The position numbers were made by a program, and so were the translations under genes. Positions 1 to 64,000 of a stretch of DNA of 64,000 bases are shown one piece after another. The notes below the pieces were generated by a model. It saw nothing but the letters and a program-made list of their open reading frames with translations. It had not been told where the DNA came from and did no database searches. This DNA comes from a virus. The stretch's first letter is position 1. The number at the start of each line of letters is the position of its first letter. The stretch spans positions 46,995 through 110,994 of the IMG/VR virus record IMGVR_UViG_3300027747_000004. The stretch is one strand, 5' to 3'.

Positions 1-2
1 AA

Positions 3-1712
3 TCCAAGGGCGAGATGGCCCCCTACATCATGATGGTGGACGAGCAGTCCAGCGAGGTGATCGGCCTGTACCGCAACTGGGAAGAGGGCGACGACACGAT
101 GACCAAGCTCGACTGGATCGTCGAGTTCAAGTTCATCCCGTGGCGCGGCGTGTTTGCCATCGGCCTGCCCCACCTGATCGGCGGCCTGAGCGCGGCCCTG
201 ACCGGCTCCCTGCGCGCGCTGCTAGACAGCGCCCACATCAACAACGCGGCGACCATGCTCAAGCTCAAGGGTGCCAAGATCAGCGGCCAGACGCAGCAGA
301 TCGAGGTCACTCAGGTGGCCGAGATCGAGGGCGCGCCCGGCGTAGATGACATCCGCAAGATCGCGATGCCCATGCCCTTCAACCCACCCAGCGAGACGCT
401 ATTCAAGCTGTTGGGCTGGCTGGACAGCGCGGCCAAGGGCGTGGTCACCACGTCCGAGGAGAAGATCGCCGATGTCAATGCTAACGCTCCGGTAGGTACT
501 ACCCAAGCGTTGATTGAGCAGGGCGCTGCCGTCTACTCCGCAATCCACGCGCGCCTGCACCAGTCGCAGGCTCGCCTGATCAAGGTGCTGTGCCGCCTGA
601 ACCGCTGGCACTTCAAGGAAATGCGCAAGGGCGACATGGTCGCGGACCTTGAGATCGAGCGCGAGGACTTCGAGCGCAACACCGACGTCATCCCGGTCAG
701 CGACCCGCACATCTTTAGCGAAACCCAGCGCATGGCGCAGATGCAGGCCGTGTTGGCCCGCGCGGACGCCAAGCCAGACCTGTACGACGCCAAAGCCGTG
801 GAGGAGCGTTTCCTCAAGCAGATCAAGATTCCCAACGTCAGCGAGCTGCTCAAGGACGTGCCCGAGCCCGAGCAGCGCACTTTGGCCGACGAGAACGCGG
901 CGATGTCCATGGGCCACCCGGCGTATGCCTACATGCAGCAGGACCACATCGCGCACATCCAAGGCCACCTAATGTTTGGCCTAGACCCGAGCTTTGGCGG
1001 CAACCCGCTAATCGCGCCAAACTACCAGCCCAACGCGATTGAACACATCAAGCAGCACATTACGCTGTGGTACCTCAACCGCATGAACGGCTACGTCATT
1101 AACCTGCGCGGCGGCAAGCCGGTGGACGACTATGAAAATCCGCACCTGACCGCCACCATCGACAAACTGTACGCCACCGTCGGCGAGCACGTCGCGTTGG
1201 ACGGCCAGATGGTGTTCCAGCAGATCCTGCCGCAACTTCAACAGATGCAGCAGGCAATGCAACAGAACAAGCCACAACCCCAACTGCCGCCCGATGCCCA
1301 GGTGGTCAAGGACACCGCGATGGCCGAGACCCAGCGCAAAGCGGCCAAGGACCAGCAGGAGATGCAGCTCGCCCAAGCCAAGCTGCAGGACAGCCAACAG
1401 CGCACCCAGGCCGAGATGCAGGCCAACGCGCAGAAGGCCCAGCAGGACACGCAGGTCAACATGCAGAAGGCCCAGCAGGACGCCCAGCTCAAGATGCAGG
1501 ACCTCCAGGCAACGTCTCAGGCCAAGCTGCAGGACACGCAGGTCGATATCCAAGCACGCGAGCAAGAGTCCATGCGCAATGCGCAACTACAATTGGAACT
1601 AGAGCGCATGCACGACCAGACGCAGATTGACATTACAAACGCAAAGTTAACCCACGAAACCATACAGAGTATGGTCCAACCCCAAGGAGCTCCAGATGGC
1701 AACCTCGAATAA
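3..1712 (+). CDS. Portal protein, copy A (5' end outside the window)
   Basis: Portal proteins form the dodecameric ring at the capsid vertex through which DNA is packaged and ejected. The reading frame is open from base 3, so the N-terminus lies upstream. The visible part aligns through its length with the complete portal at 54283-56778, starting near residue 320 of that protein, with shared blocks such as FKFIPWRG, LLDSAHINNA and VSDPHIF. The last ~150 residues are an Ala/Gln/Lys-rich heptad-like region (repeated QKAQQDTQ/QDAQ), probably a coiled coil. Base composition is GC-rich: hand count over 61-180 gives 75/120 G+C, against 56/120 in the matching part of copy B. The portal call rests on homology to copy B, position after terminase in that copy, and size. 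Confidence 0.8.
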   Translation, partial: SKGEMAPYIMMVDEQSSEVIGLYRNWEEGDDTMTKLDWIVEFKFIPWRGVFAIGLPHLIGGLSAALTGSLRALLDSAHINNAATMLKLKGAKISGQTQQIEVTQVAEIEGAPGVDDIRKIAMPMPFNPPSETLFKLLGWLDSAAKGVVTTSEEKIADVNANAPVGTTQALIEQGAAVYSAIHARLHQSQARLIKVLCRLNRWHFKEMRKGDMVADLEIEREDFERNTDVIPVSDPHIFSETQRMAQMQAVLARADAKPDLYDAKAVEERFLKQIKIPNVSELLKDVPEPEQRTLADENAAMSMGHPAYAYMQQDHIAHIQGHLMFGLDPSFGGNPLIAPNYQPNAIEHIKQHITLWYLNRMNGYVINLRGGKPVDDYENPHLTATIDKLYATVGEHVALDGQMVFQQILPQLQQMQQAMQQNKPQPQLPPDAQVVKDTAMAETQRKAAKDQQEMQLAQAKLQDSQQRTQAEMQANAQKAQQDTQVNMQKAQQDAQLKMQDLQATSQAKLQDTQVDIQAREQESMRNAQLQLELERMHDQTQIDITNAKLTHETIQSMVQPQGAPDGNLE

Positions 1713-1851
1713 CTCTCAGACCGGCGAGCTGGTCAAGCAACACCACCGCCTGGCCATGGGTGAGAAGCTCAACGGCCAGAGCCTGCAGCCCAAGGGCGGC
1801 ACCAGCAAGCCCGCTGGCGGCTTGAGCGCGCTGGCCAAGAAGAATAAGTGA
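1696..1851 (+). CDS. Small basic protein (51 aa) after the portal, copy A
   Basis: This short gene starts at ATG 1696 inside the end of the portal gene, with AAGGAG at 1684-1689 as ribosome binding site. It encodes a 51-aa Gly/Lys-rich protein with HHRLAMGEKLNG near the start and a KGG motif. The syntenic gene in copy B (56780-57121) shares the HxRxAMGE core and carries several KKGG/AKGG motifs, which supports this as a real gene. Function is unknown; the position suggests a minor virion or head-assembly protein. Confidence 0.65.
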   Translation: MATSNNSQTGELVKQHHRLAMGEKLNGQSLQPKGGTSKPAGGLSALAKKNK

Positions 1852-2018
1852 TCTCTGAACTTATTCACCAGATCCAGGTCAGGCAGGCGGAGCTTCGCCT
1901 GGCGCTGGTTCAAAACCCCGTGGGCGACCACGCTACATACACACGCATCGTTGGTGAGTACCAGGGCCTGCAATGGGTAATGGACGCACTAAACCAAAAA
2001 CTCGCTGAGAACGAATAA
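1848..2018 (+). CDS. Small helical protein (56 aa), GTG start, copy A
   Basis: The start is GTG at 1848, overlapping the previous stop (GTGA), a typical translational coupling arrangement. The product is a short amphipathic helical protein. It matches copy B 57121-57306 in position, length and pattern (ELIHQIQVRQAEL against ALITLIKQKQLEI; GEYQGLQWVMDALNQKLAE against GRHAGLEETLQIINNLLEE). Conservation between diverged copies is the main evidence that it is translated. Function unknown. Confidence 0.65.
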   Translation: MISELIHQIQVRQAELRLALVQNPVGDHATYTRIVGEYQGLQWVMDALNQKLAENE

Positions 2019-2095
2019 GGCAGCAATGCCCCAAGCCGCGCTGAGATATGCGCATTTTCAAACCTGAAATATGGTTTTTGTCGATAGGAGTGAGT

Positions 2096-2554
2096 ATGAG
2101 CGAGAAAGAAAAGATACCTACCATTGGTGGTGTCCAACAAGAGTCCGACCCAACTGAGCTGGCGTGGGCATTTCCAGACGTTTTACCCGGGCAAGCCCCG
2201 CTAGGTGGCCGCGTCATTGTCCAACTTCGCCGCATCAAGAAAAATGCCGGAAAGATTATCCTGGTCGAGGAGACCAAGGAGAATGAGAAGTGGAACAACA
2301 TGATCGGCAGGGTGGTCGCGATTGGTCCTTTGGCCTACCGCAACCGCGACACCATGCAGGTGTGGCCCGAAGGAAGTTGGGCTGAGATCGGTGACTACGT
2401 GCGCGTGCCTCGGTGGGGCGGGGATCGCTGGGAGCGACCCGTGCTTAACGAAGAAAACGGCGACCTGAACCCGGTCCTGTTCATGACAATCAACGACCAC
2501 GAGGTGATTGCGAAGGTCACTGACGACCCGTTGTCATTTAAAGCCTACGTTTAA
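2096..2554 (+). CDS. GroES-like co-chaperonin, copy A
   Basis: A GroES-type protein caps the GroEL chamber. Phage versions such as T4 gp31 adapt host GroEL to fold the phage capsid protein. The core runs from LGGRVIVQLRR through ENEKWNNMIGRVVAIGPLAY to GDYVRVPRWGGDRW, matching the GroES beta-barrel pattern (valine-rich first strand, VxAxGPG-like turn, GDxV). An N-terminal extension of about 40 residues precedes it. The start at 2096 follows TAGGAG and is preferred over the upstream ATG at 2048, which has no ribosome binding site. The ortholog is 57296-57715. Position between portal and scaffold-like genes fits capsid folding. The mobile-loop residues are not clearly recognisable. Confidence 0.75.
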   Translation: MSEKEKIPTIGGVQQESDPTELAWAFPDVLPGQAPLGGRVIVQLRRIKKNAGKIILVEETKENEKWNNMIGRVVAIGPLAYRNRDTMQVWPEGSWAEIGDYVRVPRWGGDRWERPVLNEENGDLNPVLFMTINDHEVIAKVTDDPLSFKAYV

Positions 2555-2563
2555 GGAAATACC

Positions 2564-3532
2564 ATGGTTACAAATACCGAAAAAGATGATGTTTTGCACG
2601 TGCAGGAAGGCCAAGACGGCACCGCCACGGTAGAACTGCCTGAGGGCATCCTGCCCCAAGACGACAACAACGACGATAAAACGCCCAATAACGCCCAATC
2701 CGACGACGGAAGCGATGACGACCACCCGGACGACAGCGACGCGGTGCGCGCAGCACGCCGCGCACGCCGCCGGTCCAAGAAAGACCTCATCCGCAAGACC
2801 AACGAAGAGAAGGATATTCGCCTGCAGGCCATCCAACGCGAGAACGAGGAGCTGCGAAACCGGCTTTCGCGCGTGGAACAGAAGACTCAGGCTTACGACG
2901 TGGGCCGAATTGAGAAGGCAATTGAGGACCAGCAGGTGCGCATGGAGTATGCGCGCATGAAATTGGCCGAGGCAACCGGTTCTGGTGACGGCGACGGCGC
3001 TGTAAAGGCGCAGGAACTGCTTTACGAGGCCCGAGACAGCCTTCGGCAGCTCGATGCCCTGCGCAGGCAGGCAAATCAGCCCGCGCAACCCGCGGCTCCG
3101 GCCGTAGATTACACCGTGCAACGCCACGCGACCACCTGGATTGAGCGAAACTCATGGTACAAACCCGATTTATCGGATACTGACAGCAAAATCGCAAAAG
3201 TAATCGACGAAGACCTCGTAAAAGAGGGCTGGAACCCCGGAACTGACGATTATTGGGACGAATTAGACTCCCGCTTGCAAAAAAGATTGCCGCATCGCTA
3301 TAATGATTCGTCAGATAAACGTGATACCGACCGACGAACACCAAGGAACACCGTGGGAAGCTCAGGACGTGAAGCATCAGCCGCATACGGGGGCACAAAC
3401 CGCACCTTTACCCTCACCGCTGAACAAGTGCGTGCGATGAAGGACGCGGGTATGTGGGATAACCCCGAAAAACGCGCAAAGATGATCAAACGATACGCAG
3501 CAGAATCCCGTAACAATTCCCGGAGTAACTAA
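2564..3532 (+). CDS. Scaffolding-like protein, copy A
   Basis: The protein has 322 residues. An acidic N-terminus rich in Asp/Asn (about residues 1-60) is followed by an Arg/Lys-rich linker and a long coiled-coil-like segment (about 70-180). The C-terminus carries a conserved block, FTLTAEQVRAMKDAGMWDNP, that recurs nearly unchanged in copy B (58723 end). Acidic and helical composition, and position between the portal and capsid genes, are typical of head scaffolding proteins. The AEQVRAMKDAG block could be the capsid-binding tail, by analogy with P22 scaffold; that is inference. No protease gene is visible nearby. Confidence 0.6.
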   Translation: MVTNTEKDDVLHVQEGQDGTATVELPEGILPQDDNNDDKTPNNAQSDDGSDDDHPDDSDAVRAARRARRRSKKDLIRKTNEEKDIRLQAIQRENEELRNRLSRVEQKTQAYDVGRIEKAIEDQQVRMEYARMKLAEATGSGDGDGAVKAQELLYEARDSLRQLDALRRQANQPAQPAAPAVDYTVQRHATTWIERNSWYKPDLSDTDSKIAKVIDEDLVKEGWNPGTDDYWDELDSRLQKRLPHRYNDSSDKRDTDRRTPRNTVGSSGREASAAYGGTNRTFTLTAEQVRAMKDAGMWDNPEKRAKMIKRYAAESRNNSRSN

Positions 3533-3534
3533 TC

Positions 3535-4083
3535 ATGACCGAATCACGTCTCAAAAAATCTCTCAATGCTGGTGGACGCCAAGATCGCGCAAGCGAGGAC
3601 GCAACCCGCGCAGCACCCGAAGATAAGTTCATTTCAACGCAGGAACGTCGCAAGATGTGGAGCGAAGAGTGGACGCAATCAGCACTGCCCAAACTGCCCA
3701 CATTTGACGGGTGGCATCTTTGCTGGCTTTCAACATCCAACAGCTACGACTCCATTGATAAGCGGATTCGCCTAGGGTACGTTCCAGTTAAATCTGAAGA
3801 GTTACCGGGTTATGAAGACTATCGTGTAAAGGCCGGCGAGCATGTTGGTTACATTTCCTGTAACGAGATGTTGCTGTTCAAGTTACCCATGGACGTTTAC
3901 CAAGAGATCATGATGCACATGCACCACGATCAACCCATCGAAGAGGCGGAGAAAATTCGCGTCCAGGTGGAACAACTCCAAGGTGCACGCGACAGCAATG
4001 GTAAATCGTTGGTAGGCGTTGAAGGCGAAGGATTGGGCAATTTTGATAGGCAACCAAACAAACTACCGGTATTTGCCGGTTAA
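3535..4083 (+). CDS. Conserved head-cassette protein of unknown function, copy A
   Basis: The protein has 182 residues and is conserved in copy B at 58726-59259. The shared core runs FHLCWLSTSNSYDSIDKR, RLGYVPVKSEELPGYE, and KAGEHVGYISCNEMLLFKLPMD, followed by a helical C-terminus. The N-terminus is charged and likely disordered. It starts two bases after the scaffold-like stop. Position between scaffold and decoration-like genes suggests head assembly or maturation. I recognise no enzyme motif. Confidence 0.6.
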   Translation: MTESRLKKSLNAGGRQDRASEDATRAAPEDKFISTQERRKMWSEEWTQSALPKLPTFDGWHLCWLSTSNSYDSIDKRIRLGYVPVKSEELPGYEDYRVKAGEHVGYISCNEMLLFKLPMDVYQEIMMHMHHDQPIEEAEKIRVQVEQLQGARDSNGKSLVGVEGEGLGNFDRQPNKLPVFAG

Positions 4084-4096
4084 CTAAGGAGTTAAT

Positions 4097-4696
4097 ATGA
4101 GTGCTACCTCTGCTCCGTTTGGCCTTCGCCCCGCGTTTCACCCTTCGGGTCTGGATCGCGCACAAGCGCTGGCTGGCGGTATTACATCGGGTTATGCAAC
4201 CCAAATCTTGAAGGGCCAACCCGTTGCCTACTCGGCTTCGGCAGGTGTCATCGTTCCCCTCACTACCGCCCCTGCTGCTGGCTCTGCCGTAGCCTGGTCC
4301 GGTGCCTTTGCTGGCGTTGAGTGGACCGATACCACCGGTCGTCGTCGCGTGTCCAACTACTGGCCCGCAAGCACCGCGTACCAAACTGGTTCGTGCGTCG
4401 CTTATTTCTACAACGACAACAACATCGTTTACGAAATCCAAGCAGACGGTTCGATGGCTCAAACCACAATTGGTAACGAGTACAACTTCACCAATACCAC
4501 CTCTGGTTCTTCCACAACCGGTCTGTCGCAATGCACTTTGGGTGCTTCGACTGCTGCTGGTAACGGTACCCAAGGCCAAATGCGCGTGGTTGATCTTAGT
4601 CAAGCGGTGGATAACGCGTGGGGCGACGCCTACACCGTTGTTCGTGTCGTTAACGCGCAGTCGCAGTTCTTCGGCGCTTTCACTGCTATCGCATAA
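4097..4696 (+). CDS. Capsid decoration-like protein, copy A
   Basis: The protein has 199 residues, is Ser/Thr/Gly-rich and predicted beta-rich, with no signal peptide or membrane segment. It begins MSATSAPFGLRPAFHPSG and is strongly similar to copy B (59278-59871). The gene sits immediately upstream of the major capsid gene, the usual place for decoration or head-stabilising proteins. A good ribosome binding site (AAGGAG) precedes the ATG. The last 42 bases belong to an 86-nt near-identical patch shared with copy B. Decoration is inferred from position and composition; another minor head role is possible. Confidence 0.55.
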   Translation: MSATSAPFGLRPAFHPSGLDRAQALAGGITSGYATQILKGQPVAYSASAGVIVPLTTAPAAGSAVAWSGAFAGVEWTDTTGRRRVSNYWPASTAYQTGSCVAYFYNDNNIVYEIQADGSMAQTTIGNEYNFTNTTSGSSTTGLSQCTLGASTAAGNGTQGQMRVVDLSQAVDNAWGDAYTVVRVVNAQSQFFGAFTAIA

Positions 4697-4740
4697 GGAG
4701 AATAAATAATGGCTGCACCAATGAGAAGTACGGACTTTCG
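4655..4740 (+). repeat. 86-nt near-identical boundary patch (partner 59830-59915)
   Basis: This segment spans the end of the decoration-like gene, the intergenic ribosome binding site and the first 32 bases of the capsid gene. It matches 59830-59915 with a single difference (C at 4690, T in the partner), while the sequence on both sides is clearly diverged. Such an island at a gene boundary could be a recombination joint between related phages, or a point where an assembler switched haplotype. Confidence 0.85.
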
Positions 4741-5623
4741 TTCAATCGTCGAACCGATTTTGAACGAATGCTTCGACGGCGTTTACGACCAACGCGCTGA
4801 TGAATGGTCTCGTGTCTTCCGCGAGGAAGACGGTATCCCCCGCAACTACCACGAAGAACCCGTCCTTTACGGTTTCGGCGCGGCACCCCAACTGCCTGAC
4901 GGCACCCCGGTGACGTACCAACAAGGTGGCGTGTTGTTCCTGAAGCGCTATGTCTACAAGGTCTACGGTCTGGCTTTTGCCTTGACCAAGGTCCTGGTGG
5001 AAGACGGCGACCACATCCGCTTGGGCCAAGTGTACGCACGTCATTTGGCACAGTCGCTAGTGGAGACCAAGGAACTGCTGTCCGCTAACGTCTTGAACGT
5101 GGCATTCAACAGCTCCTACCCCGGTGGCGACGGCGTGCCTTTGATCAGCACCGCCCACCCCATCGTGAACGGTACCTTCAGCAACCAGTTGGCCACCGCC
5201 GCTGTTCTGTCCCAGACATCTCTTGAGCAGATGCTGATCCAGATCCGCCAGGCAGTGGACAACAACGGCAAACGTATCCGCTTGGTGCCACGTCAGTTGG
5301 TCGTTGCCCCCGGCAACGTGTTCCAAGCTGAGGTGCTGCTGAAGTCGGTCCTGCGCACCGGCAACGCCAACAACGACATCAACCCGGTGAAATCCATCGG
5401 CTTGTTGGATGAGGGCGCTGCCGTTCTGTCTCGCTTGACCAGCGCCAACGCATGGTGGGTCCAGACCGATGCACCCGAGGGCTTCAAGCTCTTGATGCGT
5501 CGTCGTCTGGAAAAGACCATGGAAGGCGACTTCGAGACCGACTCGATGCGCTACAAGGCTACCGAGCGTTATGATGTGGGCTTCACTGACCCCCGTTGCG
5601 CTTACGGCACACCTGGTATCTAA
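4709..5623 (+). CDS. Major capsid protein, copy A
   Basis: The protein has 304 residues and would form the HK97-fold shell. It resembles the Mu gpT-like and podoviral capsid group: a central LISTAHPIVNGTFSNQL-type segment, RLVPRQLVVAPGNVFQAE, and a C-terminal QTDAPEGFKLLMRR followed by a DFETDSMRYKATERY block. The ribosome binding site (AAGGAG, 8 nt from ATG) is the strongest nearby, consistent with high expression, and a rho-independent terminator follows at 5640-5671. The copy B homolog is 59884-60798. No N-terminal delta-domain or protease site is evident, in line with a separate scaffold. Confidence 0.85.
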   Translation: MAAPMRSTDFRSIVEPILNECFDGVYDQRADEWSRVFREEDGIPRNYHEEPVLYGFGAAPQLPDGTPVTYQQGGVLFLKRYVYKVYGLAFALTKVLVEDGDHIRLGQVYARHLAQSLVETKELLSANVLNVAFNSSYPGGDGVPLISTAHPIVNGTFSNQLATAAVLSQTSLEQMLIQIRQAVDNNGKRIRLVPRQLVVAPGNVFQAEVLLKSVLRTGNANNDINPVKSIGLLDEGAAVLSRLTSANAWWVQTDAPEGFKLLMRRRLEKTMEGDFETDSMRYKATERYDVGFTDPRCAYGTPGI

Positions 5624-5639
5624 TACCAGCAAAGGCCTT

Positions 5640-5671
5640 GGCGGGGGGCCTTAATCCCCCGCCCCATTTTT
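5640..5671 (+). terminator. Rho-independent terminator after the capsid gene
   Basis: The stem is GGCGGGGG (5640-5647) pairing with CCCCCGCC (5656-5663), with a short loop and a T-run at 5667-5671. It lies directly after the capsid gene stop. Copy B has a terminator with different sequence in the same place (60805-60836). Confidence 0.85.
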
Positions 5672-5702
5672 AACATCGGTCAAACTTTTCAAGGAGCAGA
5701 CC

Positions 5703-6953
5703 ATGCCTCAATTCGCAGATGACATCTTTCTGGGCGGTAACAACGGCCAGACCTACATGGGCACCGGCAACTACCCTGCCACGTCCGTATTTACCGGCCG
5801 TATTGCTACGACCACCCTTACCGTATATTCGACCCAGTCCGGTGACCCTTTGGTAGTTGGCCAGTACATTACCGGCTCTAGCGTAACCGCCAACTCCTAC
5901 ATCACCGCTGACCTCGGACAGGATAGCTCTGGTCGCAATACTTATACCCTGTCTCAGTCATCTACCGTGTCGTCCAACACAACTATGACGGCCGCTGGCA
6001 ACGCCTTGCTGGGCGATCCTTCGCCGATGTCTTTGGGCGTTGGTCCTTTGGGCCGCATCTACGTGTTTGACACCGTGCCCCAGACCCTGCAGGCCGCAAA
6101 CATCGCTGCATCGCAAACTCAAACTGCTGCAGGCGCGTTGACCCTGACTGCCGGTACCTCGGCTCGATCTGTGACCCGCAGCGATGGCACCACGGTGATT
6201 CAGTTGGACGTTCCTCGTGCAACCAGCGTCACGACCGGTACAGCAACCGGAACGGCTTTGGCTGGCGTGGCCACGACTGGCACCGGCGGCCAGATCTCGT
6301 TCACGTCTAATACCAGCGTGTACACCGGCCAGTACGTGACCGTGTCTGGCACCGCAGGCGGTACCGGTTCGATTACTGGCTACAGCAACCCTACGACCTA
6401 CATCCTGTCTGCCGTAACCGCTACTACCGCGACCCTGTTGACCACCGCAAGCGGTGCTGTTGCATCTACCGCGGGTACGATTACTGGCCTGACCTTTACC
6501 CTGGGCGCGGCTCCCCGCGCTATGACGGTTGCGGGCTACGACTACTACGGCCAGGCCATGAGCGAGGTTATCACCAGCAGCTCTTCGGTCAGCACCGCAG
6601 TCAGCGGCAAGAAAGCGTTCTACCAGATCTCTTCTATCACCAGCGCAGGTGCAACCGGAACTGCGGTAACCGCAGGAACCACCGACGTGATTGGTTTGCC
6701 AGTCCGCGTGACGGACGCAGGCTACGTGATCAAGGTGGGCTGGAACAACGCCCTGCTGCAGAATGCTGGTACCTTCACGGCCGCCGACATGACATTGCCA
6801 GCTACCACTACCACAGGTGACGTGCGCGGCACATTCTTGCCTACCACAGCCTCTGATGGCACCAAGCGTTTGGTCATGTCCATCGCTGTGCCCGGTATCG
6901 CAGTCGGACCCAATGCAACCCGCACTGGTGCCCTTGGTGTAACCCAAGCCTAA
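5703..6953 (+). CDS. Virion structural protein with inserted beta modules, copy A
   Basis: The protein has 416 residues, rich in Thr, Ser, Gly and Ala, and predicted to be all beta. It is orthologous to 60869-62191: both start MPQF(A/S)DD(I/L)FLG, share a GPxGR(I/V)Y segment, a VxGYDYYGQxMSE motif, and end with GPN(A/S)TRxGxLG(V/S)xQA. Copy A carries an extra module at about residues 25-100 that copy B lacks, and lacks a module near the C-terminus that copy B has. Position after the capsid gene suggests a head fibre, decoration or head-tail protein. The ribosome binding site is AAGGAGC. Confidence 0.55.
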   Translation: MPQFADDIFLGGNNGQTYMGTGNYPATSVFTGRIATTTLTVYSTQSGDPLVVGQYITGSSVTANSYITADLGQDSSGRNTYTLSQSSTVSSNTTMTAAGNALLGDPSPMSLGVGPLGRIYVFDTVPQTLQAANIAASQTQTAAGALTLTAGTSARSVTRSDGTTVIQLDVPRATSVTTGTATGTALAGVATTGTGGQISFTSNTSVYTGQYVTVSGTAGGTGSITGYSNPTTYILSAVTATTATLLTTASGAVASTAGTITGLTFTLGAAPRAMTVAGYDYYGQAMSEVITSSSSVSTAVSGKKAFYQISSITSAGATGTAVTAGTTDVIGLPVRVTDAGYVIKVGWNNALLQNAGTFTAADMTLPATTTTGDVRGTFLPTTASDGTKRLVMSIAVPGIAVGPNATRTGALGVTQA

Positions 6954-6966
6954 GGAGTGAAATACC

Positions 6967-8523
6967 ATGGCAACAAAGAAATCTAGCGGCGGTTTCGCCC
7001 AGATGCCTAAGATGATGACCAATGAGCCCTCGGCCATTCTGAAGCTGAAAAAAGGTGGCCACGTAGCTTCGGCTCACAAGGACGAGCATGGCCACACCAA
7101 CATGAAGGGTGATGCCTTCAAGGCCAAGTACGCCATGGACAAGGCAGAAGATGGCGCGGCTCCCAAAAAGCCGTCCATGGCCGAACGTCGCAAAGCGATG
7201 TCCGGTGCCCTGCTTAACTCCAAGAAGGGTGGCAAAGTTGCAAAGCATGAAGATGCCGCGCAGGACCGCGCCATGATCAAGAAGGCCCTGGCAGGCAAGA
7301 AGTTTGCTGCTGGCGGCACCATTAAGGGTAATGCTGGCAAGTTTGCTAAGACCAAAGTCGTTGACGGTGACAAAAAAGACACCGCCAAGGGCACCGGTGT
7401 TGTGAAGATGGGCAAGCCCGCTGGTTACAAAACCGGCGGAACCATTGAAGGCAACGCTGGCAAGTTTGTCAAGACCAAAGTGGTTGGTGGCGACAAGACC
7501 GACAAAGCACACGGTACCAAGGGTATCAAAGAGGGCCAGCCTGCTGGTTTCAAAAAGGGCGGCAAGATTGGTTGGGAAAATCGCCCAGCCGATGATGGCG
7601 ACCATTTTGACCCGGCTCATGGTACTGGTGGCGTGCGCGAAGGCAACGCTGGCGGCTACAAAAAAGGCGGTGCTGCAAAAAAGCATTTTGCCACGGGGGG
7701 CAGCGTTAATGATGCTGGCCGCGCCGTGGCAATGCCCCGCAAACCTGTGTCTCGTCCCGTAGCAAACAGCTTGCAATCTGGCACCTTCAAAAAAGGTGGC
7801 AAGGTCAAGAAGTATGCTGATGGCGGTAATGTTAGTGGTGGCATGGGCGGCACGGGTGGTACTACGCCGATGGATTACGCAATATCATCAAACCAATCTG
7901 CGTCAGTGCCGGGCGCACCTATAGGTGCAACTTTTGATGGCCCGGCACCGATGAATCCTTTTGGAGGCATGAATCCCAACATCGGCAAACCCGGCGCAAC
8001 AATCATGCCAACCATGGGAACAACTTCGCCAGTTCCCGCTGACCTGCAACAACAAGGACAGCAAGCGGCAATGCAGAAAGCGGCAATGCAGCAAGCGGCA
8101 ATGCAGCAACCACCTATGAGTCAGCAGCAGCTAATGCAGCGTGCCCCAATGGGTGGCTTTGGTGGTATGCGCCCCCCAATGGGCGGAATGCGTCCTCCGA
8201 TGGGTAACATGCGTCCAATGCCGGTTGCCTACAATCCGAACGGCGCTACCAAGCTGTACAAAAAAGGCGGTAAGGTCAAGAAATTCGACATCGGTGGAAG
8301 CACTGGCAACGACATTCAAGATCTGTCCAATGGCGCGTATGCTGGAACCTACAAGAACCAGCGTGATGAAAACGAACGCGACCGAGAAGCCATCTTGGGG
8401 GCACCAGGAAGGGCGTATGATGCTGTCAAACGTCTGCTTGGAGGAAAGCCTGGCGCGGGAGCCGGTCGTGGGATGGTGAACCCGCCTATGGCCAAAAAAC
8501 GCGGTGGCGGCGCTAAGTGCTAA
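6967..8523 (+). CDS. Lys/Gly repeat protein (518 aa), copy A
   Basis: This strongly basic protein is built from repeats ending in KKGG, KTGG, FAAGG or YADGG. Two long units are visible, each of the form GGTIxGNAGKFxKTKVVxGDK followed by a GxPAGxKxGG end (about residues 115-200). A Met/Gln/Pro/Gly-rich stretch (about 340-420) follows, then a further KKGGKVKKFDIGG. No enzyme domain is visible. The copy B counterpart (62204-63001) is about half the length. High charge and low complexity suggest DNA or scaffold association inside the head, or tagging for assembly; this is inference. Confidence 0.55.
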   Translation: MATKKSSGGFAQMPKMMTNEPSAILKLKKGGHVASAHKDEHGHTNMKGDAFKAKYAMDKAEDGAAPKKPSMAERRKAMSGALLNSKKGGKVAKHEDAAQDRAMIKKALAGKKFAAGGTIKGNAGKFAKTKVVDGDKKDTAKGTGVVKMGKPAGYKTGGTIEGNAGKFVKTKVVGGDKTDKAHGTKGIKEGQPAGFKKGGKIGWENRPADDGDHFDPAHGTGGVREGNAGGYKKGGAAKKHFATGGSVNDAGRAVAMPRKPVSRPVANSLQSGTFKKGGKVKKYADGGNVSGGMGGTGGTTPMDYAISSNQSASVPGAPIGATFDGPAPMNPFGGMNPNIGKPGATIMPTMGTTSPVPADLQQQGQQAAMQKAAMQQAAMQQPPMSQQQLMQRAPMGGFGGMRPPMGGMRPPMGNMRPMPVAYNPNGATKLYKKGGKVKKFDIGGSTGNDIQDLSNGAYAGTYKNQRDENERDREAILGAPGRAYDAVKRLLGGKPGAGAGRGMVNPPMAKKRGGGAKC

Positions 8524-8525
8524 CA

Positions 8526-8550
8526 GCAGGGGCTTCGGCCCCTGCTTTTT
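8526..8550 (+). terminator. Rho-independent terminator before the 8568 gene
   Basis: A perfect 8-bp stem GCAGGGGC/GCCCCTGC closes a TTCG tetraloop and is followed by five T. The same terminator sits at 63007-63031 in copy B with one changed stem base that leaves a G-T pair. The shared hairpin and the sequence following it are nearly identical in the two copies. Confidence 0.9.
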
Positions 8551-8567
8551 AATTATTAGGTGAAAAA

Positions 8568-11195
8568 ATGTCCCAACTCGTCGTCTACACAGGCCCCAGC
8601 AGCCAAACCGATAATCAACTGCGCACACAGACTTCACAGCGTTCGGCTGCATATGACCCTGTGGACAAGTTGCGCACATCCAATCCTCAAGCATTGATTG
8701 ACACCGACTTTGAGTATGGCACCCAGCCAACCAAATGGGAATCAATCGGTCTTCAAAACAATCGTCAAAGCTGCTACTACATTGCGCAGTCCCCACTGAC
8801 AATCACGGGCATCACGGGCGCAAACACCTTGAATGGCGGATTCACGTTAGCAGGCACTTTCAGCTTGACCGCAGGCGACATCATCTACATTCAAAACTCC
8901 CTGAACACGGATTGCAATGGTTGGATGTATGTCACCACCACCTCAACAACCAGCGTCAATGTTCAAACAGCAGTAGGTACCACAATCCCTGCAACCAACT
9001 TCTACAACAGTGCAGGAACTTACGTCTACAAAGGCTACTTTTACTCGTCATGTGGGTTTAACCTGACAGGCACCAGCGCGGTAACTAATGTTGGTACAAC
9101 GATCACGGTAACCACGACAAGCGCGCATGGTTTGAATGCAAACAGCTTGATCTACGTGGTTGGCTTGGGCGGTGGTACACCAGCCCCAAATGGCGCGTAT
9201 ATTGTTGCTACTGTACCTACAGCAAATACGTTCACCTACATAGTCGCATCAGCGCCTACAGTTGCCATCACCAACACAGCAGGCGCAACCAACATATACG
9301 CACGACCTGCTGGTTATGTTGAAACTCGATCTTTTGACGGTGGCGTTGCATTCTCTGCTGGCTCTGCTGTTCCAAACCAACAGTTGATCCGCCAAACTCG
9401 TCGCTACTTCCGTTACCAATCGGGAAAGGGCATCCAGTTTTCTACAGGTTCCTCGTTGAAGCCTTACTTGTTCAACCCATCGTTGAGTGCAAGCGGAACA
9501 TCTATCGGCGCAACCATTACGGTCACCACGCAGTTTCCTCATAACCTAACTGCAAACACAGTTGTGACGGTTGCAGGCGTGGATCAAACGGGTTACAACG
9601 GCACATACACAATTCTTTCTACGGGCTTGACTGCAACTGCATTTACTTACACTGCAACAACCGCCCCTTCCTCTACAACAGCAACTGGATTGAACATCAA
9701 GGTCAGCCCGTTTAGTTGGTATGGATCAGGCAATCGCATTGGCTTCTTTGATCAACAAAACGGAATGTTTTTTGAGTTTGACGGCCAAGTACTGTATGCA
9801 GTGTTACGTAGTTCTACAACCCAAATTAATGGCAGGTCAACTGTAACTACGGGTTCTGGAACCATTACAGGAACAGGAACGCAGTTTAGCACGCAACTGA
9901 AACCCGGCGACTATATTGTTATACGCGGTCAGTCGTACAAGGTGATCACAATCACCAGCGACACCTCCATGCAAGTCTCCCCAGAGTACCGAGGTGGCAC
10001 GATCAGCCAGGGCGGTGTAATTATTTCTAAGACAATTGATACACGTACGCCACAGTCGCAGTGGTTTGACGTATGTGATGGCACAAGCAGTATCAATAAC
10101 CCTTCGGGCTATCTGCTTGATTTGACGCGCATGCAAATGTGGTATATCGATTACTCATGGTATGGCGCTGGCTATGTTCGTTTTGGATTTCGCGGTAAAG
10201 ACGGTGCGGTGACCTATGTGCATCAGATCCAAAACAACAACATCAAGTACGAAGCCTACATGCGTTCTGGCAACATGGCAGCGCACTACGAGTCCAACAA
10301 CCAGTCGCTGGTGACCTACATTACTGCGTCTGCAGGAACAAGCGATACCACATTGAACGTGGCAAGTACCACAGCATTTGCGCCTACTGGTACTTTAAAA
10401 GTGCAAGCAAGCGGTACGTCTGGTGTAATTGAGTACATGACCTACACAGGCAAGACGGACACCACGTTTACCGGGTTGACTCGTGCAACCACTGGTGGCG
10501 CTGCTACCGCGCAGTCATTTACTTACTCTGCTACCGCCCCGGTTGCAGTTGAATACGCATCACCTGACACTGCTGCGGCTCTGTCTCACTGGGGTTCTTC
10601 GGTCATCATGGATGGGCAGTTCAATGATGACAAGTCGCTGATCTTTAACTACGGAACCACGGCGCAGCTTGCTGTTCCTGCGGGGGCAACCGTCCCTATT
10701 ATTGCGATTCGTATTGCACCATCTGTGGACAACGGACAGGTTGGCCTGCTTGGTGTTAAAGAAATTGTCAACCGTATGCAACTGCAATTGGTTGAGTTGG
10801 GTATTGTTTCTGCTGGTACGTTTCTAATTAACTTGGTTTTGAATGGATACTGCACTAGCTTTAGCGGGTCATGGAGTTCACCTACAGTCTCCAATGGGTA
10901 CACCTCTTCATTAGCGCAAGTAGCGGTTAACACAACTACTACAGCGTCAATTAGCGGCGGTGAATCAGTTGCTGCAGCGTTCACCAATTCAAGCGGGCAA
11001 ACTACACTAGATTTAAGTGGAGTTCGGGATTTGGGTAACTCTATCCTTGGGGGCGGTACTACCTCTTCGGTTCCAACCGGACAATCGGGGCAGTACCCAG
11101 ATGGGCCTGATATTTTGTATGTAGCTGCTACTAATACGGCAGGATCAGCTACAAATATTTTGGCTCGTTTGAGCTGGAAAGAAGCGCAGGCCTAA
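8568..11195 (+). CDS. Large beta-rich virion protein (875 aa)
   Basis: The protein is Thr/Ser/Asn-rich. The N-terminal 60 residues differ from the copy B gene (63048) but residues from about 57 onward are almost identical there. At least two copies of a beta module are visible, with pattern hGLxxNxxxxVxG...NGxYxxxxVxxxxFTY (about residues 175-245 and 310-365). A segment near residue 515 (YSWYGAGYVRFGFRG, then DGAVTYVHQIQNNN) looks like a conserved structural core rather than filler. No peptidase or glycosidase motif is seen. The position suggests a tail or head-tail structural component; no precise family is recognised. Confidence 0.6.
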   Translation: MSQLVVYTGPSSQTDNQLRTQTSQRSAAYDPVDKLRTSNPQALIDTDFEYGTQPTKWESIGLQNNRQSCYYIAQSPLTITGITGANTLNGGFTLAGTFSLTAGDIIYIQNSLNTDCNGWMYVTTTSTTSVNVQTAVGTTIPATNFYNSAGTYVYKGYFYSSCGFNLTGTSAVTNVGTTITVTTTSAHGLNANSLIYVVGLGGGTPAPNGAYIVATVPTANTFTYIVASAPTVAITNTAGATNIYARPAGYVETRSFDGGVAFSAGSAVPNQQLIRQTRRYFRYQSGKGIQFSTGSSLKPYLFNPSLSASGTSIGATITVTTQFPHNLTANTVVTVAGVDQTGYNGTYTILSTGLTATAFTYTATTAPSSTTATGLNIKVSPFSWYGSGNRIGFFDQQNGMFFEFDGQVLYAVLRSSTTQINGRSTVTTGSGTITGTGTQFSTQLKPGDYIVIRGQSYKVITITSDTSMQVSPEYRGGTISQGGVIISKTIDTRTPQSQWFDVCDGTSSINNPSGYLLDLTRMQMWYIDYSWYGAGYVRFGFRGKDGAVTYVHQIQNNNIKYEAYMRSGNMAAHYESNNQSLVTYITASAGTSDTTLNVASTTAFAPTGTLKVQASGTSGVIEYMTYTGKTDTTFTGLTRATTGGAATAQSFTYSATAPVAVEYASPDTAAALSHWGSSVIMDGQFNDDKSLIFNYGTTAQLAVPAGATVPIIAIRIAPSVDNGQVGLLGVKEIVNRMQLQLVELGIVSAGTFLINLVLNGYCTSFSGSWSSPTVSNGYTSSLAQVAVNTTTTASISGGESVAAAFTNSSGQTTLDLSGVRDLGNSILGGGTTSSVPTGQSGQYPDGPDILYVAATNTAGSATNILARLSWKEAQA
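8902..9520 (+). repeat. 619-nt exact direct repeat (partner 63382-64000)
   Basis: Read base by base, 8902-9520 equals 63382-64000 at a constant offset of 54,480. Between 8761 and 8901 only six differences occur, and upstream of about 8755 the copies diverge abruptly. The partner runs to the last base of the window, so the identity may continue beyond it. This indicates either terminal redundancy of a circularly permuted genome or an assembly that came round to the same sequence. Confidence 0.95.
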
Positions 11196-11196
11196 T

Positions 11197-11742
11197 ATGC
11201 CACTAGTCAAAAGCAAATCAAAAGAAGCGTTCAGCAAAAACATTTCTGCAGAAATGAAAGCTGGCAAGCCGCAAAAGCAAGCGGTAGCCATTGCCTACTC
11301 TGTTAAGAATGCTGTTGGCAAAAAGTCTGGTGGCTTGTGGGATAACATTCACGCTAAGCAAGAGCGCATTAAAAATGGATCTGGCGAGCGTATGCGCAAG
11401 CCCGGCTCAAAAGGCGCGCCAACCGCTGCCGACTTTAAAGCATCAGCTAAGCCTGCCAAAATGAAAAACGGCGGCGACCCTGTGCTGTCTGTTAGCCGCG
11501 GTGAAAAGTTGCCTACAAGCCAAGGCGCAGGTTTGACGCAAAAAGGACGTGACAAGTTTAACCGCGCAACTGGTAGCAACCTTAAGGCTCCGCAGGCAAA
11601 AGGCTCCAGACATGACTCATTTTGCGCAAGAATGAGTGGCATGCCTGGGCCTATGAAAGATGATAAAGGCCGCCCAACACGCAAAGCCGCGTCGCTAAAA
11701 CGCTGGCATTGCGCTACAGGCGGCACAGTTAAAAACTACTAG
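11197..11742 (+). CDS. Conserved small basic phage protein (181 aa)
   Basis: The N-terminus (VKSKSKEAFSKNISAEMKAG, then a KQAVAIAYSV stretch) is a short module I recognise as common in phage and prophage proteins of unknown function. The C-terminal part (GLTQKGRDKFNRATGS, then RHDSFCARMSGMPGPM and KGRPTRKAASLKRWHC) is a second recurrent module, often seen at the end of virion-associated proteins. The protein is very basic, has KNGG/ATGG motifs like the 6967 protein, and starts one base after the preceding stop. Function unknown, probably virion-associated. Confidence 0.6.
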   Translation: MPLVKSKSKEAFSKNISAEMKAGKPQKQAVAIAYSVKNAVGKKSGGLWDNIHAKQERIKNGSGERMRKPGSKGAPTAADFKASAKPAKMKNGGDPVLSVSRGEKLPTSQGAGLTQKGRDKFNRATGSNLKAPQAKGSRHDSFCARMSGMPGPMKDDKGRPTRKAASLKRWHCATGGTVKNY

Positions 11743-11752
11743 GTAATCCCAC

Positions 11753-12811
11753 ATGTCAACAAGCGGTACTGTTGGGCAAACTGTAATCACTGTACAAAAT
11801 CTTATTGACAGTGGTGCTCGTCGTGCAGGAAAGCTTGCTGAAGAGCTTACGTCTGAGCAAATACAGGCGTCCAAGCAAAGCTTGTACTACCTACTGTCAA
11901 ATCTTGTTAATCGCGGCATTCAATATTGGTGCATCCAAAAAGTAGTGCTGGGCTTAGTGCCTGACAAATACATTTATGATATGCCTGTTGGTGTCAATGA
12001 CATCTTAAACTCAAATTACCGCACACTTACTGCAAACACATCAGGCGGGTACAGCTCTTCAGGTAATTCAGCCAACGTATTTGATGGGCAATACACAAAT
12101 ATTTGCCAACTTAGCAGCAATACAGGCGTTATTGGCATCAACAATGGCTCTGGAAGCCCGGTCTACGTGGGCTCCGTGGGTATCCTACCAGCCGTGTCGG
12201 GTTCTGTGACTCTGAGTGTGCAATACTCGCTTGATAATAGCACTTGGGTAACACTTTACAGCCCTGGCGCCACTACTTGGGTTGCGGGCACATGGGTTTA
12301 CTACGACTTGGACCCGTCTGCGTCTGCGCCATATTGGAGAATTCAGCAAACTGCCGGCGTAAACATGGGTGTGTACCAAGTTGTGTTTGGGTCTAACGCA
12401 ACTGAAATCCCACTTGCACGCTTGAATCGTGATGACTACACGAACTTGCCCAACAAAAACTTTTTGAACAACTACCCGCTGCAATATTGGTTTGATCGTA
12501 CTATTCCGCAGCCGTCCATGTACTTATGGCCAACACCAAATACCTACGCACCTCAGATTGTGGCGTGGTGTTCATACTATGTGCAGGATGTAGGTAACCT
12601 CTCAGGTTCAATCCAAATACCCCAGCGATGGTATCTGGCCATCCAGAATATGCTTGCGCACCAGATGGCCATGGAGCTACCTGGCGTTGATGCAGCACGA
12701 ATTCAATATTGCGAAAATCAGGCTGAAAAGTACTGGATGCAAGCAGAGCAAGAAGAACGTGACAAGTCGCCAATTTATTTTGCGCCTAACATTAGTGTGT
12801 ACACACGATGA
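11753..12811 (+). CDS. Tail-adaptor-like protein with an inserted carbohydrate-binding-like domain
   Basis: The N-terminal ~85 residues (helical, LTSEQIQASKQSLYYLLSNL, then YDMPVGVNDI) and the C-terminal part (PLARLNRDDYTNLP, then PQPSMYLWPTP and a helical tail) resemble podoviral head-tail adaptor or tail-tube proteins (P22 gp4 / T7 gp11 type). Between them, about residues 90-215, lies a beta domain that reads like an F5/8 type C (discoidin) fold: NVFDGQYT at the start, VQYSLDNSTWVTLY in the middle, and a closing YWRIQQTA strand. If so, the domain sits on the outside of the tail and may bind glycans. Family calls are by eye only. Confidence 0.55.
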   Translation: MSTSGTVGQTVITVQNLIDSGARRAGKLAEELTSEQIQASKQSLYYLLSNLVNRGIQYWCIQKVVLGLVPDKYIYDMPVGVNDILNSNYRTLTANTSGGYSSSGNSANVFDGQYTNICQLSSNTGVIGINNGSGSPVYVGSVGILPAVSGSVTLSVQYSLDNSTWVTLYSPGATTWVAGTWVYYDLDPSASAPYWRIQQTAGVNMGVYQVVFGSNATEIPLARLNRDDYTNLPNKNFLNNYPLQYWFDRTIPQPSMYLWPTPNTYAPQIVAWCSYYVQDVGNLSGSIQIPQRWYLAIQNMLAHQMAMELPGVDAARIQYCENQAEKYWMQAEQEERDKSPIYFAPNISVYTR

Positions 12812-13179
12812 GCAAATGGCTTGATACTTTAGGTAATGCTGTATTGTCGATTGCTATTTGCGATCGATGCAAGATGAAGCGCGCCTACAGTGACATGTCG
12901 CAAGATAGAAACATTCCGGGTTTACGTGTATGCAATCAAGGCTGCAATGACGAGCGTGACCCATACCGCTTACCTGCACGACAGCCTGAAAAGATTGCTA
13001 TTCGCTTCCCACGTCCTGACGAAGATGTTGCAGAAGTTGATAACGCGCTGACCACTGACCCTAATGTTGTAACCAACTTAAATCAAACTATTACACACAC
13101 AACGGCAGGTGAGTATGGCATTGCACCTGAGACGTCGCAAAACCCGATTGATGGCAACCTTGACAATTTGAGCCCATAA
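12808..13179 (+). CDS. Small zinc-ribbon-like tail-region protein
   Basis: The protein has 123 residues. The N-terminal part has ICDRCKMKRAYSDM and VCNQGCNDERDPYRLPARQP: four cysteines in a CxxC...CxxxC arrangement suggest a small metal-binding fold. This core, with DPYRLPARQPEK, is one I know as recurrent next to tail genes in podoviruses. The start overlaps the upstream stop (ATGA). The C-terminus is Asn/Thr-rich and likely flexible. Its role is unknown; assembly or tail structure is likely from context. Confidence 0.6.
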   Translation: MSKWLDTLGNAVLSIAICDRCKMKRAYSDMSQDRNIPGLRVCNQGCNDERDPYRLPARQPEKIAIRFPRPDEDVAEVDNALTTDPNVVTNLNQTITHTTAGEYGIAPETSQNPIDGNLDNLSP

Positions 13180-13547
13180 TGCCATACAACAATAATTTAT
13201 TTGTTCCGCGTGCAAAGTATCAAACATTTACCCCAATGTTTTTGGGGCAAGCTGCCCTAACCACGTCTGCTGCTGTAATTTATCTTGCGCCTGTGCAGGC
13301 GTTGACAGCCATTCGTGACATTGTAGTTGTTAATACTTCAGGTTCAACGGCAACACTTAACTTGTATATTGTCTCGCCTGTTGCAACAGCAGGCACAAGC
13401 AATGCAATTTATTACGGGTATTCACTTACTGCAGGGCAAACGTTATGCTGGACAGGTGAGCAAATACTTGCAGGATTGTGGACTTTACAAGGCAGTGCAT
13501 CAGCAACAGGTCTTACTGTTACAGTCAGCGGTGGGATGTATATATAA
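13179..13547 (+). CDS. Small beta-rich structural protein (122 aa)
   Basis: The start overlaps the previous stop by one base (TAATG). The protein is rich in Thr, Ala, Val and Leu in alternating beta pattern (AVIYLAPVQALTAIRDIVVVN, SGSTATLNLYIVSPV), ending in VSGGMYI. It resembles small beta-sandwich baseplate or fibre-anchor proteins that precede tail fibre genes. No family is recognised with certainty. Confidence 0.5.
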   Translation: MPYNNNLFVPRAKYQTFTPMFLGQAALTTSAAVIYLAPVQALTAIRDIVVVNTSGSTATLNLYIVSPVATAGTSNAIYYGYSLTAGQTLCWTGEQILAGLWTLQGSASATGLTVTVSGGMYI

Positions 13548-13581
13548 CTGTAACTTAGCAATATAAAATACCGGTACAAGT

Positions 13582-16500
13582 ATGGCAAACATTCGTATAT
13601 CGCAACTACCCGCAGCAACTACACTTGCTGGTACAGAGTCCGTGCCAATTGTGCAGAATGGGGTCACAGTTCAAACCACGGTGGGGGCAATTGCGAACGC
13701 ATATTCGCAGACACAAACCTATGTAACCGTTAATCAAGAATCAAGCCTAGCCAACAGCCAAGTGCTCACAGCGGGCGATGGGATAAATGTTACCGCCAGC
13801 GTCCCTCAAGGAAACATCAAAGTATCCTTGAAAAATTCTGGTGTGTCTGCTGGCAGCTTCACCAATGCCAATGTAACGGTTGATCAATATGGTCGCGTTA
13901 CTGCGGCATCAAATGGTGCTAGCAGTGGAACGGGAACGGTAACCTCTGTTGCGCTTACTGCTCCATCGTTCTTGTCGGTAACCGGAAGCCCAATTACCAG
14001 CAATGGAACATTGGGATTAAGCTATTCTGGAACTGCTTTGCCTGTGGCAAATGGTGGCACAGGAGTTACAACGTCTACAGGTTCTGGCAATACTGTTTTG
14101 TCTACCTCGCCAACATTGGTTACGCCAAATCTTGGTATTCCAGCATCAGTAACATTGACAAATGCTACGGGTTTGCCTTTGTCAACTGGTGTTACTGGAA
14201 CTTTGCCAATTGCAAATGGTGGAACAGGTACAACTACGCCTTCTTTGGTAGCTGGTACAAACGTCACCATTACCGGCTCTTGGCCAAATCAAACCATTAA
14301 CTCTACTGGAGGCGGTGGTAGCGGCACCGTAACTTCTGTTGCTGCAACTGTTCCTTCTTTCTTGTCGGTTACTGGTAGCCCCATTACGACAAGTGGAACT
14401 TTGGGTATTGGATATTCCAGTACTGCACTCCCTGTTGCAAATGGTGGTACAGGAGCAACGTCAGCATCTGCGGCACAAGCAAACTTGATGGGGTTTACAA
14501 CTACTGCAACCGCAGCAGGAACTACTACATTAACAAATACAAGTAGTTATTATCAAGTATTTACTGGCACAAGTAATCAAAATATAAAACTTCCTTTAAC
14601 ATCAACATTAACACTTGGCTGGTCATTTTTTATTTTTAACGCAACTACCAATGGAAATTTAACTGTTCGTAGTTCAACTAATATTGTAATTACAGTACTT
14701 ATCCCTAACATGGGTGTAATTGTTACTTGTAAAAGTACAACAATAACAACTGAGGCAGCATGGTATTATGTTTTTACTGGAACAAATGATTATGCCGGTA
14801 GCGGTGCTATGGTCTTGCAAAATGGGCCTTCTTTGATTAATGCAGATTTAGGTACGCCATCTGCAGCAGTTCTTACAAATGCTACAGGACTTCCCTTAAG
14901 TACGGGAGTAACAGGTACATTACCTGTTGCAAATGGCGGTACAGGTTCGACCTCCACACAATTTGTTAACCTAGCTTCCAATGTCACAGGCACTTTGCCA
15001 ATTGCAAATGGAGGCACAGGATCAACTTCAACAACTTTTGTAAATCTTGCTTCCAATGTCACTGGAACTTTACCTGTGGCAAATGGCGGAACAGGCATCG
15101 CCACGCTGACGGCTAATTACATCCCATATGGCAATGGTACCAGTGCCTTTGCATCTTCTTCTGGGTTCACTTACAACCCCACCACCACCACGCTGACAGC
15201 GCCTGTGCTGATCGTAAATTCAACCACCAGCACAACACCCAATTTGACGTTTAACGCCAGCAATTCGGGCTTTACTTCTGGCGCAGCGGTGTCTGGCAGT
15301 TACTTGCAGACCGTCATTCAAAACAGTAGTGGCACGGCAGGCGCGTCCACCAACTACGTCTTGAGCAATGACTTGGGCACCGACTCCACCTACTATGGTG
15401 AGTTTGGCATGAACTCGTCGGTGTACTCAGGTGCAAGCATCCCTGCTGACTTTTTCAGCATCAACAATGGCCTGTACTTTTCGGGCCACGATGGAGACAT
15501 CACCGTAGGCTCTGGCAACGGCTTCAAGACCTACCTTGCGTGGGGCGCAACTGGTGGCTCTGCCCACGTTATCAATGCCTCTGGTGCTATTGGTTTGAAC
15601 ACCAATTTGGCGGCTGGAGCAGGATCAGGCACAACCAACTTTGGCACTGCGGGTTATGTGATGACCAGCGCAGGCAATGCCGCCACCCCCACTTGGTCGC
15701 AAGTCAGTTTATCTGCTGGTGTCACTGGAACATTACCACTAGCAAATGGCGGTACAGGCAAAACAACAGCACCTGCTGCACAAGCCAACTTGTTGGGCTA
15801 CACGGCTACTTCTACCACCGCCCTCGCAACCACTGCCGCGACTGGCTCTGCTGGTACAGCCACCTTGACTTTTGCAGTGCAAGCTTCAGCGCCCTATGCT
15901 CTTGGCTCATATATTTCCGTTCAAGGTGTAACGCCTACGGGGTATAACGGCTATTACCAAGTAACTGGATGCACGACCACTACCGTTTCTTACACCAACG
16001 CAACCACTGGCGCTCAAACTGTTGCTGGAAGTATTTCTCCAACAACAACGCTTACCAATACAAGCAGTTTTTATCAATATTGCACCTCAACATTGCAGGG
16101 TTCATATGTATTGCCTGATACATCAACTTTACAAGCTGGTTGGGCATTTAGAATTTCTGCGGTAGGGGTTTCTACATACGTATATAGTTTAAGCGGAGCC
16201 TTAGTAGCAGGCATTACATCAAGTACATCATATTATTTTGTATGTATTGATACCACTGTAAATACTGCTGCTGCTTGGAGGAGTGAGATTACATCGACTG
16301 CTGGATTTACTGGCTCCGGAAGCATGGTGCTTTCTAGTGGCCCGACTATTACTGGTACTCTTAACTTTACTGGTTCTACAACCAATTCAGCAAATATTGG
16401 TACAGCAATAACAACTGGTTTAATTACAGTTGGCGGCACTGCCGGTTTAGGTTTAATTAACATTGGTCGAGCAACAACCTCCCAGCCAATTCAAATTGGT

Positions 16501-17166
16501 TCAGGTGTCACCGCCTCCTCAACAACTGCATCAGGCACGGCCAGTTCAATCACAACTACTGTATTGACCGTTGGCGGTACTGTAACTGGCACGTTCTCGA
16601 TTGGTATGGCATTGTCGGGCACAGGCGTGTTGCCGGGTACATACATCATCAGCTTGGGTACGGGTGCAGGCGGTGCAGGTACATACAACATAAACCAAAC
16701 CCAGACCGTAACATCGACCACCATTACAGGCACAACCCAGAAGTCCATTGATATTGGAACGGGCGGAGCATCGGGCTCCATCACGGCCATCACGCTTGGC
16801 TCTGCTACATCTGGCGCTACGTCAACGACTACGATCAATGGAGCATTGAACTACGCTGTTAATGCAGTGACCGTAACATCCAATGCTGGAACTGTCCCCG
16901 TTGGATACAAGGTAAATAACTTCACAAATAGTTCAGCCGCAACAATGGCTATTACTATGGCGGTTACAGGTGCTGTTGATGGGCAAATGACTATTGTTCG
17001 TATCTATGATTTTAGTGCAGCAACGCAAACAATCGGATGGACAAATACTGAGAATAGCACCATCAACGTTCCAACTACATCAAATGGCTCCACAACCCTC
17101 CCTCTAACAGTGGGATTCATGTACAACAGCCAGACATCTAGATGGCGTTGCATAGCATCTGCTTAA
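13582..17166 (+). CDS. Long tail fibre with GGTG repeats (1194 aa)
   Basis: The fibre recognises the host surface. Its hallmark is the repeated motif (T)LP(V/I/L)ANGGTG(S/T), present seven times between about residues 150 and 735, a signature of trimeric phage tail fibres. A block beginning with AAQANLxG(F/Y)T and running through TLTNTSS(Y/F)YQ to SGxMVLxxGP occurs twice, an internal duplication. The N-terminus (MANIRISQLPAATTLAGTES, then VPIVQNG) is the usual fibre attachment start. The C-terminus has no S74 chaperone; that domain is carried by the 18050 product. Confidence 0.8.
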   Translation: MANIRISQLPAATTLAGTESVPIVQNGVTVQTTVGAIANAYSQTQTYVTVNQESSLANSQVLTAGDGINVTASVPQGNIKVSLKNSGVSAGSFTNANVTVDQYGRVTAASNGASSGTGTVTSVALTAPSFLSVTGSPITSNGTLGLSYSGTALPVANGGTGVTTSTGSGNTVLSTSPTLVTPNLGIPASVTLTNATGLPLSTGVTGTLPIANGGTGTTTPSLVAGTNVTITGSWPNQTINSTGGGGSGTVTSVAATVPSFLSVTGSPITTSGTLGIGYSSTALPVANGGTGATSASAAQANLMGFTTTATAAGTTTLTNTSSYYQVFTGTSNQNIKLPLTSTLTLGWSFFIFNATTNGNLTVRSSTNIVITVLIPNMGVIVTCKSTTITTEAAWYYVFTGTNDYAGSGAMVLQNGPSLINADLGTPSAAVLTNATGLPLSTGVTGTLPVANGGTGSTSTQFVNLASNVTGTLPIANGGTGSTSTTFVNLASNVTGTLPVANGGTGIATLTANYIPYGNGTSAFASSSGFTYNPTTTTLTAPVLIVNSTTSTTPNLTFNASNSGFTSGAAVSGSYLQTVIQNSSGTAGASTNYVLSNDLGTDSTYYGEFGMNSSVYSGASIPADFFSINNGLYFSGHDGDITVGSGNGFKTYLAWGATGGSAHVINASGAIGLNTNLAAGAGSGTTNFGTAGYVMTSAGNAATPTWSQVSLSAGVTGTLPLANGGTGKTTAPAAQANLLGYTATSTTALATTAATGSAGTATLTFAVQASAPYALGSYISVQGVTPTGYNGYYQVTGCTTTTVSYTNATTGAQTVAGSISPTTTLTNTSSFYQYCTSTLQGSYVLPDTSTLQAGWAFRISAVGVSTYVYSLSGALVAGITSSTSYYFVCIDTTVNTAAAWRSEITSTAGFTGSGSMVLSSGPTITGTLNFTGSTTNSANIGTAITTGLITVGGTAGLGLINIGRATTSQPIQIGSGVTASSTTASGTASSITTTVLTVGGTVTGTFSIGMALSGTGVLPGTYIISLGTGAGGAGTYNINQTQTVTSTTITGTTQKSIDIGTGGASGSITAITLGSATSGATSTTTINGALNYAVNAVTVTSNAGTVPVGYKVNNFTNSSAATMAITMAVTGAVDGQMTIVRIYDFSAATQTIGWTNTENSTINVPTTSNGSTTLPLTVGFMYNSQTSRWRCIASA

Positions 17167-17167
17167 T

Positions 17168-18040
17168 ATGGCACAAGTAATTCTTACAGGCTCAGGAACT
17201 TGGACGCTTCCAGCAAATTGGAACGATGCTGTCAATACCATTGAAATATATGGTGCTGGAGGCGATGGTGCGGCAGGAACTGCTTCTGCATCTGGTGGTG
17301 GTGGTGCTGGTGGATATTATTTTCTATGCTCCAATGTACCTTTTGCTACACTTATTTCTCAAGGCTATGTTACAAACTTAAATTACGATACTAAATCTTC
17401 TTCTGCTGGAAGTAATATTGCATACTTGGGTGTTGGTACTATTGATGGTTCAACTTATGGCAGCATACTTTTAGCTGCGGGTGGACAAAATGCTAGTGGA
17501 ATTACAGGTGGTGCTTTTGGAGTTCTTACTACAACCATAAATAATACAGATTATTTAACAAGTTCTTTTGCCCGTGGCGCAGGAGGAAATGGAAGAACAA
17601 ACACTACAGCAGCCGGTGGTGGCGGTGGTGGTGCTGGTGGGCCTAATGGAAATGGTGGAGCTGGAGGAGCAAATAGCGCAACCAATCCAACAATAGGTCG
17701 AGGCGGCGGTGGAGGAAATGGTGGAACGGCTGGCTCTGGAACAACATCAACTGCTGGTACTGCGGGTACAGGTGCTGGCGCTGGAGGTGCTGGTGGTGCA
17801 GCATCTACATCGGGAACCGCTGGAGGCGCAGGAGCATCAATTTATTCGGGTGGTGGAGGCGGTGGCGCTGGTGATGGAATAACTGCTACATCCGGTGGAG
17901 CTGGCGGACTTTATGGTGGCGGCGGTGGTGGAGGAGCATCATCTATACTTTCAACTGGTGGTCTTGGTGCTGCCGGTATCATTATCATCACTTACACTCC
18001 TTTGGTTCAGTCAAAAGGCAACTTCTTTTTAATGTTTTAG
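17168..18040 (+). CDS. Glycine-rich tip adhesin (290 aa)
   Basis: After a beta N-terminus (MAQVILTGSGTWTLPANW), most of the protein consists of poly-Gly runs separated by loops (GGGGGGAGG, GRGGGGGNGG, YSGGGGGGAG), closing with a hydrophobic IIIITYTPL strand. This matches the architecture of glycine-rich adhesins packed as polyglycine II helices, such as Salmonella phage S16 gp38, where variable loops set the receptor. It starts 1 nt after the fibre stop. The receptor-binding role is inferred from architecture and position. Confidence 0.7.
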   Translation: MAQVILTGSGTWTLPANWNDAVNTIEIYGAGGDGAAGTASASGGGGAGGYYFLCSNVPFATLISQGYVTNLNYDTKSSSAGSNIAYLGVGTIDGSTYGSILLAAGGQNASGITGGAFGVLTTTINNTDYLTSSFARGAGGNGRTNTTAAGGGGGGAGGPNGNGGAGGANSATNPTIGRGGGGGNGGTAGSGTTSTAGTAGTGAGAGGAGGAASTSGTAGGAGASIYSGGGGGGAGDGITATSGGAGGLYGGGGGGGASSILSTGGLGAAGIIIITYTPLVQSKGNFFLMF

Positions 18041-18049
18041 GAGCCAATC

Positions 18050-19327
18050 ATGGCGCAAAGCGGATACACACCCATACTGATTTACGCAAGTGGCACAGCC
18101 TCAAATGTGCCAAGTGCGTCCAATCTGACCAACAGCACCTTAGGCTCTGAACTGGCTTTGAACTATGCCGATGGCAAGCTGTACTACAAAGACAACAGCG
18201 GCGTTGTCCAAGTTATGGCTTCCAAAGCTACGGCTGCGGGTACTTTTACATCCATTTCCGACTCAGGCAACCTCGCTTTCACAGGTACCGGCAACCGCAT
18301 CACTGGTGACTTTACCAATGCAACTGTTGCAAATCGTGTGATGTTTCAGACCAGTACGTCAAACAGCGCAACTGTAATTGGAGTTATCCCAAGCGGAACT
18401 GGGACAGCGTCTTATCTTGCATTGTGGGGTAATGCATCTGCAACCAATACCAACGTCACGCAACTAGGTTCAGATGGTTCTATTGCGTCGGGTCAAGTCG
18501 GTTCTGGCACATACCTACCGATGACCTTCTACACAGGAGGCGCAGAACGGATGCGGCTGGACACCAGTGGTCGATTAGGAATTGGTACATCTACGCCAAG
18601 CACAAACGCCATACTCACAACCAATGGAAGTATTTCAGTAGCTATACCAACACGCAATGCGGTATCCTCAAATCAGATTGGTGTTTGGACATCCGATGAC
18701 CCATCGGACAATGCTCGTTCTTCAATTACATTTGCCACAACTGCTGGAGCATCTTCTTCAAATAGTTACATTGCTTTCAGTACAAACAATTACGGCGTAT
18801 CTGGTGGCGAACGGATGCGTATTGACTCCGACGGGCTTGTAGGTATTGGAATGTTAGGTGCATCCACCGTACGCTTATCAGTAGCTGCTAGTTCAGCTTT
18901 TATTATGGTGGGGCGGGATTCAACTGGCGTAACCGATCAATTTCGTATTGCCGCAAACGGAAATGTTACAAATACAAATAACAGTTATGCGGCTATTTCT
19001 GACATAAAAATCAAAGAAAATGTTGTTGATGCAACACCAAAACTTTCCAGTTTAATGAAGGTAAGGATTGTTAATTACAATCTTAAATCTAATTTGGGTT
19101 ATGAGCAAAATAAACAAATTGGTGTTATTGCACAAGAACTTGAGCAAATTTTCCCCAGTTTGGTTGAAGAAACTGCTGATCTTGACGTAGACGGTACTGA
19201 CTTAAAAACATCAACAAAGTCGGTGAAATACAGCGTATTTGTGCCAATTCTTATTAAAGCAATTCAAGAACAACAAGCCCTTATCCAAGACCTCACAACT
19301 CGCTTGGCAGCGCTTGAAGCCAAATAA
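18050..19327 (+). CDS. Tail fibre/spike with C-terminal S74 self-cleaving chaperone
   Basis: The first ~310 residues are beta-rich fibre sequence with two ERMR(L/I)D repeats (GGAERMRLDTSGRLGIG and GGERMRIDSDGLVGIG), typical just before the chaperone. The C-terminal 109 residues are an intramolecular chaperone (Peptidase_S74 family): SDIKIKENV at 317-325, then IGVIAQELEQIFP, KYSVFVPILIKAIQEQQ and a coiled-coil end. In this family the chaperone trimerises the fibre and cuts itself off at the conserved Ser, here Ser317. The ribosome binding site is AGGAG. Confidence 0.8.
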   Translation: MAQSGYTPILIYASGTASNVPSASNLTNSTLGSELALNYADGKLYYKDNSGVVQVMASKATAAGTFTSISDSGNLAFTGTGNRITGDFTNATVANRVMFQTSTSNSATVIGVIPSGTGTASYLALWGNASATNTNVTQLGSDGSIASGQVGSGTYLPMTFYTGGAERMRLDTSGRLGIGTSTPSTNAILTTNGSISVAIPTRNAVSSNQIGVWTSDDPSDNARSSITFATTAGASSSNSYIAFSTNNYGVSGGERMRIDSDGLVGIGMLGASTVRLSVAASSAFIMVGRDSTGVTDQFRIAANGNVTNTNNSYAAISDIKIKENVVDATPKLSSLMKVRIVNYNLKSNLGYEQNKQIGVIAQELEQIFPSLVEETADLDVDGTDLKTSTKSVKYSVFVPILIKAIQEQQALIQDLTTRLAALEAK

Positions 19328-19342
19328 CCCAAAGGAAATACC

Positions 19343-19639
19343 ATGACCACCTTTAACTGGACTATCTCTCAAATGGATCGACTGACCGCTGACGGCTTTG
19401 TTGTCACCGTGCATTACAACGTCACCGCTACCGACGACACTTACAGCGCCAGCACCTACGGCACTGTTGGCTACACTCAAGAGCAGGGCGAGTCTTACAT
19501 CCCCTACGCTGACCTGACGGAAGCCACTGTCGTTGGCTGGGTGCAAACCTCGCTGGGTAAAGACACCGTAGAAGCTAACTTACAAAGCCAGATTGACGCA
19601 CAAAAAGCTCCTGTGAAAGCCTCTGGTTTGCCTTGGTAA
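19343..19639 (+). CDS. Small conserved protein after the fibre genes (98 aa)
   Basis: The protein is acidic, beta-rich and without cysteine or membrane segment. It begins MTTFNWTISQMDRLTADGFV and contains VHYNVTATDD and GESYIPYADLTEATVVGWV. I recognise this as a recurrent small phage protein placed between tail fibre and lysis genes, with no known function. The ribosome binding site is AAGGAA. Confidence 0.55.
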   Translation: MTTFNWTISQMDRLTADGFVVTVHYNVTATDDTYSASTYGTVGYTQEQGESYIPYADLTEATVVGWVQTSLGKDTVEANLQSQIDAQKAPVKASGLPW

Positions 19640-19646
19640 TGTTCAA

Positions 19647-20126
19647 ATGATTGACCCGATCACCGCCTTTGCTACAGCCCAAGCGGCCATCAAGGGAGTC
19701 CAAGCCGCAATCAAGATGGGCAAGGACATCGGAGCTATTTCCGGTGATCTGATGAAGTTTTTTGAGGCTAAAGATGTTGTTGCCAAAGCCGCATCTGAAC
19801 CCAAGAAGGGGTTTGGTAAGTCGGATACGGCGCAGGCGTTTGAGACGGTGCTGCATGCCAAGCAGTTGCAGGACGCAGAGAACGAACTCAAGCAACACTT
19901 AATCTGGTCTGGACAAGCTGACGTATGGCAGGCTATCCTGATGGAACGTAACAAGATCGTGCAGAAACGTAAAGCAGAGGAAGTAGCTATGGAAAAAGCA
20001 AAAGCCAAGCGCAAGCAGGAAATTAGTGAAGCCATTGAAATGGTGCTGGCAATAGCTGCCGGGGCATTGCTTATCACCCTGCTGGCTTGGGGAACGATGG
20101 AATACATTGACTTCATGAGGAAATAA
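19647..20126 (+). CDS. Membrane-anchored helical protein in the lysis region
   Basis: The protein has 159 residues. An Ala-rich helical N-terminus (MIDPITAFATAQAAIKGVQA) is followed by a highly charged coiled-coil-like segment (about 60-125) and one C-terminal membrane segment (VLAIAAGALLITLLAWGTM, about 132-152). It precedes the holin and endolysin genes. The family recurs in podoviruses without assigned function. A lysis or spanin-like role is possible, but the membrane segment is at the wrong end for a classical i-spanin. Confidence 0.5.
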   Translation: MIDPITAFATAQAAIKGVQAAIKMGKDIGAISGDLMKFFEAKDVVAKAASEPKKGFGKSDTAQAFETVLHAKQLQDAENELKQHLIWSGQADVWQAILMERNKIVQKRKAEEVAMEKAKAKRKQEISEAIEMVLAIAAGALLITLLAWGTMEYIDFMRK

Positions 20127-20127
20127 A

Positions 20128-20625
20128 ATGGATGAACTACTTGGAATTCTTAAAGGCATTGCTCCTGCTGTTGCAACTGCTGTCGGTGGGCCTCTTGGTG
20201 GTCTTGCTGTTACCGCTATTGCCAATAAGTTTGGTGTGGCTGATGACGTTCAAGCCGTGGCAAAAGCCATTGCAGGAGACCCAGAAGCGGCGTCCAAACT
20301 GGCTGAACTAGACCTCAAGCAGTTTGAGTTGGAGAACGCTGACCGAGACTCGGCTCGTCATATGCAAGAGACTGCTCTGAACCAAGACGACAAGTTTGCT
20401 AAGCACTTTATTTACTGGTTTGCATGGTTCTGGAGCGTAGGCTCGATGATATATTTCTTTGCCATCACATTTGGCCAAGTGCCTGCCAGCGGTAAAGACT
20501 TTGGCAACATTATTCTTGGCTTTTTGCTCGGCACTGCAGTGGCTACCATTATTTCTTTCTTTTACGGCTCCAGCAAATCCAGTAAAGACAAAACTGACAC
20601 CATGACCAAGGAAATTTTGAAATGA
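20128..20625 (+). CDS. Holin (3TM GTA-holin-like)
   Basis: Holins make lesions in the inner membrane that release the endolysin and set lysis time. The 165-aa product has an apolar N-terminal segment (APAVATAVGGPLGGLAVTAI), then two strong membrane segments (IYWFAWFWSVGSMIYFFAIT, and FGNIILGFLLGTAVATIISF) and a charged C-terminus. This pattern matches the 3TM holin family first described for gene-transfer-agent release. The endolysin gene follows with an ATGA overlap, supporting the assignment. Confidence 0.7.
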   Translation: MDELLGILKGIAPAVATAVGGPLGGLAVTAIANKFGVADDVQAVAKAIAGDPEAASKLAELDLKQFELENADRDSARHMQETALNQDDKFAKHFIYWFAWFWSVGSMIYFFAITFGQVPASGKDFGNIILGFLLGTAVATIISFFYGSSKSSKDKTDTMTKEILK

Positions 20626-21053
20626 CACAGTTGACCGAACACTTCACGCTCAAAGAGCTGACCCATACCGACCACCGCCAGTTTGACAACACGCCTAATG
20701 ATGCAGAACGCGCAAATCTTCAACGACTGGCTGAGTTTTTGGAGCTGGTCAAGGCGGCGCTTGGAGGTAAACCCATCATGGTCAACTCCGCCTTCCGATC
20801 TAAGCAGGTCAACGACGCCGTTGGTTCCAAGGACACCTCTCAGCACCGCGTGGGGTGCGCTGCTGACCTGAAGATTCCCGGCATGACCCCTGATGAGGTG
20901 GTTCGTGCCATCATCTCTGCCAAGTTGCCGTTTGACCAAATCATCAGGGAATTCGACGCCTGGACGCACATCAGCGTACCCAACACCACCAGCTTGGCAC
21001 CCCGCAAGCAGGCTCTTATCATTGATAAAACCGGCACAAGACTTTTCACATGA
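20622..21053 (+). CDS. Endolysin, peptidase M15 family
   Basis: The 143-aa protein is a single-domain zinc peptidase that cuts cell-wall peptides. The metal ligands are visible as His75 and Asp82 in SQHRVGCAADLK and His116 in WTHIS, in the order expected for the M15A/VanY-like group. Around them are NSAFRSKQVNDAVG and FDQIIREFDAWTH, both typical. There is no signal peptide, so export depends on the holin encoded just upstream with a 4-nt overlap. Confidence 0.85.
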   Translation: MTQLTEHFTLKELTHTDHRQFDNTPNDAERANLQRLAEFLELVKAALGGKPIMVNSAFRSKQVNDAVGSKDTSQHRVGCAADLKIPGMTPDEVVRAIISAKLPFDQIIREFDAWTHISVPNTTSLAPRKQALIIDKTGTRLFT

Positions 21054-21060
21054 GTATAAA

Positions 21061-21282
21061 ATGGATACACAAGCATTATTTAACATTGCTGTAGGTCTTA
21101 TAGCATTTTTTGGTGGATGGACCATCAACAGTATTACACGATCTTTGGAGCGTTTAGATACTGATTTTCGTAGTATGCAACGTGAGTATGTCACTAAAAA
21201 TGACTACCACCGTGATATTGACGAAATAAAATCTATTTGCAAGCAAATCTTTGACAAACTTGATGCCAAGGCCGACAAATGA
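21061..21282 (+). CDS. Small membrane protein with coiled-coil tail (73 aa)
   Basis: A membrane segment at about residues 7-22 (FNIAVGLIAFFGGWTINSI) is followed by a charged helical region (RSLERLDTDFRSMQREYVTK to the end). The gene lies directly after the endolysin and overlaps the adaptor gene (ATGA). The shape resembles an accessory holin or an i-spanin-like protein; no matching o-spanin lipoprotein was found nearby. Confidence 0.55.
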   Translation: MDTQALFNIAVGLIAFFGGWTINSITRSLERLDTDFRSMQREYVTKNDYHRDIDEIKSICKQIFDKLDAKADK

Positions 21283-21920
21283 CTACACCTGCAGCAGTTT
21301 TAACATACGACTCACTTACAAGTTTGGTGCAACAATACTTGGAGCGTAAAGATGCTGCAGTTATAGCGTTTATACCTACTGCCATTATGCTGGCAGAGTT
21401 TGAAATTGCAGAAAACATTAAAACATTGGGGCAGATGCTGGTTGCAAATAGCACCATGACTGCGGGTAGCCCAATTATTCAAAAGCCTGCGCGTTGGCGC
21501 AAAACTGTGTCAATGACTTTGACTACGGCTGCAGGCGGCACGCAGCCAATTTTGCTTAGAAAACTTGAGTACTTAAAACAATATTGGCCTAGTGTGTCTA
21601 CTACTGACACGCCATTGTTTTACGCAGACTACGACTTTGATAACTGGTATGTGGCACCAACGCCAAGCAGCAATTTTGCATTTCAAACTTTGTGCTATAC
21701 GAGGTTACAGCCGTTGGCCTCTGATAACCAGACAAATTGGCTTACACAAAATGCGCCTAACGTATTGCTGTTTGGCACTCTTAAACAAACAGCGCCGTTC
21801 TTAAAAGATGACGCACGACTTGCTGTGTGGTCGCAGTTGTTCGATACTGGACTTGCAGCATTGAAGCAAGAAGACCAATTACGTATTGGTGATCGTCAAA
21901 CTGTTGCACAGGATTCTTAA
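21279..21920 (+). CDS. Head-tail adaptor-like protein (213 aa)
   Basis: The helical N-terminus (LTYDSLTSLVQQYLERKD, FIPTAIMLAEFEIAENI) is followed by a beta part and a conserved end (NWLTQNAPNVLLFGTLKQTA then PFLKDDARLAVW). The phrase of the type LxxGxLxxAxPFLKDDxRxxxW is one I associate with phage adaptor proteins that dock under the portal. The hub-type protein genes that follow fit this. It may work with, or in place of, the 11753 protein. Confidence 0.6.
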   Translation: MTTPAAVLTYDSLTSLVQQYLERKDAAVIAFIPTAIMLAEFEIAENIKTLGQMLVANSTMTAGSPIIQKPARWRKTVSMTLTTAAGGTQPILLRKLEYLKQYWPSVSTTDTPLFYADYDFDNWYVAPTPSSNFAFQTLCYTRLQPLASDNQTNWLTQNAPNVLLFGTLKQTAPFLKDDARLAVWSQLFDTGLAALKQEDQLRIGDRQTVAQDS

Positions 21921-21922
21921 TC

Positions 21923-23137
21923 ATGACAACGTACACTTCGCCGTTTTCCGGCCAGCAAATTTATCCAACAGCAGTAAGCTATGAAGCATTGTCAATTAGC
22001 TCAAATACTGTACTTCAATGGCCTGTAAATGGTAACACCAACACTCCTGTAAGTAGCATCATTGATGTGACAGCTACAACAACAGGTCTGTTGCTGGAAA
22101 TGCCGCCGGCATATCAAGTCTCTACGGGTCAATCAGTGCTGGTTCGAAATGTTGGCTCTAACACGTTTACTGTCACCGATAATTCTGGCAACACAATCAT
22201 TGCAATTACTTCAGGCGTATCGCAGTACATTTTTGTAACTGACAATACTACAGTAAATGGCAGTTGGTCTTCAATCCCGTTTGGCGCAGGAACATCATCT
22301 GCAAATGCTGCTTCATTGGCCGGGTACGGTCTTTTAGCATCTAGTTTAACGCTAAATCAAATCTACCCTGTTCTAACTTATAGTGCAAGCACTACTCTTA
22401 CTTCTGCCAATAGTGCAGACTTAAGTGTATGGACAGGTGGCGCAGGCGCACTAACGCTTCCTTTGGCTGCATCCGTAAGCTCAGGTTGGTTTATTACTAT
22501 CAAAAACAACGGAACTGGAATTCTTACGATTACGCCGTCTAGTTCTGATACGATTGACGGAAATTCTAGTCAACAACTACAGCTTACTGAGTCAATCAGC
22601 TTAGTGTCAGGGGGCGGCACAAGCTGGAGTAGCTTTGGGCTTGGCAGGTCTAATAGTTTTGCGTACACGCTATTGTCTTTGCCTGTTACAGGTGGCACAA
22701 CTACGCTAACATCAGCGCAAGCCGCAAACACAATTCAAACATATACGGGCACACTAACAAGCCCACAAATTGTCATTGTGCCGCCTACTGTTCAGCTTTA
22801 TACAGTCACTAACAATACTTCAGGCGCAACATTTACGTTTAAGACAACTTCAGGCACAGGTGTTCAAATACCGTCTTCTTCTTCGATGGTATTATCATGC
22901 ACAGGTACTGAAGTATATAACGCTGCATCAGGCGCATCAAATACTTTTACTTCAGCTATTTCTGTTATTAGTGGTTCTGCATCAACGCCTTCCGTTTATT
23001 TTGGTGCTGAAAGTAATACAGGCTTTTATCGTCCTACTACAGGCCAATGGGCAATATCTATTCTTGGGTCGCAAGCTGGGGTGTTTAGCGCAAATGGCTT
23101 AACAGTGCCTAATGGAATTGGCGGAGGCGCTTTTTAA
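21923..23137 (+). CDS. Beta-rich tail structural protein (404 aa)
   Basis: The protein is Thr/Ser/Gly-rich with repeated segments of alternating hydrophobic and small residues (SVLVRNVGSNTFTVTDNSGN, FITIKNNGTGILTITPSSSD), a pattern of stacked beta domains. The C-terminus has VYFGAESNTGFYRPTTGQWA, often seen at the end of fibre-like proteins ahead of a tip or chaperone. It overlaps the gp10-like gene by one base. It is probably a tail spike, hub or short-fibre component; no enzyme motif is seen. Confidence 0.5.
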   Translation: MTTYTSPFSGQQIYPTAVSYEALSISSNTVLQWPVNGNTNTPVSSIIDVTATTTGLLLEMPPAYQVSTGQSVLVRNVGSNTFTVTDNSGNTIIAITSGVSQYIFVTDNTTVNGSWSSIPFGAGTSSANAASLAGYGLLASSLTLNQIYPVLTYSASTTLTSANSADLSVWTGGAGALTLPLAASVSSGWFITIKNNGTGILTITPSSSDTIDGNSSQQLQLTESISLVSGGGTSWSSFGLGRSNSFAYTLLSLPVTGGTTTLTSAQAANTIQTYTGTLTSPQIVIVPPTVQLYTVTNNTSGATFTFKTTSGTGVQIPSSSSMVLSCTGTEVYNAASGASNTFTSAISVISGSASTPSVYFGAESNTGFYRPTTGQWAISILGSQAGVFSANGLTVPNGIGGGAF

Positions 23138-24906
23138 TGACAGCTGACGTTATTTCGCTAACAATACCTCCTGGTATTCAGCGGGATGGTACTGTTTTTG
23201 ACTCGCCTATGTACGTAGATGGAGTATGGGTTCGATTTCAGCGTAAGCGCCCTCGTAAAATAGGTGGCTACAATGCAATGTTCTTGAATGCCGCTGAAAT
23301 TAGTCGCGGCATGGTAATGCAGTCAACGCAAGGCTTGAACTACGTGTATTCAGGCTCTGCTAGTTACATTCAGCAGTGGTCTACATCTAATACGGATGGC
23401 GTAGGCTCGGGCCCAACTAATGTATTGACGTCATCAACGGCTGACTTTACTGCAAGTGCAAACAACTTATGGCAGTTTGATGTAGGTAATAATCTTGGTT
23501 CAGGCATTCAAGTAGTTGCTCACCCAGGTCAAAACCTTGCAGCAATTGATAGCACAGTAAATACGCCTGTTTTGTCAGGCGCATTTCCAGGTGGCGCACT
23601 AACAAAAGTTGGCGTATTTACTGCGACAGGCACAATTAGTGGCACAGGCAGTGTTACATTTACTATCTCATCTGCTAACTACTTAATTGATGTAGGCCAA
23701 ACAGTTACAGGTGGCGGTATTGCAACAACTGCAACAGTTACGTCATCTGTTGTCAATGGCTCAGTCACTGTAGTTACATTATCAGCAGGCGGCACTGCAG
23801 GCACGCAAACACTTACATTTGACAATAACATTTCAGTGTCGGGCGGCGCTGTGATGCTGTACCCATATCTTTTTGTGTATGGCAACAATGGCTACGTGCA
23901 AAACTCTTCAGCAGGTGACTTCACTAATTGGGTTGCGCCCGATGCCAACATTGTCAATATTTCGGCTACAAAAGTAGTGAAGGGTATGGCGCTTCGCGGC
24001 GGTACTGCGTCACCATCCGGTTTATTTTGGTCGCTTGACCAGTTAACGCGTATTAGCTACGCGCCTACGCCCATCGGTAGCTCCACACAATATTGGCGTG
24101 CAGACATTATCTCAACGCAAACGTCAATCTTGTCATCGCAATGCGCCATTGAGTATGATGGCTTGATCTTCTGGATTGCTGTTGATCGCTTTATGGTTTA
24201 CAACGGCGTTGCACAAGAGTTACCTAATGGTACCAACCTCAACTTTTTCTTCGACAATCTAAACTACGCACAGCGCCAAAAAGTTTGGGCAGCCAAGGTT
24301 CCACGTTGGGGAGAGATCTGGTGGTTTTACCCCCATGGCACAGCCACTGAGTGCAACAACGCCATCATCTATAATGTTCGCGAACAGGTCTGGTATGATG
24401 CAGGGTTTGCTACAGGCGCGCAACGCTCAGCAGGTGTGTTTTCAGAAGTGTTTAGATACCCAGTATGGGCTGACAATGCCGCAAATAGCAATAGCAAATA
24501 TACGTTATGGCAGCACGAGTTTGGAAAGAATCGTCAATACCTAACTGCCGTTACTGCCATTCAAAGTTATTATGAAACAAATTGCATTGGGTGGGTAACT
24601 GGCGGACCTGGGCAAAACGCTGTGCAAGGGGCCAATCGTTGGATGCGTTTAGAACGCATAGAGCCTGATTTTGTGCAAGTTGGCGATATGAGTGTGACTG
24701 TTATTGGCGCAGGTTATGCAGACGAGCCAGATTCTTACTCTGATCCGTATATTTTTAGCCCGTCAACATATAAAATAGACATGCGTGAGCAAAAACGTGA
24801 GATGCGTTTGCGCTTCGAATCTAACACTTTTAATGGCGACTATGAAACAGGCAAAGTGCTGCTTAGCGTCAGTGTGGGTGATGAACGTAGTACAGGCAAC
24901 CCATGA
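23137..24906 (+). CDS. Tail hub / DNA-stabilisation protein (P22 gp10-like)
   Basis: The 589-aa protein opens with the signature of this group: LTIPPGIQRDGTVFDSPMYV, then DGVWVRFQRKRPRKIGGYNA. This matches the 'PPGxxRxGTxxxxxGRWxDxxxVRFxxxxxxPxGGW' pattern of P22 gp10 and similar podoviral hub proteins, which seal DNA in the head and carry tail fibres. The rest is beta-propeller-like (WADNAANSNSKYTLWQHEFG). About residues 145-235 form an inserted Thr/Val-rich beta module of the kind found in several other virion proteins here. Function inferred from the N-terminal signature and position. Confidence 0.7.
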   Translation: MTADVISLTIPPGIQRDGTVFDSPMYVDGVWVRFQRKRPRKIGGYNAMFLNAAEISRGMVMQSTQGLNYVYSGSASYIQQWSTSNTDGVGSGPTNVLTSSTADFTASANNLWQFDVGNNLGSGIQVVAHPGQNLAAIDSTVNTPVLSGAFPGGALTKVGVFTATGTISGTGSVTFTISSANYLIDVGQTVTGGGIATTATVTSSVVNGSVTVVTLSAGGTAGTQTLTFDNNISVSGGAVMLYPYLFVYGNNGYVQNSSAGDFTNWVAPDANIVNISATKVVKGMALRGGTASPSGLFWSLDQLTRISYAPTPIGSSTQYWRADIISTQTSILSSQCAIEYDGLIFWIAVDRFMVYNGVAQELPNGTNLNFFFDNLNYAQRQKVWAAKVPRWGEIWWFYPHGTATECNNAIIYNVREQVWYDAGFATGAQRSAGVFSEVFRYPVWADNAANSNSKYTLWQHEFGKNRQYLTAVTAIQSYYETNCIGWVTGGPGQNAVQGANRWMRLERIEPDFVQVGDMSVTVIGAGYADEPDSYSDPYIFSPSTYKIDMREQKREMRLRFESNTFNGDYETGKVLLSVSVGDERSTGNP

Positions 24907-25136
24907 TAGTTTACGATCCGCGAGGCATGTCATGGGACCAATGGTGCGCGCTTATGATTGAGCTTTTTGCTGCGCAGCAGTTAAGCAAGTACCCAGAAGA
25001 GCAATGGCAAGACTGGGCGCAGTCATTGCAAGGCATTGGCTATTTCAACAATTCAGCAGTGCCTGATGCACGTGGCTACTCAGACTGGCAAAGCTGGGCA
25101 AGTGCATTGACTGGCATTATGTCAATAAGGGGCTAG
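24903..25136 (+). CDS. Small Trp-rich protein next to the hub gene (77 aa)
   Basis: The gene overlaps the hub gene by four bases (ATGA), indicating coupling. The protein has seven Trp residues in a WDQWCALMIELF...EQWQDWAQSLQ...DWQSWASALTG pattern, a compact helical form. I recognise it as a frequent companion of gp10-like genes, without known function. Confidence 0.6.
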   Translation: MIVYDPRGMSWDQWCALMIELFAAQQLSKYPEEQWQDWAQSLQGIGYFNNSAVPDARGYSDWQSWASALTGIMSIRG

Positions 25137-25138
25137 AT

Positions 25139-26650
25139 ATGCCAAGAGATAGTAGTGATGATATAACTGCAAGCACACCTGGTGCAGTGCTTGATCCCGG
25201 CAATTCGAGGCGCGACCCTTATTGGCGTATGCCTACTGAAGCTGAGAAAGCAAAAGCATCTTATGATGCCGCATACGCAGCACTTAGTCCTGCGCTCAAA
25301 GCTAAAGTAGAAAGCGGTCAACTTAGACTTGACATCATTGAGTCCAATGTAGGCGGAAGCCATAATTCTGAAATGGCACCCTCTGGCATTCGCGGTTTTA
25401 CTGCGCCTGCGGGTGGAGATATGTTGAATGTGTACGACATCAATGGTAATTTAACTAAACAAGTTAATGCTCACGGTGATGATGGCGGTTTCTTTGATCG
25501 AGTGTTTAGCGGCGTTGGAGATTTCTTTGCTGACCCAGCAAAGGCAACCACTCAGTTTTTTAAAAATCCAGGAGTAACAGAGGCCACCTTGGCGGCTGCT
25601 GCTTTATACGGAATGCCTGCGCTTCAAGAGCTTGCTGCCGGAACTGGGGCGGCGGCTGGTACTGCAGCTTCTGTTGCACCAGAAGTTCTTGCTGCAGATT
25701 TAGCGGCGTATCCAACAGCTGGAATTGTTGGCGATGTTTCTGCTGCGGCTTCAGGCATCCCATCTTTACCCGCGAATGATGTATATGTTCCACCTGAAGC
25801 AGTAAGCACGCCTCCTAACTTACCCGCGAATGATGTATATGTTCCACCTGAAGCAGTAAGCACGCCTCCTAACTTACCCGCGAATGATGTATATGTTCCA
25901 CCTGAAGCAGTAAGCACGCCCCCTAACTTACCCGCGAATGATGTATATGTTCCACCTGAAGCAGTAAGCACGCCTCCAGGAATACCTGCATATGATGTAT
26001 ATGTTCCACCTGAAGCAGTAAGTGGGCCAAGCTTAACTGCTTCGGCAATAGTAAAAAGCTTAATTGCTGGTAAAAACGCAATAGACAGCGCAAAGTCATT
26101 GTTTGGCACATCGCCACAAGGCTTAACGCAGCAAGGGCTTAACATGCTAAACCCTTCAGGTGGCGGTAGTGTGTCTTCACAAAACTTGCAAAGCACCGGT
26201 CTTACAAGCACTGCGCCTTCAGGCAATGAAGGCATTTTAAAGCAGCTTGTGCAAATGTATCCGCAAATGGCTAACGTATCGCCACAAACTATGGCGGCAA
26301 TTTCGCCGCATATGCAGCAGATTGAGCAAACACCAATGCCTGAAGAGCAGCCTCGCTACTTTGCTGAAGGCGGGCTTTCAAGCCACAAACCTGAATTTAT
26401 TACAGGCGCAACTGGGCACTACGTTAAAGGTCGTGGCGATGGGCAGTCTGATGACATTCCTGCAATGCTTGCAGATGGCGAGTATGTGTTTGATGCAGAC
26501 ACTGTTGCAGCACTTGGTAATGGCTCTTCTGATGCAGGTGCAAAACGTTTGGATGAAATGCGAGAAGCTATTCGTAAGCATAAACGCTCTGCGCCTATAC
26601 ATAAAATTCCACCAAAGGCCAAATCGCCTTTAGAATACATTAAAGGATAG
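25139..26650 (+). CDS. Ejection-type protein with 54-bp repeats and a conserved C-terminal tag domain
   Basis: The 503-aa protein starts with a charged region, then an Ala-rich helical part (about 130-205), then an 18-residue repeat LPANDVYVPPEAVSTPPN present four times plus a diverged fifth copy (about 209-295). The C-terminal ~85 residues form a block I know from many phages: FAEGGLSSHKPEFITGATGH, GQSDDIPAMLADGEYVFDAD, LDEMREAIRKHKR, KIPPKAKSPLEYI. No lysozyme or transglycosylase motif is seen. It begins a row of four genes between the hub gene and the end of the late operon, the usual place for internal virion (ejection) proteins. Confidence 0.55.
   Translation: MPRDSSDDITASTPGAVLDPGNSRRDPYWRMPTEAEKAKASYDAAYAALSPALKAKVESGQLRLDIIESNVGGSHNSEMAPSGIRGFTAPAGGDMLNVYDINGNLTKQVNAHGDDGGFFDRVFSGVGDFFADPAKATTQFFKNPGVTEATLAAAALYGMPALQELAAGTGAAAGTAASVAPEVLAADLAAYPTAGIVGDVSAAASGIPSLPANDVYVPPEAVSTPPNLPANDVYVPPEAVSTPPNLPANDVYVPPEAVSTPPNLPANDVYVPPEAVSTPPGIPAYDVYVPPEAVSGPSLTASAIVKSLIAGKNAIDSAKSLFGTSPQGLTQQGLNMLNPSGGGSVSSQNLQSTGLTSTAPSGNEGILKQLVQMYPQMANVSPQTMAAISPHMQQIEQTPMPEEQPRYFAEGGLSSHKPEFITGATGHYVKGRGDGQSDDIPAMLADGEYVFDADTVAALGNGSSDAGAKRLDEMREAIRKHKRSAPIHKIPPKAKSPLEYIKG
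25766..26023 (+). repeat. 54-bp in-frame tandem repeat (4 full copies plus a diverged fifth)
   Basis: Units begin at 25766, 25820, 25874 and 25928, nearly identical at DNA level, with a diverged copy from 25982. Each encodes 18 residues rich in Pro and Val. Near-identity of the units suggests recent expansion by slippage or unequal recombination, so copy number may vary between isolates. Confidence 0.9.
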
Positions 26651-26653
26651 ATC

Positions 26654-27544
26654 ATGACCGATATTACGCAAGGCACGCCGTTGCCAGATATTCACTCCAC
26701 AACGACGCAGACAACAACTGCGCCGGATTGGTTTTCAACTTACATGCAGGATATTGCAAAGAATGGCGCAGCTGCTGCAACAAATGCAACGTTTGCGCCT
26801 GCAACTGCTAATCAAACAGCTGCATGGAAAGCTGCAGGCGCCAATGTAGGCAACTATCAGACCAACTTAGATGCGTCAAAAAATCTTGTAACACAAGGCG
26901 CACTGTCTGCTGTAGACCCTAATAATGCTAATGGCGTGCAATCATTTATGTCTCCTTATATAAATGACGTAGTAGACAACATTGGCGCGCAAGGTCAAAA
27001 CAACATTGCACGTGGATTGGCGCCGCAAGTCACTTCAGGTATTGTAGGCTCAGGCATGTTTGGCTCTAAACAAGGCGCAAATGCGTTGGCGTCAAATATT
27101 GCAAATGCTGAAAATAACATTACTCAACAGCAAACACAAGCATTGCAAAGTGGCTATAGTCAAGCACTGGCAGCTGCGCAAAATCAGCAAGGCTTTGACT
27201 TTACAGGCGCAGGGTTAATGTCTGGCCTTGCAGGTCAAACACAAGCATTAGGGCAAGGCGATGTCAACACATTGGCAACAATGGGTGCGCAAGAGCAAAC
27301 CAACAATCAAAATTCAAATCTCTTTGACTTGCAAAAGCAACAGTACGCGGCCAATCTTTTAAAGGGCTATACAGTGCCTACTGGTGTAACAAGCAACTAT
27401 GTTGGCCCAGGTGGTGCAGGACAATACTCTTCATCGTCTCTAGCAACAGCAGGTGGCACCGCTGCAATTATTGCAGGGATTGCAAGCTCACCGGGTGGGC
27501 AGCAAATGATTGATTGGTTGCAAAGAAATGGGTACCTCCCATAG
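26654..27544 (+). CDS. Ejection-type protein, Ala/Gln/Asn-rich (296 aa)
   Basis: The protein has a Thr/Ala-rich N-terminus and long Ala/Gln helical stretches (ASNIANAENNITQQQTQALQ, GYSQALAAAQNQQGFDF), ending in a Gly-rich segment and an apolar stretch (GGTAAIIAGIASSPGGQQMI). This composition is typical of podoviral internal proteins such as T7 gp14 or P22 gp7, which enter the cell envelope during DNA ejection. No specific motif proves the family. Confidence 0.5.
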   Translation: MTDITQGTPLPDIHSTTTQTTTAPDWFSTYMQDIAKNGAAAATNATFAPATANQTAAWKAAGANVGNYQTNLDASKNLVTQGALSAVDPNNANGVQSFMSPYINDVVDNIGAQGQNNIARGLAPQVTSGIVGSGMFGSKQGANALASNIANAENNITQQQTQALQSGYSQALAAAQNQQGFDFTGAGLMSGLAGQTQALGQGDVNTLATMGAQEQTNNQNSNLFDLQKQQYAANLLKGYTVPTGVTSNYVGPGGAGQYSSSSLATAGGTAAIIAGIASSPGGQQMIDWLQRNGYLP

Positions 27545-27557
27545 TTAAAGGCTGAAT

Positions 27558-29642
27558 ATGGCACTACCCGTAATCCCCACATTGCCTACTGACGCAGCAA
27601 CAAATCCTGATGCTGCTGCGCAGTATACATCTGCGCTAGATAGACTGTCAAAGTCGCTAAATCAACGCAATGATACTAATTGGTTTAGCATCGCAGGCGC
27701 TTTACTAGACCCAGGCAAAACTGGCTCATTTGGTGAAGCTGCAGGCCGCGCAGCAACTGTTGTTGGTCAACAGCGACAAGCTGAGCTTGAACGACAGCCT
27801 GCGATTGTGCAAATGCAAATGCAAATCGAAGGGCAAAAGTATGAGTTGCAAAGCCGCGCTGACGCAATGAGAATGCTAGGCGAAGCAATTGGTGCACCAC
27901 CTTCGCAAGTTGCGCAAGTCTTAAAGAACGGATCTGAAGGTACCGCAGCAGCTACTGCAACAGCGTCAACGCCGGGGCTGGCTGAAACGGCTAATAAGTT
28001 GCAGCAGATTGACCCCAAAGTCTATTTGAAAATCGCCGCTAAAAACCCAACAATAGGGGCCTTGGTCAAAGACTACGCAGGCATGACTGACGCGCAGATT
28101 AAAACGCAAATTGAGCAAGACAAACTTAGTGAACAGCAAAACCAAAACAAGATTGGCAATCAGATTGAAGGCGTTAAGCTACAAAACGCATATCTTGAAT
28201 TGCAAATCAAAGTGCTGCAGGCTGGCAATGACCAAGAAGCTAAGCGTCGTGCAAATGCTGAGTTCATTGACAAAGTTGGCCCCACTGCTGCAAAGGCTTA
28301 TGGCATTGAAATACAGCAACCCGCAGCAATGCCTTCACCACAAGCGCCTGCAATTCCAGGTGTAACAGCACCTGCTGGAGGCACTGGAGCAGCAAGGCCA
28401 TTGGTTACCCCACCTACTCCGCCCGCAGGCCCTCAAGGGACACTGGTGACACCTCCGGCAGGTAGCCAACCACCACCTGCTCCTGCAATGCCGCAAGGTG
28501 GTCCTGCAATGCCGCAAGGTGGTCCTGCAATGCCGCAAGGTGGCCCTGCAATGCCGCAAGGTGGCCCTGCAATGCCTGCACCGCCTATGGGGCCTGCGGC
28601 AATGTCTCGACCTGCTGCGCTTGGTCCGGCGCCCGTTGCTACGCCTACAGGAAGTCCTGCAGCATTGATTGGCAACTTAACTGCAACCCGTGATAAGCTT
28701 TCAACATTGCTAGATGCAGCAGTCAAGTCTGGCAATCAGCAAGTACAAGCTGCTATCAGCCCGCAACTTGCTGATGTTGAGAACTTACTTCGCCAAGTTG
28801 GTGGACAAATACCGCAGCAAGCGCAGCAAGCGCCACGAGTATCTGCGTTGCAAGTGCCTATGCAGCCTGTTACGCAACCTGCAGCGTCTGTACCGCAAAA
28901 TATGAGTGATGTTAGATCTGACTCACCTGCAGTGCAGCGTGCTATTGAGCAAAAGCGTGCTGAGGCGCAAATTGGCATGGAGACAAGAAACGCTGAAACG
29001 CAATTAAAGCCTTTTAATGATAAAGTTGCTGCGCTTAATCGCTTCAACCCAACTACCAATTCGCAAGCCATCAACAATATGACCACTTTGCGCCAAATTA
29101 CAACTGACCCTGATGGGCAAGCTGTGTTTGGGCAATTGCAAGCACGCGATGTTGACACAGTCATTAAGCGTGCAGCAAAAGCTGCTGGGCAAATGGTTAA
29201 TACTGGCGTTGGCATTGGGCACTTTGGTCATGCCAATGTTAATGTTGAAGACTTGGTGTCCAATCTAAACTTGGATGATCGGCAAAAGAAACTAGCATCT
29301 CGTGCATTGAACGCTATAGCTGAAGAAACTGTTGCCAATCTTTCATTAAATCGTGAAGCAATTGGTGGGCGTCTTAGCAACTATGAAGACAAGCAACTTA
29401 GCGCTGCAATTGCAAACATAGGCAATTTGCCTGAAGCTATGTATTATTGGGCAGGCAAACGTCTTTTGCAACATCAAAACGACAGTAAAATTGCTGGGAT
29501 GTATAGCGCATGGGATGAAGCAAACCCAGGTCTTGCAGTTAAAAATCCTCGTGCGTTCTTTAAGACAGATGCATACATTAAGCAAAACAGCGACTACTTA
29601 GATGCACTAAAAGGTCTTGACCAAGTGCTCTTGAAAAAGTAA
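27558..29642 (+). CDS. Ejection-type protein with PQGGPAM repeats (694 aa)
   Basis: Helical, Gln/Ala-rich segments (about 85-240) are followed by a Pro/Gly/Met linker (about 255-365) containing four 21-bp repeats that encode PAMPQGG (28482-28565), and a second helical domain (about 370-694). The region around FGHANVNVEDLVSNLNLDDR to LSNYEDKQLSAAI is a well-ordered helical domain. Size, composition and place suggest a large internal virion protein (T7 gp15/gp16 or P22 gp16/gp20 analogue). No transglycosylase catalytic motif was found. Confidence 0.5.
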   Translation: MALPVIPTLPTDAATNPDAAAQYTSALDRLSKSLNQRNDTNWFSIAGALLDPGKTGSFGEAAGRAATVVGQQRQAELERQPAIVQMQMQIEGQKYELQSRADAMRMLGEAIGAPPSQVAQVLKNGSEGTAAATATASTPGLAETANKLQQIDPKVYLKIAAKNPTIGALVKDYAGMTDAQIKTQIEQDKLSEQQNQNKIGNQIEGVKLQNAYLELQIKVLQAGNDQEAKRRANAEFIDKVGPTAAKAYGIEIQQPAAMPSPQAPAIPGVTAPAGGTGAARPLVTPPTPPAGPQGTLVTPPAGSQPPPAPAMPQGGPAMPQGGPAMPQGGPAMPQGGPAMPAPPMGPAAMSRPAALGPAPVATPTGSPAALIGNLTATRDKLSTLLDAAVKSGNQQVQAAISPQLADVENLLRQVGGQIPQQAQQAPRVSALQVPMQPVTQPAASVPQNMSDVRSDSPAVQRAIEQKRAEAQIGMETRNAETQLKPFNDKVAALNRFNPTTNSQAINNMTTLRQITTDPDGQAVFGQLQARDVDTVIKRAAKAAGQMVNTGVGIGHFGHANVNVEDLVSNLNLDDRQKKLASRALNAIAEETVANLSLNREAIGGRLSNYEDKQLSAAIANIGNLPEAMYYWAGKRLLQHQNDSKIAGMYSAWDEANPGLAVKNPRAFFKTDAYIKQNSDYLDALKGLDQVLLKK
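28482..28565 (+). repeat. 21-bp in-frame tandem repeat (four copies)
   Basis: Units of CCTGCAATGCCGCAAGGTGG(T/C) start at 28482, 28503, 28524 and 28545, each encoding PAMPQGG, with a partial fifth. The linker is Pro/Gly-rich and likely flexible. The near-identity of units suggests slippage expansion. Confidence 0.9.
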
Positions 29643-29651
29643 AGGGTATCT

Positions 29652-30854
29652 ATGGCAACCACGCCTGTTAAATCTAGTGTAGACTCATTAAGTGGGTTTG
29701 ACCCAAGTTTGACTGTGCCATTTGGCGCAACTGCACCAGCATCTTCACCTGCTGCAGCCACATATGAAGACTTTGCTGCTTCTAACCCTGGTGCCACTGA
29801 AGAGCAATACACTGATGCAATGCGAAGGCGTGCAGCAGCGCCTGTTGCAGCAGAAGCTGACATTGACCCCTTGGCGCCATACGTGCGACGTGGGCCAGCA
29901 CCTGCAGCTCAAAAAGCTAATGAGGGACTTGGCATAAGTGAGATTGGCGCAACTCTTGGTGGCGCAGCCATTGGCTCACGTGTGCCTAACTACGTTAACC
30001 CAGATCTGACTGCTGCCAAAGTTGACTTAACTCGTAATGCAGCGTATGAGCAGTCATTGGTTAAGCCTTTGCAGGCTACACTTGATCAAGCGCACATGGC
30101 GCATCAAGCTGCACAAACTACACTTTCTGACGCTGCTATGACGCGTGATGCTGCGCATGCTGCTGCGCAAGCTGTTGGGCTTAATCCTGCTGACATTCCA
30201 ATTGAAGATCTTGCCGGTGATAAATGGAACAAAAAAGTAGTAGGTTCAATGGGCCCAGGCGGCGATAGCGTTACAGAAGCTGCACGTAACTACAATGTTG
30301 AAAAAGGCTTGCCTGCAGATTACAAAGCCACTCGCAGCGGATTGGCAGTGCCTCGAAGCTATGAAGAGCCTGCGCATATTGCAAATGCGCGTCAGGCAGT
30401 TGTTGACGCTGGGCTGGCTCATAAAACTGCGCAAGCAGAAGCAGCAGCAGCGCAACTTGCTTTAGAGCAGGCAAAAGCTGCAAGAAACGCGCCGTCCATA
30501 GCACGAGCAACTGCAGCAACGCAAGGGGCACAAGCAACGCTTGATGAGTTATCCAAGGCAAAAACTTTCTTGGCTAAGATTCCGGGCTTTAACACAATCA
30601 TGGGCGGTTTGTCAGCAGGTGAGCTAGTGCATGCCTACAATGAGTTTCAGGCAGGCAATACTCTTGAAGGTGTAATGGCGGGTCTTAGTGGCGCAGGCGG
30701 CTTGGTTGGGCTAATACCACATCCGGCAGCTAAGGCCGCAGGCGCTATTATGTCTTTGCCGCCTCTTGCGTACCAAGGCTACCAAGCTTACAAAGAGCAT
30801 AAGACAAAGAACCCCGACCTAGGCAATTTTGCACCCGGCCGCGGTGACTATTAA
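29652..30854 (+). CDS. Ala-rich coiled-coil protein, last late gene (400 aa)
   Basis: After a proline-rich N-terminus (about 1-95), the protein is dominated by Ala/Gln/Lys helices (about 110-290, e.g. AHMAHQAAQTTLSDAAMTRD and ARQAVVDAGLAHKTAQAEAA) and an apolar Gly-rich C-terminal part (VMAGLSGAGGLVGLIPHPAA). It is the last gene of the rightward operon; its stop overlaps the stop of the leftward gene 30851-31543, and no terminator hairpin is visible between them. Probably an ejection protein; family unknown. Confidence 0.5.
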   Translation: MATTPVKSSVDSLSGFDPSLTVPFGATAPASSPAAATYEDFAASNPGATEEQYTDAMRRRAAAPVAAEADIDPLAPYVRRGPAPAAQKANEGLGISEIGATLGGAAIGSRVPNYVNPDLTAAKVDLTRNAAYEQSLVKPLQATLDQAHMAHQAAQTTLSDAAMTRDAAHAAAQAVGLNPADIPIEDLAGDKWNKKVVGSMGPGGDSVTEAARNYNVEKGLPADYKATRSGLAVPRSYEEPAHIANARQAVVDAGLAHKTAQAEAAAAQLALEQAKAARNAPSIARATAATQGAQATLDELSKAKTFLAKIPGFNTIMGGLSAGELVHAYNEFQAGNTLEGVMAGLSGAGGLVGLIPHPAAKAAGAIMSLPPLAYQGYQAYKEHKTKNPDLGNFAPGRGDY

Positions 30855-31543
30855 AGCTCTTTGCCTTTAGTGTAAAACCACATACGCACTGAGCTCATTC
30901 CACCATCAATCAATACGTGGTTAGGAAATGCTTGGTACTTGTGGTACAGTGGATGGTTGATGAAGTTTTTCATCAGCAGGTACGCATCAGCATCCGGTGG
31001 TGACATACCCATGGCACGGTCAGTGTCAATGCACTTAACGTCAAAGTCATCCGCAAACTCTCGTTGCATTGCATGGGCTTGGTCATTTAGCAAGCCAATG
31101 ATGACTACACGCTTTTTCTTAATGCCTGTTGCAGCATACTCACCACAGTGTTTGCGCACCCCAAAGTCATGCTCAAGCTCTTTAACTGCTATTGCAATTT
31201 CTTGCTTTAGTGCACCGGCAATTTTCTTTGCTATGGCCTGAACGAGGTCATCAAGAGTGGGGTCCCAGGATGTACTGGTGGGCACTGGCGCCACTTCATT
31301 AGCAACTGTGGGTGGTTCTATTGCTTTTTGCTTTGGCACATCCAGCGCTATGCGAACCTTCAATTCTTTGATGAGCTCATATGCAGCTGGATATGCATTG
31401 AACGGGCGCTGCCGCGACTCAGGCAGCTTTTTTTGCGCTGCTTTGATTGCGTCAAAATACCCGTAACTGTGGTCTGTAACGTAGCGATGCGCAACAGTAA
31501 GCACCGTGTCAATTTCAGCTTTTGTCCAGAAAATTTTAGCCAT
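30851..31543 (-). CDS. Unknown protein with possible DNA-binding N-terminus (230 aa)
   Basis: The N-terminal ~60 residues (FWTKAEIDTVLTVAHRYVTD) look like a SANT/Myb-type or similar helical DNA-binding unit. The C-terminal ~95 residues (KKRVVIIGLLNDQAHAMQRE, then DFDVKCIDTDRAM and NHVLIDGGMSSVRMWFY) form a small alpha/beta domain of the DUF2325 kind, by eye only. It has its own leader, a ribosome binding site (GAAAAGG) and a promoter with a palindrome upstream (31567-31603), so it can be expressed apart from the modification genes. It may be a regulator; this is inference. Confidence 0.5.
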   Translation of the reverse strand: MAKIFWTKAEIDTVLTVAHRYVTDHSYGYFDAIKAAQKKLPESRQRPFNAYPAAYELIKELKVRIALDVPKQKAIEPPTVANEVAPVPTSTSWDPTLDDLVQAIAKKIAGALKQEIAIAVKELEHDFGVRKHCGEYAATGIKKKRVVIIGLLNDQAHAMQREFADDFDVKCIDTDRAMGMSPPDADAYLLMKNFINHPLYHKYQAFPNHVLIDGGMSSVRMWFYTKGKEL

Positions 31544-31566
31544 GATGTATCCTTTTCAATAGTCAA

Positions 31567-31603
31567 AGTACCGTAGACAACGTTGCCTACGGTACTGATT
31601 ATA
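31567..31603 (-). promoter_or_regulatory. Promoter with 30-nt palindromic operator
   Basis: On the minus strand TATAAT (31603-31598) is followed at once by the inverted repeat AGTACCGTAG...CTACGGTACT (31567-31596), whose centre is itself the palindrome CAACGTTG (31578-31585). The expected transcription start falls inside the palindrome, a common place for a repressor to act. TTGCAC lies 11 nt upstream of the -10. As RNA the palindrome would form a 10-bp stem near the 5' end. It serves the 30851-31543 gene. Confidence 0.6.
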
Positions 31604-31609
31604 CAGCAA

Positions 31610-31795
31610 TCAGGGTGCAAAGTCTGCTTCAGCTGCAACTTTTTGCCAATTTTCCACATTTACCAACTCAATCTTCAATGCCATCAAGGCTTCAATGATC
31701 TCTGGCAATGTGTAATGCTGCCGCAGCATGGCCTCAATGTACTTGCGTAGCACACGTTCTGCGGGATGCCGTAAGGCTAAATGTTGAGTAGCCAT
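31610..31795 (-). CDS. Small helical protein (61 aa)
   Basis: The gene overlaps the end of the hydroxymethylase-like gene by 19 bases and ends just before the 31598 promoter. The product is helical and mixed-charge (HPAERVLRKYIEAMLRQHYT, IIEALMALKIELVNVENW). No motif is recognised. Its tight coupling to the upstream gene suggests expression with the base-modification operon. Confidence 0.5.
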   Translation of the reverse strand: MATQHLALRHPAERVLRKYIEAMLRQHYTLPEIIEALMALKIELVNVENWQKVAAEADFAP

Positions 31796-32562
31796 TTTGA
31801 GAACTCGTACTTGGGGTTGATGACAGAGTTGCTAAGCTCCAAAGCTTCGTCTTTTGTGATGCGAGGTGGAGGGTCTGAGATGGATAGATATGTGGAGCTA
31901 CCCACAATTTCTTTGAACATTTCCATACGACGCACATAAACGTGGAAAGAACCTACGGTAACCGTAAGATTGCCCATGTTTACGCCAAGAATGGCAGCAA
32001 TGATCTCTTGCAAAAATGAGAACGTGGGCAGGTCATTGGCCATGCCCCATAGGATGTCTTGGCTGCGCATAATTGCACGAGCATTCAATTGACCATTGCG
32101 AATGCGAAACTCAATGGCAAGTGTGCAAGGCACATCTTTTGCGTCAATGTCCATGTGGTCAACGTCAGTGCCATACATTGGAATGACAGCACGGCGGCTG
32201 GTAGGGTCAGCCGTCAGCAACTTTACAATGTTGCGTACGCCATGGCGGCCAAACCAGTATGAGCCATAGTTGCTATTGAGCTTGCCGTTGGCAATGATTT
32301 TGCCCCACTGCGCTGCGTGATCTGCAATGGTCAGGTCATATGGATTGGCCTTGATGTACCAAGCCATTTCACGCTTAAGATACGGGATGTTGAGCGCACG
32401 GCCTTTAAATGCATTGAACCTGACGTACGGCCCAACTGTGTACGAGAAGTTTTCAATCTCCAGTGTTGTTTCGCCACGAGGCGTGGCCCATTCGCCGTAT
32501 TCACGCAGTACGTGGTACAGATTGATGAGGTCTGCTTCTTTATTGATAATCGCTAAGTCCAT
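31777..32562 (-). CDS. dCMP hydroxymethylase-like enzyme (thymidylate synthase family)
   Basis: The 261-aa protein aligns without gaps to E. coli ThyA from residue 145 to 209, so numbering coincides: nucleophile Cys146, Arg166, Ser167, Asp169, His207 and Tyr209 are all present, with the paired Arg123/Arg124 of the phosphate site upstream. Two positions are diagnostic: Asn177, which selects dUMP in thymidylate synthase, is Asp177 here, and His147 is Thr147. As I recall it, T4 gp42 (dCMP hydroxymethylase) has the same changes in CTN and RSNDVVFGFRND; here the segments are CTL and RSQDILWGMAND. The likely reaction is dCMP plus methylene-tetrahydrofolate to 5-hydroxymethyl-dCMP. A dCMP methylase is the main alternative. 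Neighbours are a dNMP kinase and a glycosyltransferase-like protein. Confidence 0.75.
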   Translation of the reverse strand: MDLAIINKEADLINLYHVLREYGEWATPRGETTLEIENFSYTVGPYVRFNAFKGRALNIPYLKREMAWYIKANPYDLTIADHAAQWGKIIANGKLNSNYGSYWFGRHGVRNIVKLLTADPTSRRAVIPMYGTDVDHMDIDAKDVPCTLAIEFRIRNGQLNARAIMRSQDILWGMANDLPTFSFLQEIIAAILGVNMGNLTVTVGSFHVYVRRMEMFKEIVGSSTYLSISDPPPRITKDEALELSNSVINPKYEFSKWLLNI

Positions 32563-33487
32563 TGTTGCCTTCTGTGATGTGGTATGGTTGATCTGGATAG
32601 TTTTGGAGATGATACAACGGTGGTGGAAGCTTGATGGCTTTCACGTTGTTGTTTAGTGCCCATGCGTAGGCATTGTTACCTAGCGCAAAGATCTTTCGCG
32701 GCGTAAGTTGCTGAATGAAACTTGCATCAGATGGCGCACCAGCAGCGTTTTGCGTATTTGCCCAGTACAAACAGCTTTCAGGTACGCCCTCATCTTCAAG
32801 AACTGTTGCCAACATTCTGCTGGGGCCATCGTTGTCAAGAAAGTTGATAAAAGGTACTACCACAGCTGATGACTTAACATTCATCTGAGGGCCTTTGTCG
32901 CACAGCATAAGGTAGTTGTCTTGCTTAAACGAACCGCCACCTGTGCTTTTGTTTGTGATGCTTGCGTATTTGATTTTGGCAAACAAGTCTTCAACATCAT
33001 CATTGACATAGTCGTAGTGTACAACTGTTAGATGCGTTTGCAATGCCAGTGCGTCATACGCAGCGTACACTTGACGCAATTGCGTAGTGTTGTCAAGATA
33101 CTCCTCACCAAGCCGCGCAGAAAATGCCTGCTCACAAACCTCATAGGCAGGTTGGCACAATACCACTACTGCACCACGTGCAAGTGCAATACGCTCAAGC
33201 ATGCGGCGACGCGGCATGTCAACACGTGAGTTGCCACCGCGGTACGCATCAGCGTAGATGGGCTCAGACAACCATGACCTATCCATGATGAGAGTGTCAT
33301 CAAAAGTCAAGGCAGGCGACATCGCACGAAAGTACAACTTGCACAGTTGCTCAGACGTTAAGCCTGAGTAAGGGCCATGCTTAACCATGTGCACCATGCT
33401 TGCGGTACTTTTGCTGATGATGACGCGCAGCTTTTCAGCAAGTGTTGACTTGCCTGCGCCGTCTGGGCCTTCTAAAATGATGATCAT
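32540..33487 (-). CDS. dNMP kinase fused to a uracil-glycosylase-like domain
   Basis: Residues 1-165 are a thymidylate-kinase-type P-loop kinase: ILEGPDGAGKSTLAEKL (Walker A), then DRSWLSEPIYADAY, the position of the family's DR(Y/W)xxSxxxY motif. Residues about 180-315 form a separate domain (YLMLCDKGPQMN, PFINFLDNDGPSRML, LYWANTQNAAGAPSD, IFALGNNAYAWALNNN, KLPPPLYH) that follows the outline of the uracil-DNA glycosylase superfamily, without its usual GEAPGxxE catalytic start. The kinase half would convert modified dCMP to the diphosphate, as T4 gp1 does. The second half may bind a base or nucleotide; that is a guess. It overlaps both neighbours by a few bases. Confidence 0.7.
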   Translation of the reverse strand: MIIILEGPDGAGKSTLAEKLRVIISKSTASMVHMVKHGPYSGLTSEQLCKLYFRAMSPALTFDDTLIMDRSWLSEPIYADAYRGGNSRVDMPRRRMLERIALARGAVVVLCQPAYEVCEQAFSARLGEEYLDNTTQLRQVYAAYDALALQTHLTVVHYDYVNDDVEDLFAKIKYASITNKSTGGGSFKQDNYLMLCDKGPQMNVKSSAVVVPFINFLDNDGPSRMLATVLEDEGVPESCLYWANTQNAAGAPSDASFIQQLTPRKIFALGNNAYAWALNNNVKAIKLPPPLYHLQNYPDQPYHITEGNNGLSDYQ

Positions 33488-34371
33488 AAAAAAGATTGTA
33501 GAGTTTTAATAGTTGTAAGTCGCGGTGTTACCAGCACTTCTTGTTTTTGACCCTTTATGACCCTACGTAGATCATTGGTGTCCATGGACTCAAGCTCATG
33601 CAGTTTAAAGCCATATGATGGCCCAACAGCTGCAAGCTCAATAGGGTCGCCGCCAAGTACGCAACCTGCATACGCTGCATGTAAATAGCGTACACGCCAC
33701 CAACCACATCCAGCGTGCTCATATGTGGGGCACAACACGCCTTTGTAAAAGCCATATTCCCAAACAATATCACTTTCAAGTTTGCGTGGCTGGCCCAAAT
33801 GCTTGCCACCAACAGAGTACACAGGCCAACTAAGACGTTGCGCACTTGCCCACAGGTGTGCGCCGGTTGACAATGACGCGTTGTACCACATTTGCTTACG
33901 TTGGCCCCATGACAGCTGATGCGTAGGTGGGCATACGTATAAGGGTGATGGGTCCCATGGCAAAATACATTCGACAGGTAAACCCATTTTGTCTTTGTTG
34001 CCCCAAGGGAACAATGGTGCAATCCATACGCGTGACTGAAGCTTTTCAACATCAATTACATTTGCCCATGTGGGCAGAATCTCTTGGAAAGACCAATCGT
34101 CGAGGCAGATGTATGCATTGGGTTTTTGTTCCAACGCATACACTGCCCCGGCGTGGTCAATCGCGTTGTGGTCCAATGGGTAAACATACACAAACACGGC
34201 GTCAAACCCAGAAAGATCTTCGCCAACAGTCACCGCACGGTGCGCCACATTGTGGCCCATCAAACGATACGCCATTGTCATGATCTCTGGAATAGAGACG
34301 AACTTCGTAGAGCTTGCCCTATCAGGATGATTGATGTGCGTCTCTGTGACGCCAGTGATGAGTATGTTCAT
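33484..34371 (-). CDS. GT-B glycosyltransferase-like protein, possible DNA-base glucosyltransferase
   Basis: The 295-aa protein starts like an N-terminal GT-B Rossmann half (MNILITGVTETHINH, MAYRLMGHNVAHRAV, GFDAVFVYVYP). In the C-terminal half, around residues 217-243, it has TYEHAGCGWWRVRYLHAAYA followed by GCVLGGDP. That is the usual form of the sugar-nucleotide site in GT-B enzymes (acidic residue, Gly, Arg, then an Ala/Gly-Cys-Val turn). In T4, GT-B enzymes glucosylate 5-hydroxymethylcytosine in DNA; the same role is inferred here from the adjacent kinase and hydroxymethylase-like genes. A protein or cell-surface target remains possible. It overlaps the kinase gene by ATGA. Confidence 0.55.
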   Translation of the reverse strand: MNILITGVTETHINHPDRASSTKFVSIPEIMTMAYRLMGHNVAHRAVTVGEDLSGFDAVFVYVYPLDHNAIDHAGAVYALEQKPNAYICLDDWSFQEILPTWANVIDVEKLQSRVWIAPLFPWGNKDKMGLPVECILPWDPSPLYVCPPTHQLSWGQRKQMWYNASLSTGAHLWASAQRLSWPVYSVGGKHLGQPRKLESDIVWEYGFYKGVLCPTYEHAGCGWWRVRYLHAAYAGCVLGGDPIELAAVGPSYGFKLHELESMDTNDLRRVIKGQKQEVLVTPRLTTIKTLQSFL

Positions 34372-34652
34372 TATGCAGCTTCGGCTTCTTCTTCAGCTTC
34401 GTCTTCGTACACAGCATCTTCAAGAGTGATGTCGCCACGTCCAGCATCATAGTGCACGTCACTGGAACGACCACCTGCAGCAAGGTAGTCTGCAATGGTC
34501 ATGCCATCTTCGTACAATGCAAAACGCGCATGTGCAAGGGAGCCTTCACGCTTTGGATTGACTTCCACATTAATGCGGATGACAGTGTTTTTGTCAATGT
34601 TGGGGCCACGTTCTTTGCGGGTTTTTTCGACGACTTCTTTGGTATCGGTCAT
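34371..34652 (-). CDS. Small acidic protein at the head of the modification operon (93 aa)
   Basis: The protein has a charged N-terminus (TKEVVEKTRKERGPNIDKNT), a short beta core (VIRINVEVNP, HARFALYEDGMTIADYLAAG) and a very acidic tail (YEDEAEEEAEAA). It is the first gene after the promoter at 34713-34718 and overlaps the glycosyltransferase-like gene by one base. No family is recognised. Confidence 0.5.
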   Translation of the reverse strand: MTDTKEVVEKTRKERGPNIDKNTVIRINVEVNPKREGSLAHARFALYEDGMTIADYLAAGGRSSDVHYDAGRGDITLEDAVYEDEAEEEAEAA

Positions 34653-34712
34653 ATAGATCTTTCTAAAAAGGATGAAAACTAACAGTGAATAACGTCAATG
34701 GTCAGTACTTGC

Positions 34713-34718
34713 ATTATA
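34713..34718 (-). promoter_or_regulatory. Candidate -10 of the base-modification operon promoter
   Basis: On the minus strand the sequence reads TGTATAATGCA, a perfect TATAAT that overlaps the helicase stop codon. It resembles the TGTACAATGCA in the early control region at 45540-45535. No good -35 lies at 16-18 bp. The following 60 bases form the untranslated leader of the 34652 gene. Confidence 0.45.
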
Positions 34719-36087
34719 CATTACGATGAATGTAATCACGTACAGCAGTCAACAATTTTTGTTGCGTTTTGTCTTTGCGCCTCACAGCAAGCATAATTGC
34801 CTCATCTACAGTGTCATTTGCAATGATGTGATGCACCATGATGTTGTTTTTCTGGCCCTGGCGCCACAATCTACGAATGAATTGCTCATAGATCTCCAAT
34901 GACCAAGTCAATGAGTACCAGATGACTGCATGCCCGCTATCTTGTAAGTTGAGGCCATGACCCGCCGACATAGGGTGCGCAAGCAAGACTGGTATTTCGC
35001 CGGCATTCCAGTTCGTAGTAATAGAATCAAGCTTAGTGCCAACGACGCCTGAACCAATAACAGGCGCATTTGGGAATGCCTTCCTGAGTCTTTCCAGGTC
35101 GTGCTGAAAATGGTACCCAATGATGCAAGGCTGTCCTGATAATTCTTCCACAAGGTCCATAACCGCTTCAGTCTTTGCGTTGTGTACATGCGTTGTTACT
35201 CTTTCATTGCCATCAAGATATGAGCCGCCATTGGCAATTTGTTGGCCCTTCATAACTGCAACAGCTGCGTTGACTGCTGTCACCGTGCCTTGTTCAAGCT
35301 CAATGGTCAAAGCTTTTTCAAAAGCATCGTACATTTTACGTGCAGCAGGTGGAAGTTCGACTCTGACATCGTTGTAGGCCAAGCTAGGTAAGTCAAGGTG
35401 ATCAAGAGCTGCCATCCGCAGCACTTTATTGTTAAGCTTTTTCTGGATTCTTGCTTCGCCATCTGGTTGTAACTTCCACTCATAGCCATTGAAGCCAGAA
35501 GGGTAAAAATACTCTTCCCTAAACCTTGACACATAGGGCCCAAACGTGGCCCCCTGGTCAATAATCAACTGCGGTCCAAATATGTCTAATAGACTATTGG
35601 GCGCAGGTGAACCAGTGAGGCCCCAGCGTCGGTCGAACCGATCTAACAAAGGCTTCAAAGTTTTAAAGCGCTGCGTTTGCGTGTTCTTCATGAATGAGAT
35701 CTCGTCAACGGTAAGAATCTCAAAGGGCCATGCTTGTCCACGCAATTTGCTTGATAGCCAGCCAAGGCCTTCAAAGTTGATGACGTAAATGTCGTGGTTG
35801 GCAGCCAAGGTTTTTTCTTTTTTGGCGCCATGCAAAACGCCAACTGAGTACCCTTCAAACTGCTCCCACTTTTTCACCTCATTAGGCCATACAGTGTACG
35901 TTGGCCGCAATGGCGCAATCACAAGCATTTTCCTAGCCATGCTTGACAGACGCAGCGTACGAAACGCGCTTAGCACAATGGCAGTTTTGCCTAGCCCTGG
36001 GTCTAACCATAGTTGGCCAGACCCATGCTCAACCAGAAACTTTACGGCTTCTTTTTGGTATTCATGAGGTTCCCAAAACACGGTCAA
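34714..36087 (-). CDS. SNF2/DEAD-like helicase (457 aa)
   Basis: This is a superfamily 2 ATPase: Walker A LDPGLGKTA (residues 29-36), motif II LTVDEISFMKN (about 125-135), and a C-terminal motif VI of the form QFIRRLWRQGQKNN (about 400-413), the SNF2-type RxxRxGQ. Similar phage proteins act in replication or recombination as branch-migration or translocating ATPases. The VRR-NUC gene overlaps it by 26 bases and the Cas4-like nuclease and polymerase genes lie just upstream, so the four form one replication-recombination unit. Confidence 0.8.
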   Translation of the reverse strand: MTVFWEPHEYQKEAVKFLVEHGSGQLWLDPGLGKTAIVLSAFRTLRLSSMARKMLVIAPLRPTYTVWPNEVKKWEQFEGYSVGVLHGAKKEKTLAANHDIYVINFEGLGWLSSKLRGQAWPFEILTVDEISFMKNTQTQRFKTLKPLLDRFDRRWGLTGSPAPNSLLDIFGPQLIIDQGATFGPYVSRFREEYFYPSGFNGYEWKLQPDGEARIQKKLNNKVLRMAALDHLDLPSLAYNDVRVELPPAARKMYDAFEKALTIELEQGTVTAVNAAVAVMKGQQIANGGSYLDGNERVTTHVHNAKTEAVMDLVEELSGQPCIIGYHFQHDLERLRKAFPNAPVIGSGVVGTKLDSITTNWNAGEIPVLLAHPMSAGHGLNLQDSGHAVIWYSLTWSLEIYEQFIRRLWRQGQKNNIMVHHIIANDTVDEAIMLAVRRKDKTQQKLLTAVRDYIHRNV

Positions 36088-36355
36088 TCCCTTCTTTTGA
36101 GTCGATCACATACACCTTGTGGCCTCGGCTTGCAAGTTGGTCATGAACTTTTTGTTGCAATGGTGATACCACACCTCCGGGACGCTTAAGTTCAACCCAT
36201 AGCACTTCACCATTTTCAAGAGGTACCACACGATCAGGCCAGCCGCGTTGAAAATGCACACTTAGCTTTAACGTTAAAAGACCATGCTTTTTACATTGCT
36301 TGCTAAAGTATGCCTCAAGGTCTCGTTCCAGCAGTACACGTGTCACCATTTGCAA
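36062..36355 (-). CDS. VRR-NUC domain nuclease (97 aa)
   Basis: This is a compact stand-alone VRR-NUC domain, a PD-(D/E)XK type found in phage and Holliday-junction nucleases. Visible features are LERDLEAYFSKQCKKHG, the metal-site core GWPDRVVPLENGEVLWVELK (Asp, then E-x-K) and SPLQQKVHDQL. It overlaps the helicase gene downstream and the Cas4-like gene upstream, so joint translation is likely. A structure-specific endonuclease role in recombination or DNA debranching fits. Confidence 0.8.
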   Translation of the reverse strand: MQMVTRVLLERDLEAYFSKQCKKHGLLTLKLSVHFQRGWPDRVVPLENGEVLWVELKRPGGVVSPLQQKVHDQLASRGHKVYVIDSKEGIDRVLGTS

Positions 36356-36984
36356 GGCCCGCCATTGTCTTTACGAAAGTGGCAGTACCTGCAATTTGCG
36401 TTAGGCTTTGGCGCAAAGATCTTGTCGTTTTCGATCTTTAACATGCGGTTTGTCATCCATGTTTTCATCAAACCAAAGTTGTCACGCGTTACAGTTGCGC
36501 ATGTTACAGGCTTTTGCAGGTCAATGAATGCTAGCTCAAGCTCAATAGTGTCAACTTCAGGGTACAGCGCAAAGACTAGCGTGGCATAAAGCCGCAGCTG
36601 CTCTTCGTAATCACGAAGTTTGCCTGTCTTCCAATCAATGATGCGAGCTTCGTTGCCTTTGATTGCCAACAAGTCGATCTGGCCCCGTAGCCATACATCG
36701 CTATCTTTAAAGCCGCATGATGACCAGTCGCGCCGCACGCCTACGTCATGCTCAGGCAAGACAACGTTATAGAAGCTTTTGATGTCTTCAATGAAGTCAA
36801 GCCAAGGCTCAAGCTCGGCAGTAACCAATGGAAACCCATCAAAAGCTTCTTCAAACTCTTTGTGGATACGTTTACCACGCTCTGCAGCAGGGCCAGTGGG
36901 CTCTTGCAAATGATCAATACGCGTAAGCTTGTACTTGTAGGGGCAGCCTTCATACGTTGAAATGCTGGAGTGTGAATAGCTCAT
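36343..36984 (-). CDS. Cas4/RecB-like Fe-S exonuclease (213 aa)
   Basis: The PD-(D/E)XK core is visible as LRGQIDLLA (Asp), ARIIDWKTGKL (D-x-K) and EEQLRLYATL (Gln, RecB motif). Cys14 in YEGCPYKY plus a C-terminal CRYCHF...C cluster give the four-cysteine iron-sulfur arrangement of Cas4 and AddB. There are no cas genes or CRISPR repeats in the window, so this is a phage replication or recombination nuclease, presumably a 5'-3' exonuclease. It overlaps the polymerase gene by ATGA. Confidence 0.8.
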   Translation of the reverse strand: MSYSHSSISTYEGCPYKYKLTRIDHLQEPTGPAAERGKRIHKEFEEAFDGFPLVTAELEPWLDFIEDIKSFYNVVLPEHDVGVRRDWSSCGFKDSDVWLRGQIDLLAIKGNEARIIDWKTGKLRDYEEQLRLYATLVFALYPEVDTIELELAFIDLQKPVTCATVTRDNFGLMKTWMTNRMLKIENDKIFAPKPNANCRYCHFRKDNGGPCKW

Positions 36985-38798
36985 TTGGTTTCCTGATAGT
37001 TGTTGCCAATCTTGTAGTCACTAATCATTGGCACGTCCATGGTTAGTGCATTGCACATTGCATTGACCAAGCACTCAGCCTCACGTTCAAGCGCGTCAAT
37101 AGGGGCACTGATGACCAATTCATCATGCACACTAAGTAGCAGCCTGCTACCTTTACGTGTCTTCTGATACAGCAGCATTGCAGCTTTGGCTTGGTCAGCA
37201 GCAGAGCCTTGAATCAACAAGTTGACGCCTTTATAGTCAAACTCACGCATACGGCCATTGATGACCTTAGGTGGCTCCATTTTGACAAGCCTGCCGCCAA
37301 TAGTCTTAAGGGGCTCACCAAGCTTGTACCTTGTACGCATGGTTGCCTGCATGACCTTAAGTCCCGGCGCCACAGCTGTTGTGTAGGCATTCATCAGTGT
37401 GCGCGCCATGTCAAGGTCAACACTAAGCATATCACTGATTTTGGTTGGACCTGCGCCATACAGAATTGCAAAGCTTACGCCTTTTGAGTACGTACGACTA
37501 ACAGGCCTGCCACTTGCCTCGGTCATCAAGTTGGCTGCGTACGTATGCAAATCGGCACGTGCATCTGCCTGATACTGCTTCATGAGGTTGCCACCTTCAA
37601 AGTGGGCAAAGATACGAAGCTCTTGAGCATTGAAGTCACATGCAATAAGCTTGTGGCCTTCGTCAGGCAAAATGAAGCTACGAATCAATGGCAATGGTGC
37701 AACCTTTAAATCTGCAGGAAGCGTGACTACTGGATACCTGATGGGGGCGTTTTGAAAATTTGGTGTGGAAGATAGTCGTCCAGTTCGAGTTCCACCGCGC
37801 TCACCTCTAACGCTATTCCAGTTTGTATAGATTCGACCCGTAGTACTTGAAGCTTGTAGCCACGGTTCAATAAAAGTCGATAAACAAGTGGAAAGATTTG
37901 CTCGAAATCTGAGGACATCACGTAGCTCCAAGTTGGTAAGCATTTCGTCGAATGCCTCTTTAGTGGCTTGCAATTGCCCCTTGTCTGTTGCAGGCCATTG
38001 TTTATTTTTGTCCCAGTGCTCAGATGCATAAATACATTCGACAAGCTGTTGATCGCTGTCGACATTCAATTCAGGAGAACCTAACAATGAACGTACCCAA
38101 TCATTACAAAGCGCAATGTCTATTTCTGCTTGTGCCTTTGCTTTTTCAAGGCCTTCCACATCTACACGTATGCCTAGACTTGAGTTTTCAAGCAGCATCG
38201 GAATCAGTTCCATCTCACGGCGGTAAGGCACCAACTGCGCAGGCAAAACCTTTGCCTCCAAATAGTCGTAGAGCAAAGCGGTAAGCCGTACGTCAGCCAT
38301 TGCATAGCGACCCACCAGCGCCACTGGGCCGCGACAGATGTATGCTCCCCATGTAGACTTCTTTCGCTTGGCTTCTAGCACGTTCTCAATGACCCAAGCC
38401 TTTAGCTCATCCCGTTCGTCTGGTTGCGCAAGGCCCCATGTGACAACTAGGTCTTTGAGAGACAGAGAGCGAGTATGAGGGTCATGCAAAAAAGCCAGAA
38501 CAAGGGTATCGTTAATTCGATTAGCCGCAGGAGTGTCGAGCCCAAAATGTACGTTAATGACGTCCAAATCGAATGCAGCGTTGTGAAAGCATATCTGCCG
38601 AGTTGACGTGAAAATGGCTTTGAGTATCTCATGCACTTCATCCTTGGTGGCATTGTTGTCGTGTAAATGACCAAACGCGTAGTAGTCATCGCGTACTTCA
38701 CCTTCAGGGTCAAAGATAGCAAGGCCCACCGGCACTGGTGGGTACTTGGGCCTTGCTTCTATTCCCTCGGTTTCAAAGTCGAGGAAGATCGGTTTCAT
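36981..38798 (-). CDS. DNA polymerase I-type (family A) with 3'-5' exonuclease
   Basis: The 605-aa replicative polymerase has exonuclease motifs FLDFETEG (Asp7, Glu9), CFHNAAFDLDV and YAMADVRLTALLYD in the N-terminal third, so proofreading is probably active. Polymerase motif A is LIACDFNAQELRIFAHF (about 384), motif B RTYSKGVSFAILYGAG (about 433) with the R...K...F...YG pattern, and motif C LLLSVHDELVI (about 558). The O-helix residue is Phe, as in E. coli Pol I, rather than the Tyr of T7. Length fits phage enzymes without a 5' nuclease domain. Confidence 0.92.
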   Translation of the reverse strand: MKPIFLDFETEGIEARPKYPPVPVGLAIFDPEGEVRDDYYAFGHLHDNNATKDEVHEILKAIFTSTRQICFHNAAFDLDVINVHFGLDTPAANRINDTLVLAFLHDPHTRSLSLKDLVVTWGLAQPDERDELKAWVIENVLEAKRKKSTWGAYICRGPVALVGRYAMADVRLTALLYDYLEAKVLPAQLVPYRREMELIPMLLENSSLGIRVDVEGLEKAKAQAEIDIALCNDWVRSLLGSPELNVDSDQQLVECIYASEHWDKNKQWPATDKGQLQATKEAFDEMLTNLELRDVLRFRANLSTCLSTFIEPWLQASSTTGRIYTNWNSVRGERGGTRTGRLSSTPNFQNAPIRYPVVTLPADLKVAPLPLIRSFILPDEGHKLIACDFNAQELRIFAHFEGGNLMKQYQADARADLHTYAANLMTEASGRPVSRTYSKGVSFAILYGAGPTKISDMLSVDLDMARTLMNAYTTAVAPGLKVMQATMRTRYKLGEPLKTIGGRLVKMEPPKVINGRMREFDYKGVNLLIQGSAADQAKAAMLLYQKTRKGSRLLLSVHDELVISAPIDALEREAECLVNAMCNALTMDVPMISDYKIGNNYQETK

Positions 38799-39562
38799 TA
38801 GAAGCGCGTCGATTGTGCTGCAGCTTCAGGGGCGCCATCATCACCTGCAAAGGCAACGGACTCCAGTGCTTTGGCGTTTTCATTAGTTGCACGCATAATC
38901 AATGCATTCAACACGTCAGCGTCTTGCACCACGCTCTTCATGGTGAAGGTCACCTTGAATTGCGTCTTGGCATCAGGCACAACAGCTAAGGTGGTTACCA
39001 CACCAAGCGTTGGGCGACGCAGCGTAGCAGCAATCGTTTGAATGTACGTGGTGTAGTTGCGAATGCTGGTAACCGGTGGGCGCAATGCGACAACCTCAGC
39101 AGCTTGCACAGCACTTGCGCTCGCAATGCTATCTGCAGGCAGAATCAACAAGCGGCGAGTCTCACGGCAAGCCTTGCCTTTGCCACCATTGTTAGCGGAG
39201 CCCCACTCATTTTGCGGGCAGCCTTCGCAGGTAGTGTGTTGCTTACCTTCAGCGGCGTCTGACGGGCCCATGCCGGTTGCAGCTGACGCAATGGCAAAGC
39301 ATTTCGGGCCCACAGTCTTGGTAGGGTCATAGCGGCTGTCGTAGTACAAACGCTCAATGGGGCCTGCCAAAATGACGCAGTCCAATTGGTTGTTGGCAAC
39401 AGGGTTGCCGCGGTACGTCAGCACGCCACTTTTGGTGGACAGGAATGCTGTGCCAAGGGTCGATTGCTCTGCCTTGACAGTGTCCATGGCCAATGCGGCC
39501 AATTGGTCTTCGAACAAGCTCAGCTGGTTCTTTTCGGGTTTAGTGATAGCATTTTTAGACAT
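38798..39562 (-). CDS. Conserved replication-region protein, possible ssDNA-binding (254 aa)
   Basis: The protein shares a one-base overlap with the polymerase gene. A mid region has several cysteines (VGPKCFAIAS, TTCEGCPQNEWGSA, GKGKACRETRR) that could form a zinc site, followed by a beta-rich half (RRLLILPADS, FKVTFTMKSV) and a disordered acidic end. I recognise the CxxCPxNxxGSxxxGxGKxC block from phage proteins next to polymerases, sometimes annotated as ssDNA-binding. The function is inferred from position and is not certain. Confidence 0.55.
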   Translation of the reverse strand: MSKNAITKPEKNQLSLFEDQLAALAMDTVKAEQSTLGTAFLSTKSGVLTYRGNPVANNQLDCVILAGPIERLYYDSRYDPTKTVGPKCFAIASAATGMGPSDAAEGKQHTTCEGCPQNEWGSANNGGKGKACRETRRLLILPADSIASASAVQAAEVVALRPPVTSIRNYTTYIQTIAATLRRPTLGVVTTLAVVPDAKTQFKVTFTMKSVVQDADVLNALIMRATNENAKALESVAFAGDDGAPEAAAQSTRF

Positions 39563-39580
39563 GATGTTCCTAACAAGTTA

Positions 39581-39949
39581 CTAGTTTTTACGATACACGG
39601 ACAGTTCAAAAGACTTTGATGCCAAAGTCCCAGGTATTGTCTCACCGGCTTCCCATCGTTCACGGAAAATCGCTGAAGACAATCTTTTGTGCAGCAGCTC
39701 AAATTGCTTTGTTTCTGCTACGTATTCATAGAAGGTAGGCCAATCAACAATTGTAGGATTAGACACCTCTTTCATTGTGCATGATGCCTTGTCAGAGCCG
39801 GCCTTAGAAATGCCTTGCGCTGCCATTTGCTCCATGATGTCTGCTTCAAGAGCAGACAGCTTTTTTGTGAGCTCTTTTGCCTCTGCAGTTAGCTCTTCAC
39901 GTTTGCCTTTGACAGTGACAAACTCATCGATTAAGTCTTTAATGTTCAT
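39581..39949 (-). CDS. Helical protein of unknown function (122 aa)
   Basis: The start at 39949 (MNIKDLIDEF) is chosen because it gives a short overlap with the MazG-like gene and an N-terminus matching the domain; an upstream ATG at 39994 would overlap more. Residues 1-50 are a coiled coil (VKGKREELTAEAKELTKKLS), and the remainder (NPTIVDWPTFYEYVAETKQF, LLHKRLS) is a compact helical domain seen in other phage early regions. No enzymatic motif. Confidence 0.5.
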   Translation of the reverse strand: MNIKDLIDEFVTVKGKREELTAEAKELTKKLSALEADIMEQMAAQGISKAGSDKASCTMKEVSNPTIVDWPTFYEYVAETKQFELLHKRLSSAIFRERWEAGETIPGTLASKSFELSVYRKN

Positions 39950-40334
39950 GTTTGTAGCTTTGCAATATGATTGCAATGTCGCCTTGCGGCGCAATCCAGC
40001 CTATAGGCTTTACAATGTCAAAGTGGTTACCACGCAAACTGCGAATATAGTCATTAGCAGGTTCTTTGCGCATGTTGGCTGCATGCACCAAAGCAAAGAT
40101 CGCGTCAAAGGGTAGTCCCATGGCATGAGCGCAGCCAAGCACAACGTATGTCAAATCAGCCAGTGCGTCAGCAGCCTCAGGCAAATCGCCATCCTCACAT
40201 GCCTTCATGTACTCACTAAGCTCTTCAAGGATGAACCTTGAAAAGTAGGAGCTTTCACTAGGGTCAAGTAGTTGCGGCTTATCGCCAATAGGCAATTGCA
40301 TTGCCTTACGGAACTCAAGGACTTTGTCGTACAT
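39939..40334 (-). CDS. MazG-like nucleotide pyrophosphohydrolase (131 aa)
   Basis: The all-alpha NTP pyrophosphatase signature is clear: E37-E38-x-x-E41 in ILEELSEYMKAC and E53-x-x-D56 in EAADALADLTYVVLG, the metal-binding E-E-x-x-E/E-x-x-D set. Such enzymes hydrolyse (d)NTPs to (d)NMP and pyrophosphate. In T4 a member of the same broad superfamily (gp56) removes dCTP and makes dCMP for the hydroxymethylase. With the dCMP hydroxymethylase-like gene in this phage, dCTP is a reasonable substrate, but general dNTP clean-up is the conservative reading. Confidence 0.75.
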   Translation of the reverse strand: MYDKVLEFRKAMQLPIGDKPQLLDPSESSYFSRFILEELSEYMKACEDGDLPEAADALADLTYVVLGCAHAMGLPFDAIFALVHAANMRKEPANDYIRSLRGNHFDIVKPIGWIAPQGDIAIILQSYKHEH

Positions 40335-40849
40335 TATGCAGCTTTCAAGGATGTGGCCCAGATGTCTGATAGCCAGTAGGGTGGAGGCGTAGTGCCTTTA
40401 AAGTACACCATAGGCATACGTTCGATTTTACTAGCGTAGAAGCGGCGGTATGAGTCAATGGTGTTGGGGGACTTGTATTCGTCAGGCATGGCCAACGGAG
40501 GGTCTTGCCACACAAGGGGCATAGCCAGCATGGCAGGTGGAGCTTTCATGAGCTGCTCGACAACAATGAGATGCGTTTTGTGGCGTTTGCCGTAGCGGAC
40601 GTAAAACTGCCGGCCAAGGGCCAATGCAAGCTCGACAACGTAGTCATAGTGGAGCCTGCTAGAACGTACCCAGACGTTGCTTGGGTGGTTTTTATGGGTG
40701 GGCTTATAGGACACATGGTCGCCGTTGCCAAAGTGGTGATGCGCTGTGGCCAGCATTTGTGCTGACTCAATAAGCATTTTGCCTACATGCTTGTCGCAAT
40801 GCATGCCTGCTGCAACAGCTGCGCAATGGTGGAGATAGAAGACGTTCAT
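40334..40849 (-). CDS. Conserved phage early protein (171 aa)
   Basis: The N-terminus (MNVFYLHHCAAVAAGMHCDK, then HVGKMLIESAQMLATAHHHF) belongs to a family common in phages, usually called hypothetical, with an outline like pyrimidine-dimer DNA glycosylases. A long helical stretch and a C-terminal RMPMVYFKGTTPPPYWL follow. The leader TATTGAAAGGTATCTATG gives the ribosome binding site, and a TATAAT lies 31 nt upstream of the start. It is first in the replication operon. Function unknown; DNA repair is one possibility. Confidence 0.5.
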   Translation of the reverse strand: MNVFYLHHCAAVAAGMHCDKHVGKMLIESAQMLATAHHHFGNGDHVSYKPTHKNHPSNVWVRSSRLHYDYVVELALALGRQFYVRYGKRHKTHLIVVEQLMKAPPAMLAMPLVWQDPPLAMPDEYKSPNTIDSYRRFYASKIERMPMVYFKGTTPPPYWLSDIWATSLKAA

Positions 40850-40876
40850 AGATACCTTTCAATAGACAATGCTGAG

Positions 40877-40952
40877 ATTATATAACAAAAGGGTGGGGGT
40901 ACTTGCTTTGCTGGTTTAGTGGGACTAAGTTGCACTTAGGTCTATTACCAGC
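40877..40952 (-). promoter_or_regulatory. Promoter and nested inverted repeat upstream of the replication operon
   Basis: On the minus strand TATAAT (40882-40877) precedes the 40849 gene. Upstream, a nested inverted repeat spans 40910-40952: outer arms GCTGGT/ACCAGC and inner arms CTAAGT/ACTTAG around TGC. It lies 21 bases after the DUF932 stop and has no T-run, so it is not a classical terminator. It could slow transcription from upstream, stabilise an RNA end or bind a regulator. Confidence 0.45.
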
Positions 40953-40973
40953 ATCAGCTTTCCCCCCGAAACT

Positions 40974-41933
40974 TTATGCCAAGGCCAACAGGTCTTGTAC
41001 TGCTTGTTGCTTGATGGATACACCACCACCAAACCATGCATTGGCCAGTCGAGCATCGCCTGTGCGTGCTGTTTCCCAGTCCATCAGTTGAGTGACTGCA
41101 TTCAATGCACCCCATGCAGTACCTTTGGCAGATTCAAGATCTGCACCGATGCCTGCGCCGTCAAACAATGCCAGAGCACGTTGTGCTGCACGGCTTGGCT
41201 TTTTGTCATCACCACCAAGTAGCTTGGTAAAGATGCTTTGCGCTTGCATGCTGCCGAGCTTGATGCCTGCCAATGCTTTGGCAGTTTGCTCGAACGTTTT
41301 GAATGCTTCGTTGAAGTTGGCCAGCTCGGTTTTGACAGCGGTGGGATTGAACACCGAGTTGTGACGCACACTAACTTCTGCCTTGCCTTTTTGCGCCAGT
41401 TGCAATGTGTTGTTGCAAACAACGCGGACCGAAGTCAACCGAGCTTGCGTTGCCAAGGAACCATCGGCGGACGAGGCCAGAAGCAGGTACTGGTTGACTT
41501 TATCACCAGCAAGGTTGAATTCACCATCCATCCGTGCCAGTGCCCAGTAGTGTGCGCCATTGCGCAGGACGCCAGCTGTTTCAAGGTGGGCAATAGAGCC
41601 AACCATGTCACGGAAGAACTCAAGCACTTCCATGGGCTGCACAATTTTGTATTGGCTAGACACCAAGCCCAAAGGCATTTCGTTGTCAGTGCGGTACATG
41701 ACTTTTTTGCCATTGAACTTTGTGTGCTGAGGCTTAAAGCCATTCCACACAGATGCAGGTGGCGCAAACTGAACATCTGCAGTAGCCAATTGGAAGTCAA
41801 GACCAGATTCTTCAGCCCAGGTTTCAATGGTGGAGTCAGCAGTAAGTCGTTGACCCAAACCGTGCCAAGGGGTGTCACCTACGTAAGCCATTGCAGCTTT
41901 GCCGGTGAGAGTAGTTGCGAGCATGTGTGCCAT
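40974..41933 (-). CDS. DUF932 (phage/plasmid-like) protein, 319 aa
   Basis: The protein follows the DUF932 pattern throughout: TPWHGLGQRL near residue 20, YRTDNEMPLGLVSSQYKIVQ about 80-99, then a long alpha/beta body (VNQYLLLASSADGSLATQAR, VRVVCNNTLQLA) and a helical C-terminus. Family length is usually 300-350 aa. Its function is not established, though it is frequent in phage early regions and on plasmids. It has its own leader with the conserved TTGAAAGG box and a promoter just upstream (42003-42023). Confidence 0.85.
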   Translation of the reverse strand: MAHMLATTLTGKAAMAYVGDTPWHGLGQRLTADSTIETWAEESGLDFQLATADVQFAPPASVWNGFKPQHTKFNGKKVMYRTDNEMPLGLVSSQYKIVQPMEVLEFFRDMVGSIAHLETAGVLRNGAHYWALARMDGEFNLAGDKVNQYLLLASSADGSLATQARLTSVRVVCNNTLQLAQKGKAEVSVRHNSVFNPTAVKTELANFNEAFKTFEQTAKALAGIKLGSMQAQSIFTKLLGGDDKKPSRAAQRALALFDGAGIGADLESAKGTAWGALNAVTQLMDWETARTGDARLANAWFGGGVSIKQQAVQDLLALA

Positions 41934-42002
41934 GATGATTGCCTTTCAATATACAGTAAACAAGTAAGTTAGAGGGACCAGTTTGTAGTTGCCTACAGTT
42001 GA

Positions 42003-42023
42003 ATTGTACAGCTGTTTTTGCAA
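42003..42023 (-). promoter_or_regulatory. Promoter for the DUF932 gene
   Basis: On the minus strand TTGCAA (42023-42018) is followed after 9 nt by TGTACAAT (TACAAT at 42008-42003). This is short of the usual 17-bp spacing, but the same arrangement recurs at other starts in this phage. The upstream element sits in one arm of the inverted repeat at 42015-42056. Confidence 0.4.
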
Positions 42024-42056
42024 CTTTTTCACGTTTTTGCAAAAAAGTTGCAAAAA
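42015..42056 (-). terminator. AT-rich 15-bp inverted repeat, likely early terminator
   Basis: The 15-base arms TTTTTGCAACTTTTT (42015-42029) and AAAAAGTTGCAAAAA (42042-42056) are perfect complements around a 12-base loop. The repeat lies directly after the stop of the last gene of the small-gene operon (42060). The stem is weak (mostly A-T), so the alternative is an operator overlapping the 42003-42023 promoter. Confidence 0.5.
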
Positions 42057-42059
42057 AGT

Positions 42060-42389
42060 TCACTTTTTTACGTTCTTAAGGCGCCAGTCTTCCAAGATTT
42101 GCAGGACATGCCGCCGAAAGTTCTGCCGCATGATCAACTCTCCAGGCTCGTACATGCTCATGAAGCGTTGCAGTGCGTCCTGCTCGCCTTGGTAGTCACG
42201 TTGTGCTTGCGGCAGCACGTCAGTGTCCAGCTCACGAGCCAATGGCGTGGCGCCATAGATCATGTCTGTCAATGGCGCGTCAGCGCCTTCCTTTGCTTTT
42301 TTGACACGCCGCACTACTTCTGCAGGTGGCAGCTTTACTTCGCCAATGAAGGCTAGCGTTTCGTCAAGATCAGGCGTTTTGTCAGTCAT
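42060..42389 (-). CDS. Small early protein (109 aa)
   Basis: The start at 42389 (MTDKTPDLDETLAFIGE) lies one base after the previous stop and is preferred to the in-frame upstream ATG, which overlaps it. The protein is charged and helical, with EVVRRVKKAKEGADAPLTDM and a C-terminal MSMYEPGELIMRQNFRRHVL. No known motif. It is the last of the run of small leftward genes. Confidence 0.5.
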   Translation of the reverse strand: MTDKTPDLDETLAFIGEVKLPPAEVVRRVKKAKEGADAPLTDMIYGATPLARELDTDVLPQAQRDYQGEQDALQRFMSMYEPGELIMRQNFRRHVLQILEDWRLKNVKK

Positions 42390-42390
42390 A

Positions 42391-42648
42391 TTAGATGCTT
42401 TCGTAGTAAGGTGATGCTTCTTTTTCACGCACAAACCGCGCGTATGGGATGCTTGATGTTGTAGGTGCATCCATAAACACGCGAGCATGCAAGGTTGCGC
42501 TTGTGTGGAACATTTCAGGGTACAAACTTTTAAGGGTTTTGGTGTACTCTTCCAATTCTACATTCGGCAGTGTGGGATAGTTCATGTCCTCACGAACTTT
42601 GCTTATGTCTTGTAGACGTTTATGTTGGTAAGCTGGAAATTGTGTCAT
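42391..42648 (-). CDS. Small early protein (85 aa)
   Basis: The start overlaps the previous stop (ATGA). The protein is hydrophilic (HKRLQDISKVREDMNYPTLP, ELEEYTKTLKSLYPEMF) and ends in SIPYARFVREKEASPYYES. No motif is recognised. Probably an early host-interaction protein, judged only from position and size. Confidence 0.5.
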   Translation of the reverse strand: MTQFPAYQHKRLQDISKVREDMNYPTLPNVELEEYTKTLKSLYPEMFHTSATLHARVFMDAPTTSSIPYARFVREKEASPYYESI

Positions 42649-42815
42649 GTGTTTTCCTGTGCCTCTCGGCCTTTTCTATACGCTTCTGCCAATGCCGCTG
42701 ACATTCGCATTGACGCCTTGGCGATTTGCAGCATGACTTTCCTGACCGCCCGATTAAACGCTGTGCGCTCACGCCACAACTTTAATCTGCGCTTGTTTTT
42801 TTGTCGTACTTTCAT
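42645..42815 (-). CDS. Small very basic early protein (56 aa)
   Basis: The start at 42815 (MKVRQKNKRRLKLWRERTA) gives an ATGA overlap with the Lar-like gene, the rule in this operon; a longer start at 42842 is possible. Over a third of the residues are Arg or Lys in one helix-like stretch. DNA or RNA binding, or binding to an acidic host protein, is plausible. Confidence 0.5.
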   Translation of the reverse strand: MKVRQKNKRRLKLWRERTAFNRAVRKVMLQIAKASMRMSAALAEAYRKGREAQENT

Positions 42816-43051
42816 GTGTTTTTCTCTGCTCGTTCGTTCCATGCGGCAATGGCGCGTTTGTTAGCGTCTGCAAAAGCCTGATCGCGCGTCTGCCCTTCAA
42901 GGATAGAGTGCCGCACATCAGGCGCTTGTGCACCGCAGGAGTTGCAGATAGCCACTCTCCATCGGTAGGTATCGCCTTCTACTACGGTCACCCCTCGATC
43001 ACCGCAGAATGGGCATGGCTTGGCATCGGGTACAAAGTATTGTTCGTTCAT
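42812..43051 (-). CDS. Lar-family-like restriction alleviation protein (79 aa)
   Basis: The pattern is KPCPFCG...RWRVAICNSCGAQAP...AIAAWNERA, with Cys13, Cys16, Cys36 and Cys39 as a small zinc finger. It matches the Lar group, named for the Rac prophage protein that weakens type I restriction by modulating the host modification enzyme. Many phage members are assigned by pattern only, so function here is by similarity. The ATGA start at 43051 is chosen over an upstream ATG. Confidence 0.65.
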   Translation of the reverse strand: MNEQYFVPDAKPCPFCGDRGVTVVEGDTYRWRVAICNSCGAQAPDVRHSILEGQTRDQAFADANKRAIAAWNERAEKNT

Positions 43052-43257
43052 GTGTTCCCCCTTGCTCGGATTGCTTGATAGGCTTGGTATGCATAGAAAT
43101 GCTCTTTGCACAACTTCATACAAGCCTCACGCTCATCGGCGCGGATGAGGTCAATAAGTCTTGACTCATATGCTTCTCTCCAATAAGGCTCACCTTTGAA
43201 GTTGTAGTCAGCATACGCTTCAGCTTGCTTTGCAAGTTCAATGTCTCGTTTGTTCAT
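43048..43257 (-). CDS. Small early protein (69 aa)
   Basis: The start at 43257 (MNKRDIELAKQAEAYAD) overlaps the previous stop by ATGA. The product is helical and acidic/basic mixed (REAYESRLIDLIRADEREAC) with the short motif RADEREACxxLC often seen in small phage proteins of unknown role. Confidence 0.5.
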   Translation of the reverse strand: MNKRDIELAKQAEAYADYNFKGEPYWREAYESRLIDLIRADEREACMKLCKEHFYAYQAYQAIRARGNT

Positions 43258-43598
43258 GGTTTGTTCATCTCCTTGAGTTTGGCGTCTGCCCACAATGCTC
43301 CTGCGTAAAAAGATGCATTTGAAATAGTGCCTGTGTCCATTGCTTTTATTTCATCATCCGTCAGCCCTACCCACGGGCGCTGGGGTGGGGTAGCGTACAG
43401 GGGGATTGTGAAAGTTGATTTGTCATAACCATGCCCAAATAACCACAAGCTGCCATCAGGGTGCATCCATGCCTCAGGCTCCTGCGCTGGCTGTGCTAGG
43501 GCTTCTTGGACTGCTTTAATAGCGTTCAGTCGTTTTTCGTAGTCAAAATCCGACAACGCATCAAGCGCCAGCTTCAATGCTTCGTCTTTATTGCTCAT
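43254..43598 (-). CDS. Small early protein (114 aa)
   Basis: The start at 43598 (MSNKDEALKLALDALSD) precedes an Ala/Leu helix ending in IKAVQEALAQPAQEPEAW, then a beta part with GSLWLFGHGYDKSTFTIPLY and a C-terminal GLTDDEIKAMDTG. This layout, an ALxxALEAL helix, a proline linker and a LTDDEI end, is widespread in small phage proteins of unknown function. Confidence 0.5.
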   Translation of the reverse strand: MSNKDEALKLALDALSDFDYEKRLNAIKAVQEALAQPAQEPEAWMHPDGSLWLFGHGYDKSTFTIPLYATPPQRPWVGLTDDEIKAMDTGTISNASFYAGALWADAKLKEMNKP

Positions 43599-43818
43599 GA
43601 GTAAAACCTCTCCAGTGTACGTTAGTCGCAAGATACATTGCCCAGCTTCTATCAGTTTTACGTTTTGCGCCACTTACTGTGTATGCCACTACGCACCATT
43701 TTCCCCCATCCCACTTTGCAAACTCCATAGGATTGTCGTTGATGCGAACTTCGTATACGCCTATACGCGCAGGGAAAATGGTTACAGGGAACCAGTCGGT
43801 CATAATTGACTGCATCAC
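43588..43818 (-). CDS. Small DUF551-like protein (76 aa)
   Basis: The pattern of Trp and aromatic residues (TDWFPVTIFPARIGVYEVRI, MEFAKWDGGKWCVV, HWRGFTHEQ) is that of small phage proteins of the DUF551-like type, which usually end in WRG(L/F). It starts at 43818, overlapping the previous stop (ATGA). Function unknown. Confidence 0.5.
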   Translation of the reverse strand: MMQSIMTDWFPVTIFPARIGVYEVRINDNPMEFAKWDGGKWCVVAYTVSGAKRKTDRSWAMYLATNVHWRGFTHEQ

Positions 43819-44072
43819 ACTCCCTTGCTCTGCACACGCAGAAAGTCATCAGCACCACGCCGTACTGCGCCCATGCTTTCAGGGACATATTGTTGCCTAT
43901 CCCACACACTCATCTGCGGCGGTGGCACAGCATTGGGGTCTTTTGGCATTGGCACAAAGCCACCACGCACATAGCGAGCTGGGTTCTTGTCGCCTAGCTT
44001 GTTGGGCACAGCTGCAAGAGACGCGTCAGGATTCTTACGCATTAGGTTGGGGTTACCGCGATCAACTTTCAT
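43815..44072 (-). CDS. Small Pro/Asn-rich early protein (85 aa)
   Basis: The protein is basic with little secondary structure expected (MKVDRGNPNLMRKNPDASLA, RYVRGGFVPMPKDPNAVPPP). It starts in an ATGA overlap with the 44-aa membrane protein gene. No family recognised. Confidence 0.45.
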   Translation of the reverse strand: MKVDRGNPNLMRKNPDASLAAVPNKLGDKNPARYVRGGFVPMPKDPNAVPPPQMSVWDRQQYVPESMGAVRRGADDFLRVQSKGV

Positions 44073-44203
44073 TTCAAAATCCGATCAATAAAAGTTGGGG
44101 TGCAGGTCTTGGGCAGAGGCACCGATGCGTACGCGTAGCCGAGGATGAACATGGTGGTAGCTACAGCGCCTAGCAGTGCAAGGAAGTCTTTGAGCAGTTT
44201 CAT
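44069..44203 (-). CDS. 44-aa membrane protein
   Basis: The protein starts MKLLKDFLALLGAVATTMF and continues with ILGYAYASVPLPK, one membrane segment or a signal-anchor, then a short tail with a single Cys. Both ends overlap neighbours by ATGA, which strongly supports translation of this small frame. Confidence 0.55.
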   Translation of the reverse strand: MKLLKDFLALLGAVATTMFILGYAYASVPLPKTCTPTFIDRILK

Positions 44204-44394
44204 TTGTGGTCTCCATACTGCGCAAGGTAGGCCTCAAGGCGAGCAATGCGGGCTTGGTTGTAGCCCACCATGCTTTTGGCGTAATCAACGCCTGTTTGTG
44301 CAGTTAGCAGCTCAAGATAAGCTTCTGACAGTTCCGTGGCAGCTGCCTCCAAGTCGGTCGGGCCAGCCAGCAGTTTCTTTAAATACTTAATCAT
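44200..44394 (-). CDS. Small helical early protein (64 aa)
   Basis: The start at 44394 (MIKYLKKLLAGPTDLEAAAT) overlaps the previous stop (ATGA). The rest is one long helix with heptad spacing (ELSEAYLELLTAQTGVDYAK, IARLEAYLAQYG), probably a coiled coil. Function unknown. Confidence 0.5.
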   Translation of the reverse strand: MIKYLKKLLAGPTDLEAAATELSEAYLELLTAQTGVDYAKSMVGYNQARIARLEAYLAQYGDHK

Positions 44395-44564
44395 GATGCT
44401 ACTACCTTCGCGTTGAGGATACAAGCCTGTCTCCAGGCCTCGTCCCAGATAGCCTTAGGGTCTTCCAATAGGTCCATGGCGTCTGCACGCTTAAGCAGCG
44501 CCACCCAGTCTTCAAATGCCTGCTCCCAATTTTGGGCATGCGGTGGATTGTGTCCAGTAATCAT
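44391..44564 (-). CDS. Small acidic early protein (57 aa)
   Basis: The start at 44564 (MITGHNPPHAQNWEQAFEDW) overlaps the stop of the 31-aa membrane protein (ATGA). The remainder is helical (VALLKRADAMDLLEDPKAIW). An in-frame extension upstream exists but would run through another gene, so it is not used. Confidence 0.5.
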   Translation of the reverse strand: MITGHNPPHAQNWEQAFEDWVALLKRADAMDLLEDPKAIWDEAWRQACILNAKVVAS

Positions 44565-44656
44565 AGGTCCATTCCTAATACGCAGATCGTAAGAAAGTAC
44601 AGACCCAGCATGCAAATGCCGGACAGTACACCAATGCAGATGTCTTCGATTGTCAT
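44561..44656 (-). CDS. 31-aa membrane protein
   Basis: The frame reads MTIEDICIGVLSGICMLGLY and FLTICVLGMDL, one membrane-spanning helix and little else. It is linked on both sides by ATGA overlaps. Such one-helix phage peptides often target host membrane proteins, but nothing specific can be assigned. Confidence 0.5.
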   Translation of the reverse strand: MTIEDICIGVLSGICMLGLYFLTICVLGMDL

Positions 44657-44877
44657 GCTGTTGCCGCCTCTTTTGCAGCTTGTTCTTCAGCTTCAGAAAT
44701 TGCAACAAGCAATGCTGCTGCCATCTCACGAGCTTGGTCGCAAGTCATGGCATGGTTAAATGCCATTGAGCCTGACACCTGACTTACTATGACCACAGGA
44801 TTGTGCGCCGACATAGTCATGCTGCTGACTGCAATGGGGTCTTTGTTCCAGTAATTTTTGATGTAAATAGTTTGCAT
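44653..44877 (-). CDS. Small early protein (74 aa)
   Basis: The start at 44877 (MQTIYIKNYWNKDPIAVSSM) lies one base after the previous stop. The N-terminal beta segment (PVVIVSQVSGSMAFNHAMT) is followed by an Ala/Glu helix. No motif recognised. Confidence 0.5.
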   Translation of the reverse strand: MQTIYIKNYWNKDPIAVSSMTMSAHNPVVIVSQVSGSMAFNHAMTCDQAREMAAALLVAISEAEEQAAKEAATA

Positions 44878-44878
44878 G

Positions 44879-45130
44879 TTAGTCTCCAAAGTATTCGTCG
44901 GCTGCATCAGCCATGAGGTAGTGCTCGATCTCAGCGATCAAATCGCTGTTCATCTTACTAGTGATTTTGCGCTCAAGCCATGGCGCACGGCGGCCGCGGC
45001 GATCAAGGACATGGAATTCGCATTCGACGTAGGAGCCTTCAACGTCGCTGAAATAGTCAAATGCAACCACACCAAGTTGGCAAGGGATGCCAGCAACAAA
45101 AGTGTCGATGGTTGTAGAATAGTGAGTCAT
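44879..45130 (-). CDS. Small early protein (83 aa)
   Basis: The protein has a beta-rich first half (TTIDTFVAGIPCQLGVVAFD, YVECEFHVLDRRGRRAPW) and a helical acidic end (DLIAEIEHYLMADAADEYF). It has its own conserved leader, TTGAAAGGCATACATCATG, whose TGA is the stop of the preceding gene. Function unknown. Confidence 0.5.
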   Translation of the reverse strand: MTHYSTTIDTFVAGIPCQLGVVAFDYFSDVEGSYVECEFHVLDRRGRRAPWLERKITSKMNSDLIAEIEHYLMADAADEYFGD

Positions 45131-45142
45131 GATGTATGCCTT

Positions 45143-45301
45143 TCAAAAAACAGGGTTGTCAACTTCGCAAAGCTCAACAAAGACTTCTTTGACATGGAAG
45201 CCAATGCCGCGGTCAAACACAATAGTGAGGGCAGCGTCCTCGTCGATGGCTTCGACATCTACATGCCAGTCGCCGTTGATGTACACAGAAAAGATGTTCA
45301 T
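45143..45301 (-). CDS. Small acidic early protein (52 aa)
   Basis: The frame starts MNIFSVYINGDWHVDVEAID, an alternating beta pattern, and continues with DEDAALTIVFDRGIGFHVKE and a VELCEVDNPVF end. The start overlaps the stop of the first early gene (ATGA). Function unknown. Confidence 0.5.
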   Translation of the reverse strand: MNIFSVYINGDWHVDVEAIDEDAALTIVFDRGIGFHVKEVFVELCEVDNPVF

Positions 45302-45483
45302 TCATCATTCTCCTCAGGATACTCTTCAGTGTCGGCGCGGTCTGCATCGGTTTCAATAGCAGTGTGCTTGGCTTCCCATTCACGCTGGATCTTGCGTTGC
45401 CGCGCCTCTTCAGCCTGTTGCTCAGGGGTGATTGACTTGAATTGCCTAAGCAACTCGGCGTCAAATTCATCAAAGATGTTCAT
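45298..45483 (-). CDS. First gene of the leftward early operon (61 aa)
   Basis: This is the first gene after the early promoter, with leader CCATTGAAAGACATACATC and ribosome binding site GAAAG. The product is highly charged and helical (FDAELLRQFKSITPEQQAEE, ARQRKIQREWEAKHTAI), ending acidic. First-position early proteins in phages often act on host transcription or replication; no specific evidence here. Confidence 0.55.
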   Translation of the reverse strand: MNIFDEFDAELLRQFKSITPEQQAEEARQRKIQREWEAKHTAIETDADRADTEEYPEENDE

Positions 45484-45512
45484 GATGTATGTCTTTCAAT
45501 GGTCAGGTTGTC

Positions 45513-45556
45513 ACAGCAACGTTGCTGTAAGTGCATTGTACATCCGCTTTTTGCAG
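45513..45556 (-). promoter_or_regulatory. Leftward early promoter with 16-nt palindrome
   Basis: On the minus strand CTGCAA (45556-45551), a 10-nt gap and TGTACAAT (TACAAT 45540-45535) are followed by the perfect palindrome ACAGCAACGTTGCTGT (45513-45528), which would lie at the start of the transcript. The core CAACGTTG is the same as in the palindrome downstream of the 31598 promoter, suggesting a shared regulator. Confidence 0.5.
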
Positions 45557-45612
45557 CTTTTACCGCAAATAAAAAAATATTTTTGCTGCCCAGTTAGGCC
45601 TACAGGATGATG

Positions 45613-45618
45613 TATAGT
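45613..45618 (+). promoter_or_regulatory. Candidate rightward -10 for the primase-helicase gene
   Basis: The sequence TGTATAGT gives a TATAGT -10-like hexamer about 60 nt upstream of the leader peptide start, in the divergent control region. No -35 of good quality is present at 16-18 bp, so this is a weaker call than the leftward promoter. Confidence 0.35.
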
Positions 45619-45674
45619 AGACACCCCGCCATGCCTAGTGTGGCCTACCAACCTGACCATTGAAAGGCATCTAT

Positions 45675-45770
45675 GTGACAACGATTGTCAACGCTACAAC
45701 AAATAGTCAAAAAATAAGGCACCTGAAGTCTGTGGAACTTCAAAGTGCCTCAAAACTAACCAAGGATTAA
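45675..45770 (+). CDS. Possible 31-aa leader peptide before primase-helicase
   Basis: A GTG-started frame reads MTTIVNATTNSQKIRHLKSV and ELQSASKLTKD and ends two bases before the primase ATG. Its leader CCATTGAAAGGCATCTAT is the same box that precedes other genes in this phage, and the distance from AAAGG to GTG is normal. The ATG two bases upstream is followed at once by a stop. A stem-loop (45717-45750) lies inside the frame. Translational coupling or attenuation of the primase gene is possible. Confidence 0.4.
   Translation: MTTIVNATTNSQKIRHLKSVELQSASKLTKD
45676..45690. promoter_or_regulatory. 15-nt palindrome TGACAACGATTGTCA
   Basis: TGACAA and TTGTCA are perfect complements around CGA. 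The site overlaps the start of the leader peptide frame, downstream of the candidate rightward promoter. It has the size of a small dimeric repressor site. Confidence 0.4.
45717..45750 (+). promoter_or_regulatory. Stem-loop in the primase-helicase leader
   Basis: AGGCAC (45717-45722) pairs with GTGCCT (45745-45750), and an inner GAAGT/ACTTC pair extends the stem around a CTGTGGA loop, with a small internal bulge. No T-run follows, so it is not a simple terminator. Position 22 nt before the primase ATG suggests translational or transcriptional control. Confidence 0.45.
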
Positions 45771-45772
45771 CA

Positions 45773-47902
45773 ATGGACTCACAAATTGTGCCGACCGGAT
45801 TCGGCGCAAGTATAGTAACTCCGCAGCAATTATACACCAACTATCTACAAGATCGCGGGTTTGACGCAACAGATGTTGCGCAACTTGGGCTTGAACTACT
45901 TGATAGAGATCAAACAAAGGCTTTGCTAGGCCACACCGGTGAGTGGAGCATACGCATACCGTACCGCGACGTTGATGGCAAGGACACCGGCTTTGATCGT
46001 GTAAGGCTTTTGCAGCCGCGGGGCAAGATGAAGTACTCACAGGCCCGTGCCAGTGGCAGCCATATCTACTTCCCAGTCAAAACTAATTGGCGCCAAGTCA
46101 TCACCAATGTAGACATCCCCATCATCATCACCGAGGGTGAATTCAAAGCATGGGCCATCACCAAGGTCCTAGCTGCAGACACACTGCCTTACGCGTGTAT
46201 TGGCTTGGCGGGTGTGACCAGTTGGACAGACAAGCAGGGTATGCACCTTCACAAAGATCTCATGCAGATCATGTGGCGCAAAAAGACCAGCTTTGACGCC
46301 AAAAGCCGCCAAGTCTACATCATCTTCGACTATGACGGCGCTAAACCTGATGGCGAGCCCAATGAGCAGGTTGCACTAGCAGAGACTAAACTTGCAATCA
46401 CGCTGCGTGGGCTTGGCGCTGAGGTCCACCTTTGCCGTGTAGGGCGCTTTGGCTACGGTGAAGGCAAGAAATACGCAATTGACGATCACCTGCAGGCCGG
46501 CAAGACGCTTACTGAGGTGCTCACCGCGACCAGCATCGTAATGAATGGCGTGGATACACTAGATGTGAAGCTTCATGAGTTCTCTACAAGGTATGCCATG
46601 CTCAATGGCGATGTGATTCGGTTGAGCGATGGCCACATCCTGAACTTCAACAAGGCGCGCATTGACTCAGCGCAGCACATCTTTGTGCAGACAAACACCG
46701 TGCAAGGCAGAGCCGGACAGCCACCTAAGGTTGTCAGCCGTGAAATACCCCTCATTGAGGAGTACAAGAAGTGGCCCAAGAGGTGCGATATTAAAAAGGT
46801 GGGTATCTACCCACAGTACCAGGGACTTAGGGTCACTCCAGATGGCTGTTACAACTATCTAAACTCGTGGTCGCACTTTCCAACCTCAGGCGATGTGACT
46901 TTATACGAAGAATTCTGCAAATACTTCTTCAGAGATGAGATTGAGTTCATGGAGTACTGGCATGATTGGGTTGCAAACATCGTGCAATACCCGCATCGCC
47001 GTAACAACACCACTCCGCAATTCGTATCAAACAGTGAAGGCATCGGTAAGTCAGCAGTTGCTGAATTTATAGCTGAGATGCTAGGCCTTGGTGATGGGGC
47101 ACCTGCAATCATCGTTGGGCCTGATGAGTTGTTTGGCTCATTCAATGGGCTTTTACGAAACAAGATCTTCGTTGTGGTAAATGAACCATCATCCGACCGT
47201 GATGACCATAGCGCAAAGCTAAAGAACTTCATCACAAGCAAGGAGATCACCATCAACAACAAGTATGGGGCGCAATACTCCATAGAGAATTACATTAACT
47301 TTGTCTTCACAACCAATCGCCCTTACGTTACAACGATGGGTAACAGCGCAAGGCGTGAAGCTATTTACAAACCAGAGACTTTGACCAACACGGAGACGCA
47401 ACCATTGGTTGTAGCTTTGATGAAATGGGCACGTGCAGGCGGCTTTGGCGCCGTGCTGAATTGGTACTACAACCGCGACATCTCAAGCTTTGACCCATTC
47501 AAGGCAGCCCCAAGCACTAAGCGCAAGGCACAGGTTGTCAAGCTTTCGCAATCGGTGACTCAGCAATTCGCCAATGACTTGATCGACTGGACCAAGACTC
47601 ACATCAACGGGCTGGCATTCTTTACAAATCAGCAATTGCAAATACTGTTTAGAGCTTGGCAGGGTGATGAAAGGATGCCATCAGCCAAGTACGTCAAGGC
47701 TGCATTGTCAGGCATTTCACCTGGTGATGAGGCAGTCGTGTTTATGAAAAAAGATGATAGCGACGCGGCCAAAAATATTACTGTGCGAGGCTGGTTCATT
47801 GGTAATACTGAGGCATGGGAGATTTGTAATAAACGCTTGGTAGCAAAAACAACAGCTGACGCAGTCGCAAAAGAGGTCCAAAATATTACAGAATCCTTCT
47901 AA
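45773..47902 (+). CDS. Primase-helicase with TOPRIM and D5/DUF5906-like ATPase domains (709 aa)
   Basis: The N-terminal part contains a TOPRIM-like module: IIITEGEFKAWAITKVL (about 117), ACIGLAGVTSW, and VYIIFDYDG (about 181). The C-terminal half is an SF3-like helicase of the D5/DUF5906 kind: Walker A SNSEGIGKSAVAEF (about 420), VVVNEPSSDRDDHSAKLKNF, an ITINNKYG segment, and FVFTTNRPYV with a sensor NSARREAIY. Length and layout fit a phage primase-helicase that loads at the origin and primes the Pol I-type enzyme. It is alone in its operon and points away from the early genes. Confidence 0.8.
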   Translation: MDSQIVPTGFGASIVTPQQLYTNYLQDRGFDATDVAQLGLELLDRDQTKALLGHTGEWSIRIPYRDVDGKDTGFDRVRLLQPRGKMKYSQARASGSHIYFPVKTNWRQVITNVDIPIIITEGEFKAWAITKVLAADTLPYACIGLAGVTSWTDKQGMHLHKDLMQIMWRKKTSFDAKSRQVYIIFDYDGAKPDGEPNEQVALAETKLAITLRGLGAEVHLCRVGRFGYGEGKKYAIDDHLQAGKTLTEVLTATSIVMNGVDTLDVKLHEFSTRYAMLNGDVIRLSDGHILNFNKARIDSAQHIFVQTNTVQGRAGQPPKVVSREIPLIEEYKKWPKRCDIKKVGIYPQYQGLRVTPDGCYNYLNSWSHFPTSGDVTLYEEFCKYFFRDEIEFMEYWHDWVANIVQYPHRRNNTTPQFVSNSEGIGKSAVAEFIAEMLGLGDGAPAIIVGPDELFGSFNGLLRNKIFVVVNEPSSDRDDHSAKLKNFITSKEITINNKYGAQYSIENYINFVFTTNRPYVTTMGNSARREAIYKPETLTNTETQPLVVALMKWARAGGFGAVLNWYYNRDISSFDPFKAAPSTKRKAQVVKLSQSVTQQFANDLIDWTKTHINGLAFFTNQQLQILFRAWQGDERMPSAKYVKAALSGISPGDEAVVFMKKDDSDAAKNITVRGWFIGNTEAWEICNKRLVAKTTADAVAKEVQNITESF

Positions 47903-48118
47903 TTTACACGTTATTACAAAAGCGTATTACACTGTTAAATGCTCTAAGTTGTTGATTCTAAACGCTTATTACAATATTACATATATTACATTACTTAAAA
48001 CTATAGGAATATTAGATATATATACACTCCTCGTATATAGTTTTCGCGCCCGTTGTAATATTTTTTGTAATATGCCACAAATGATTATCTTGCCATTGAA
48101 AAGTGTATAATCTTGCCT
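47903..48118 (+). other. AT-rich intergenic region with TATTACA repeats (candidate origin)
   Basis: This 216-nt gap is strongly AT-rich. It carries a series of TATTACA heptamers (in CGTATTACACTG, CTTATTACAATATTACATA, TATATTACATTAC) and two reversed TGTAATAT copies near 48054-48073, plus the inverted arms AAAACTATA (47997-48005) and TATAGTTTT (48036-48044). Repeats next to a primase-helicase and ahead of the packaging genes are typical of a replication origin or a regulatory site for the late operon. No gene was found in it. Confidence 0.45.
48090..48111 (+). promoter_or_regulatory. Late promoter for the packaging operon, possible leaderless start
   Basis: TTGCCA (48090-48095), a 10-nt gap and TATAAT (48106-48111) precede the terminase gene. 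The distance from TATAAT to the ATG at 48119 is seven bases, so the transcript would begin at or next to the start codon. No ribosome binding site is visible before the ATG, which agrees with leaderless translation. Confidence 0.45.
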
Positions 48119-48571
48119 ATGACTACTACTAAACGCCCCGTCGGTCGCCCTACAAAGTATGACCCTGCTCTTTGCGATAAGATCGCAGACATGGGCAAAG
48201 AAGGTCTTTCACGTTGGCAAATTGCCTCACGTCTTGGCATTCACCCTAAAAACGTGGGTGACTGGGAAGCTGTGCATGAGGAGTTTCGTAGCGCCTTACA
48301 AGAAGCGAAGCAGCATGCGCTTGAATACTGGGAGACGCTAGCCCAGAATCACATGATTGAGAACCCAGGAGGACCGCGTTTGAACACCGGACTTTGGTCT
48401 CGGTCCATGGCTGCAAGGTTCCCCAACGAGTACCGTGAGAACAACAAGGTTGAAGTCGTAGGTAAGAACGACGGCGCCATTCAAGTTGACGTCATACACG
48501 ATTTTGCAAGTGATCTGGTTGCTGATCTGTTAGCTGCGCGCCAAGCTGATGTTGAAGCCGGAGATAGCTGA
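48119..48571 (+). CDS. Small terminase subunit (150 aa)
   Basis: The N-terminus is a helix-turn-helix (GRPTKYDPALCDKIADMGKE then LSRWQIASRLGIHPKNVGDW), the DNA-recognition module of small terminases; a central helical part (EEFRSALQEAKQHALEYWET) suits oligomerisation, and RFPNEYRENNKVEV near the end is typical of the family. The ATG at 48119 is used; an in-frame TTG at 48113 is possible. The large terminase gene starts 23 bases before this stop. Confidence 0.8.
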   Translation: MTTTKRPVGRPTKYDPALCDKIADMGKEGLSRWQIASRLGIHPKNVGDWEAVHEEFRSALQEAKQHALEYWETLAQNHMIENPGGPRLNTGLWSRSMAARFPNEYRENNKVEVVGKNDGAIQVDVIHDFASDLVADLLAARQADVEAGDS

Positions 48572-49976
48572 TCGTCTTGCCAAGCGCATAGCGTCTGGCC
48601 CTGACTTAAACAAAGCATCGCCTGAGTGGAAGGCGGCGTTGAAGGCCCGCATCAAGTGGCTGTCAATCGCAAACAAGCATCAAATTACTCCGGGCGGCGA
48701 TTGGTGGGACATTTGGCTGTTGCTTGCAGGGCGTGGCGCAGGCAAAACACGGTGCGCAGCAGAGTGGACTTGGTGGGAAGCATGGAGCCAGCCCGGGACT
48801 CGATGGCTTGTATCAGCACCAACGGGCGGAGATGTCCGTGATGTGTGCTTTGAAGGCGACTCAGGCTTGCTGTCTGTCATCCCGCCAATACTCATTTCTG
48901 ACTACATCAAGTCGCTGAACGAGATTAAGCTTGTGAATGGCAGCCTGATCAAAGGCATCCCAGCATTTGAGCCTTCACGTTTCCGCGGCCCGCAGTTTCA
49001 TGGTGGGTGGCTTGACGAGTTGGCTGCATGGGACTACCTTGATGACGCGTGGAACATGTTGCAGTTCGGCATGCGATTAGGCAAACACCCACGCATCATT
49101 GCCACTACAACACCTAAGCCAAAGCCCTTGATTGTGGATCTGGTGAACCGAGATGGCGAGGATGTATGCTATACCTCAGCCTCCACGTACGACAACATTA
49201 AGAACCTCGCTCCATCGTTCCAAAAACAGATCTTGCAATATGAAGGCACGACACTTGGGCGCCAAGAGATTCATGCTGAGATCATCGACCCTGAAGAATC
49301 CGGCATCATCAAACGCGACTGGTTTCAGCTTTGGCCGCATGACCGCGCATTGCCCCGCTTTGAGTTTGTGGTGCAGTCATACGACATTGCCACGTCGGAC
49401 AAGACCAAGAATGACCCGACCGCGTGTGTGGTCTTTGGCGTGTTCAAGCCCTCGCCTGACAAGCCCATGTCAGCAATGATCATCGACTGCTGGGAGGAGC
49501 ATCTGCAATACCCTGACCTGCGCCCCAAGGTCGTGGACGAGGCAACAAGCATTTACGGTGATGAGAATGAGTTTGGGTCAGGCAAGAAAGTCGACATCAT
49601 ACTCATTGAAGACAAAAGCGCAGGCATTTCACTAATCCAAGATTTGCGCCGTGCTGGTCTCCAAGTCCGAGGTTATAATCCTGGGAACGCTGATAAGACA
49701 ATGCGTCTTAACATCGTGGCGCCCATCATCAAACGCGGACTCATATACGTGCCTGAATCAGCAAACAATCCCGGTGCACCACGAACATGGGTTGAGCCTT
49801 TGCTGAACCAACTATGCGCCTTTCCAGAGGTCCGGCACGATGACCTTGTGGATGCCACCTCACAGGCATTGCGTTTGTTACGAGATCAAGGGTTCCTGAA
49901 CATCGATCCGTTGTACAATGACAATGACTCGTATGACGAAGACCGTCAACCCCGCACCAATCCATACGCGCAATAG
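48549..49976 (+). CDS. Large terminase subunit (475 aa)
   Basis: The packaging motor ATPase/nuclease has Walker A LLLAGRGAGKTR (Gly61-Thr67), a Walker B-like segment GGWLDELAAWD, and a coupling segment IIATTTPKPKP. The C-terminal RNase H-like nuclease shows YDIATSDKTKNDPTACVVFG (first Asp), LIEDKSAGISLIQDL and HDDLVDATSQAL (last Asp pair). Length fits TerL. The order TerS, TerL, a long protein, portal is compatible with headful packaging, which would produce the terminal redundancy seen in the window. Confidence 0.92.
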   Translation: MLKPEIADRLAKRIASGPDLNKASPEWKAALKARIKWLSIANKHQITPGGDWWDIWLLLAGRGAGKTRCAAEWTWWEAWSQPGTRWLVSAPTGGDVRDVCFEGDSGLLSVIPPILISDYIKSLNEIKLVNGSLIKGIPAFEPSRFRGPQFHGGWLDELAAWDYLDDAWNMLQFGMRLGKHPRIIATTTPKPKPLIVDLVNRDGEDVCYTSASTYDNIKNLAPSFQKQILQYEGTTLGRQEIHAEIIDPEESGIIKRDWFQLWPHDRALPRFEFVVQSYDIATSDKTKNDPTACVVFGVFKPSPDKPMSAMIIDCWEEHLQYPDLRPKVVDEATSIYGDENEFGSGKKVDIILIEDKSAGISLIQDLRRAGLQVRGYNPGNADKTMRLNIVAPIIKRGLIYVPESANNPGAPRTWVEPLLNQLCAFPEVRHDDLVDATSQALRLLRDQGFLNIDPLYNDNDSYDEDRQPRTNPYAQ

Positions 49977-49978
49977 CC

Positions 49979-52900
49979 ATGGCACTACCCGTTGATCTTG
50001 GAACGTTTGACCCTGGGCAAGGCCAAGACGACAGTTGGGACAACATACCTGAGACCAAAACAGAAAAAGCAAAGCGCGTAGCAGCACAAGCGGCGCTTGA
50101 GTTTAATCCGCTCATGGCGCTGCGGACGCTGCAGGACGCGCCTGCCATTGCGTGGAACGCAACAGTTGCGCCATTGGCATCCATGTGGTCAGTGCCTGGG
50201 CAAGCAATTCAAAACAAAGGCGCCGAACTAATCTATGGTGCGCTAGGTGAGGAAGACCTAGCACGTGAAGCCCGTGATCGTGGCAACAACATTCAACCTG
50301 CAGACATGTCATTGCCTGTGCGCTCAGCATCAGGGCAAGCTGCGCAAGAAGCTATTGCTGATGCGTTTAAGGCGTCAAAGCTTGAAGGCGCACTTGGACT
50401 TCATATGCCTGCAAGCCGCGGCTTCAGCCCTAATGACCTGCGTGCTGCGGCAGGCGAAGTTCAAAACTTTGGCAAACAAGTCAGAGAAATACCCACAGAC
50501 TTTGCCAATGCCAAGGCGGGCACTACAAAGATAGACCCAATCACAGGCAAGCCTACGCTAGGTTCAGGTCTGTACGACATTGCACCAGGGCTTGACACAA
50601 TTGGAGAAGTTGGCCCATCAAGTGGCTCACGTGCAGCGCAGTTTGGCGCAGTGCGTATGCCGGGCACTCAAATTGCACGAGCACGTGACCCAGGCACAGG
50701 CAACTTGGTTACACCTGCGCAGGCTGAGTATGCTGATCTAAGTCAAATTGACAAGCTGCAACTTGCGCCTGAGCATAGCATTGACAAAACGCAAATGAGC
50801 CGCTCAGTGCTAGGCGACTATACTGACCGTTACCTGCAAAATAATGAGCTGCGTAACGGGTTGCAAAACTACTTTGACAGCAGGCTGGCTGCTGAGTACC
50901 CCGACGCGCCATCAAAGCGTAGTGCGCAACTTGCATTTGAAGCCCGTCACGGCGGCCGCTCATCGCAGTCTTACGCAGATGCCAAGGCTGAAATGATTGA
51001 CGACTTTGTCAAAACGCCTGAGGCTCAGCAACTTGCGCAGGCACAAGGCCAATTCCTACCTACAGTTGAAGACTACTTCAACCGGCATGATGCTGCCATG
51101 AAGTGGATATCTAACAACCTGTCCAATTATGCATCTAAGTTTGTTGGCACGTCCAATGACCCGCTTCTAAAAGCTGCGTCAGAAGGCTACACGTTCTTGC
51201 CTGCGAATGAGATACGCCAGCTTGGAAATTCCGCGGAGTCTTACGCTGAAAGCAATCGTCGTGCTGCTGGTATGCCTGGGTCTGCATTGCAAGACGCCAT
51301 TGACACTAAGCAAGCAGAGCTTGACAAGGCAACGCAAGACTTGACCACACTTGCTGAGTCCAACGCCGGCAATCTTGAGGCCACAAATACTGTTACCCGT
51401 GCGCAAGAAAAGCGCAAGAAGATTGCGCAAGAGCTTGAAAACTTGAAGCTTGGCGCTGCGTATGAGAACCTTGCTGACGCAGGCGTGCAGCCTACGACCA
51501 AGGAGAAATTGCTTAACTACTTGGACTACAATGAGCGGCAATTCTACCCAGACGTAACGCACCCCAACGTACCCAGTGATGCAACTGTGTACCGCGCAAC
51601 GCGTGAGTTTAACGAAACAGGCCTGAAGAACATTGCTAGGTCCGCGTACAATGACGTCATGCAAGGCAAACTAAGTCCTGACAATCTCAGCGCCAACTTG
51701 CCTGTTGACAAGTATGTGCGTCAAAAGTCTGCGGCTCGCATGCAAGAAGAAGCCAATGCTGCAGCTGCAAGAGCAACGTACGTGAATGACGCAAGCAAGG
51801 CAATTGCTGCGCGCAACGCAGCAGACCCTGCAGGCCAAGTCATTGGCAATACATTGGTGCTTGAGACAGACGCAAACACCCCGCATGATGTGGCACTGCA
51901 ACGTGCTAGTGACGCCACAGCTGTGCTTGACCATTGCGTTGGGCAAGGCGGCCGCGATGTAACATACACAAAAGAGAAGCACCCATTCACAGGCAACACA
52001 GCCGTGTATGAGCCTTTGCGCAACCCGATCACAGGCGAAGCAAACCCTAATGCAGGGCGGCAGGGGTCTGGGTATGTTGACACTGCACTCAATGGTTCAG
52101 GCATGTTGACACACATCAACGACGCTGAGACCAAGCTGCCTGTTGCAACGCTGCAGTTGCACAAAGACCACAATGGTTACAGCCTTGGCTACGTGTCTGG
52201 GCCCACAACGTCAAGAAATGAGACTAATGGGCCTATTGACCCCAAGTACCACCAAGCAATTGCTGATTACTTAAACAAGCGTGGCGACATTACCCATGCA
52301 GGCTCCAACATAAGCGATAACACAAGCATTCTTGACCTGCAAGAAGATCGTGCAGCTGCACGCATTCTTGGTGTACCACGCCCAAGCGACATTTCTGCTG
52401 CGCATCCAGACCTGCCGCGGTTTATGACAGAAGACGCATTGAAAGAGTACACAGCTGGTGTTGCGGCGCAAAAAACAGCAGCACAGCAAAACTTCTTGCC
52501 TACGTCAAGCAACACTGACACAATTGAGTCATTGCAACAGGCACTTAATGACGCATATGTCGAGCATGGAAGCGCAAGGCGTGACAACGATCTTGACGCT
52601 GCAGAAAACGCAATTTCTCGCATAAATGACTTAGAAGCTCGAATTGGGCGTGCACGCAATGACCAACGTCTTGCAGCTAATCACGCAAATCCTGCTGAGT
52701 ACCTATACAACGACTTTGCGCCACTCGGCGAGGCGTTATTTTTGACGTCACAGCAAATGCGTAATGGGCAAGCTGCAATTGACGCCATCCATGCCTATTT
52801 TGATGAAAATCGATTGCAAGACAATAGCCTTTACGCAGGCCAAGCGCTGGGGCACCCTGCAATAGACGAAGTGCTGCATGACAATGAGGCGCAGCGCATA

Positions 52901-54274
52901 CTTTCAGGATTGTCGCATGACACTCGCAATGCTGTTGGGCAATACTTCCGCGACTTGCCTGACAATGACAGAATGGCAATGCCTCGCGTAATAGCGCGCA
53001 TGTCAGACCCTGAGTTATATAGTCAAATTAGCAATGCGCAAATTGCGCGTTTGCCTGAAATCTTTGCGCAGTTGGGGCAGTTCTTTGATGCCAACCCTCA
53101 ACATTTCCCATCCATTTTGGCGTTTGCAGATGAGATGCGGCATGATCGTCCCATGCCTATGCCTATGCCTGGGCAGTCGCAGCAATCATACGATCCTGCG
53201 CAACTTGAGCTTGCATTGCGGCTACTCACAAACGAGCGTCTTGCGCAAGGCCAAATTGCTGCACGTGCTGCACGTGCTGCCCCTGCTGCGCAGCCTGAAG
53301 CTGCTCTTGGCGGTGACTGGGAAGTAGATACTACACACCCAGCAAACCAAACTGCTGCGCAGCAAGAAGCTGACTTAAGTGCACGTATGGCGCGTTTGCG
53401 CAATGGCGATTTTGCGCAGCAAGTAGCTACAAACCAAGCTGCCGGCACGGGTCTTATTGGCGCACGCTACGACGAACTGCAGCAAAACATAACAAACACG
53501 CAACGGCATCTTGTCAATGTTGCAGTAGAGCGCATTGCAAACCAAGCACAAGCGCATGGCATTGATAGCCCAGCTGAAGTTGCCGGCTTAATTCGTCGTC
53601 GTAACAATGTGTTTGGGTCAGCCACAGTGCCACTAACTGACTTTACGCCAAGCATGGTAGAACTTCTTGCACGCGATGTAAGTGATACAATTGAGGCACG
53701 CAACAACGCAGTTGCTCGTACGCAGCAACAGCAACTTGAAGCTCCGCCACAAGAAGCCGCAGCGCCACGTGGCTGGAACACTGTTGAGCCTGAGCCGCAT
53801 GTTCAGCAGGCACGTGACTTAGCGCAGCATCTAGAAAATCAGTTTTACGACAATTTGCGTGCAGATAGCAGTGATCGCCTTAACGCAATAACGCATGATA
53901 TTGACCGACTATCGGGCGACACCAGACGTGGCGCATGGCGCAATTTGTTTGGCGGGCTCCCTGTTGATGCGCAACACATGTACTCAGATGAACTTGCTAA
54001 TGGCGTCATTCGCCAGTTGCGTGAGTTGCAAGATCGCGAGCTTATGTCGCTTGGGCAGTATATCATGAACATGATAGATGAAAGCCTCATAGGCAATTCT
54101 GAAGGCACACATGCAAGACGTATTATTGACGACACGATTACGCAACTTGAGAATCGCGGTGAGCAAGGCTGGGAAGATGTACTTGGCGCAGAGGCGCAAG
54201 AATACGAGTACTCACCATCACTGCGTGACGCTGTACTACGTGAAATGCGCATACTACGCACTGCTTATGAATAA
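49979..54274 (+). CDS. Very large protein with PcfJ-like domain between terminase and portal (1431 aa)
   Basis: The gene starts two bases after the terminase stop and ends eight bases before the portal. Most of the protein is helical, Ala/Gln/Asn-rich, with coiled-coil-like stretches (about 420-500 and 820-870). Around residues 640-765 a different domain appears: DATAVLDHCVGQGG, SGMLTHINDAETKLPVATLQL and GYSLGYVSGPTTSRNETNGP, the layout of PcfJ-like domains (HCVG, then an IxSLxD-like strand and a QIxGxxN-like end). PcfJ proteins are found on plasmids and phages with unproved functions. Length and position suggest a virion or injected protein; no catalytic set was identified. Confidence 0.55.
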   Translation: MALPVDLGTFDPGQGQDDSWDNIPETKTEKAKRVAAQAALEFNPLMALRTLQDAPAIAWNATVAPLASMWSVPGQAIQNKGAELIYGALGEEDLAREARDRGNNIQPADMSLPVRSASGQAAQEAIADAFKASKLEGALGLHMPASRGFSPNDLRAAAGEVQNFGKQVREIPTDFANAKAGTTKIDPITGKPTLGSGLYDIAPGLDTIGEVGPSSGSRAAQFGAVRMPGTQIARARDPGTGNLVTPAQAEYADLSQIDKLQLAPEHSIDKTQMSRSVLGDYTDRYLQNNELRNGLQNYFDSRLAAEYPDAPSKRSAQLAFEARHGGRSSQSYADAKAEMIDDFVKTPEAQQLAQAQGQFLPTVEDYFNRHDAAMKWISNNLSNYASKFVGTSNDPLLKAASEGYTFLPANEIRQLGNSAESYAESNRRAAGMPGSALQDAIDTKQAELDKATQDLTTLAESNAGNLEATNTVTRAQEKRKKIAQELENLKLGAAYENLADAGVQPTTKEKLLNYLDYNERQFYPDVTHPNVPSDATVYRATREFNETGLKNIARSAYNDVMQGKLSPDNLSANLPVDKYVRQKSAARMQEEANAAAARATYVNDASKAIAARNAADPAGQVIGNTLVLETDANTPHDVALQRASDATAVLDHCVGQGGRDVTYTKEKHPFTGNTAVYEPLRNPITGEANPNAGRQGSGYVDTALNGSGMLTHINDAETKLPVATLQLHKDHNGYSLGYVSGPTTSRNETNGPIDPKYHQAIADYLNKRGDITHAGSNISDNTSILDLQEDRAAARILGVPRPSDISAAHPDLPRFMTEDALKEYTAGVAAQKTAAQQNFLPTSSNTDTIESLQQALNDAYVEHGSARRDNDLDAAENAISRINDLEARIGRARNDQRLAANHANPAEYLYNDFAPLGEALFLTSQQMRNGQAAIDAIHAYFDENRLQDNSLYAGQALGHPAIDEVLHDNEAQRILSGLSHDTRNAVGQYFRDLPDNDRMAMPRVIARMSDPELYSQISNAQIARLPEIFAQLGQFFDANPQHFPSILAFADEMRHDRPMPMPMPGQSQQSYDPAQLELALRLLTNERLAQGQIAARAARAAPAAQPEAALGGDWEVDTTHPANQTAAQQEADLSARMARLRNGDFAQQVATNQAAGTGLIGARYDELQQNITNTQRHLVNVAVERIANQAQAHGIDSPAEVAGLIRRRNNVFGSATVPLTDFTPSMVELLARDVSDTIEARNNAVARTQQQQLEAPPQEAAAPRGWNTVEPEPHVQQARDLAQHLENQFYDNLRADSSDRLNAITHDIDRLSGDTRRGAWRNLFGGLPVDAQHMYSDELANGVIRQLRELQDRELMSLGQYIMNMIDESLIGNSEGTHARRIIDDTITQLENRGEQGWEDVLGAEAQEYEYSPSLRDAVLREMRILRTAYE

Positions 54275-54282
54275 GGAACACC

Positions 54283-56778
54283 ATGGCTCTTGAAATGCCC
54301 ATCCCACAAGACTATGACCGCTTTATTGACGGCATTGCTGACGAGCCTGAGGCGCATGAGTCTGAAGTCGAGCTTTTCAGCAATGTCGACTCTGACGTTG
54401 AAGAGCTAGAAGACGGCTCAGCAATTGTTCATATGCCCGATCTCAAAGGGCCTGATGATGACCCTGACTTCTACGAAAACTTGGCAGACACGCTTGATAG
54501 TGGAATGCTTGGCGAGCTAGCAATCAAGTACTTGGATTTGATTGAGAAAGACAAAGAAGCTCGTGAAGATCGTGACAAGCAATACGAAGACGGGCTGCGT
54601 CGTACAGGCCTTGGCGCAGATGCGCCGGGCGGAGCGCAGTTCTTAGGCGCATCAAAGGTGGTCCATCCTGTCATGGCCGAGGCGTGTGTGGACTTCGCGG
54701 CACGTGCCATTAAAGAACTATTTCCTGCGGACGGACCTGTCAAGACGAAGATCGTGGGTGACATGGGGCAGGACAAAGTTGATCGTGCAGAGCGCAAACG
54801 CGACTACATGAACTGGCAATTGACTGAGCAAATTGAAGAGTACCGCGACGAGCAAGAGCAAATGCTTACGCAACTGCCACTTGGCGGATCGCAATACATC
54901 AAAATGTGGTGGGATGACCAGCTGCGTCGCCCACGTGCAGAGTTCATTCCCATTGACAACATTTACTTGCCATTTGCAGCAGGCAACTTCTACACTGCCA
55001 GTCGCATGACTGAAGTGCAAGACATCACGCAAGAAGAATACGACATGCGTGTTGACACAGGGTTGTATGTTGACACTGACATCTTCAGAACGTCAATGGC
55101 GCCTGATGAGACCAAGGCTGAAAAAGCCAACGACAAGATTGAAGGTCGCCGTCAAAAAGCTGAGAATATCGATGGCGTGCGCCGTGTATTCCACATTTGC
55201 ACGTGGTTGAATCTTGAAGACGACAAGTTTAGCGAAGGTGAACGTGCGCCCTACATTCTCATGATTGATGAGACATCACGTGATGTGGTAGGCCTGTATC
55301 GCAATTGGGAGAATGGCGATGATGCGCGTGCTAAGCTTGATTGGATCATTGAGTTTAAGTTCATTCCTTGGCGAGGTGCTTATGCAATCGGGCTTCCACA
55401 TCTTATTGGAGGCTTGTCTGCTGCTCTCACCGGTGCTTTGCGTGCTTTGCTTGACTCAGCGCACATCAACAACGCGCCCACAATGCTTAAGCTTAAAGGC
55501 GCAAAGATCTCCGGCCAAAGCACTGTCATTGAGCCTACACAAGTAGCAGAGATCGAAGGCGCGCCGGGCGTGGATGACATTCGCAAGATTGCCATGCCTG
55601 TGCCGTTCAATGGCCCAAGCCCGGTGCTGCTGCAATTGCTTGGCATCTTAACCGATGCTGCAAAAGGCGTGGTCACCACCAGCGAAGAAAAGATTGCTGA
55701 TGTCACATCTAACGCGCCTGTAGGCACCACACAAGCTTTGATTGAGCAAGGCGCTGCGGTGTTTAGCTCCATCCACTCACGACTGCATGACTCGCAACGT
55801 CGTGTTTTCAAGGTGCTGGCGCGTATCAACCGCTGGTACTTGGATGAGCAGCGCAAGAGTGAGATGTCGCAAGACATGAAAGTCACTCAAGCTGACTTCA
55901 CATCTAACTCTGACGTCATCCCGGTCAGCGACCCACACATCTTTGCTGAAAGCCAACGTTATGCGCAAATCCAGACGCTTGCTGCTCGTGCACAAGCAAA
56001 CCCCGATTTGTACAACCGCTTGGAAGTTGAAAAGCGTATCTTAAAGCAGATCAAGCTGCCTGATATTCCTGCAGTGCTGCCTGACCCTCAAGAATTGCAT
56101 GACATGAACCCTGCGCTTGAGAATGTTGCCATGACAATTGGCAAGCCGGTTGGCGCCTTCCCTGCGCAAGATCATATTGCGCACTTCAAAGTGCATTTGG
56201 CGTACGCTATGGATCCACTGTTTGGTGGCAATCCTGCTATTGCGCCTGGGTTTATCCCGCAATGCTTGGAGCACTTAAAGCAGCACTTGACGCTGTGGTA
56301 CCTTACCATGGCAGATGGCTACACTAGCACGGCACTTGGGCACCCATACAATGTGCTCAAAGTGGAGCCTACCATGCGTGAAGCGCAGCAGTTGCTTGCA
56401 GTTGCAGCGCAACACGTGCATCAAGACGCTGCTGAGCAATTGCAGCAGGTGGGCCAAGTGATGGCGCAAATGATGCAGCAACTCCAGCAAATGTCGCAAC
56501 AATCTGCACCGCCTGACCCAAGTATCATGGCCCAGGTGCAAATGCTGGGTCAAACAGCAATGGCTGAGACGCAACGCAAAGCGCAAAAAGACCAAGCTGA
56601 CGTGCAACTTGCTCAGCAAAAACTGCAAGCGCAGCAAGTTGAAAACACTGAGAATAACATGGTCCAAGAACGAATCAAGGCAGCGGAACTTTCGAGGGAC
56701 GCTGTAAAGCTGCAGCATGAGCAACTGCAAACTTCACTTGCTGCTCAACGTGAAATGCAATCTAATATAGGAGCTTAA
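54283..56778 (+). CDS. Portal protein, copy B (complete, 831 aa)
   Basis: The complete portal has an acidic N-terminus (about 1-75), a region with LGASKVVHPVMAEACVDFAA and LFPADGPVKTKIVGDMGQDK (about 120-165), the clip/stem core IEFKFIPWRGAYAIGLPHLI to LLDSAHINNAPTMLKLKGAK (about 350-410), and a Gln-rich C-terminal coiled coil (about 705-830). Copy A (3-1712) matches from about residue 320. The ribosome binding site is AAGGAAC. Composition is lower in G+C than copy A over the matching segment. Confidence 0.85.
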   Translation: MALEMPIPQDYDRFIDGIADEPEAHESEVELFSNVDSDVEELEDGSAIVHMPDLKGPDDDPDFYENLADTLDSGMLGELAIKYLDLIEKDKEAREDRDKQYEDGLRRTGLGADAPGGAQFLGASKVVHPVMAEACVDFAARAIKELFPADGPVKTKIVGDMGQDKVDRAERKRDYMNWQLTEQIEEYRDEQEQMLTQLPLGGSQYIKMWWDDQLRRPRAEFIPIDNIYLPFAAGNFYTASRMTEVQDITQEEYDMRVDTGLYVDTDIFRTSMAPDETKAEKANDKIEGRRQKAENIDGVRRVFHICTWLNLEDDKFSEGERAPYILMIDETSRDVVGLYRNWENGDDARAKLDWIIEFKFIPWRGAYAIGLPHLIGGLSAALTGALRALLDSAHINNAPTMLKLKGAKISGQSTVIEPTQVAEIEGAPGVDDIRKIAMPVPFNGPSPVLLQLLGILTDAAKGVVTTSEEKIADVTSNAPVGTTQALIEQGAAVFSSIHSRLHDSQRRVFKVLARINRWYLDEQRKSEMSQDMKVTQADFTSNSDVIPVSDPHIFAESQRYAQIQTLAARAQANPDLYNRLEVEKRILKQIKLPDIPAVLPDPQELHDMNPALENVAMTIGKPVGAFPAQDHIAHFKVHLAYAMDPLFGGNPAIAPGFIPQCLEHLKQHLTLWYLTMADGYTSTALGHPYNVLKVEPTMREAQQLLAVAAQHVHQDAAEQLQQVGQVMAQMMQQLQQMSQQSAPPDPSIMAQVQMLGQTAMAETQRKAQKDQADVQLAQQKLQAQQVENTENNMVQERIKAAELSRDAVKLQHEQLQTSLAAQREMQSNIGA

Positions 56779-56779
56779 T

Positions 56780-57121
56780 ATGAGCGAAGCAATCAACATG
56801 CACAAGCGCATTGCCATGGGTGAATCCGGTGCTGAAACTCACATGAAACGTGGCGGCAAAGTCGCCAAGTTTGCCAAAGGCGGGTCTGTAAAGAAGCCTG
56901 CCGAGATTATGTGGGATGAAGCACCTTCTGCACAGAAAAATAAGATGGGTGCGTATTCTGAAAAAGAAGCACAAACTCGAATTAATGATAGCAGCCAAAA
57001 GCTTCCTTACGCGAAGCCTACAGGCAAAATTGCCACCATGAAAAAAGGTGGGCATGCTAAAGGCGGACTCACAATTGCGATTGTGGCGCCTATGAAGAAG
57101 AGTGCCGGTCGAGCACGCTAA
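56780..57121 (+). CDS. Small KKGG-motif protein after the portal, copy B (113 aa)
   Basis: The start follows TAGGAGC, one base after the portal stop. It begins MSEAINMHKRIAMGESGAET and contains KRGGKVAKFAKGGSVKK and ATMKKGGHAKGG, the same tags as in the larger Lys/Gly repeat proteins. It is the longer counterpart of the 51-aa gene at 1696 in copy A. Basic, probably disordered; structural or DNA-associated role inferred from context. Confidence 0.6.
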   Translation: MSEAINMHKRIAMGESGAETHMKRGGKVAKFAKGGSVKKPAEIMWDEAPSAQKNKMGAYSEKEAQTRINDSSQKLPYAKPTGKIATMKKGGHAKGGLTIAIVAPMKKSAGRAR

Positions 57122-57306
57122 TGCGAATTAGCGCACTCATAACCCTGATTAAGCAAAAGCAGCTGGAGATTGCTGACTCGATGGCACAAGGCCATTGTTC
57201 AAATTTTGAGAGCTACTTGCGCTTAACAGGGCGTCACGCAGGTTTGGAAGAAACCTTGCAGATTATCAACAACCTACTTGAAGAGGAAAAAAGAGATGAC
57301 ATTTGA
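57121..57306 (+). CDS. Small helical protein, copy B (61 aa)
   Basis: The start overlaps the previous stop by one base (TAATG). The protein is the counterpart of the GTG-started gene at 1848-2018, here with an ATG. It is helical with a GRHAGLEETLQIINNLLEEE end, and overlaps the GroES-like gene by 11 bases. Function unknown. Confidence 0.65.
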   Translation: MRISALITLIKQKQLEIADSMAQGHCSNFESYLRLTGRHAGLEETLQIINNLLEEEKRDDI

Positions 57307-57715
57307 TGTCGAACAAACGCTTGAAGAAGCGTTTCCAGTAATTGATCCGCTTATGGCGCCGTACGGCGCCCGTGTTCTCGTGCAGTTGAGAGCAGTGAAA
57401 GATAAGGTGACAAGTTCTGGCATTTACATCCCAGAGGAGTCTAAAGAGACCGAGAAATGGAACACCATGATCGGTAAAGTCTTGGCTGTTGGGCCTATTG
57501 CGTTCAAAAAGCGAGACACTATGGAGCCATGGCCGGAAGGTGTATGGTGCCAAGTTGGCGACTTTGTTCGCGTGCCTAAGTGGGGCGGCGATCGTTGGGA
57601 AGTAGACTTTGAAGAAAATGGCGCAAAAGGCAAAGCGCTGTTCACGTTCTTTAATGACCATGAGATTATTGGCAAAGTGACCGGTGACCCTCGTGCGATT
57701 AAAGCTTTCATCTAA
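57296..57715 (+). CDS. GroES-like co-chaperonin, copy B
   Basis: The core (YGARVLVQLRAVKDKVTSSG, TEKWNTMIGKVLAVGPIAF, VGDFVRVPKWGGDRW) matches copy A, with a shorter N-terminal extension. The start at 57296 lies inside the end of the previous gene and follows GAGGAAAA; the in-frame ATG at 57278 is not preferred because it precedes the site. Role as in copy A: helping host GroEL fold the capsid protein. Confidence 0.75.
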   Translation: MTFDVEQTLEEAFPVIDPLMAPYGARVLVQLRAVKDKVTSSGIYIPEESKETEKWNTMIGKVLAVGPIAFKKRDTMEPWPEGVWCQVGDFVRVPKWGGDRWEVDFEENGAKGKALFTFFNDHEIIGKVTGDPRAIKAFI

Positions 57716-57733
57716 GTTTTGAAGGGAAAACTT

Positions 57734-58723
57734 ATGACTTCTACAGATAAGATGGAAATGCAGGTGGCGGAAGAGCAAGATGGCGGCGCAGTCGTTGTTT
57801 TGCCTGACAATATTGCATCTCCGCAAGCAGATACTGATTCGTTGGTGCACTCAGATGGCTCGGGCACGGACGATATGGGTGGTTCATCACAACAAAATGA
57901 TGGATTGGACCACGACCCCAACCGCGAAGCCATTCGTGCTGCACGGCGGGAAGAGCGAAAGCTCAAAAAGCAGCTTCACCGTGAAAAAGCACGTGAATCT
58001 TCACACTTGGTCAACGCTCTGAAGCAGCAAAATCAAGCTTTGTCAGAGCGACTAGCCAATATTGAGCAGCGAACGTCAGGCGCAGAGCTTGCGCGCGTTG
58101 ATAAAGCCATTGAAGATGCTGGCGTGCAGGTTGAATACGCCAAAATGAAGATGCAAAATGCCGTTGAAAGCAAAGACGGGCAAGGCGTAACCACTGCGCA
58201 GCAAATGTGGTTTGACGCACAGCGTAAATTGGAGTCTTTGACCTCTTTGAAGCAGCAGGCTACCAAGCAAATGTCGCAGCCTAAGCAAAACATTGCGCAG
58301 CCTGACCCAATTGTTAAGCAAATGGCATCTGAGTGGATGGAAGAGAACCCATGGTATGACCCTAGTGGCAAGAATGAGGAGTCTCAAATTGCCCAAGTCA
58401 TTGATAAGCGCCTTACAAGTGAAGGTTTTGACCCCACGACTCAAGAATATTGGGACGAATTGAGTGATCGATTGCAAAAGTACATACCAAATTCTCAGAG
58501 ACAGGGGTATAATGACTCTAATGCAAGAACCCAAAGGCCCAGGTCTGTTATGACAAGTTCAGGTCGTGAAACTACCGCAACTACAAAATCGAATGAGTTT
58601 CGATTGAGTCCCGCACGTGTGCAGGCAATGAAAGACGCAGGTTTGTGGAACGACCCAACAGCACGTCAAAATGCCATTCGCAAATATGCTGAATGGGACC
58701 GTAGTAACAAGACAAGGAGCTAA
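57734..58723 (+). CDS. Scaffolding-like protein, copy B
   Basis: The start at 57734 follows AAGGGAAAA; an in-frame ATG at 57719 is ignored. Layout is as in copy A: acidic, flexible N-terminus, a coiled coil (about 75-190, HLVNALKQQNQALSERLANI), Gln-rich linker, and a conserved end FRLSPARVQAMKDAGLWNDP. The conserved C-terminal block across otherwise diverged sequence suggests a capsid-contact segment. Confidence 0.6.
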   Translation: MTSTDKMEMQVAEEQDGGAVVVLPDNIASPQADTDSLVHSDGSGTDDMGGSSQQNDGLDHDPNREAIRAARREERKLKKQLHREKARESSHLVNALKQQNQALSERLANIEQRTSGAELARVDKAIEDAGVQVEYAKMKMQNAVESKDGQGVTTAQQMWFDAQRKLESLTSLKQQATKQMSQPKQNIAQPDPIVKQMASEWMEENPWYDPSGKNEESQIAQVIDKRLTSEGFDPTTQEYWDELSDRLQKYIPNSQRQGYNDSNARTQRPRSVMTSSGRETTATTKSNEFRLSPARVQAMKDAGLWNDPTARQNAIRKYAEWDRSNKTRS

Positions 58724-58725
58724 TC

Positions 58726-59259
58726 ATGGATGACCGTTTGAAACGAAATAATCGCCTCGGCCGTGAGTCACGTGGGCAAGAAGACGCATCGCGTCGTGCA
58801 CCCGAGGAACAGTTTGTATCGTCTGAGGAGCGCCGTAGGGCATTCCGTTCGGAGTGGCTGCAAGAAGCACTTCCGACCCCACCTGAGATTTCGGGTTTTC
58901 ATTTGTGCTGGCTTTCTTCTAACAACCAGTATGACCCCATTCATAAACGCACACGCTTGGGCTATACGCCCGTGAAAGCCGAGGAATTGCCCGGCTTTGA
59001 GACTTATAAAGTCAAAGCAGGCGAGCATGAAGGCTTTGTTGCATGCAACGAAATGCTTTTGTACAAAATCCCAATGGACATTTATCAGGACTTAATGGCA
59101 GAAATGCATCATTACGCTCCGTTGGATGAACAAGAAAAGATTCAAGTACAGCAAAATCAGTTGCTTGGTGCCAAAGACCGCGGTGGCCAACCACTGGTGC
59201 GTATTGAAGGCGACGGCATGAAATTTGACCAAACCGCACCCGTACCGATGTTCGGGTAA
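58726..59259 (+). CDS. Conserved head-cassette protein, copy B
   Basis: The 177-aa protein matches 3535-4083, with the shared FHLCWLSSNNQYDPIHKR, RLGYTPVKAEELPGFE and KAGEHEGFVACNEMLLYKIP stretches. Conservation is highest there, so this part is likely the structural core. Function unknown; position implies head assembly. Confidence 0.6.
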   Translation: MDDRLKRNNRLGRESRGQEDASRRAPEEQFVSSEERRRAFRSEWLQEALPTPPEISGFHLCWLSSNNQYDPIHKRTRLGYTPVKAEELPGFETYKVKAGEHEGFVACNEMLLYKIPMDIYQDLMAEMHHYAPLDEQEKIQVQQNQLLGAKDRGGQPLVRIEGDGMKFDQTAPVPMFG

Positions 59260-59277
59260 CACAATTTAGGAGTTTTT

Positions 59278-59871
59278 ATGAGTGCTACCTCTGCTCCGTT
59301 CGGTTTGCGTCCCGCGTTTCATCCTTCGGGTCTGGATCGTGCTCAGGCGCTTACCAACGGTATTACCTCTGGCTATAGCAATAACATTCTGAAAGGACAA
59401 CCTGTTGCATACAGCGCGTCTGCAGGCGTTATTGTCCCTCTTCTCACTGCACCTGCTGCTGGCTCTGCCGTAGCTTGGTCCGGCGCATTCCAAGGTGTTG
59501 AGTTTACTGACACCACTGGACGTCGTCGTGTATCCAACTACTGGCCTGCTAGTACGTCTGCTACCAACATCATTGCGTATTTCTACAATGACAACAACAT
59601 TGTGTATGAAATTCAATCTGATGGCACTATGGCACAAACCACTATTGGTGGTGAGTACAACTTCACTAATACAACCTCGGGCTCTACTGTTACAGGCTTG
59701 TCGCAGTGCACTTTGGGTGCTTCGACCGCTGCAAGTAATGGCGTGCAAGGTCAAATGCGTGTAGTTGACATTTCTGACGTACCCGGCAATGCTTGGGGTG
59801 ATGCATATGTCATCGTTCGTGTTGTTAATGCGCAGTCGCAGTTCTTCGGCGCTTTCACTGCTATTGCATAA
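59278..59871 (+). CDS. Capsid decoration-like protein, copy B
   Basis: The 197-aa protein is homologous to 4097-4696; the first ~25 residues and the last 14 are nearly unchanged, while the middle varies. The 5' start and the 3' end lie in DNA patches of high identity with copy A. Same interpretation as copy A. Confidence 0.55.
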   Translation: MSATSAPFGLRPAFHPSGLDRAQALTNGITSGYSNNILKGQPVAYSASAGVIVPLLTAPAAGSAVAWSGAFQGVEFTDTTGRRRVSNYWPASTSATNIIAYFYNDNNIVYEIQSDGTMAQTTIGGEYNFTNTTSGSTVTGLSQCTLGASTAASNGVQGQMRVVDISDVPGNAWGDAYVIVRVVNAQSQFFGAFTAIA

Positions 59872-59915
59872 GGAGAATAAATAATGGCTGCACCAATGAG
59901 AAGTACGGACTTTCG
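59830..59915 (+). repeat. 86-nt near-identical boundary patch (partner 4655-4740)
   Basis: Second member of the pair described at 4655-4740, at offset 55,175. This offset differs from the 54,480 found at 8568/63048 because the genes in between differ in length in the two copies. Confidence 0.85.
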
Positions 59916-60798
59916 GAGCATCGTCGAGCCTATCCTCAACGAAGCTTTCGATGGAGTCTACGACCAACGCGCCGACGAGTGGTCCACGGTTTTCCGTGAA
60001 CAATCCGGCATCCCACGTAACTACCACGAAGAGCCCGTCCTGTATGGTTTCGGCGCGGCGCCTCAGTTGCCTGACGGTTCGCCTGTGTCGTACCAACAAG
60101 GTGGCGTGTTGTTCTTGCAACGTTACGTCTACCAAGTATTCGGTCTTGCTTTTGCACTGACCAAAGTCTTGGTTGAAGATGGCGACCACATCCGCATCGG
60201 TCAGGTATACGCTAAGCACTTGGCACAATCTTTGGTGGAAACCAAAGAGCTGCTGTGCGCTAACATCCTGAATCGCGCTTTCAATAGCTCGTATACCGGT
60301 GGTGATGGCGTGTCGCTGATCAACACTGCTCACCCGATCGCCGCTGGCTCGTTTAGCAATCAGTTGTCTACTGCTGCTAATCTGTCGCAAACGTCGCTGG
60401 AGCAAATGTTGATTCAAGTGCGTCAAGCAGTTGACAACAACGGCAAGAAGATTCGTTTGCAACCCGTAAAGCTGGTTGTTGCCCCCGGCAACGTGTTCCA
60501 AGCTGAAGTGTTGCTGAAGTCTGTTTTGCGTACCGGCACCGCTAACAATGACATCAACCCGATCAAATCGATTGGCTTGCTGCCCGAAGGCGCTTCCGTT
60601 ATCAGCCGTTTGACTTCTGCCACCAATTGGTGGGTACAAACCGACGCGCCTGAAGGCTTGAAGCTGATGATGCGTCGTGCTTTGGAGAAGACCATGGAAG
60701 GTGACTTTGAAACCGATAGCATGCGCTATAAGGCTACCGAGCGTTACATTCCTAACTGGACTGACCCTCGCTGCGTATACGGCACACCCGGCGTATAA
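59884..60798 (+). CDS. Major capsid protein, copy B
   Basis: The 304-aa protein has the same length as copy A and aligns without obvious gaps, including GIPRNYHEEPVLYGFGAAPQ and RFGxTDPRCxYGTPG-like ends (YIPNWTDPRCVYGTPGV here). Differences are scattered, and the surface-exposed and core parts look equally conserved. A rho-independent terminator follows at 60805-60836. A long antisense reading frame across this gene is a shadow, not a gene. Confidence 0.85.
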   Translation: MAAPMRSTDFRSIVEPILNEAFDGVYDQRADEWSTVFREQSGIPRNYHEEPVLYGFGAAPQLPDGSPVSYQQGGVLFLQRYVYQVFGLAFALTKVLVEDGDHIRIGQVYAKHLAQSLVETKELLCANILNRAFNSSYTGGDGVSLINTAHPIAAGSFSNQLSTAANLSQTSLEQMLIQVRQAVDNNGKKIRLQPVKLVVAPGNVFQAEVLLKSVLRTGTANNDINPIKSIGLLPEGASVISRLTSATNWWVQTDAPEGLKLMMRRALEKTMEGDFETDSMRYKATERYIPNWTDPRCVYGTPGV

Positions 60799-60804
60799 GC
60801 CGAC

Positions 60805-60836
60805 GGGGCTGGCTAATCCCCAGCCCCCTTTTTTTT
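60805..60836 (+). terminator. Rho-independent terminator after the capsid gene, copy B
   Basis: GGGGCTGG (60805-60812) pairs with CCAGCCCC (60820-60827) around a 7-base loop, followed by a run of eight T (60829-60836). The sequence is unlike the copy A terminator, but the place is the same. Confidence 0.85.
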
Positions 60837-60868
60837 AATCTTGTCATACTTTTCATGGAGCAGACAAA

Positions 60869-62191
60869 ATGCCTCAATTTTCTGATGATCTCTTTTTAGG
60901 TACTGCGCAATCTTATGCCGGTATCAACGCCAACAACCCTTTGGGCAATCCTGCGCCAATGGATCTTGGCTTTGGCCCTATGGGTCGTGTTTATTTGCTG
61001 GATGAAACTCCTGCAACTGTAACAACTGCTGCTATTTTGGCAGCTTCAAGCCCTGCTTCTGCAACTACTGCAACAACTTATAGCGGTACTTCGCTTGCAG
61101 CTGCTAGCGCTACTGCAGGTGTGACTCGCGTAATTCGCACAGACGGCACTACTGTCGATCAAATGGATTATCCTCGTGCTGTTAGCGTGTCTACTGGTGC
61201 GTTTACCGCTGCTACGTTTGTAACAGCCAACATCACATCATCCAACACTACTGGTTCATTTGCAGTTGCAACAACCCCTTTGGTTGGATTGGCTGTTGGT
61301 CAAACAGTAACTGTAACTGGCACAAATAGCGGAACTTCCACTCTTGCCGCAGGTACTTACCTGATCTCTGCAACCAATGGCACAACCACCTTCACGTTGG
61401 TGACTACTGCTGGTGCGGCAATTACAACCGTTACCTCTGGCACAAACACTGGTTTGACTTTTGCCAACGCATTGACTGCTGTATCTGTGCTTGTTTCAGG
61501 CTATGACTACTACGGTCAGCCAATGAGTGAGTACATTAACACTAGCACTTCTGCTTCTACTGCGGTGAACGGACGCAAAGCATTCTACCAAGTGGCTTCC
61601 GTGTCTATGGTGGCATCCGGCGGCGCAATTTCTGTTGACAACACCAAGGTGATGGGTTTGCCTGCTAAAGTGACTGACCCTGCGTACGTGTTGACCTCTA
61701 AGTTCAGCGCAGGCACGATTGATAACACAAGTGGCGTAACGTCTGGGTTAGGCGGTGGTACTACCAACTACTCTACTCAAGCCGTGTCAGGTTTGACAAT
61801 TGCTTCTCCCGGCGTATTTACCGTAGCTTACTCACCCCCCAGTGGCACGCTAGTTTCTTTCACCGGAACTATTGGATCGTTGACTGGCGTATCGTTGAAT
61901 ACAACTTACTGGTGGACAAATGCATCTGGCACTACTGGAAGCATTTCCACTACGCAGGCGAATTACTTGGCAGGCACCAAAGTTAACACTGGTGGTTCTT
62001 ACACAGCCAATGCATTGAACTTAGTACCTTCAAGCGTATCTAGCCCTACAACGCCTGATGTGCGCGGCACTTATGCCATCTCTGGTACGCCAGATGGTAG
62101 CAAGCGTTTGCTGGTTAGTATGGGACTGACTGCAATTCAAGTCGGCCCTAATTCCACTCGTGCAGGTTTGCTTGGTTCTGACCAAGCCTAA
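60869..62191 (+). CDS. Virion structural protein with inserted beta modules, copy B
   Basis: The 440-aa ortholog of 5703-6953 shares the N-terminal MPQFSDDLFLG, the GYDYYGQPMSEYI motif and the C-terminal GPNSTRAGLLGSDQA. It lacks the ~75-residue module after residue 25 of copy A and has instead an extra module around residues 270-390 (about GTIDNTSGVTSGLGGG to TGGSYTANALNL). The protein is all-beta, Thr/Ser-rich. Ribosome binding site TGGAGC. Head fibre or head-tail structural role inferred. Confidence 0.55.
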   Translation: MPQFSDDLFLGTAQSYAGINANNPLGNPAPMDLGFGPMGRVYLLDETPATVTTAAILAASSPASATTATTYSGTSLAAASATAGVTRVIRTDGTTVDQMDYPRAVSVSTGAFTAATFVTANITSSNTTGSFAVATTPLVGLAVGQTVTVTGTNSGTSTLAAGTYLISATNGTTTFTLVTTAGAAITTVTSGTNTGLTFANALTAVSVLVSGYDYYGQPMSEYINTSTSASTAVNGRKAFYQVASVSMVASGGAISVDNTKVMGLPAKVTDPAYVLTSKFSAGTIDNTSGVTSGLGGGTTNYSTQAVSGLTIASPGVFTVAYSPPSGTLVSFTGTIGSLTGVSLNTTYWWTNASGTTGSISTTQANYLAGTKVNTGGSYTANALNLVPSSVSSPTTPDVRGTYAISGTPDGSKRLLVSMGLTAIQVGPNSTRAGLLGSDQA

Positions 62192-62203
62192 TAGGAGGTC
62201 ATC

Positions 62204-63001
62204 ATGGGACAATTCAAACCAATGGATAAGATGGAGACTACCGAGCCTTCAGTTGAGCTGAAACTTAAAAAAGGTGGTCAAGCAAAAGGCAAGCACATGG
62301 CTGATGGGGGTGTACCTATGGCTGCGCCTCGTATGTCACCAGCGATGGCCTCTCGTGCACGAGCGATGGCACGTCCTCGCATGGCGCTTATAGCGCCATC
62401 TACTGCGGCTGGCCCAATGAAAAAAGGCGGCAAAGCTGAAGGCGGTAAGTCAGATATGGCGCAAGACAAAGCCATGATCAAAAAAGCTTTTAAAGAGCAT
62501 GACGCGCAAGAGCACAAAGGTGGCAAAGGCACTCACTTGAATCTGAAGCATGGCGGTAAAACACACCACTATGCAAAAGGTGGTGGTGTTGCTGATGTAG
62601 GCTCTGATGATGTAGGCGGCTTGGAAGGTGGCATTGAAGCCACTAAATCAGTTGCTGACAAAACTGGTGGCGTTCGTAGCCCTGGCTACAAAAAAGGTGG
62701 TGCAATTAACCCAAATCTCAAGCCTAGCAGCGCAAAGCAAACCAAAAGTTTTAGCACCAAAACTGCAGGTGTTGAGGGCCGCGGCTTTAAAAAGGGTGGA
62801 ACTGTGTCTGCTAGCGTTGCAAACCAGTACAAAAACACCAAAGTGCAAGATGGTGAAAACATGCCTGCGAAAAAAGGCACTACAAAGTCTATTCATCAAG
62901 TACCTGCTGGATACAAAACAGGTGGGCATGTTATGCATAGCGCAATGAGCAAAGGCGGTTCTTGTGGGCACATGCCCATGAAAAAAGGCGGCCGTTGCTA
63001 A
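62204..63001 (+). CDS. Lys/Gly repeat protein, copy B (265 aa)
   Basis: This is the shorter counterpart of 6967-8523. It starts MGQFKPMDKMETTEPSVELK and carries repeated KKGG, KHGG, AKGG and KTGG motifs (for example YKKGGAINPN, FKKGGTVSAS, YKTGGHVMHS, MKKGGRC). The Met/Gln/Pro-rich stretch of copy A is absent. Ribosome binding site AGGAGG. Same interpretation as copy A. Confidence 0.55.
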   Translation: MGQFKPMDKMETTEPSVELKLKKGGQAKGKHMADGGVPMAAPRMSPAMASRARAMARPRMALIAPSTAAGPMKKGGKAEGGKSDMAQDKAMIKKAFKEHDAQEHKGGKGTHLNLKHGGKTHHYAKGGGVADVGSDDVGGLEGGIEATKSVADKTGGVRSPGYKKGGAINPNLKPSSAKQTKSFSTKTAGVEGRGFKKGGTVSASVANQYKNTKVQDGENMPAKKGTTKSIHQVPAGYKTGGHVMHSAMSKGGSCGHMPMKKGGRC

Positions 63002-63006
63002 ATTAA

Positions 63007-63031
63007 GTAGGGGCTTCGGCCCCTGCTTTTT
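63007..63031 (+). terminator. Rho-independent terminator, copy B
   Basis: GTAGGGGC (63007-63014) pairs with GCCCCTGC (63019-63026) around TTCG, with a T-run. It is the same hairpin as 8526-8550 apart from one stem base that leaves a G-T pair. Confidence 0.9.
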
Positions 63032-63047
63032 AATTATTAGGTGAAGT

Positions 63048-64000
63048 ATGTCACAACAAATTGTTACCACAGGCCCATCATCGTCCACTGACAACCAGTT
63101 GCGCACGCAACTTGCTGTACGCTCTCCTGCGTATGATCCAGTGGATAAGATGCGTGTGTCTACGCCTCAAGCACTAATTGACACAGACTTTGAGTATGGC
63201 ACGCAGCCAACTAAGTGGGAGTCTATTGGCTTACAAAACAATCGTCAAAGCTGCTACTACATTGCGCAGTCCCCACTAACAATCACGGGCATCACGGGTG
63301 CAAACACCTTGAATGGAGGGTTTACGTTAGCAGGCACTTTCAGCTTGACCGCAGGCGACATCATCTACATTCAAAACTCCTTGAACACGGATTGCAATGG
63401 TTGGATGTATGTCACCACCACCTCAACAACCAGCGTCAATGTTCAAACAGCAGTAGGTACCACAATCCCTGCAACCAACTTCTACAACAGTGCAGGAACT
63501 TACGTCTACAAAGGCTACTTTTACTCGTCATGTGGGTTTAACCTGACAGGCACCAGCGCGGTAACTAATGTTGGTACAACGATCACGGTAACCACGACAA
63601 GCGCGCATGGTTTGAATGCAAACAGCTTGATCTACGTGGTTGGCTTGGGCGGTGGTACACCAGCCCCAAATGGCGCGTATATTGTTGCTACTGTACCTAC
63701 AGCAAATACGTTCACCTACATAGTCGCATCAGCGCCTACAGTTGCCATCACCAACACAGCAGGCGCAACCAACATATACGCACGACCTGCTGGTTATGTT
63801 GAAACTCGATCTTTTGACGGTGGCGTTGCATTCTCTGCTGGCTCTGCTGTTCCAAACCAACAGTTGATCCGCCAAACTCGTCGCTACTTCCGTTACCAAT
63901 CGGGAAAGGGCATCCAGTTTTCTACAGGTTCCTCGTTGAAGCCTTACTTGTTCAACCCATCGTTGAGTGCAAGCGGAACATCTATCGGCGCAACCATTAC
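63048..64000 (+). CDS. Large beta-rich virion protein, copy B (3' end outside the window)
   Basis: The gene begins at 63048 at exactly 54,480 from the 8568 gene, preceded by the same TAATTATTAGGTGAA leader. The first ~55 codons differ from copy A (for example STDNQLRTQLAVRSPAYDPV), then the two are almost identical to the window edge. The open frame continues through base 64000. See 8568 for the protein description. Confidence 0.85.
   Translation, partial: MSQQIVTTGPSSSTDNQLRTQLAVRSPAYDPVDKMRVSTPQALIDTDFEYGTQPTKWESIGLQNNRQSCYYIAQSPLTITGITGANTLNGGFTLAGTFSLTAGDIIYIQNSLNTDCNGWMYVTTTSTTSVNVQTAVGTTIPATNFYNSAGTYVYKGYFYSSCGFNLTGTSAVTNVGTTITVTTTSAHGLNANSLIYVVGLGGGTPAPNGAYIVATVPTANTFTYIVASAPTVAITNTAGATNIYARPAGYVETRSFDGGVAFSAGSAVPNQQLIRQTRRYFRYQSGKGIQFSTGSSLKPYLFNPSLSASGTSIGATI

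Follow-up and report, generated by a model that had tools for sequence, protein, structure and literature searches.

Two capsid gene sets in a 111-kb viral contig very likely reflect an assembly chimera of two related tailed phages

Introduction

The closest described systems are Caudoviricetes sp. ctpbd312 (MW202545.1) and the Caulobacter phages RW, KcrB, RLK and GB2A, in which terminase, portal, GroES-like and capsid genes follow the order found in the phage DNA studied here. Relative to the second of the two genome units described below (unit 2), their portals are 51-63% and their terminases 46-60% identical. They differ in having genomes of 57-62 kb with a single portal and a single capsid set. 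Among the named phages whose portals are related are phages of Caulobacter (62 kb), Roseobacter (52-53 kb) and Pelagibacter (58-61 kb), and isolates with related portals fall between 50 and 65 kb. Contigs of IMG/VR that hold more than one genome copy have been judged probable assembly artefacts, and circular templates, once assembled, are known to give end repeats of length k (CheckV paper, PMC8116208). Contigs built from de Bruijn graphs break at regions shared between genomes, where assemblers leave end sequences of maxK length (COBRA paper, PMC10914622).

Here we analyzed an IMG/VR record of 110,994 bp (IMGVR_UViG_3300027747_000004). The window, a stretch of 64,000 nt, corresponds to bases 46,995-110,994 of that record, and it contains two diverged sets of portal and capsid genes. 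By gene order and a homologous portal, the DNA belongs with the Caulobacter phage RW-like or MW202545-like tailed phages, a likeness that is one of genes rather than of formal taxonomy.

Results

Self-alignment of the whole contig gave a match at an offset of ~55 kb and, together with gene pairing, resolved two phage genomes, both complete and collinear with each other: unit 1 (contig 1-56,514) and unit 2 (contig 56,388-110,994). Pairing gene by gene assigned one collinear set of terminase, portal, capsid, 875-aa virion protein and tail genes to each unit, and each unit has replication genes of its own. The window holds the final ~9 kb of unit 1 and the whole of unit 2. An exact-match search found only one identical sequence longer than 127 bp between the units; it is 619 bp long, lies inside the 875-aa virion-protein gene and is termed S. 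The main features are as follows (window coordinates unless stated otherwise; copy A belongs to unit 1 and copy B to unit 2).

1..9520 (contig 46995-56514), + strand: end of unit 1, from the 3' part of the portal to the 875-aa gene; a separate 56,014-bp contig is identical but for one base
9394..64000 (contig 56388-110994), + strand: unit 2, complete
1..1712, + strand: portal, copy A, phrog_1216; cut by the window edge, full gene (878 aa) at contig 46070-48706
54283..56778, + strand: portal, copy B, 831 aa, phrog_1216
4709..5623, + strand: major capsid protein, copy A, 304 aa, PF25209 Phage_capsid_4
59884..60798, + strand: major capsid protein, copy B, 304 aa, 86% identical to copy A
Contig 38630-40099, outside the window: terminase large subunit, unit 1
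48549..49976, + strand: terminase large subunit, unit 2, PF03237/PF17289
8568..11195, + strand: 875-aa virion structural protein gene, spanning the switch, phrog_5838 (E=5e-216)
63048..64000, + strand: 5' part of the 875-aa gene of unit 2, continuing at contig base 1 over the circular join
8902..9520 (contig 55896-56514), + strand: S, first copy; contains the switch from unit 1 to unit 2
63382..64000 (contig 110376-110994), + strand: S, second copy, at the contig end

From the portal to the 875-aa gene, which starts at 8568, nine gene pairs occur in the same order in copies A and B. Protein identities, in order, are 59-60% (portal), 55% (GroES-like), 39%, 55%, 85%, 86% (major capsid protein) and 41%, followed by a weak pair (6967-8523 vs. 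62204-63001) that is 57% identical over 30 aa only, and finally by the 875-aa gene, whose copies are 97% identical in protein over the first 317 aa. In every pair that precedes the 875-aa gene except 3535-4083 (0.497 vs. 0.498), copy A has the higher G+C content, while in the 875-aa gene the copies are equal (0.493/0.492); base composition shifts near this gene. A GroES-like co-chaperonin gene lies between the portal and capsid genes in both phages (2048-2554 and 57278-57715) and is also annotated in MW202545.1 and Caulobacter phage RW. On the reverse strand, antisense to the copy B capsid gene and the gene preceding it, there is an open frame of 457 aa (59266-60639); the antisense frame is open in a relative (G008) as well, with 53% identity, and most likely only mirrors the conservation of the sense genes.

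These data bear directly on the original prediction, which had been made from the window. Its hand counts of G+C over a matching portal segment (75/120 at 61-180 and 56/120 at 55261-55380) were exact. Its claim that every gene from the portal to 8568 is doubled, diverged and in the same order holds for the nine ordered pairs, with the exception of a small ORF (56780-57121) that has no matched partner in copy A. The doubling had been described as two capsid cassettes at the ends of the window; in fact, the whole 111-kb contig is doubled, terminase and tail genes included. Copy A had been attributed to a related phage of higher G+C, which is correct as to origin but not as to scale, since copy A, far from being a cassette, forms the end of another complete genome of ~56 kb that lies mostly outside the window. 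The proposed comparison of codon usage likewise separated the units: within unit 1, early and capsid regions lie 0.52 apart, whereas they are 1.25-1.43 from those of unit 2. The tail region of unit 1 is intermediate in codon usage.

The early regions of the two units are largely different. A family A polymerase is present in each unit, and the similarity between the two is only marginal. Unit 1 further encodes an SNF2-type helicase, an AAA_25 protein and a Mom-family protein, and unit 2 a helicase and a primase-like protein of its own. The Mom-family DNA-modification gene of unit 1 (PF25680, E=1e-33; L005 3703-4389, reverse strand) adjoins the helicase gene, and protein comparison found no counterpart in unit 2. 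In these otherwise unrelated regions there are also two short inverted blocks of 40 and 66 bp that are 91-95% identical (window 43307-43546, reverse strand, vs. L005 10601-10840). The blocks sit in small ORFs with 44% protein identity, and an Rfam search with them gave no match. A tandem repeat with units of ~54 bp (window 25766-26022) was seen inside a 503-aa gene of unit 2, whose tape-measure match is weak.

The first 127 bp of the contig are the same as its last 127 bp, which are in turn the last 127 bp of S. The two loops so delimited measure 56,387 and 54,480 bp. Both units were traced to other assemblies, unit 1 in its entirety and unit 2 only as an 8.7-kb fragment and in the form of relatives. 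IMGVR_UViG_3300010334_000073 (56,014 bp) corresponds to contig positions 5-56018 with one mismatch and is thus the whole of unit 1 alone; it begins with the last 123 bp of S and finishes with the first 123 bp of S. In a third record set, IMGVR_UViG_3300010885_019075 (8,700 bp) opens with the last 123 bp of S and then follows unit 2 with one mismatch. Both contigs broke at the edges of S, and the overlap fits k=123. Exact-pattern scans of viral contigs with the middle of S and the unit 2 portal matched no other contig, and no contig turned up that runs directly from unit 1 back into unit 1, or from exactly unit 2 back into unit 2, across S.

Portal matches were present in 23 of 24 relatives' contigs of 51-60 kb, and each of the 23 has one portal; second matches in two of them (G011 and G025) are fragments of that one gene. 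Of the 18 relatives tested, 5 carry end repeats of exactly 127 or 123 bp and therefore appear closed, at 56-59 kb. One closed relative (G008, 56,760 bp) has the gene set of unit 1, including the polymerase (75%) and the AAA_25 protein (68%), and another (G018, 58,573 bp) has that of unit 2, including the polymerase (77%) and the primase (60%). In a nearer relative of unit 2 (L165), unit-2-like sequence flanks the homologue of S on both sides.

Synonymous differences between the units are near saturation in all other gene pairs tested (pS 0.65-0.89). For the 875-aa gene the overall value is 0.34, with 0-0.014 in codons 101-300 and 0.13-0.76 in the rest of the gene. Synonymous identity in codons 101-300, next to neighbours with pS of up to 0.76, indicates that exchange in this gene was recent and patchy. 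Within unit 1, GC3 of the 875-aa gene is 0.48, compared with 0.57-0.66 in the two preceding genes and 0.75 in the following one. The gene is 81-82% identical in L165 and 56-64% identical in phages with unit-1-like portals; no match to it was found in the closed relatives G008 and G018. These figures point to, but do not prove, acquisition of the 875-aa gene by unit 1 from a lineage of lower G+C. Since the switch falls within this gene, the two versions that the contig contains are probably chimeric, with 8568..11195 as written probably consisting of the 5' part from unit 1 and the 3' part from unit 2.

Discussion

We conclude that short-read assembly almost certainly fused two complete phages of the same family from one sample, so that the contig is a chimera and not a duplication. 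In the route we propose, each genome would measure ~54.5-56.4 kb and close as a circle. A recent natural exchange in part of the 875-aa gene left 619 bp exactly identical, and this natural patch supplied the identical sequence within which the assembler would have switched. In an assembly graph with k=127, S would be one node linking two circles in a figure of eight. An assembler could then pass from the last 127 bp of the node through unit 1, the node, unit 2 and the node again, and the resulting 127-bp end repeat would give the look of one closed 111-kb genome. An overlap of 127 bp is what is expected of a k=127 path through a shared node. Each unit presumably closes on itself through S, the relatives and the genome sizes point to the same pairing of flanks across S, and we infer that the data were short reads. 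At the switch lies an exactly shared sequence that exceeds k, with end overlaps of k-mer length there (127 bp, and 123 bp in the two other contigs). Haplotype switching during assembly, which the original prediction had offered as one account of the join, is also the account that fits it best.

Taken as assembled, the contig would read as a true 110.9-kb phage in which two complete, diverged genomes were fused by crossover or homologous recombination at S in the virion gene, and it closes with a 127-bp end repeat. The graph alone also fits one circle of 110.9 kb, because S would then be a two-copy repeat. Such a heterodimer is nevertheless very unlikely, given that each of the 23 relatives checked carries a single portal in its 51-60 kb (56-59 kb in the closed ones), that isolates with related portals do not exceed 65 kb, that the end repeat matches the k-mer length exactly and coincides with the end of S, and that unit 1 was recovered alone in another assembly. 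Moreover, a capsid of this family would need to pack twice its usual DNA. The single portals of the relatives, some of them closed circles, also uphold the earlier opinion that one phage with two capsid sets is improbable. The change in base composition near the 875-aa gene and the recent exchange of part of that gene between both lineages could suggest instead that one phage gained a second capsid cassette from a high-G+C relative. However, copy A is joined to another 47 kb that belong to that high-G+C phage and carry a terminase, a polymerase and tail genes of their own, which leaves this kind of module exchange extremely improbable; full-contig alignment led us to reject both cassette import and true duplication. 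Natural exchange, the other source of the join that had been predicted, is real as a patch in the 875-aa gene and does not apply to the capsid cassette, since copy A belongs to the whole genome of unit 1. That recent patch is the sole real exchange between the units. Two related prophages arranged in tandem in one bacterial chromosome could also give head-to-tail units of this kind, but here the junction is inside a virion gene and the ends of the contig close on each other with an overlap of exactly k. The window showed neither a bacterial flank nor a tRNA, and a short-pattern scan of bacterial and archaeal genomes, which could miss distant relatives, found none of the portal. Tandem prophages, which we give next to no probability, were rejected on these grounds.

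The chimera of two phages resembles the concatemers of the CheckV paper (PMC8116208) in holding multiple genome copies in one contig. In those concatemers the same genome is repeated and k-mer frequency is raised, whereas the present contig joins two diverged genomes; its mean 20-mer multiplicity is 1.014, vs. 2.0 in a homodimer control. Concatemer checks based on k-mer frequency would pass it, because the genomes are too diverged to share k-mers. Ends of maxK length, as at the breaks of the COBRA paper (PMC10914622), are found here at the edges of S (123 and 127 bp). Unlike those breaks, however, one assembler ran through the shared region and joined two genomes. Counting single-copy genes such as the terminase and portal would catch a contig of this type.

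The analysis disposes of a spurious phage with two capsids and of a spurious closed genome of 111 kb. A phage with two capsids is very likely not a real feature here, and the doubled capsid sets are very likely an assembly artefact. Exchange of a patch between phages that are otherwise saturated with synonymous differences is ordinary mosaicism.
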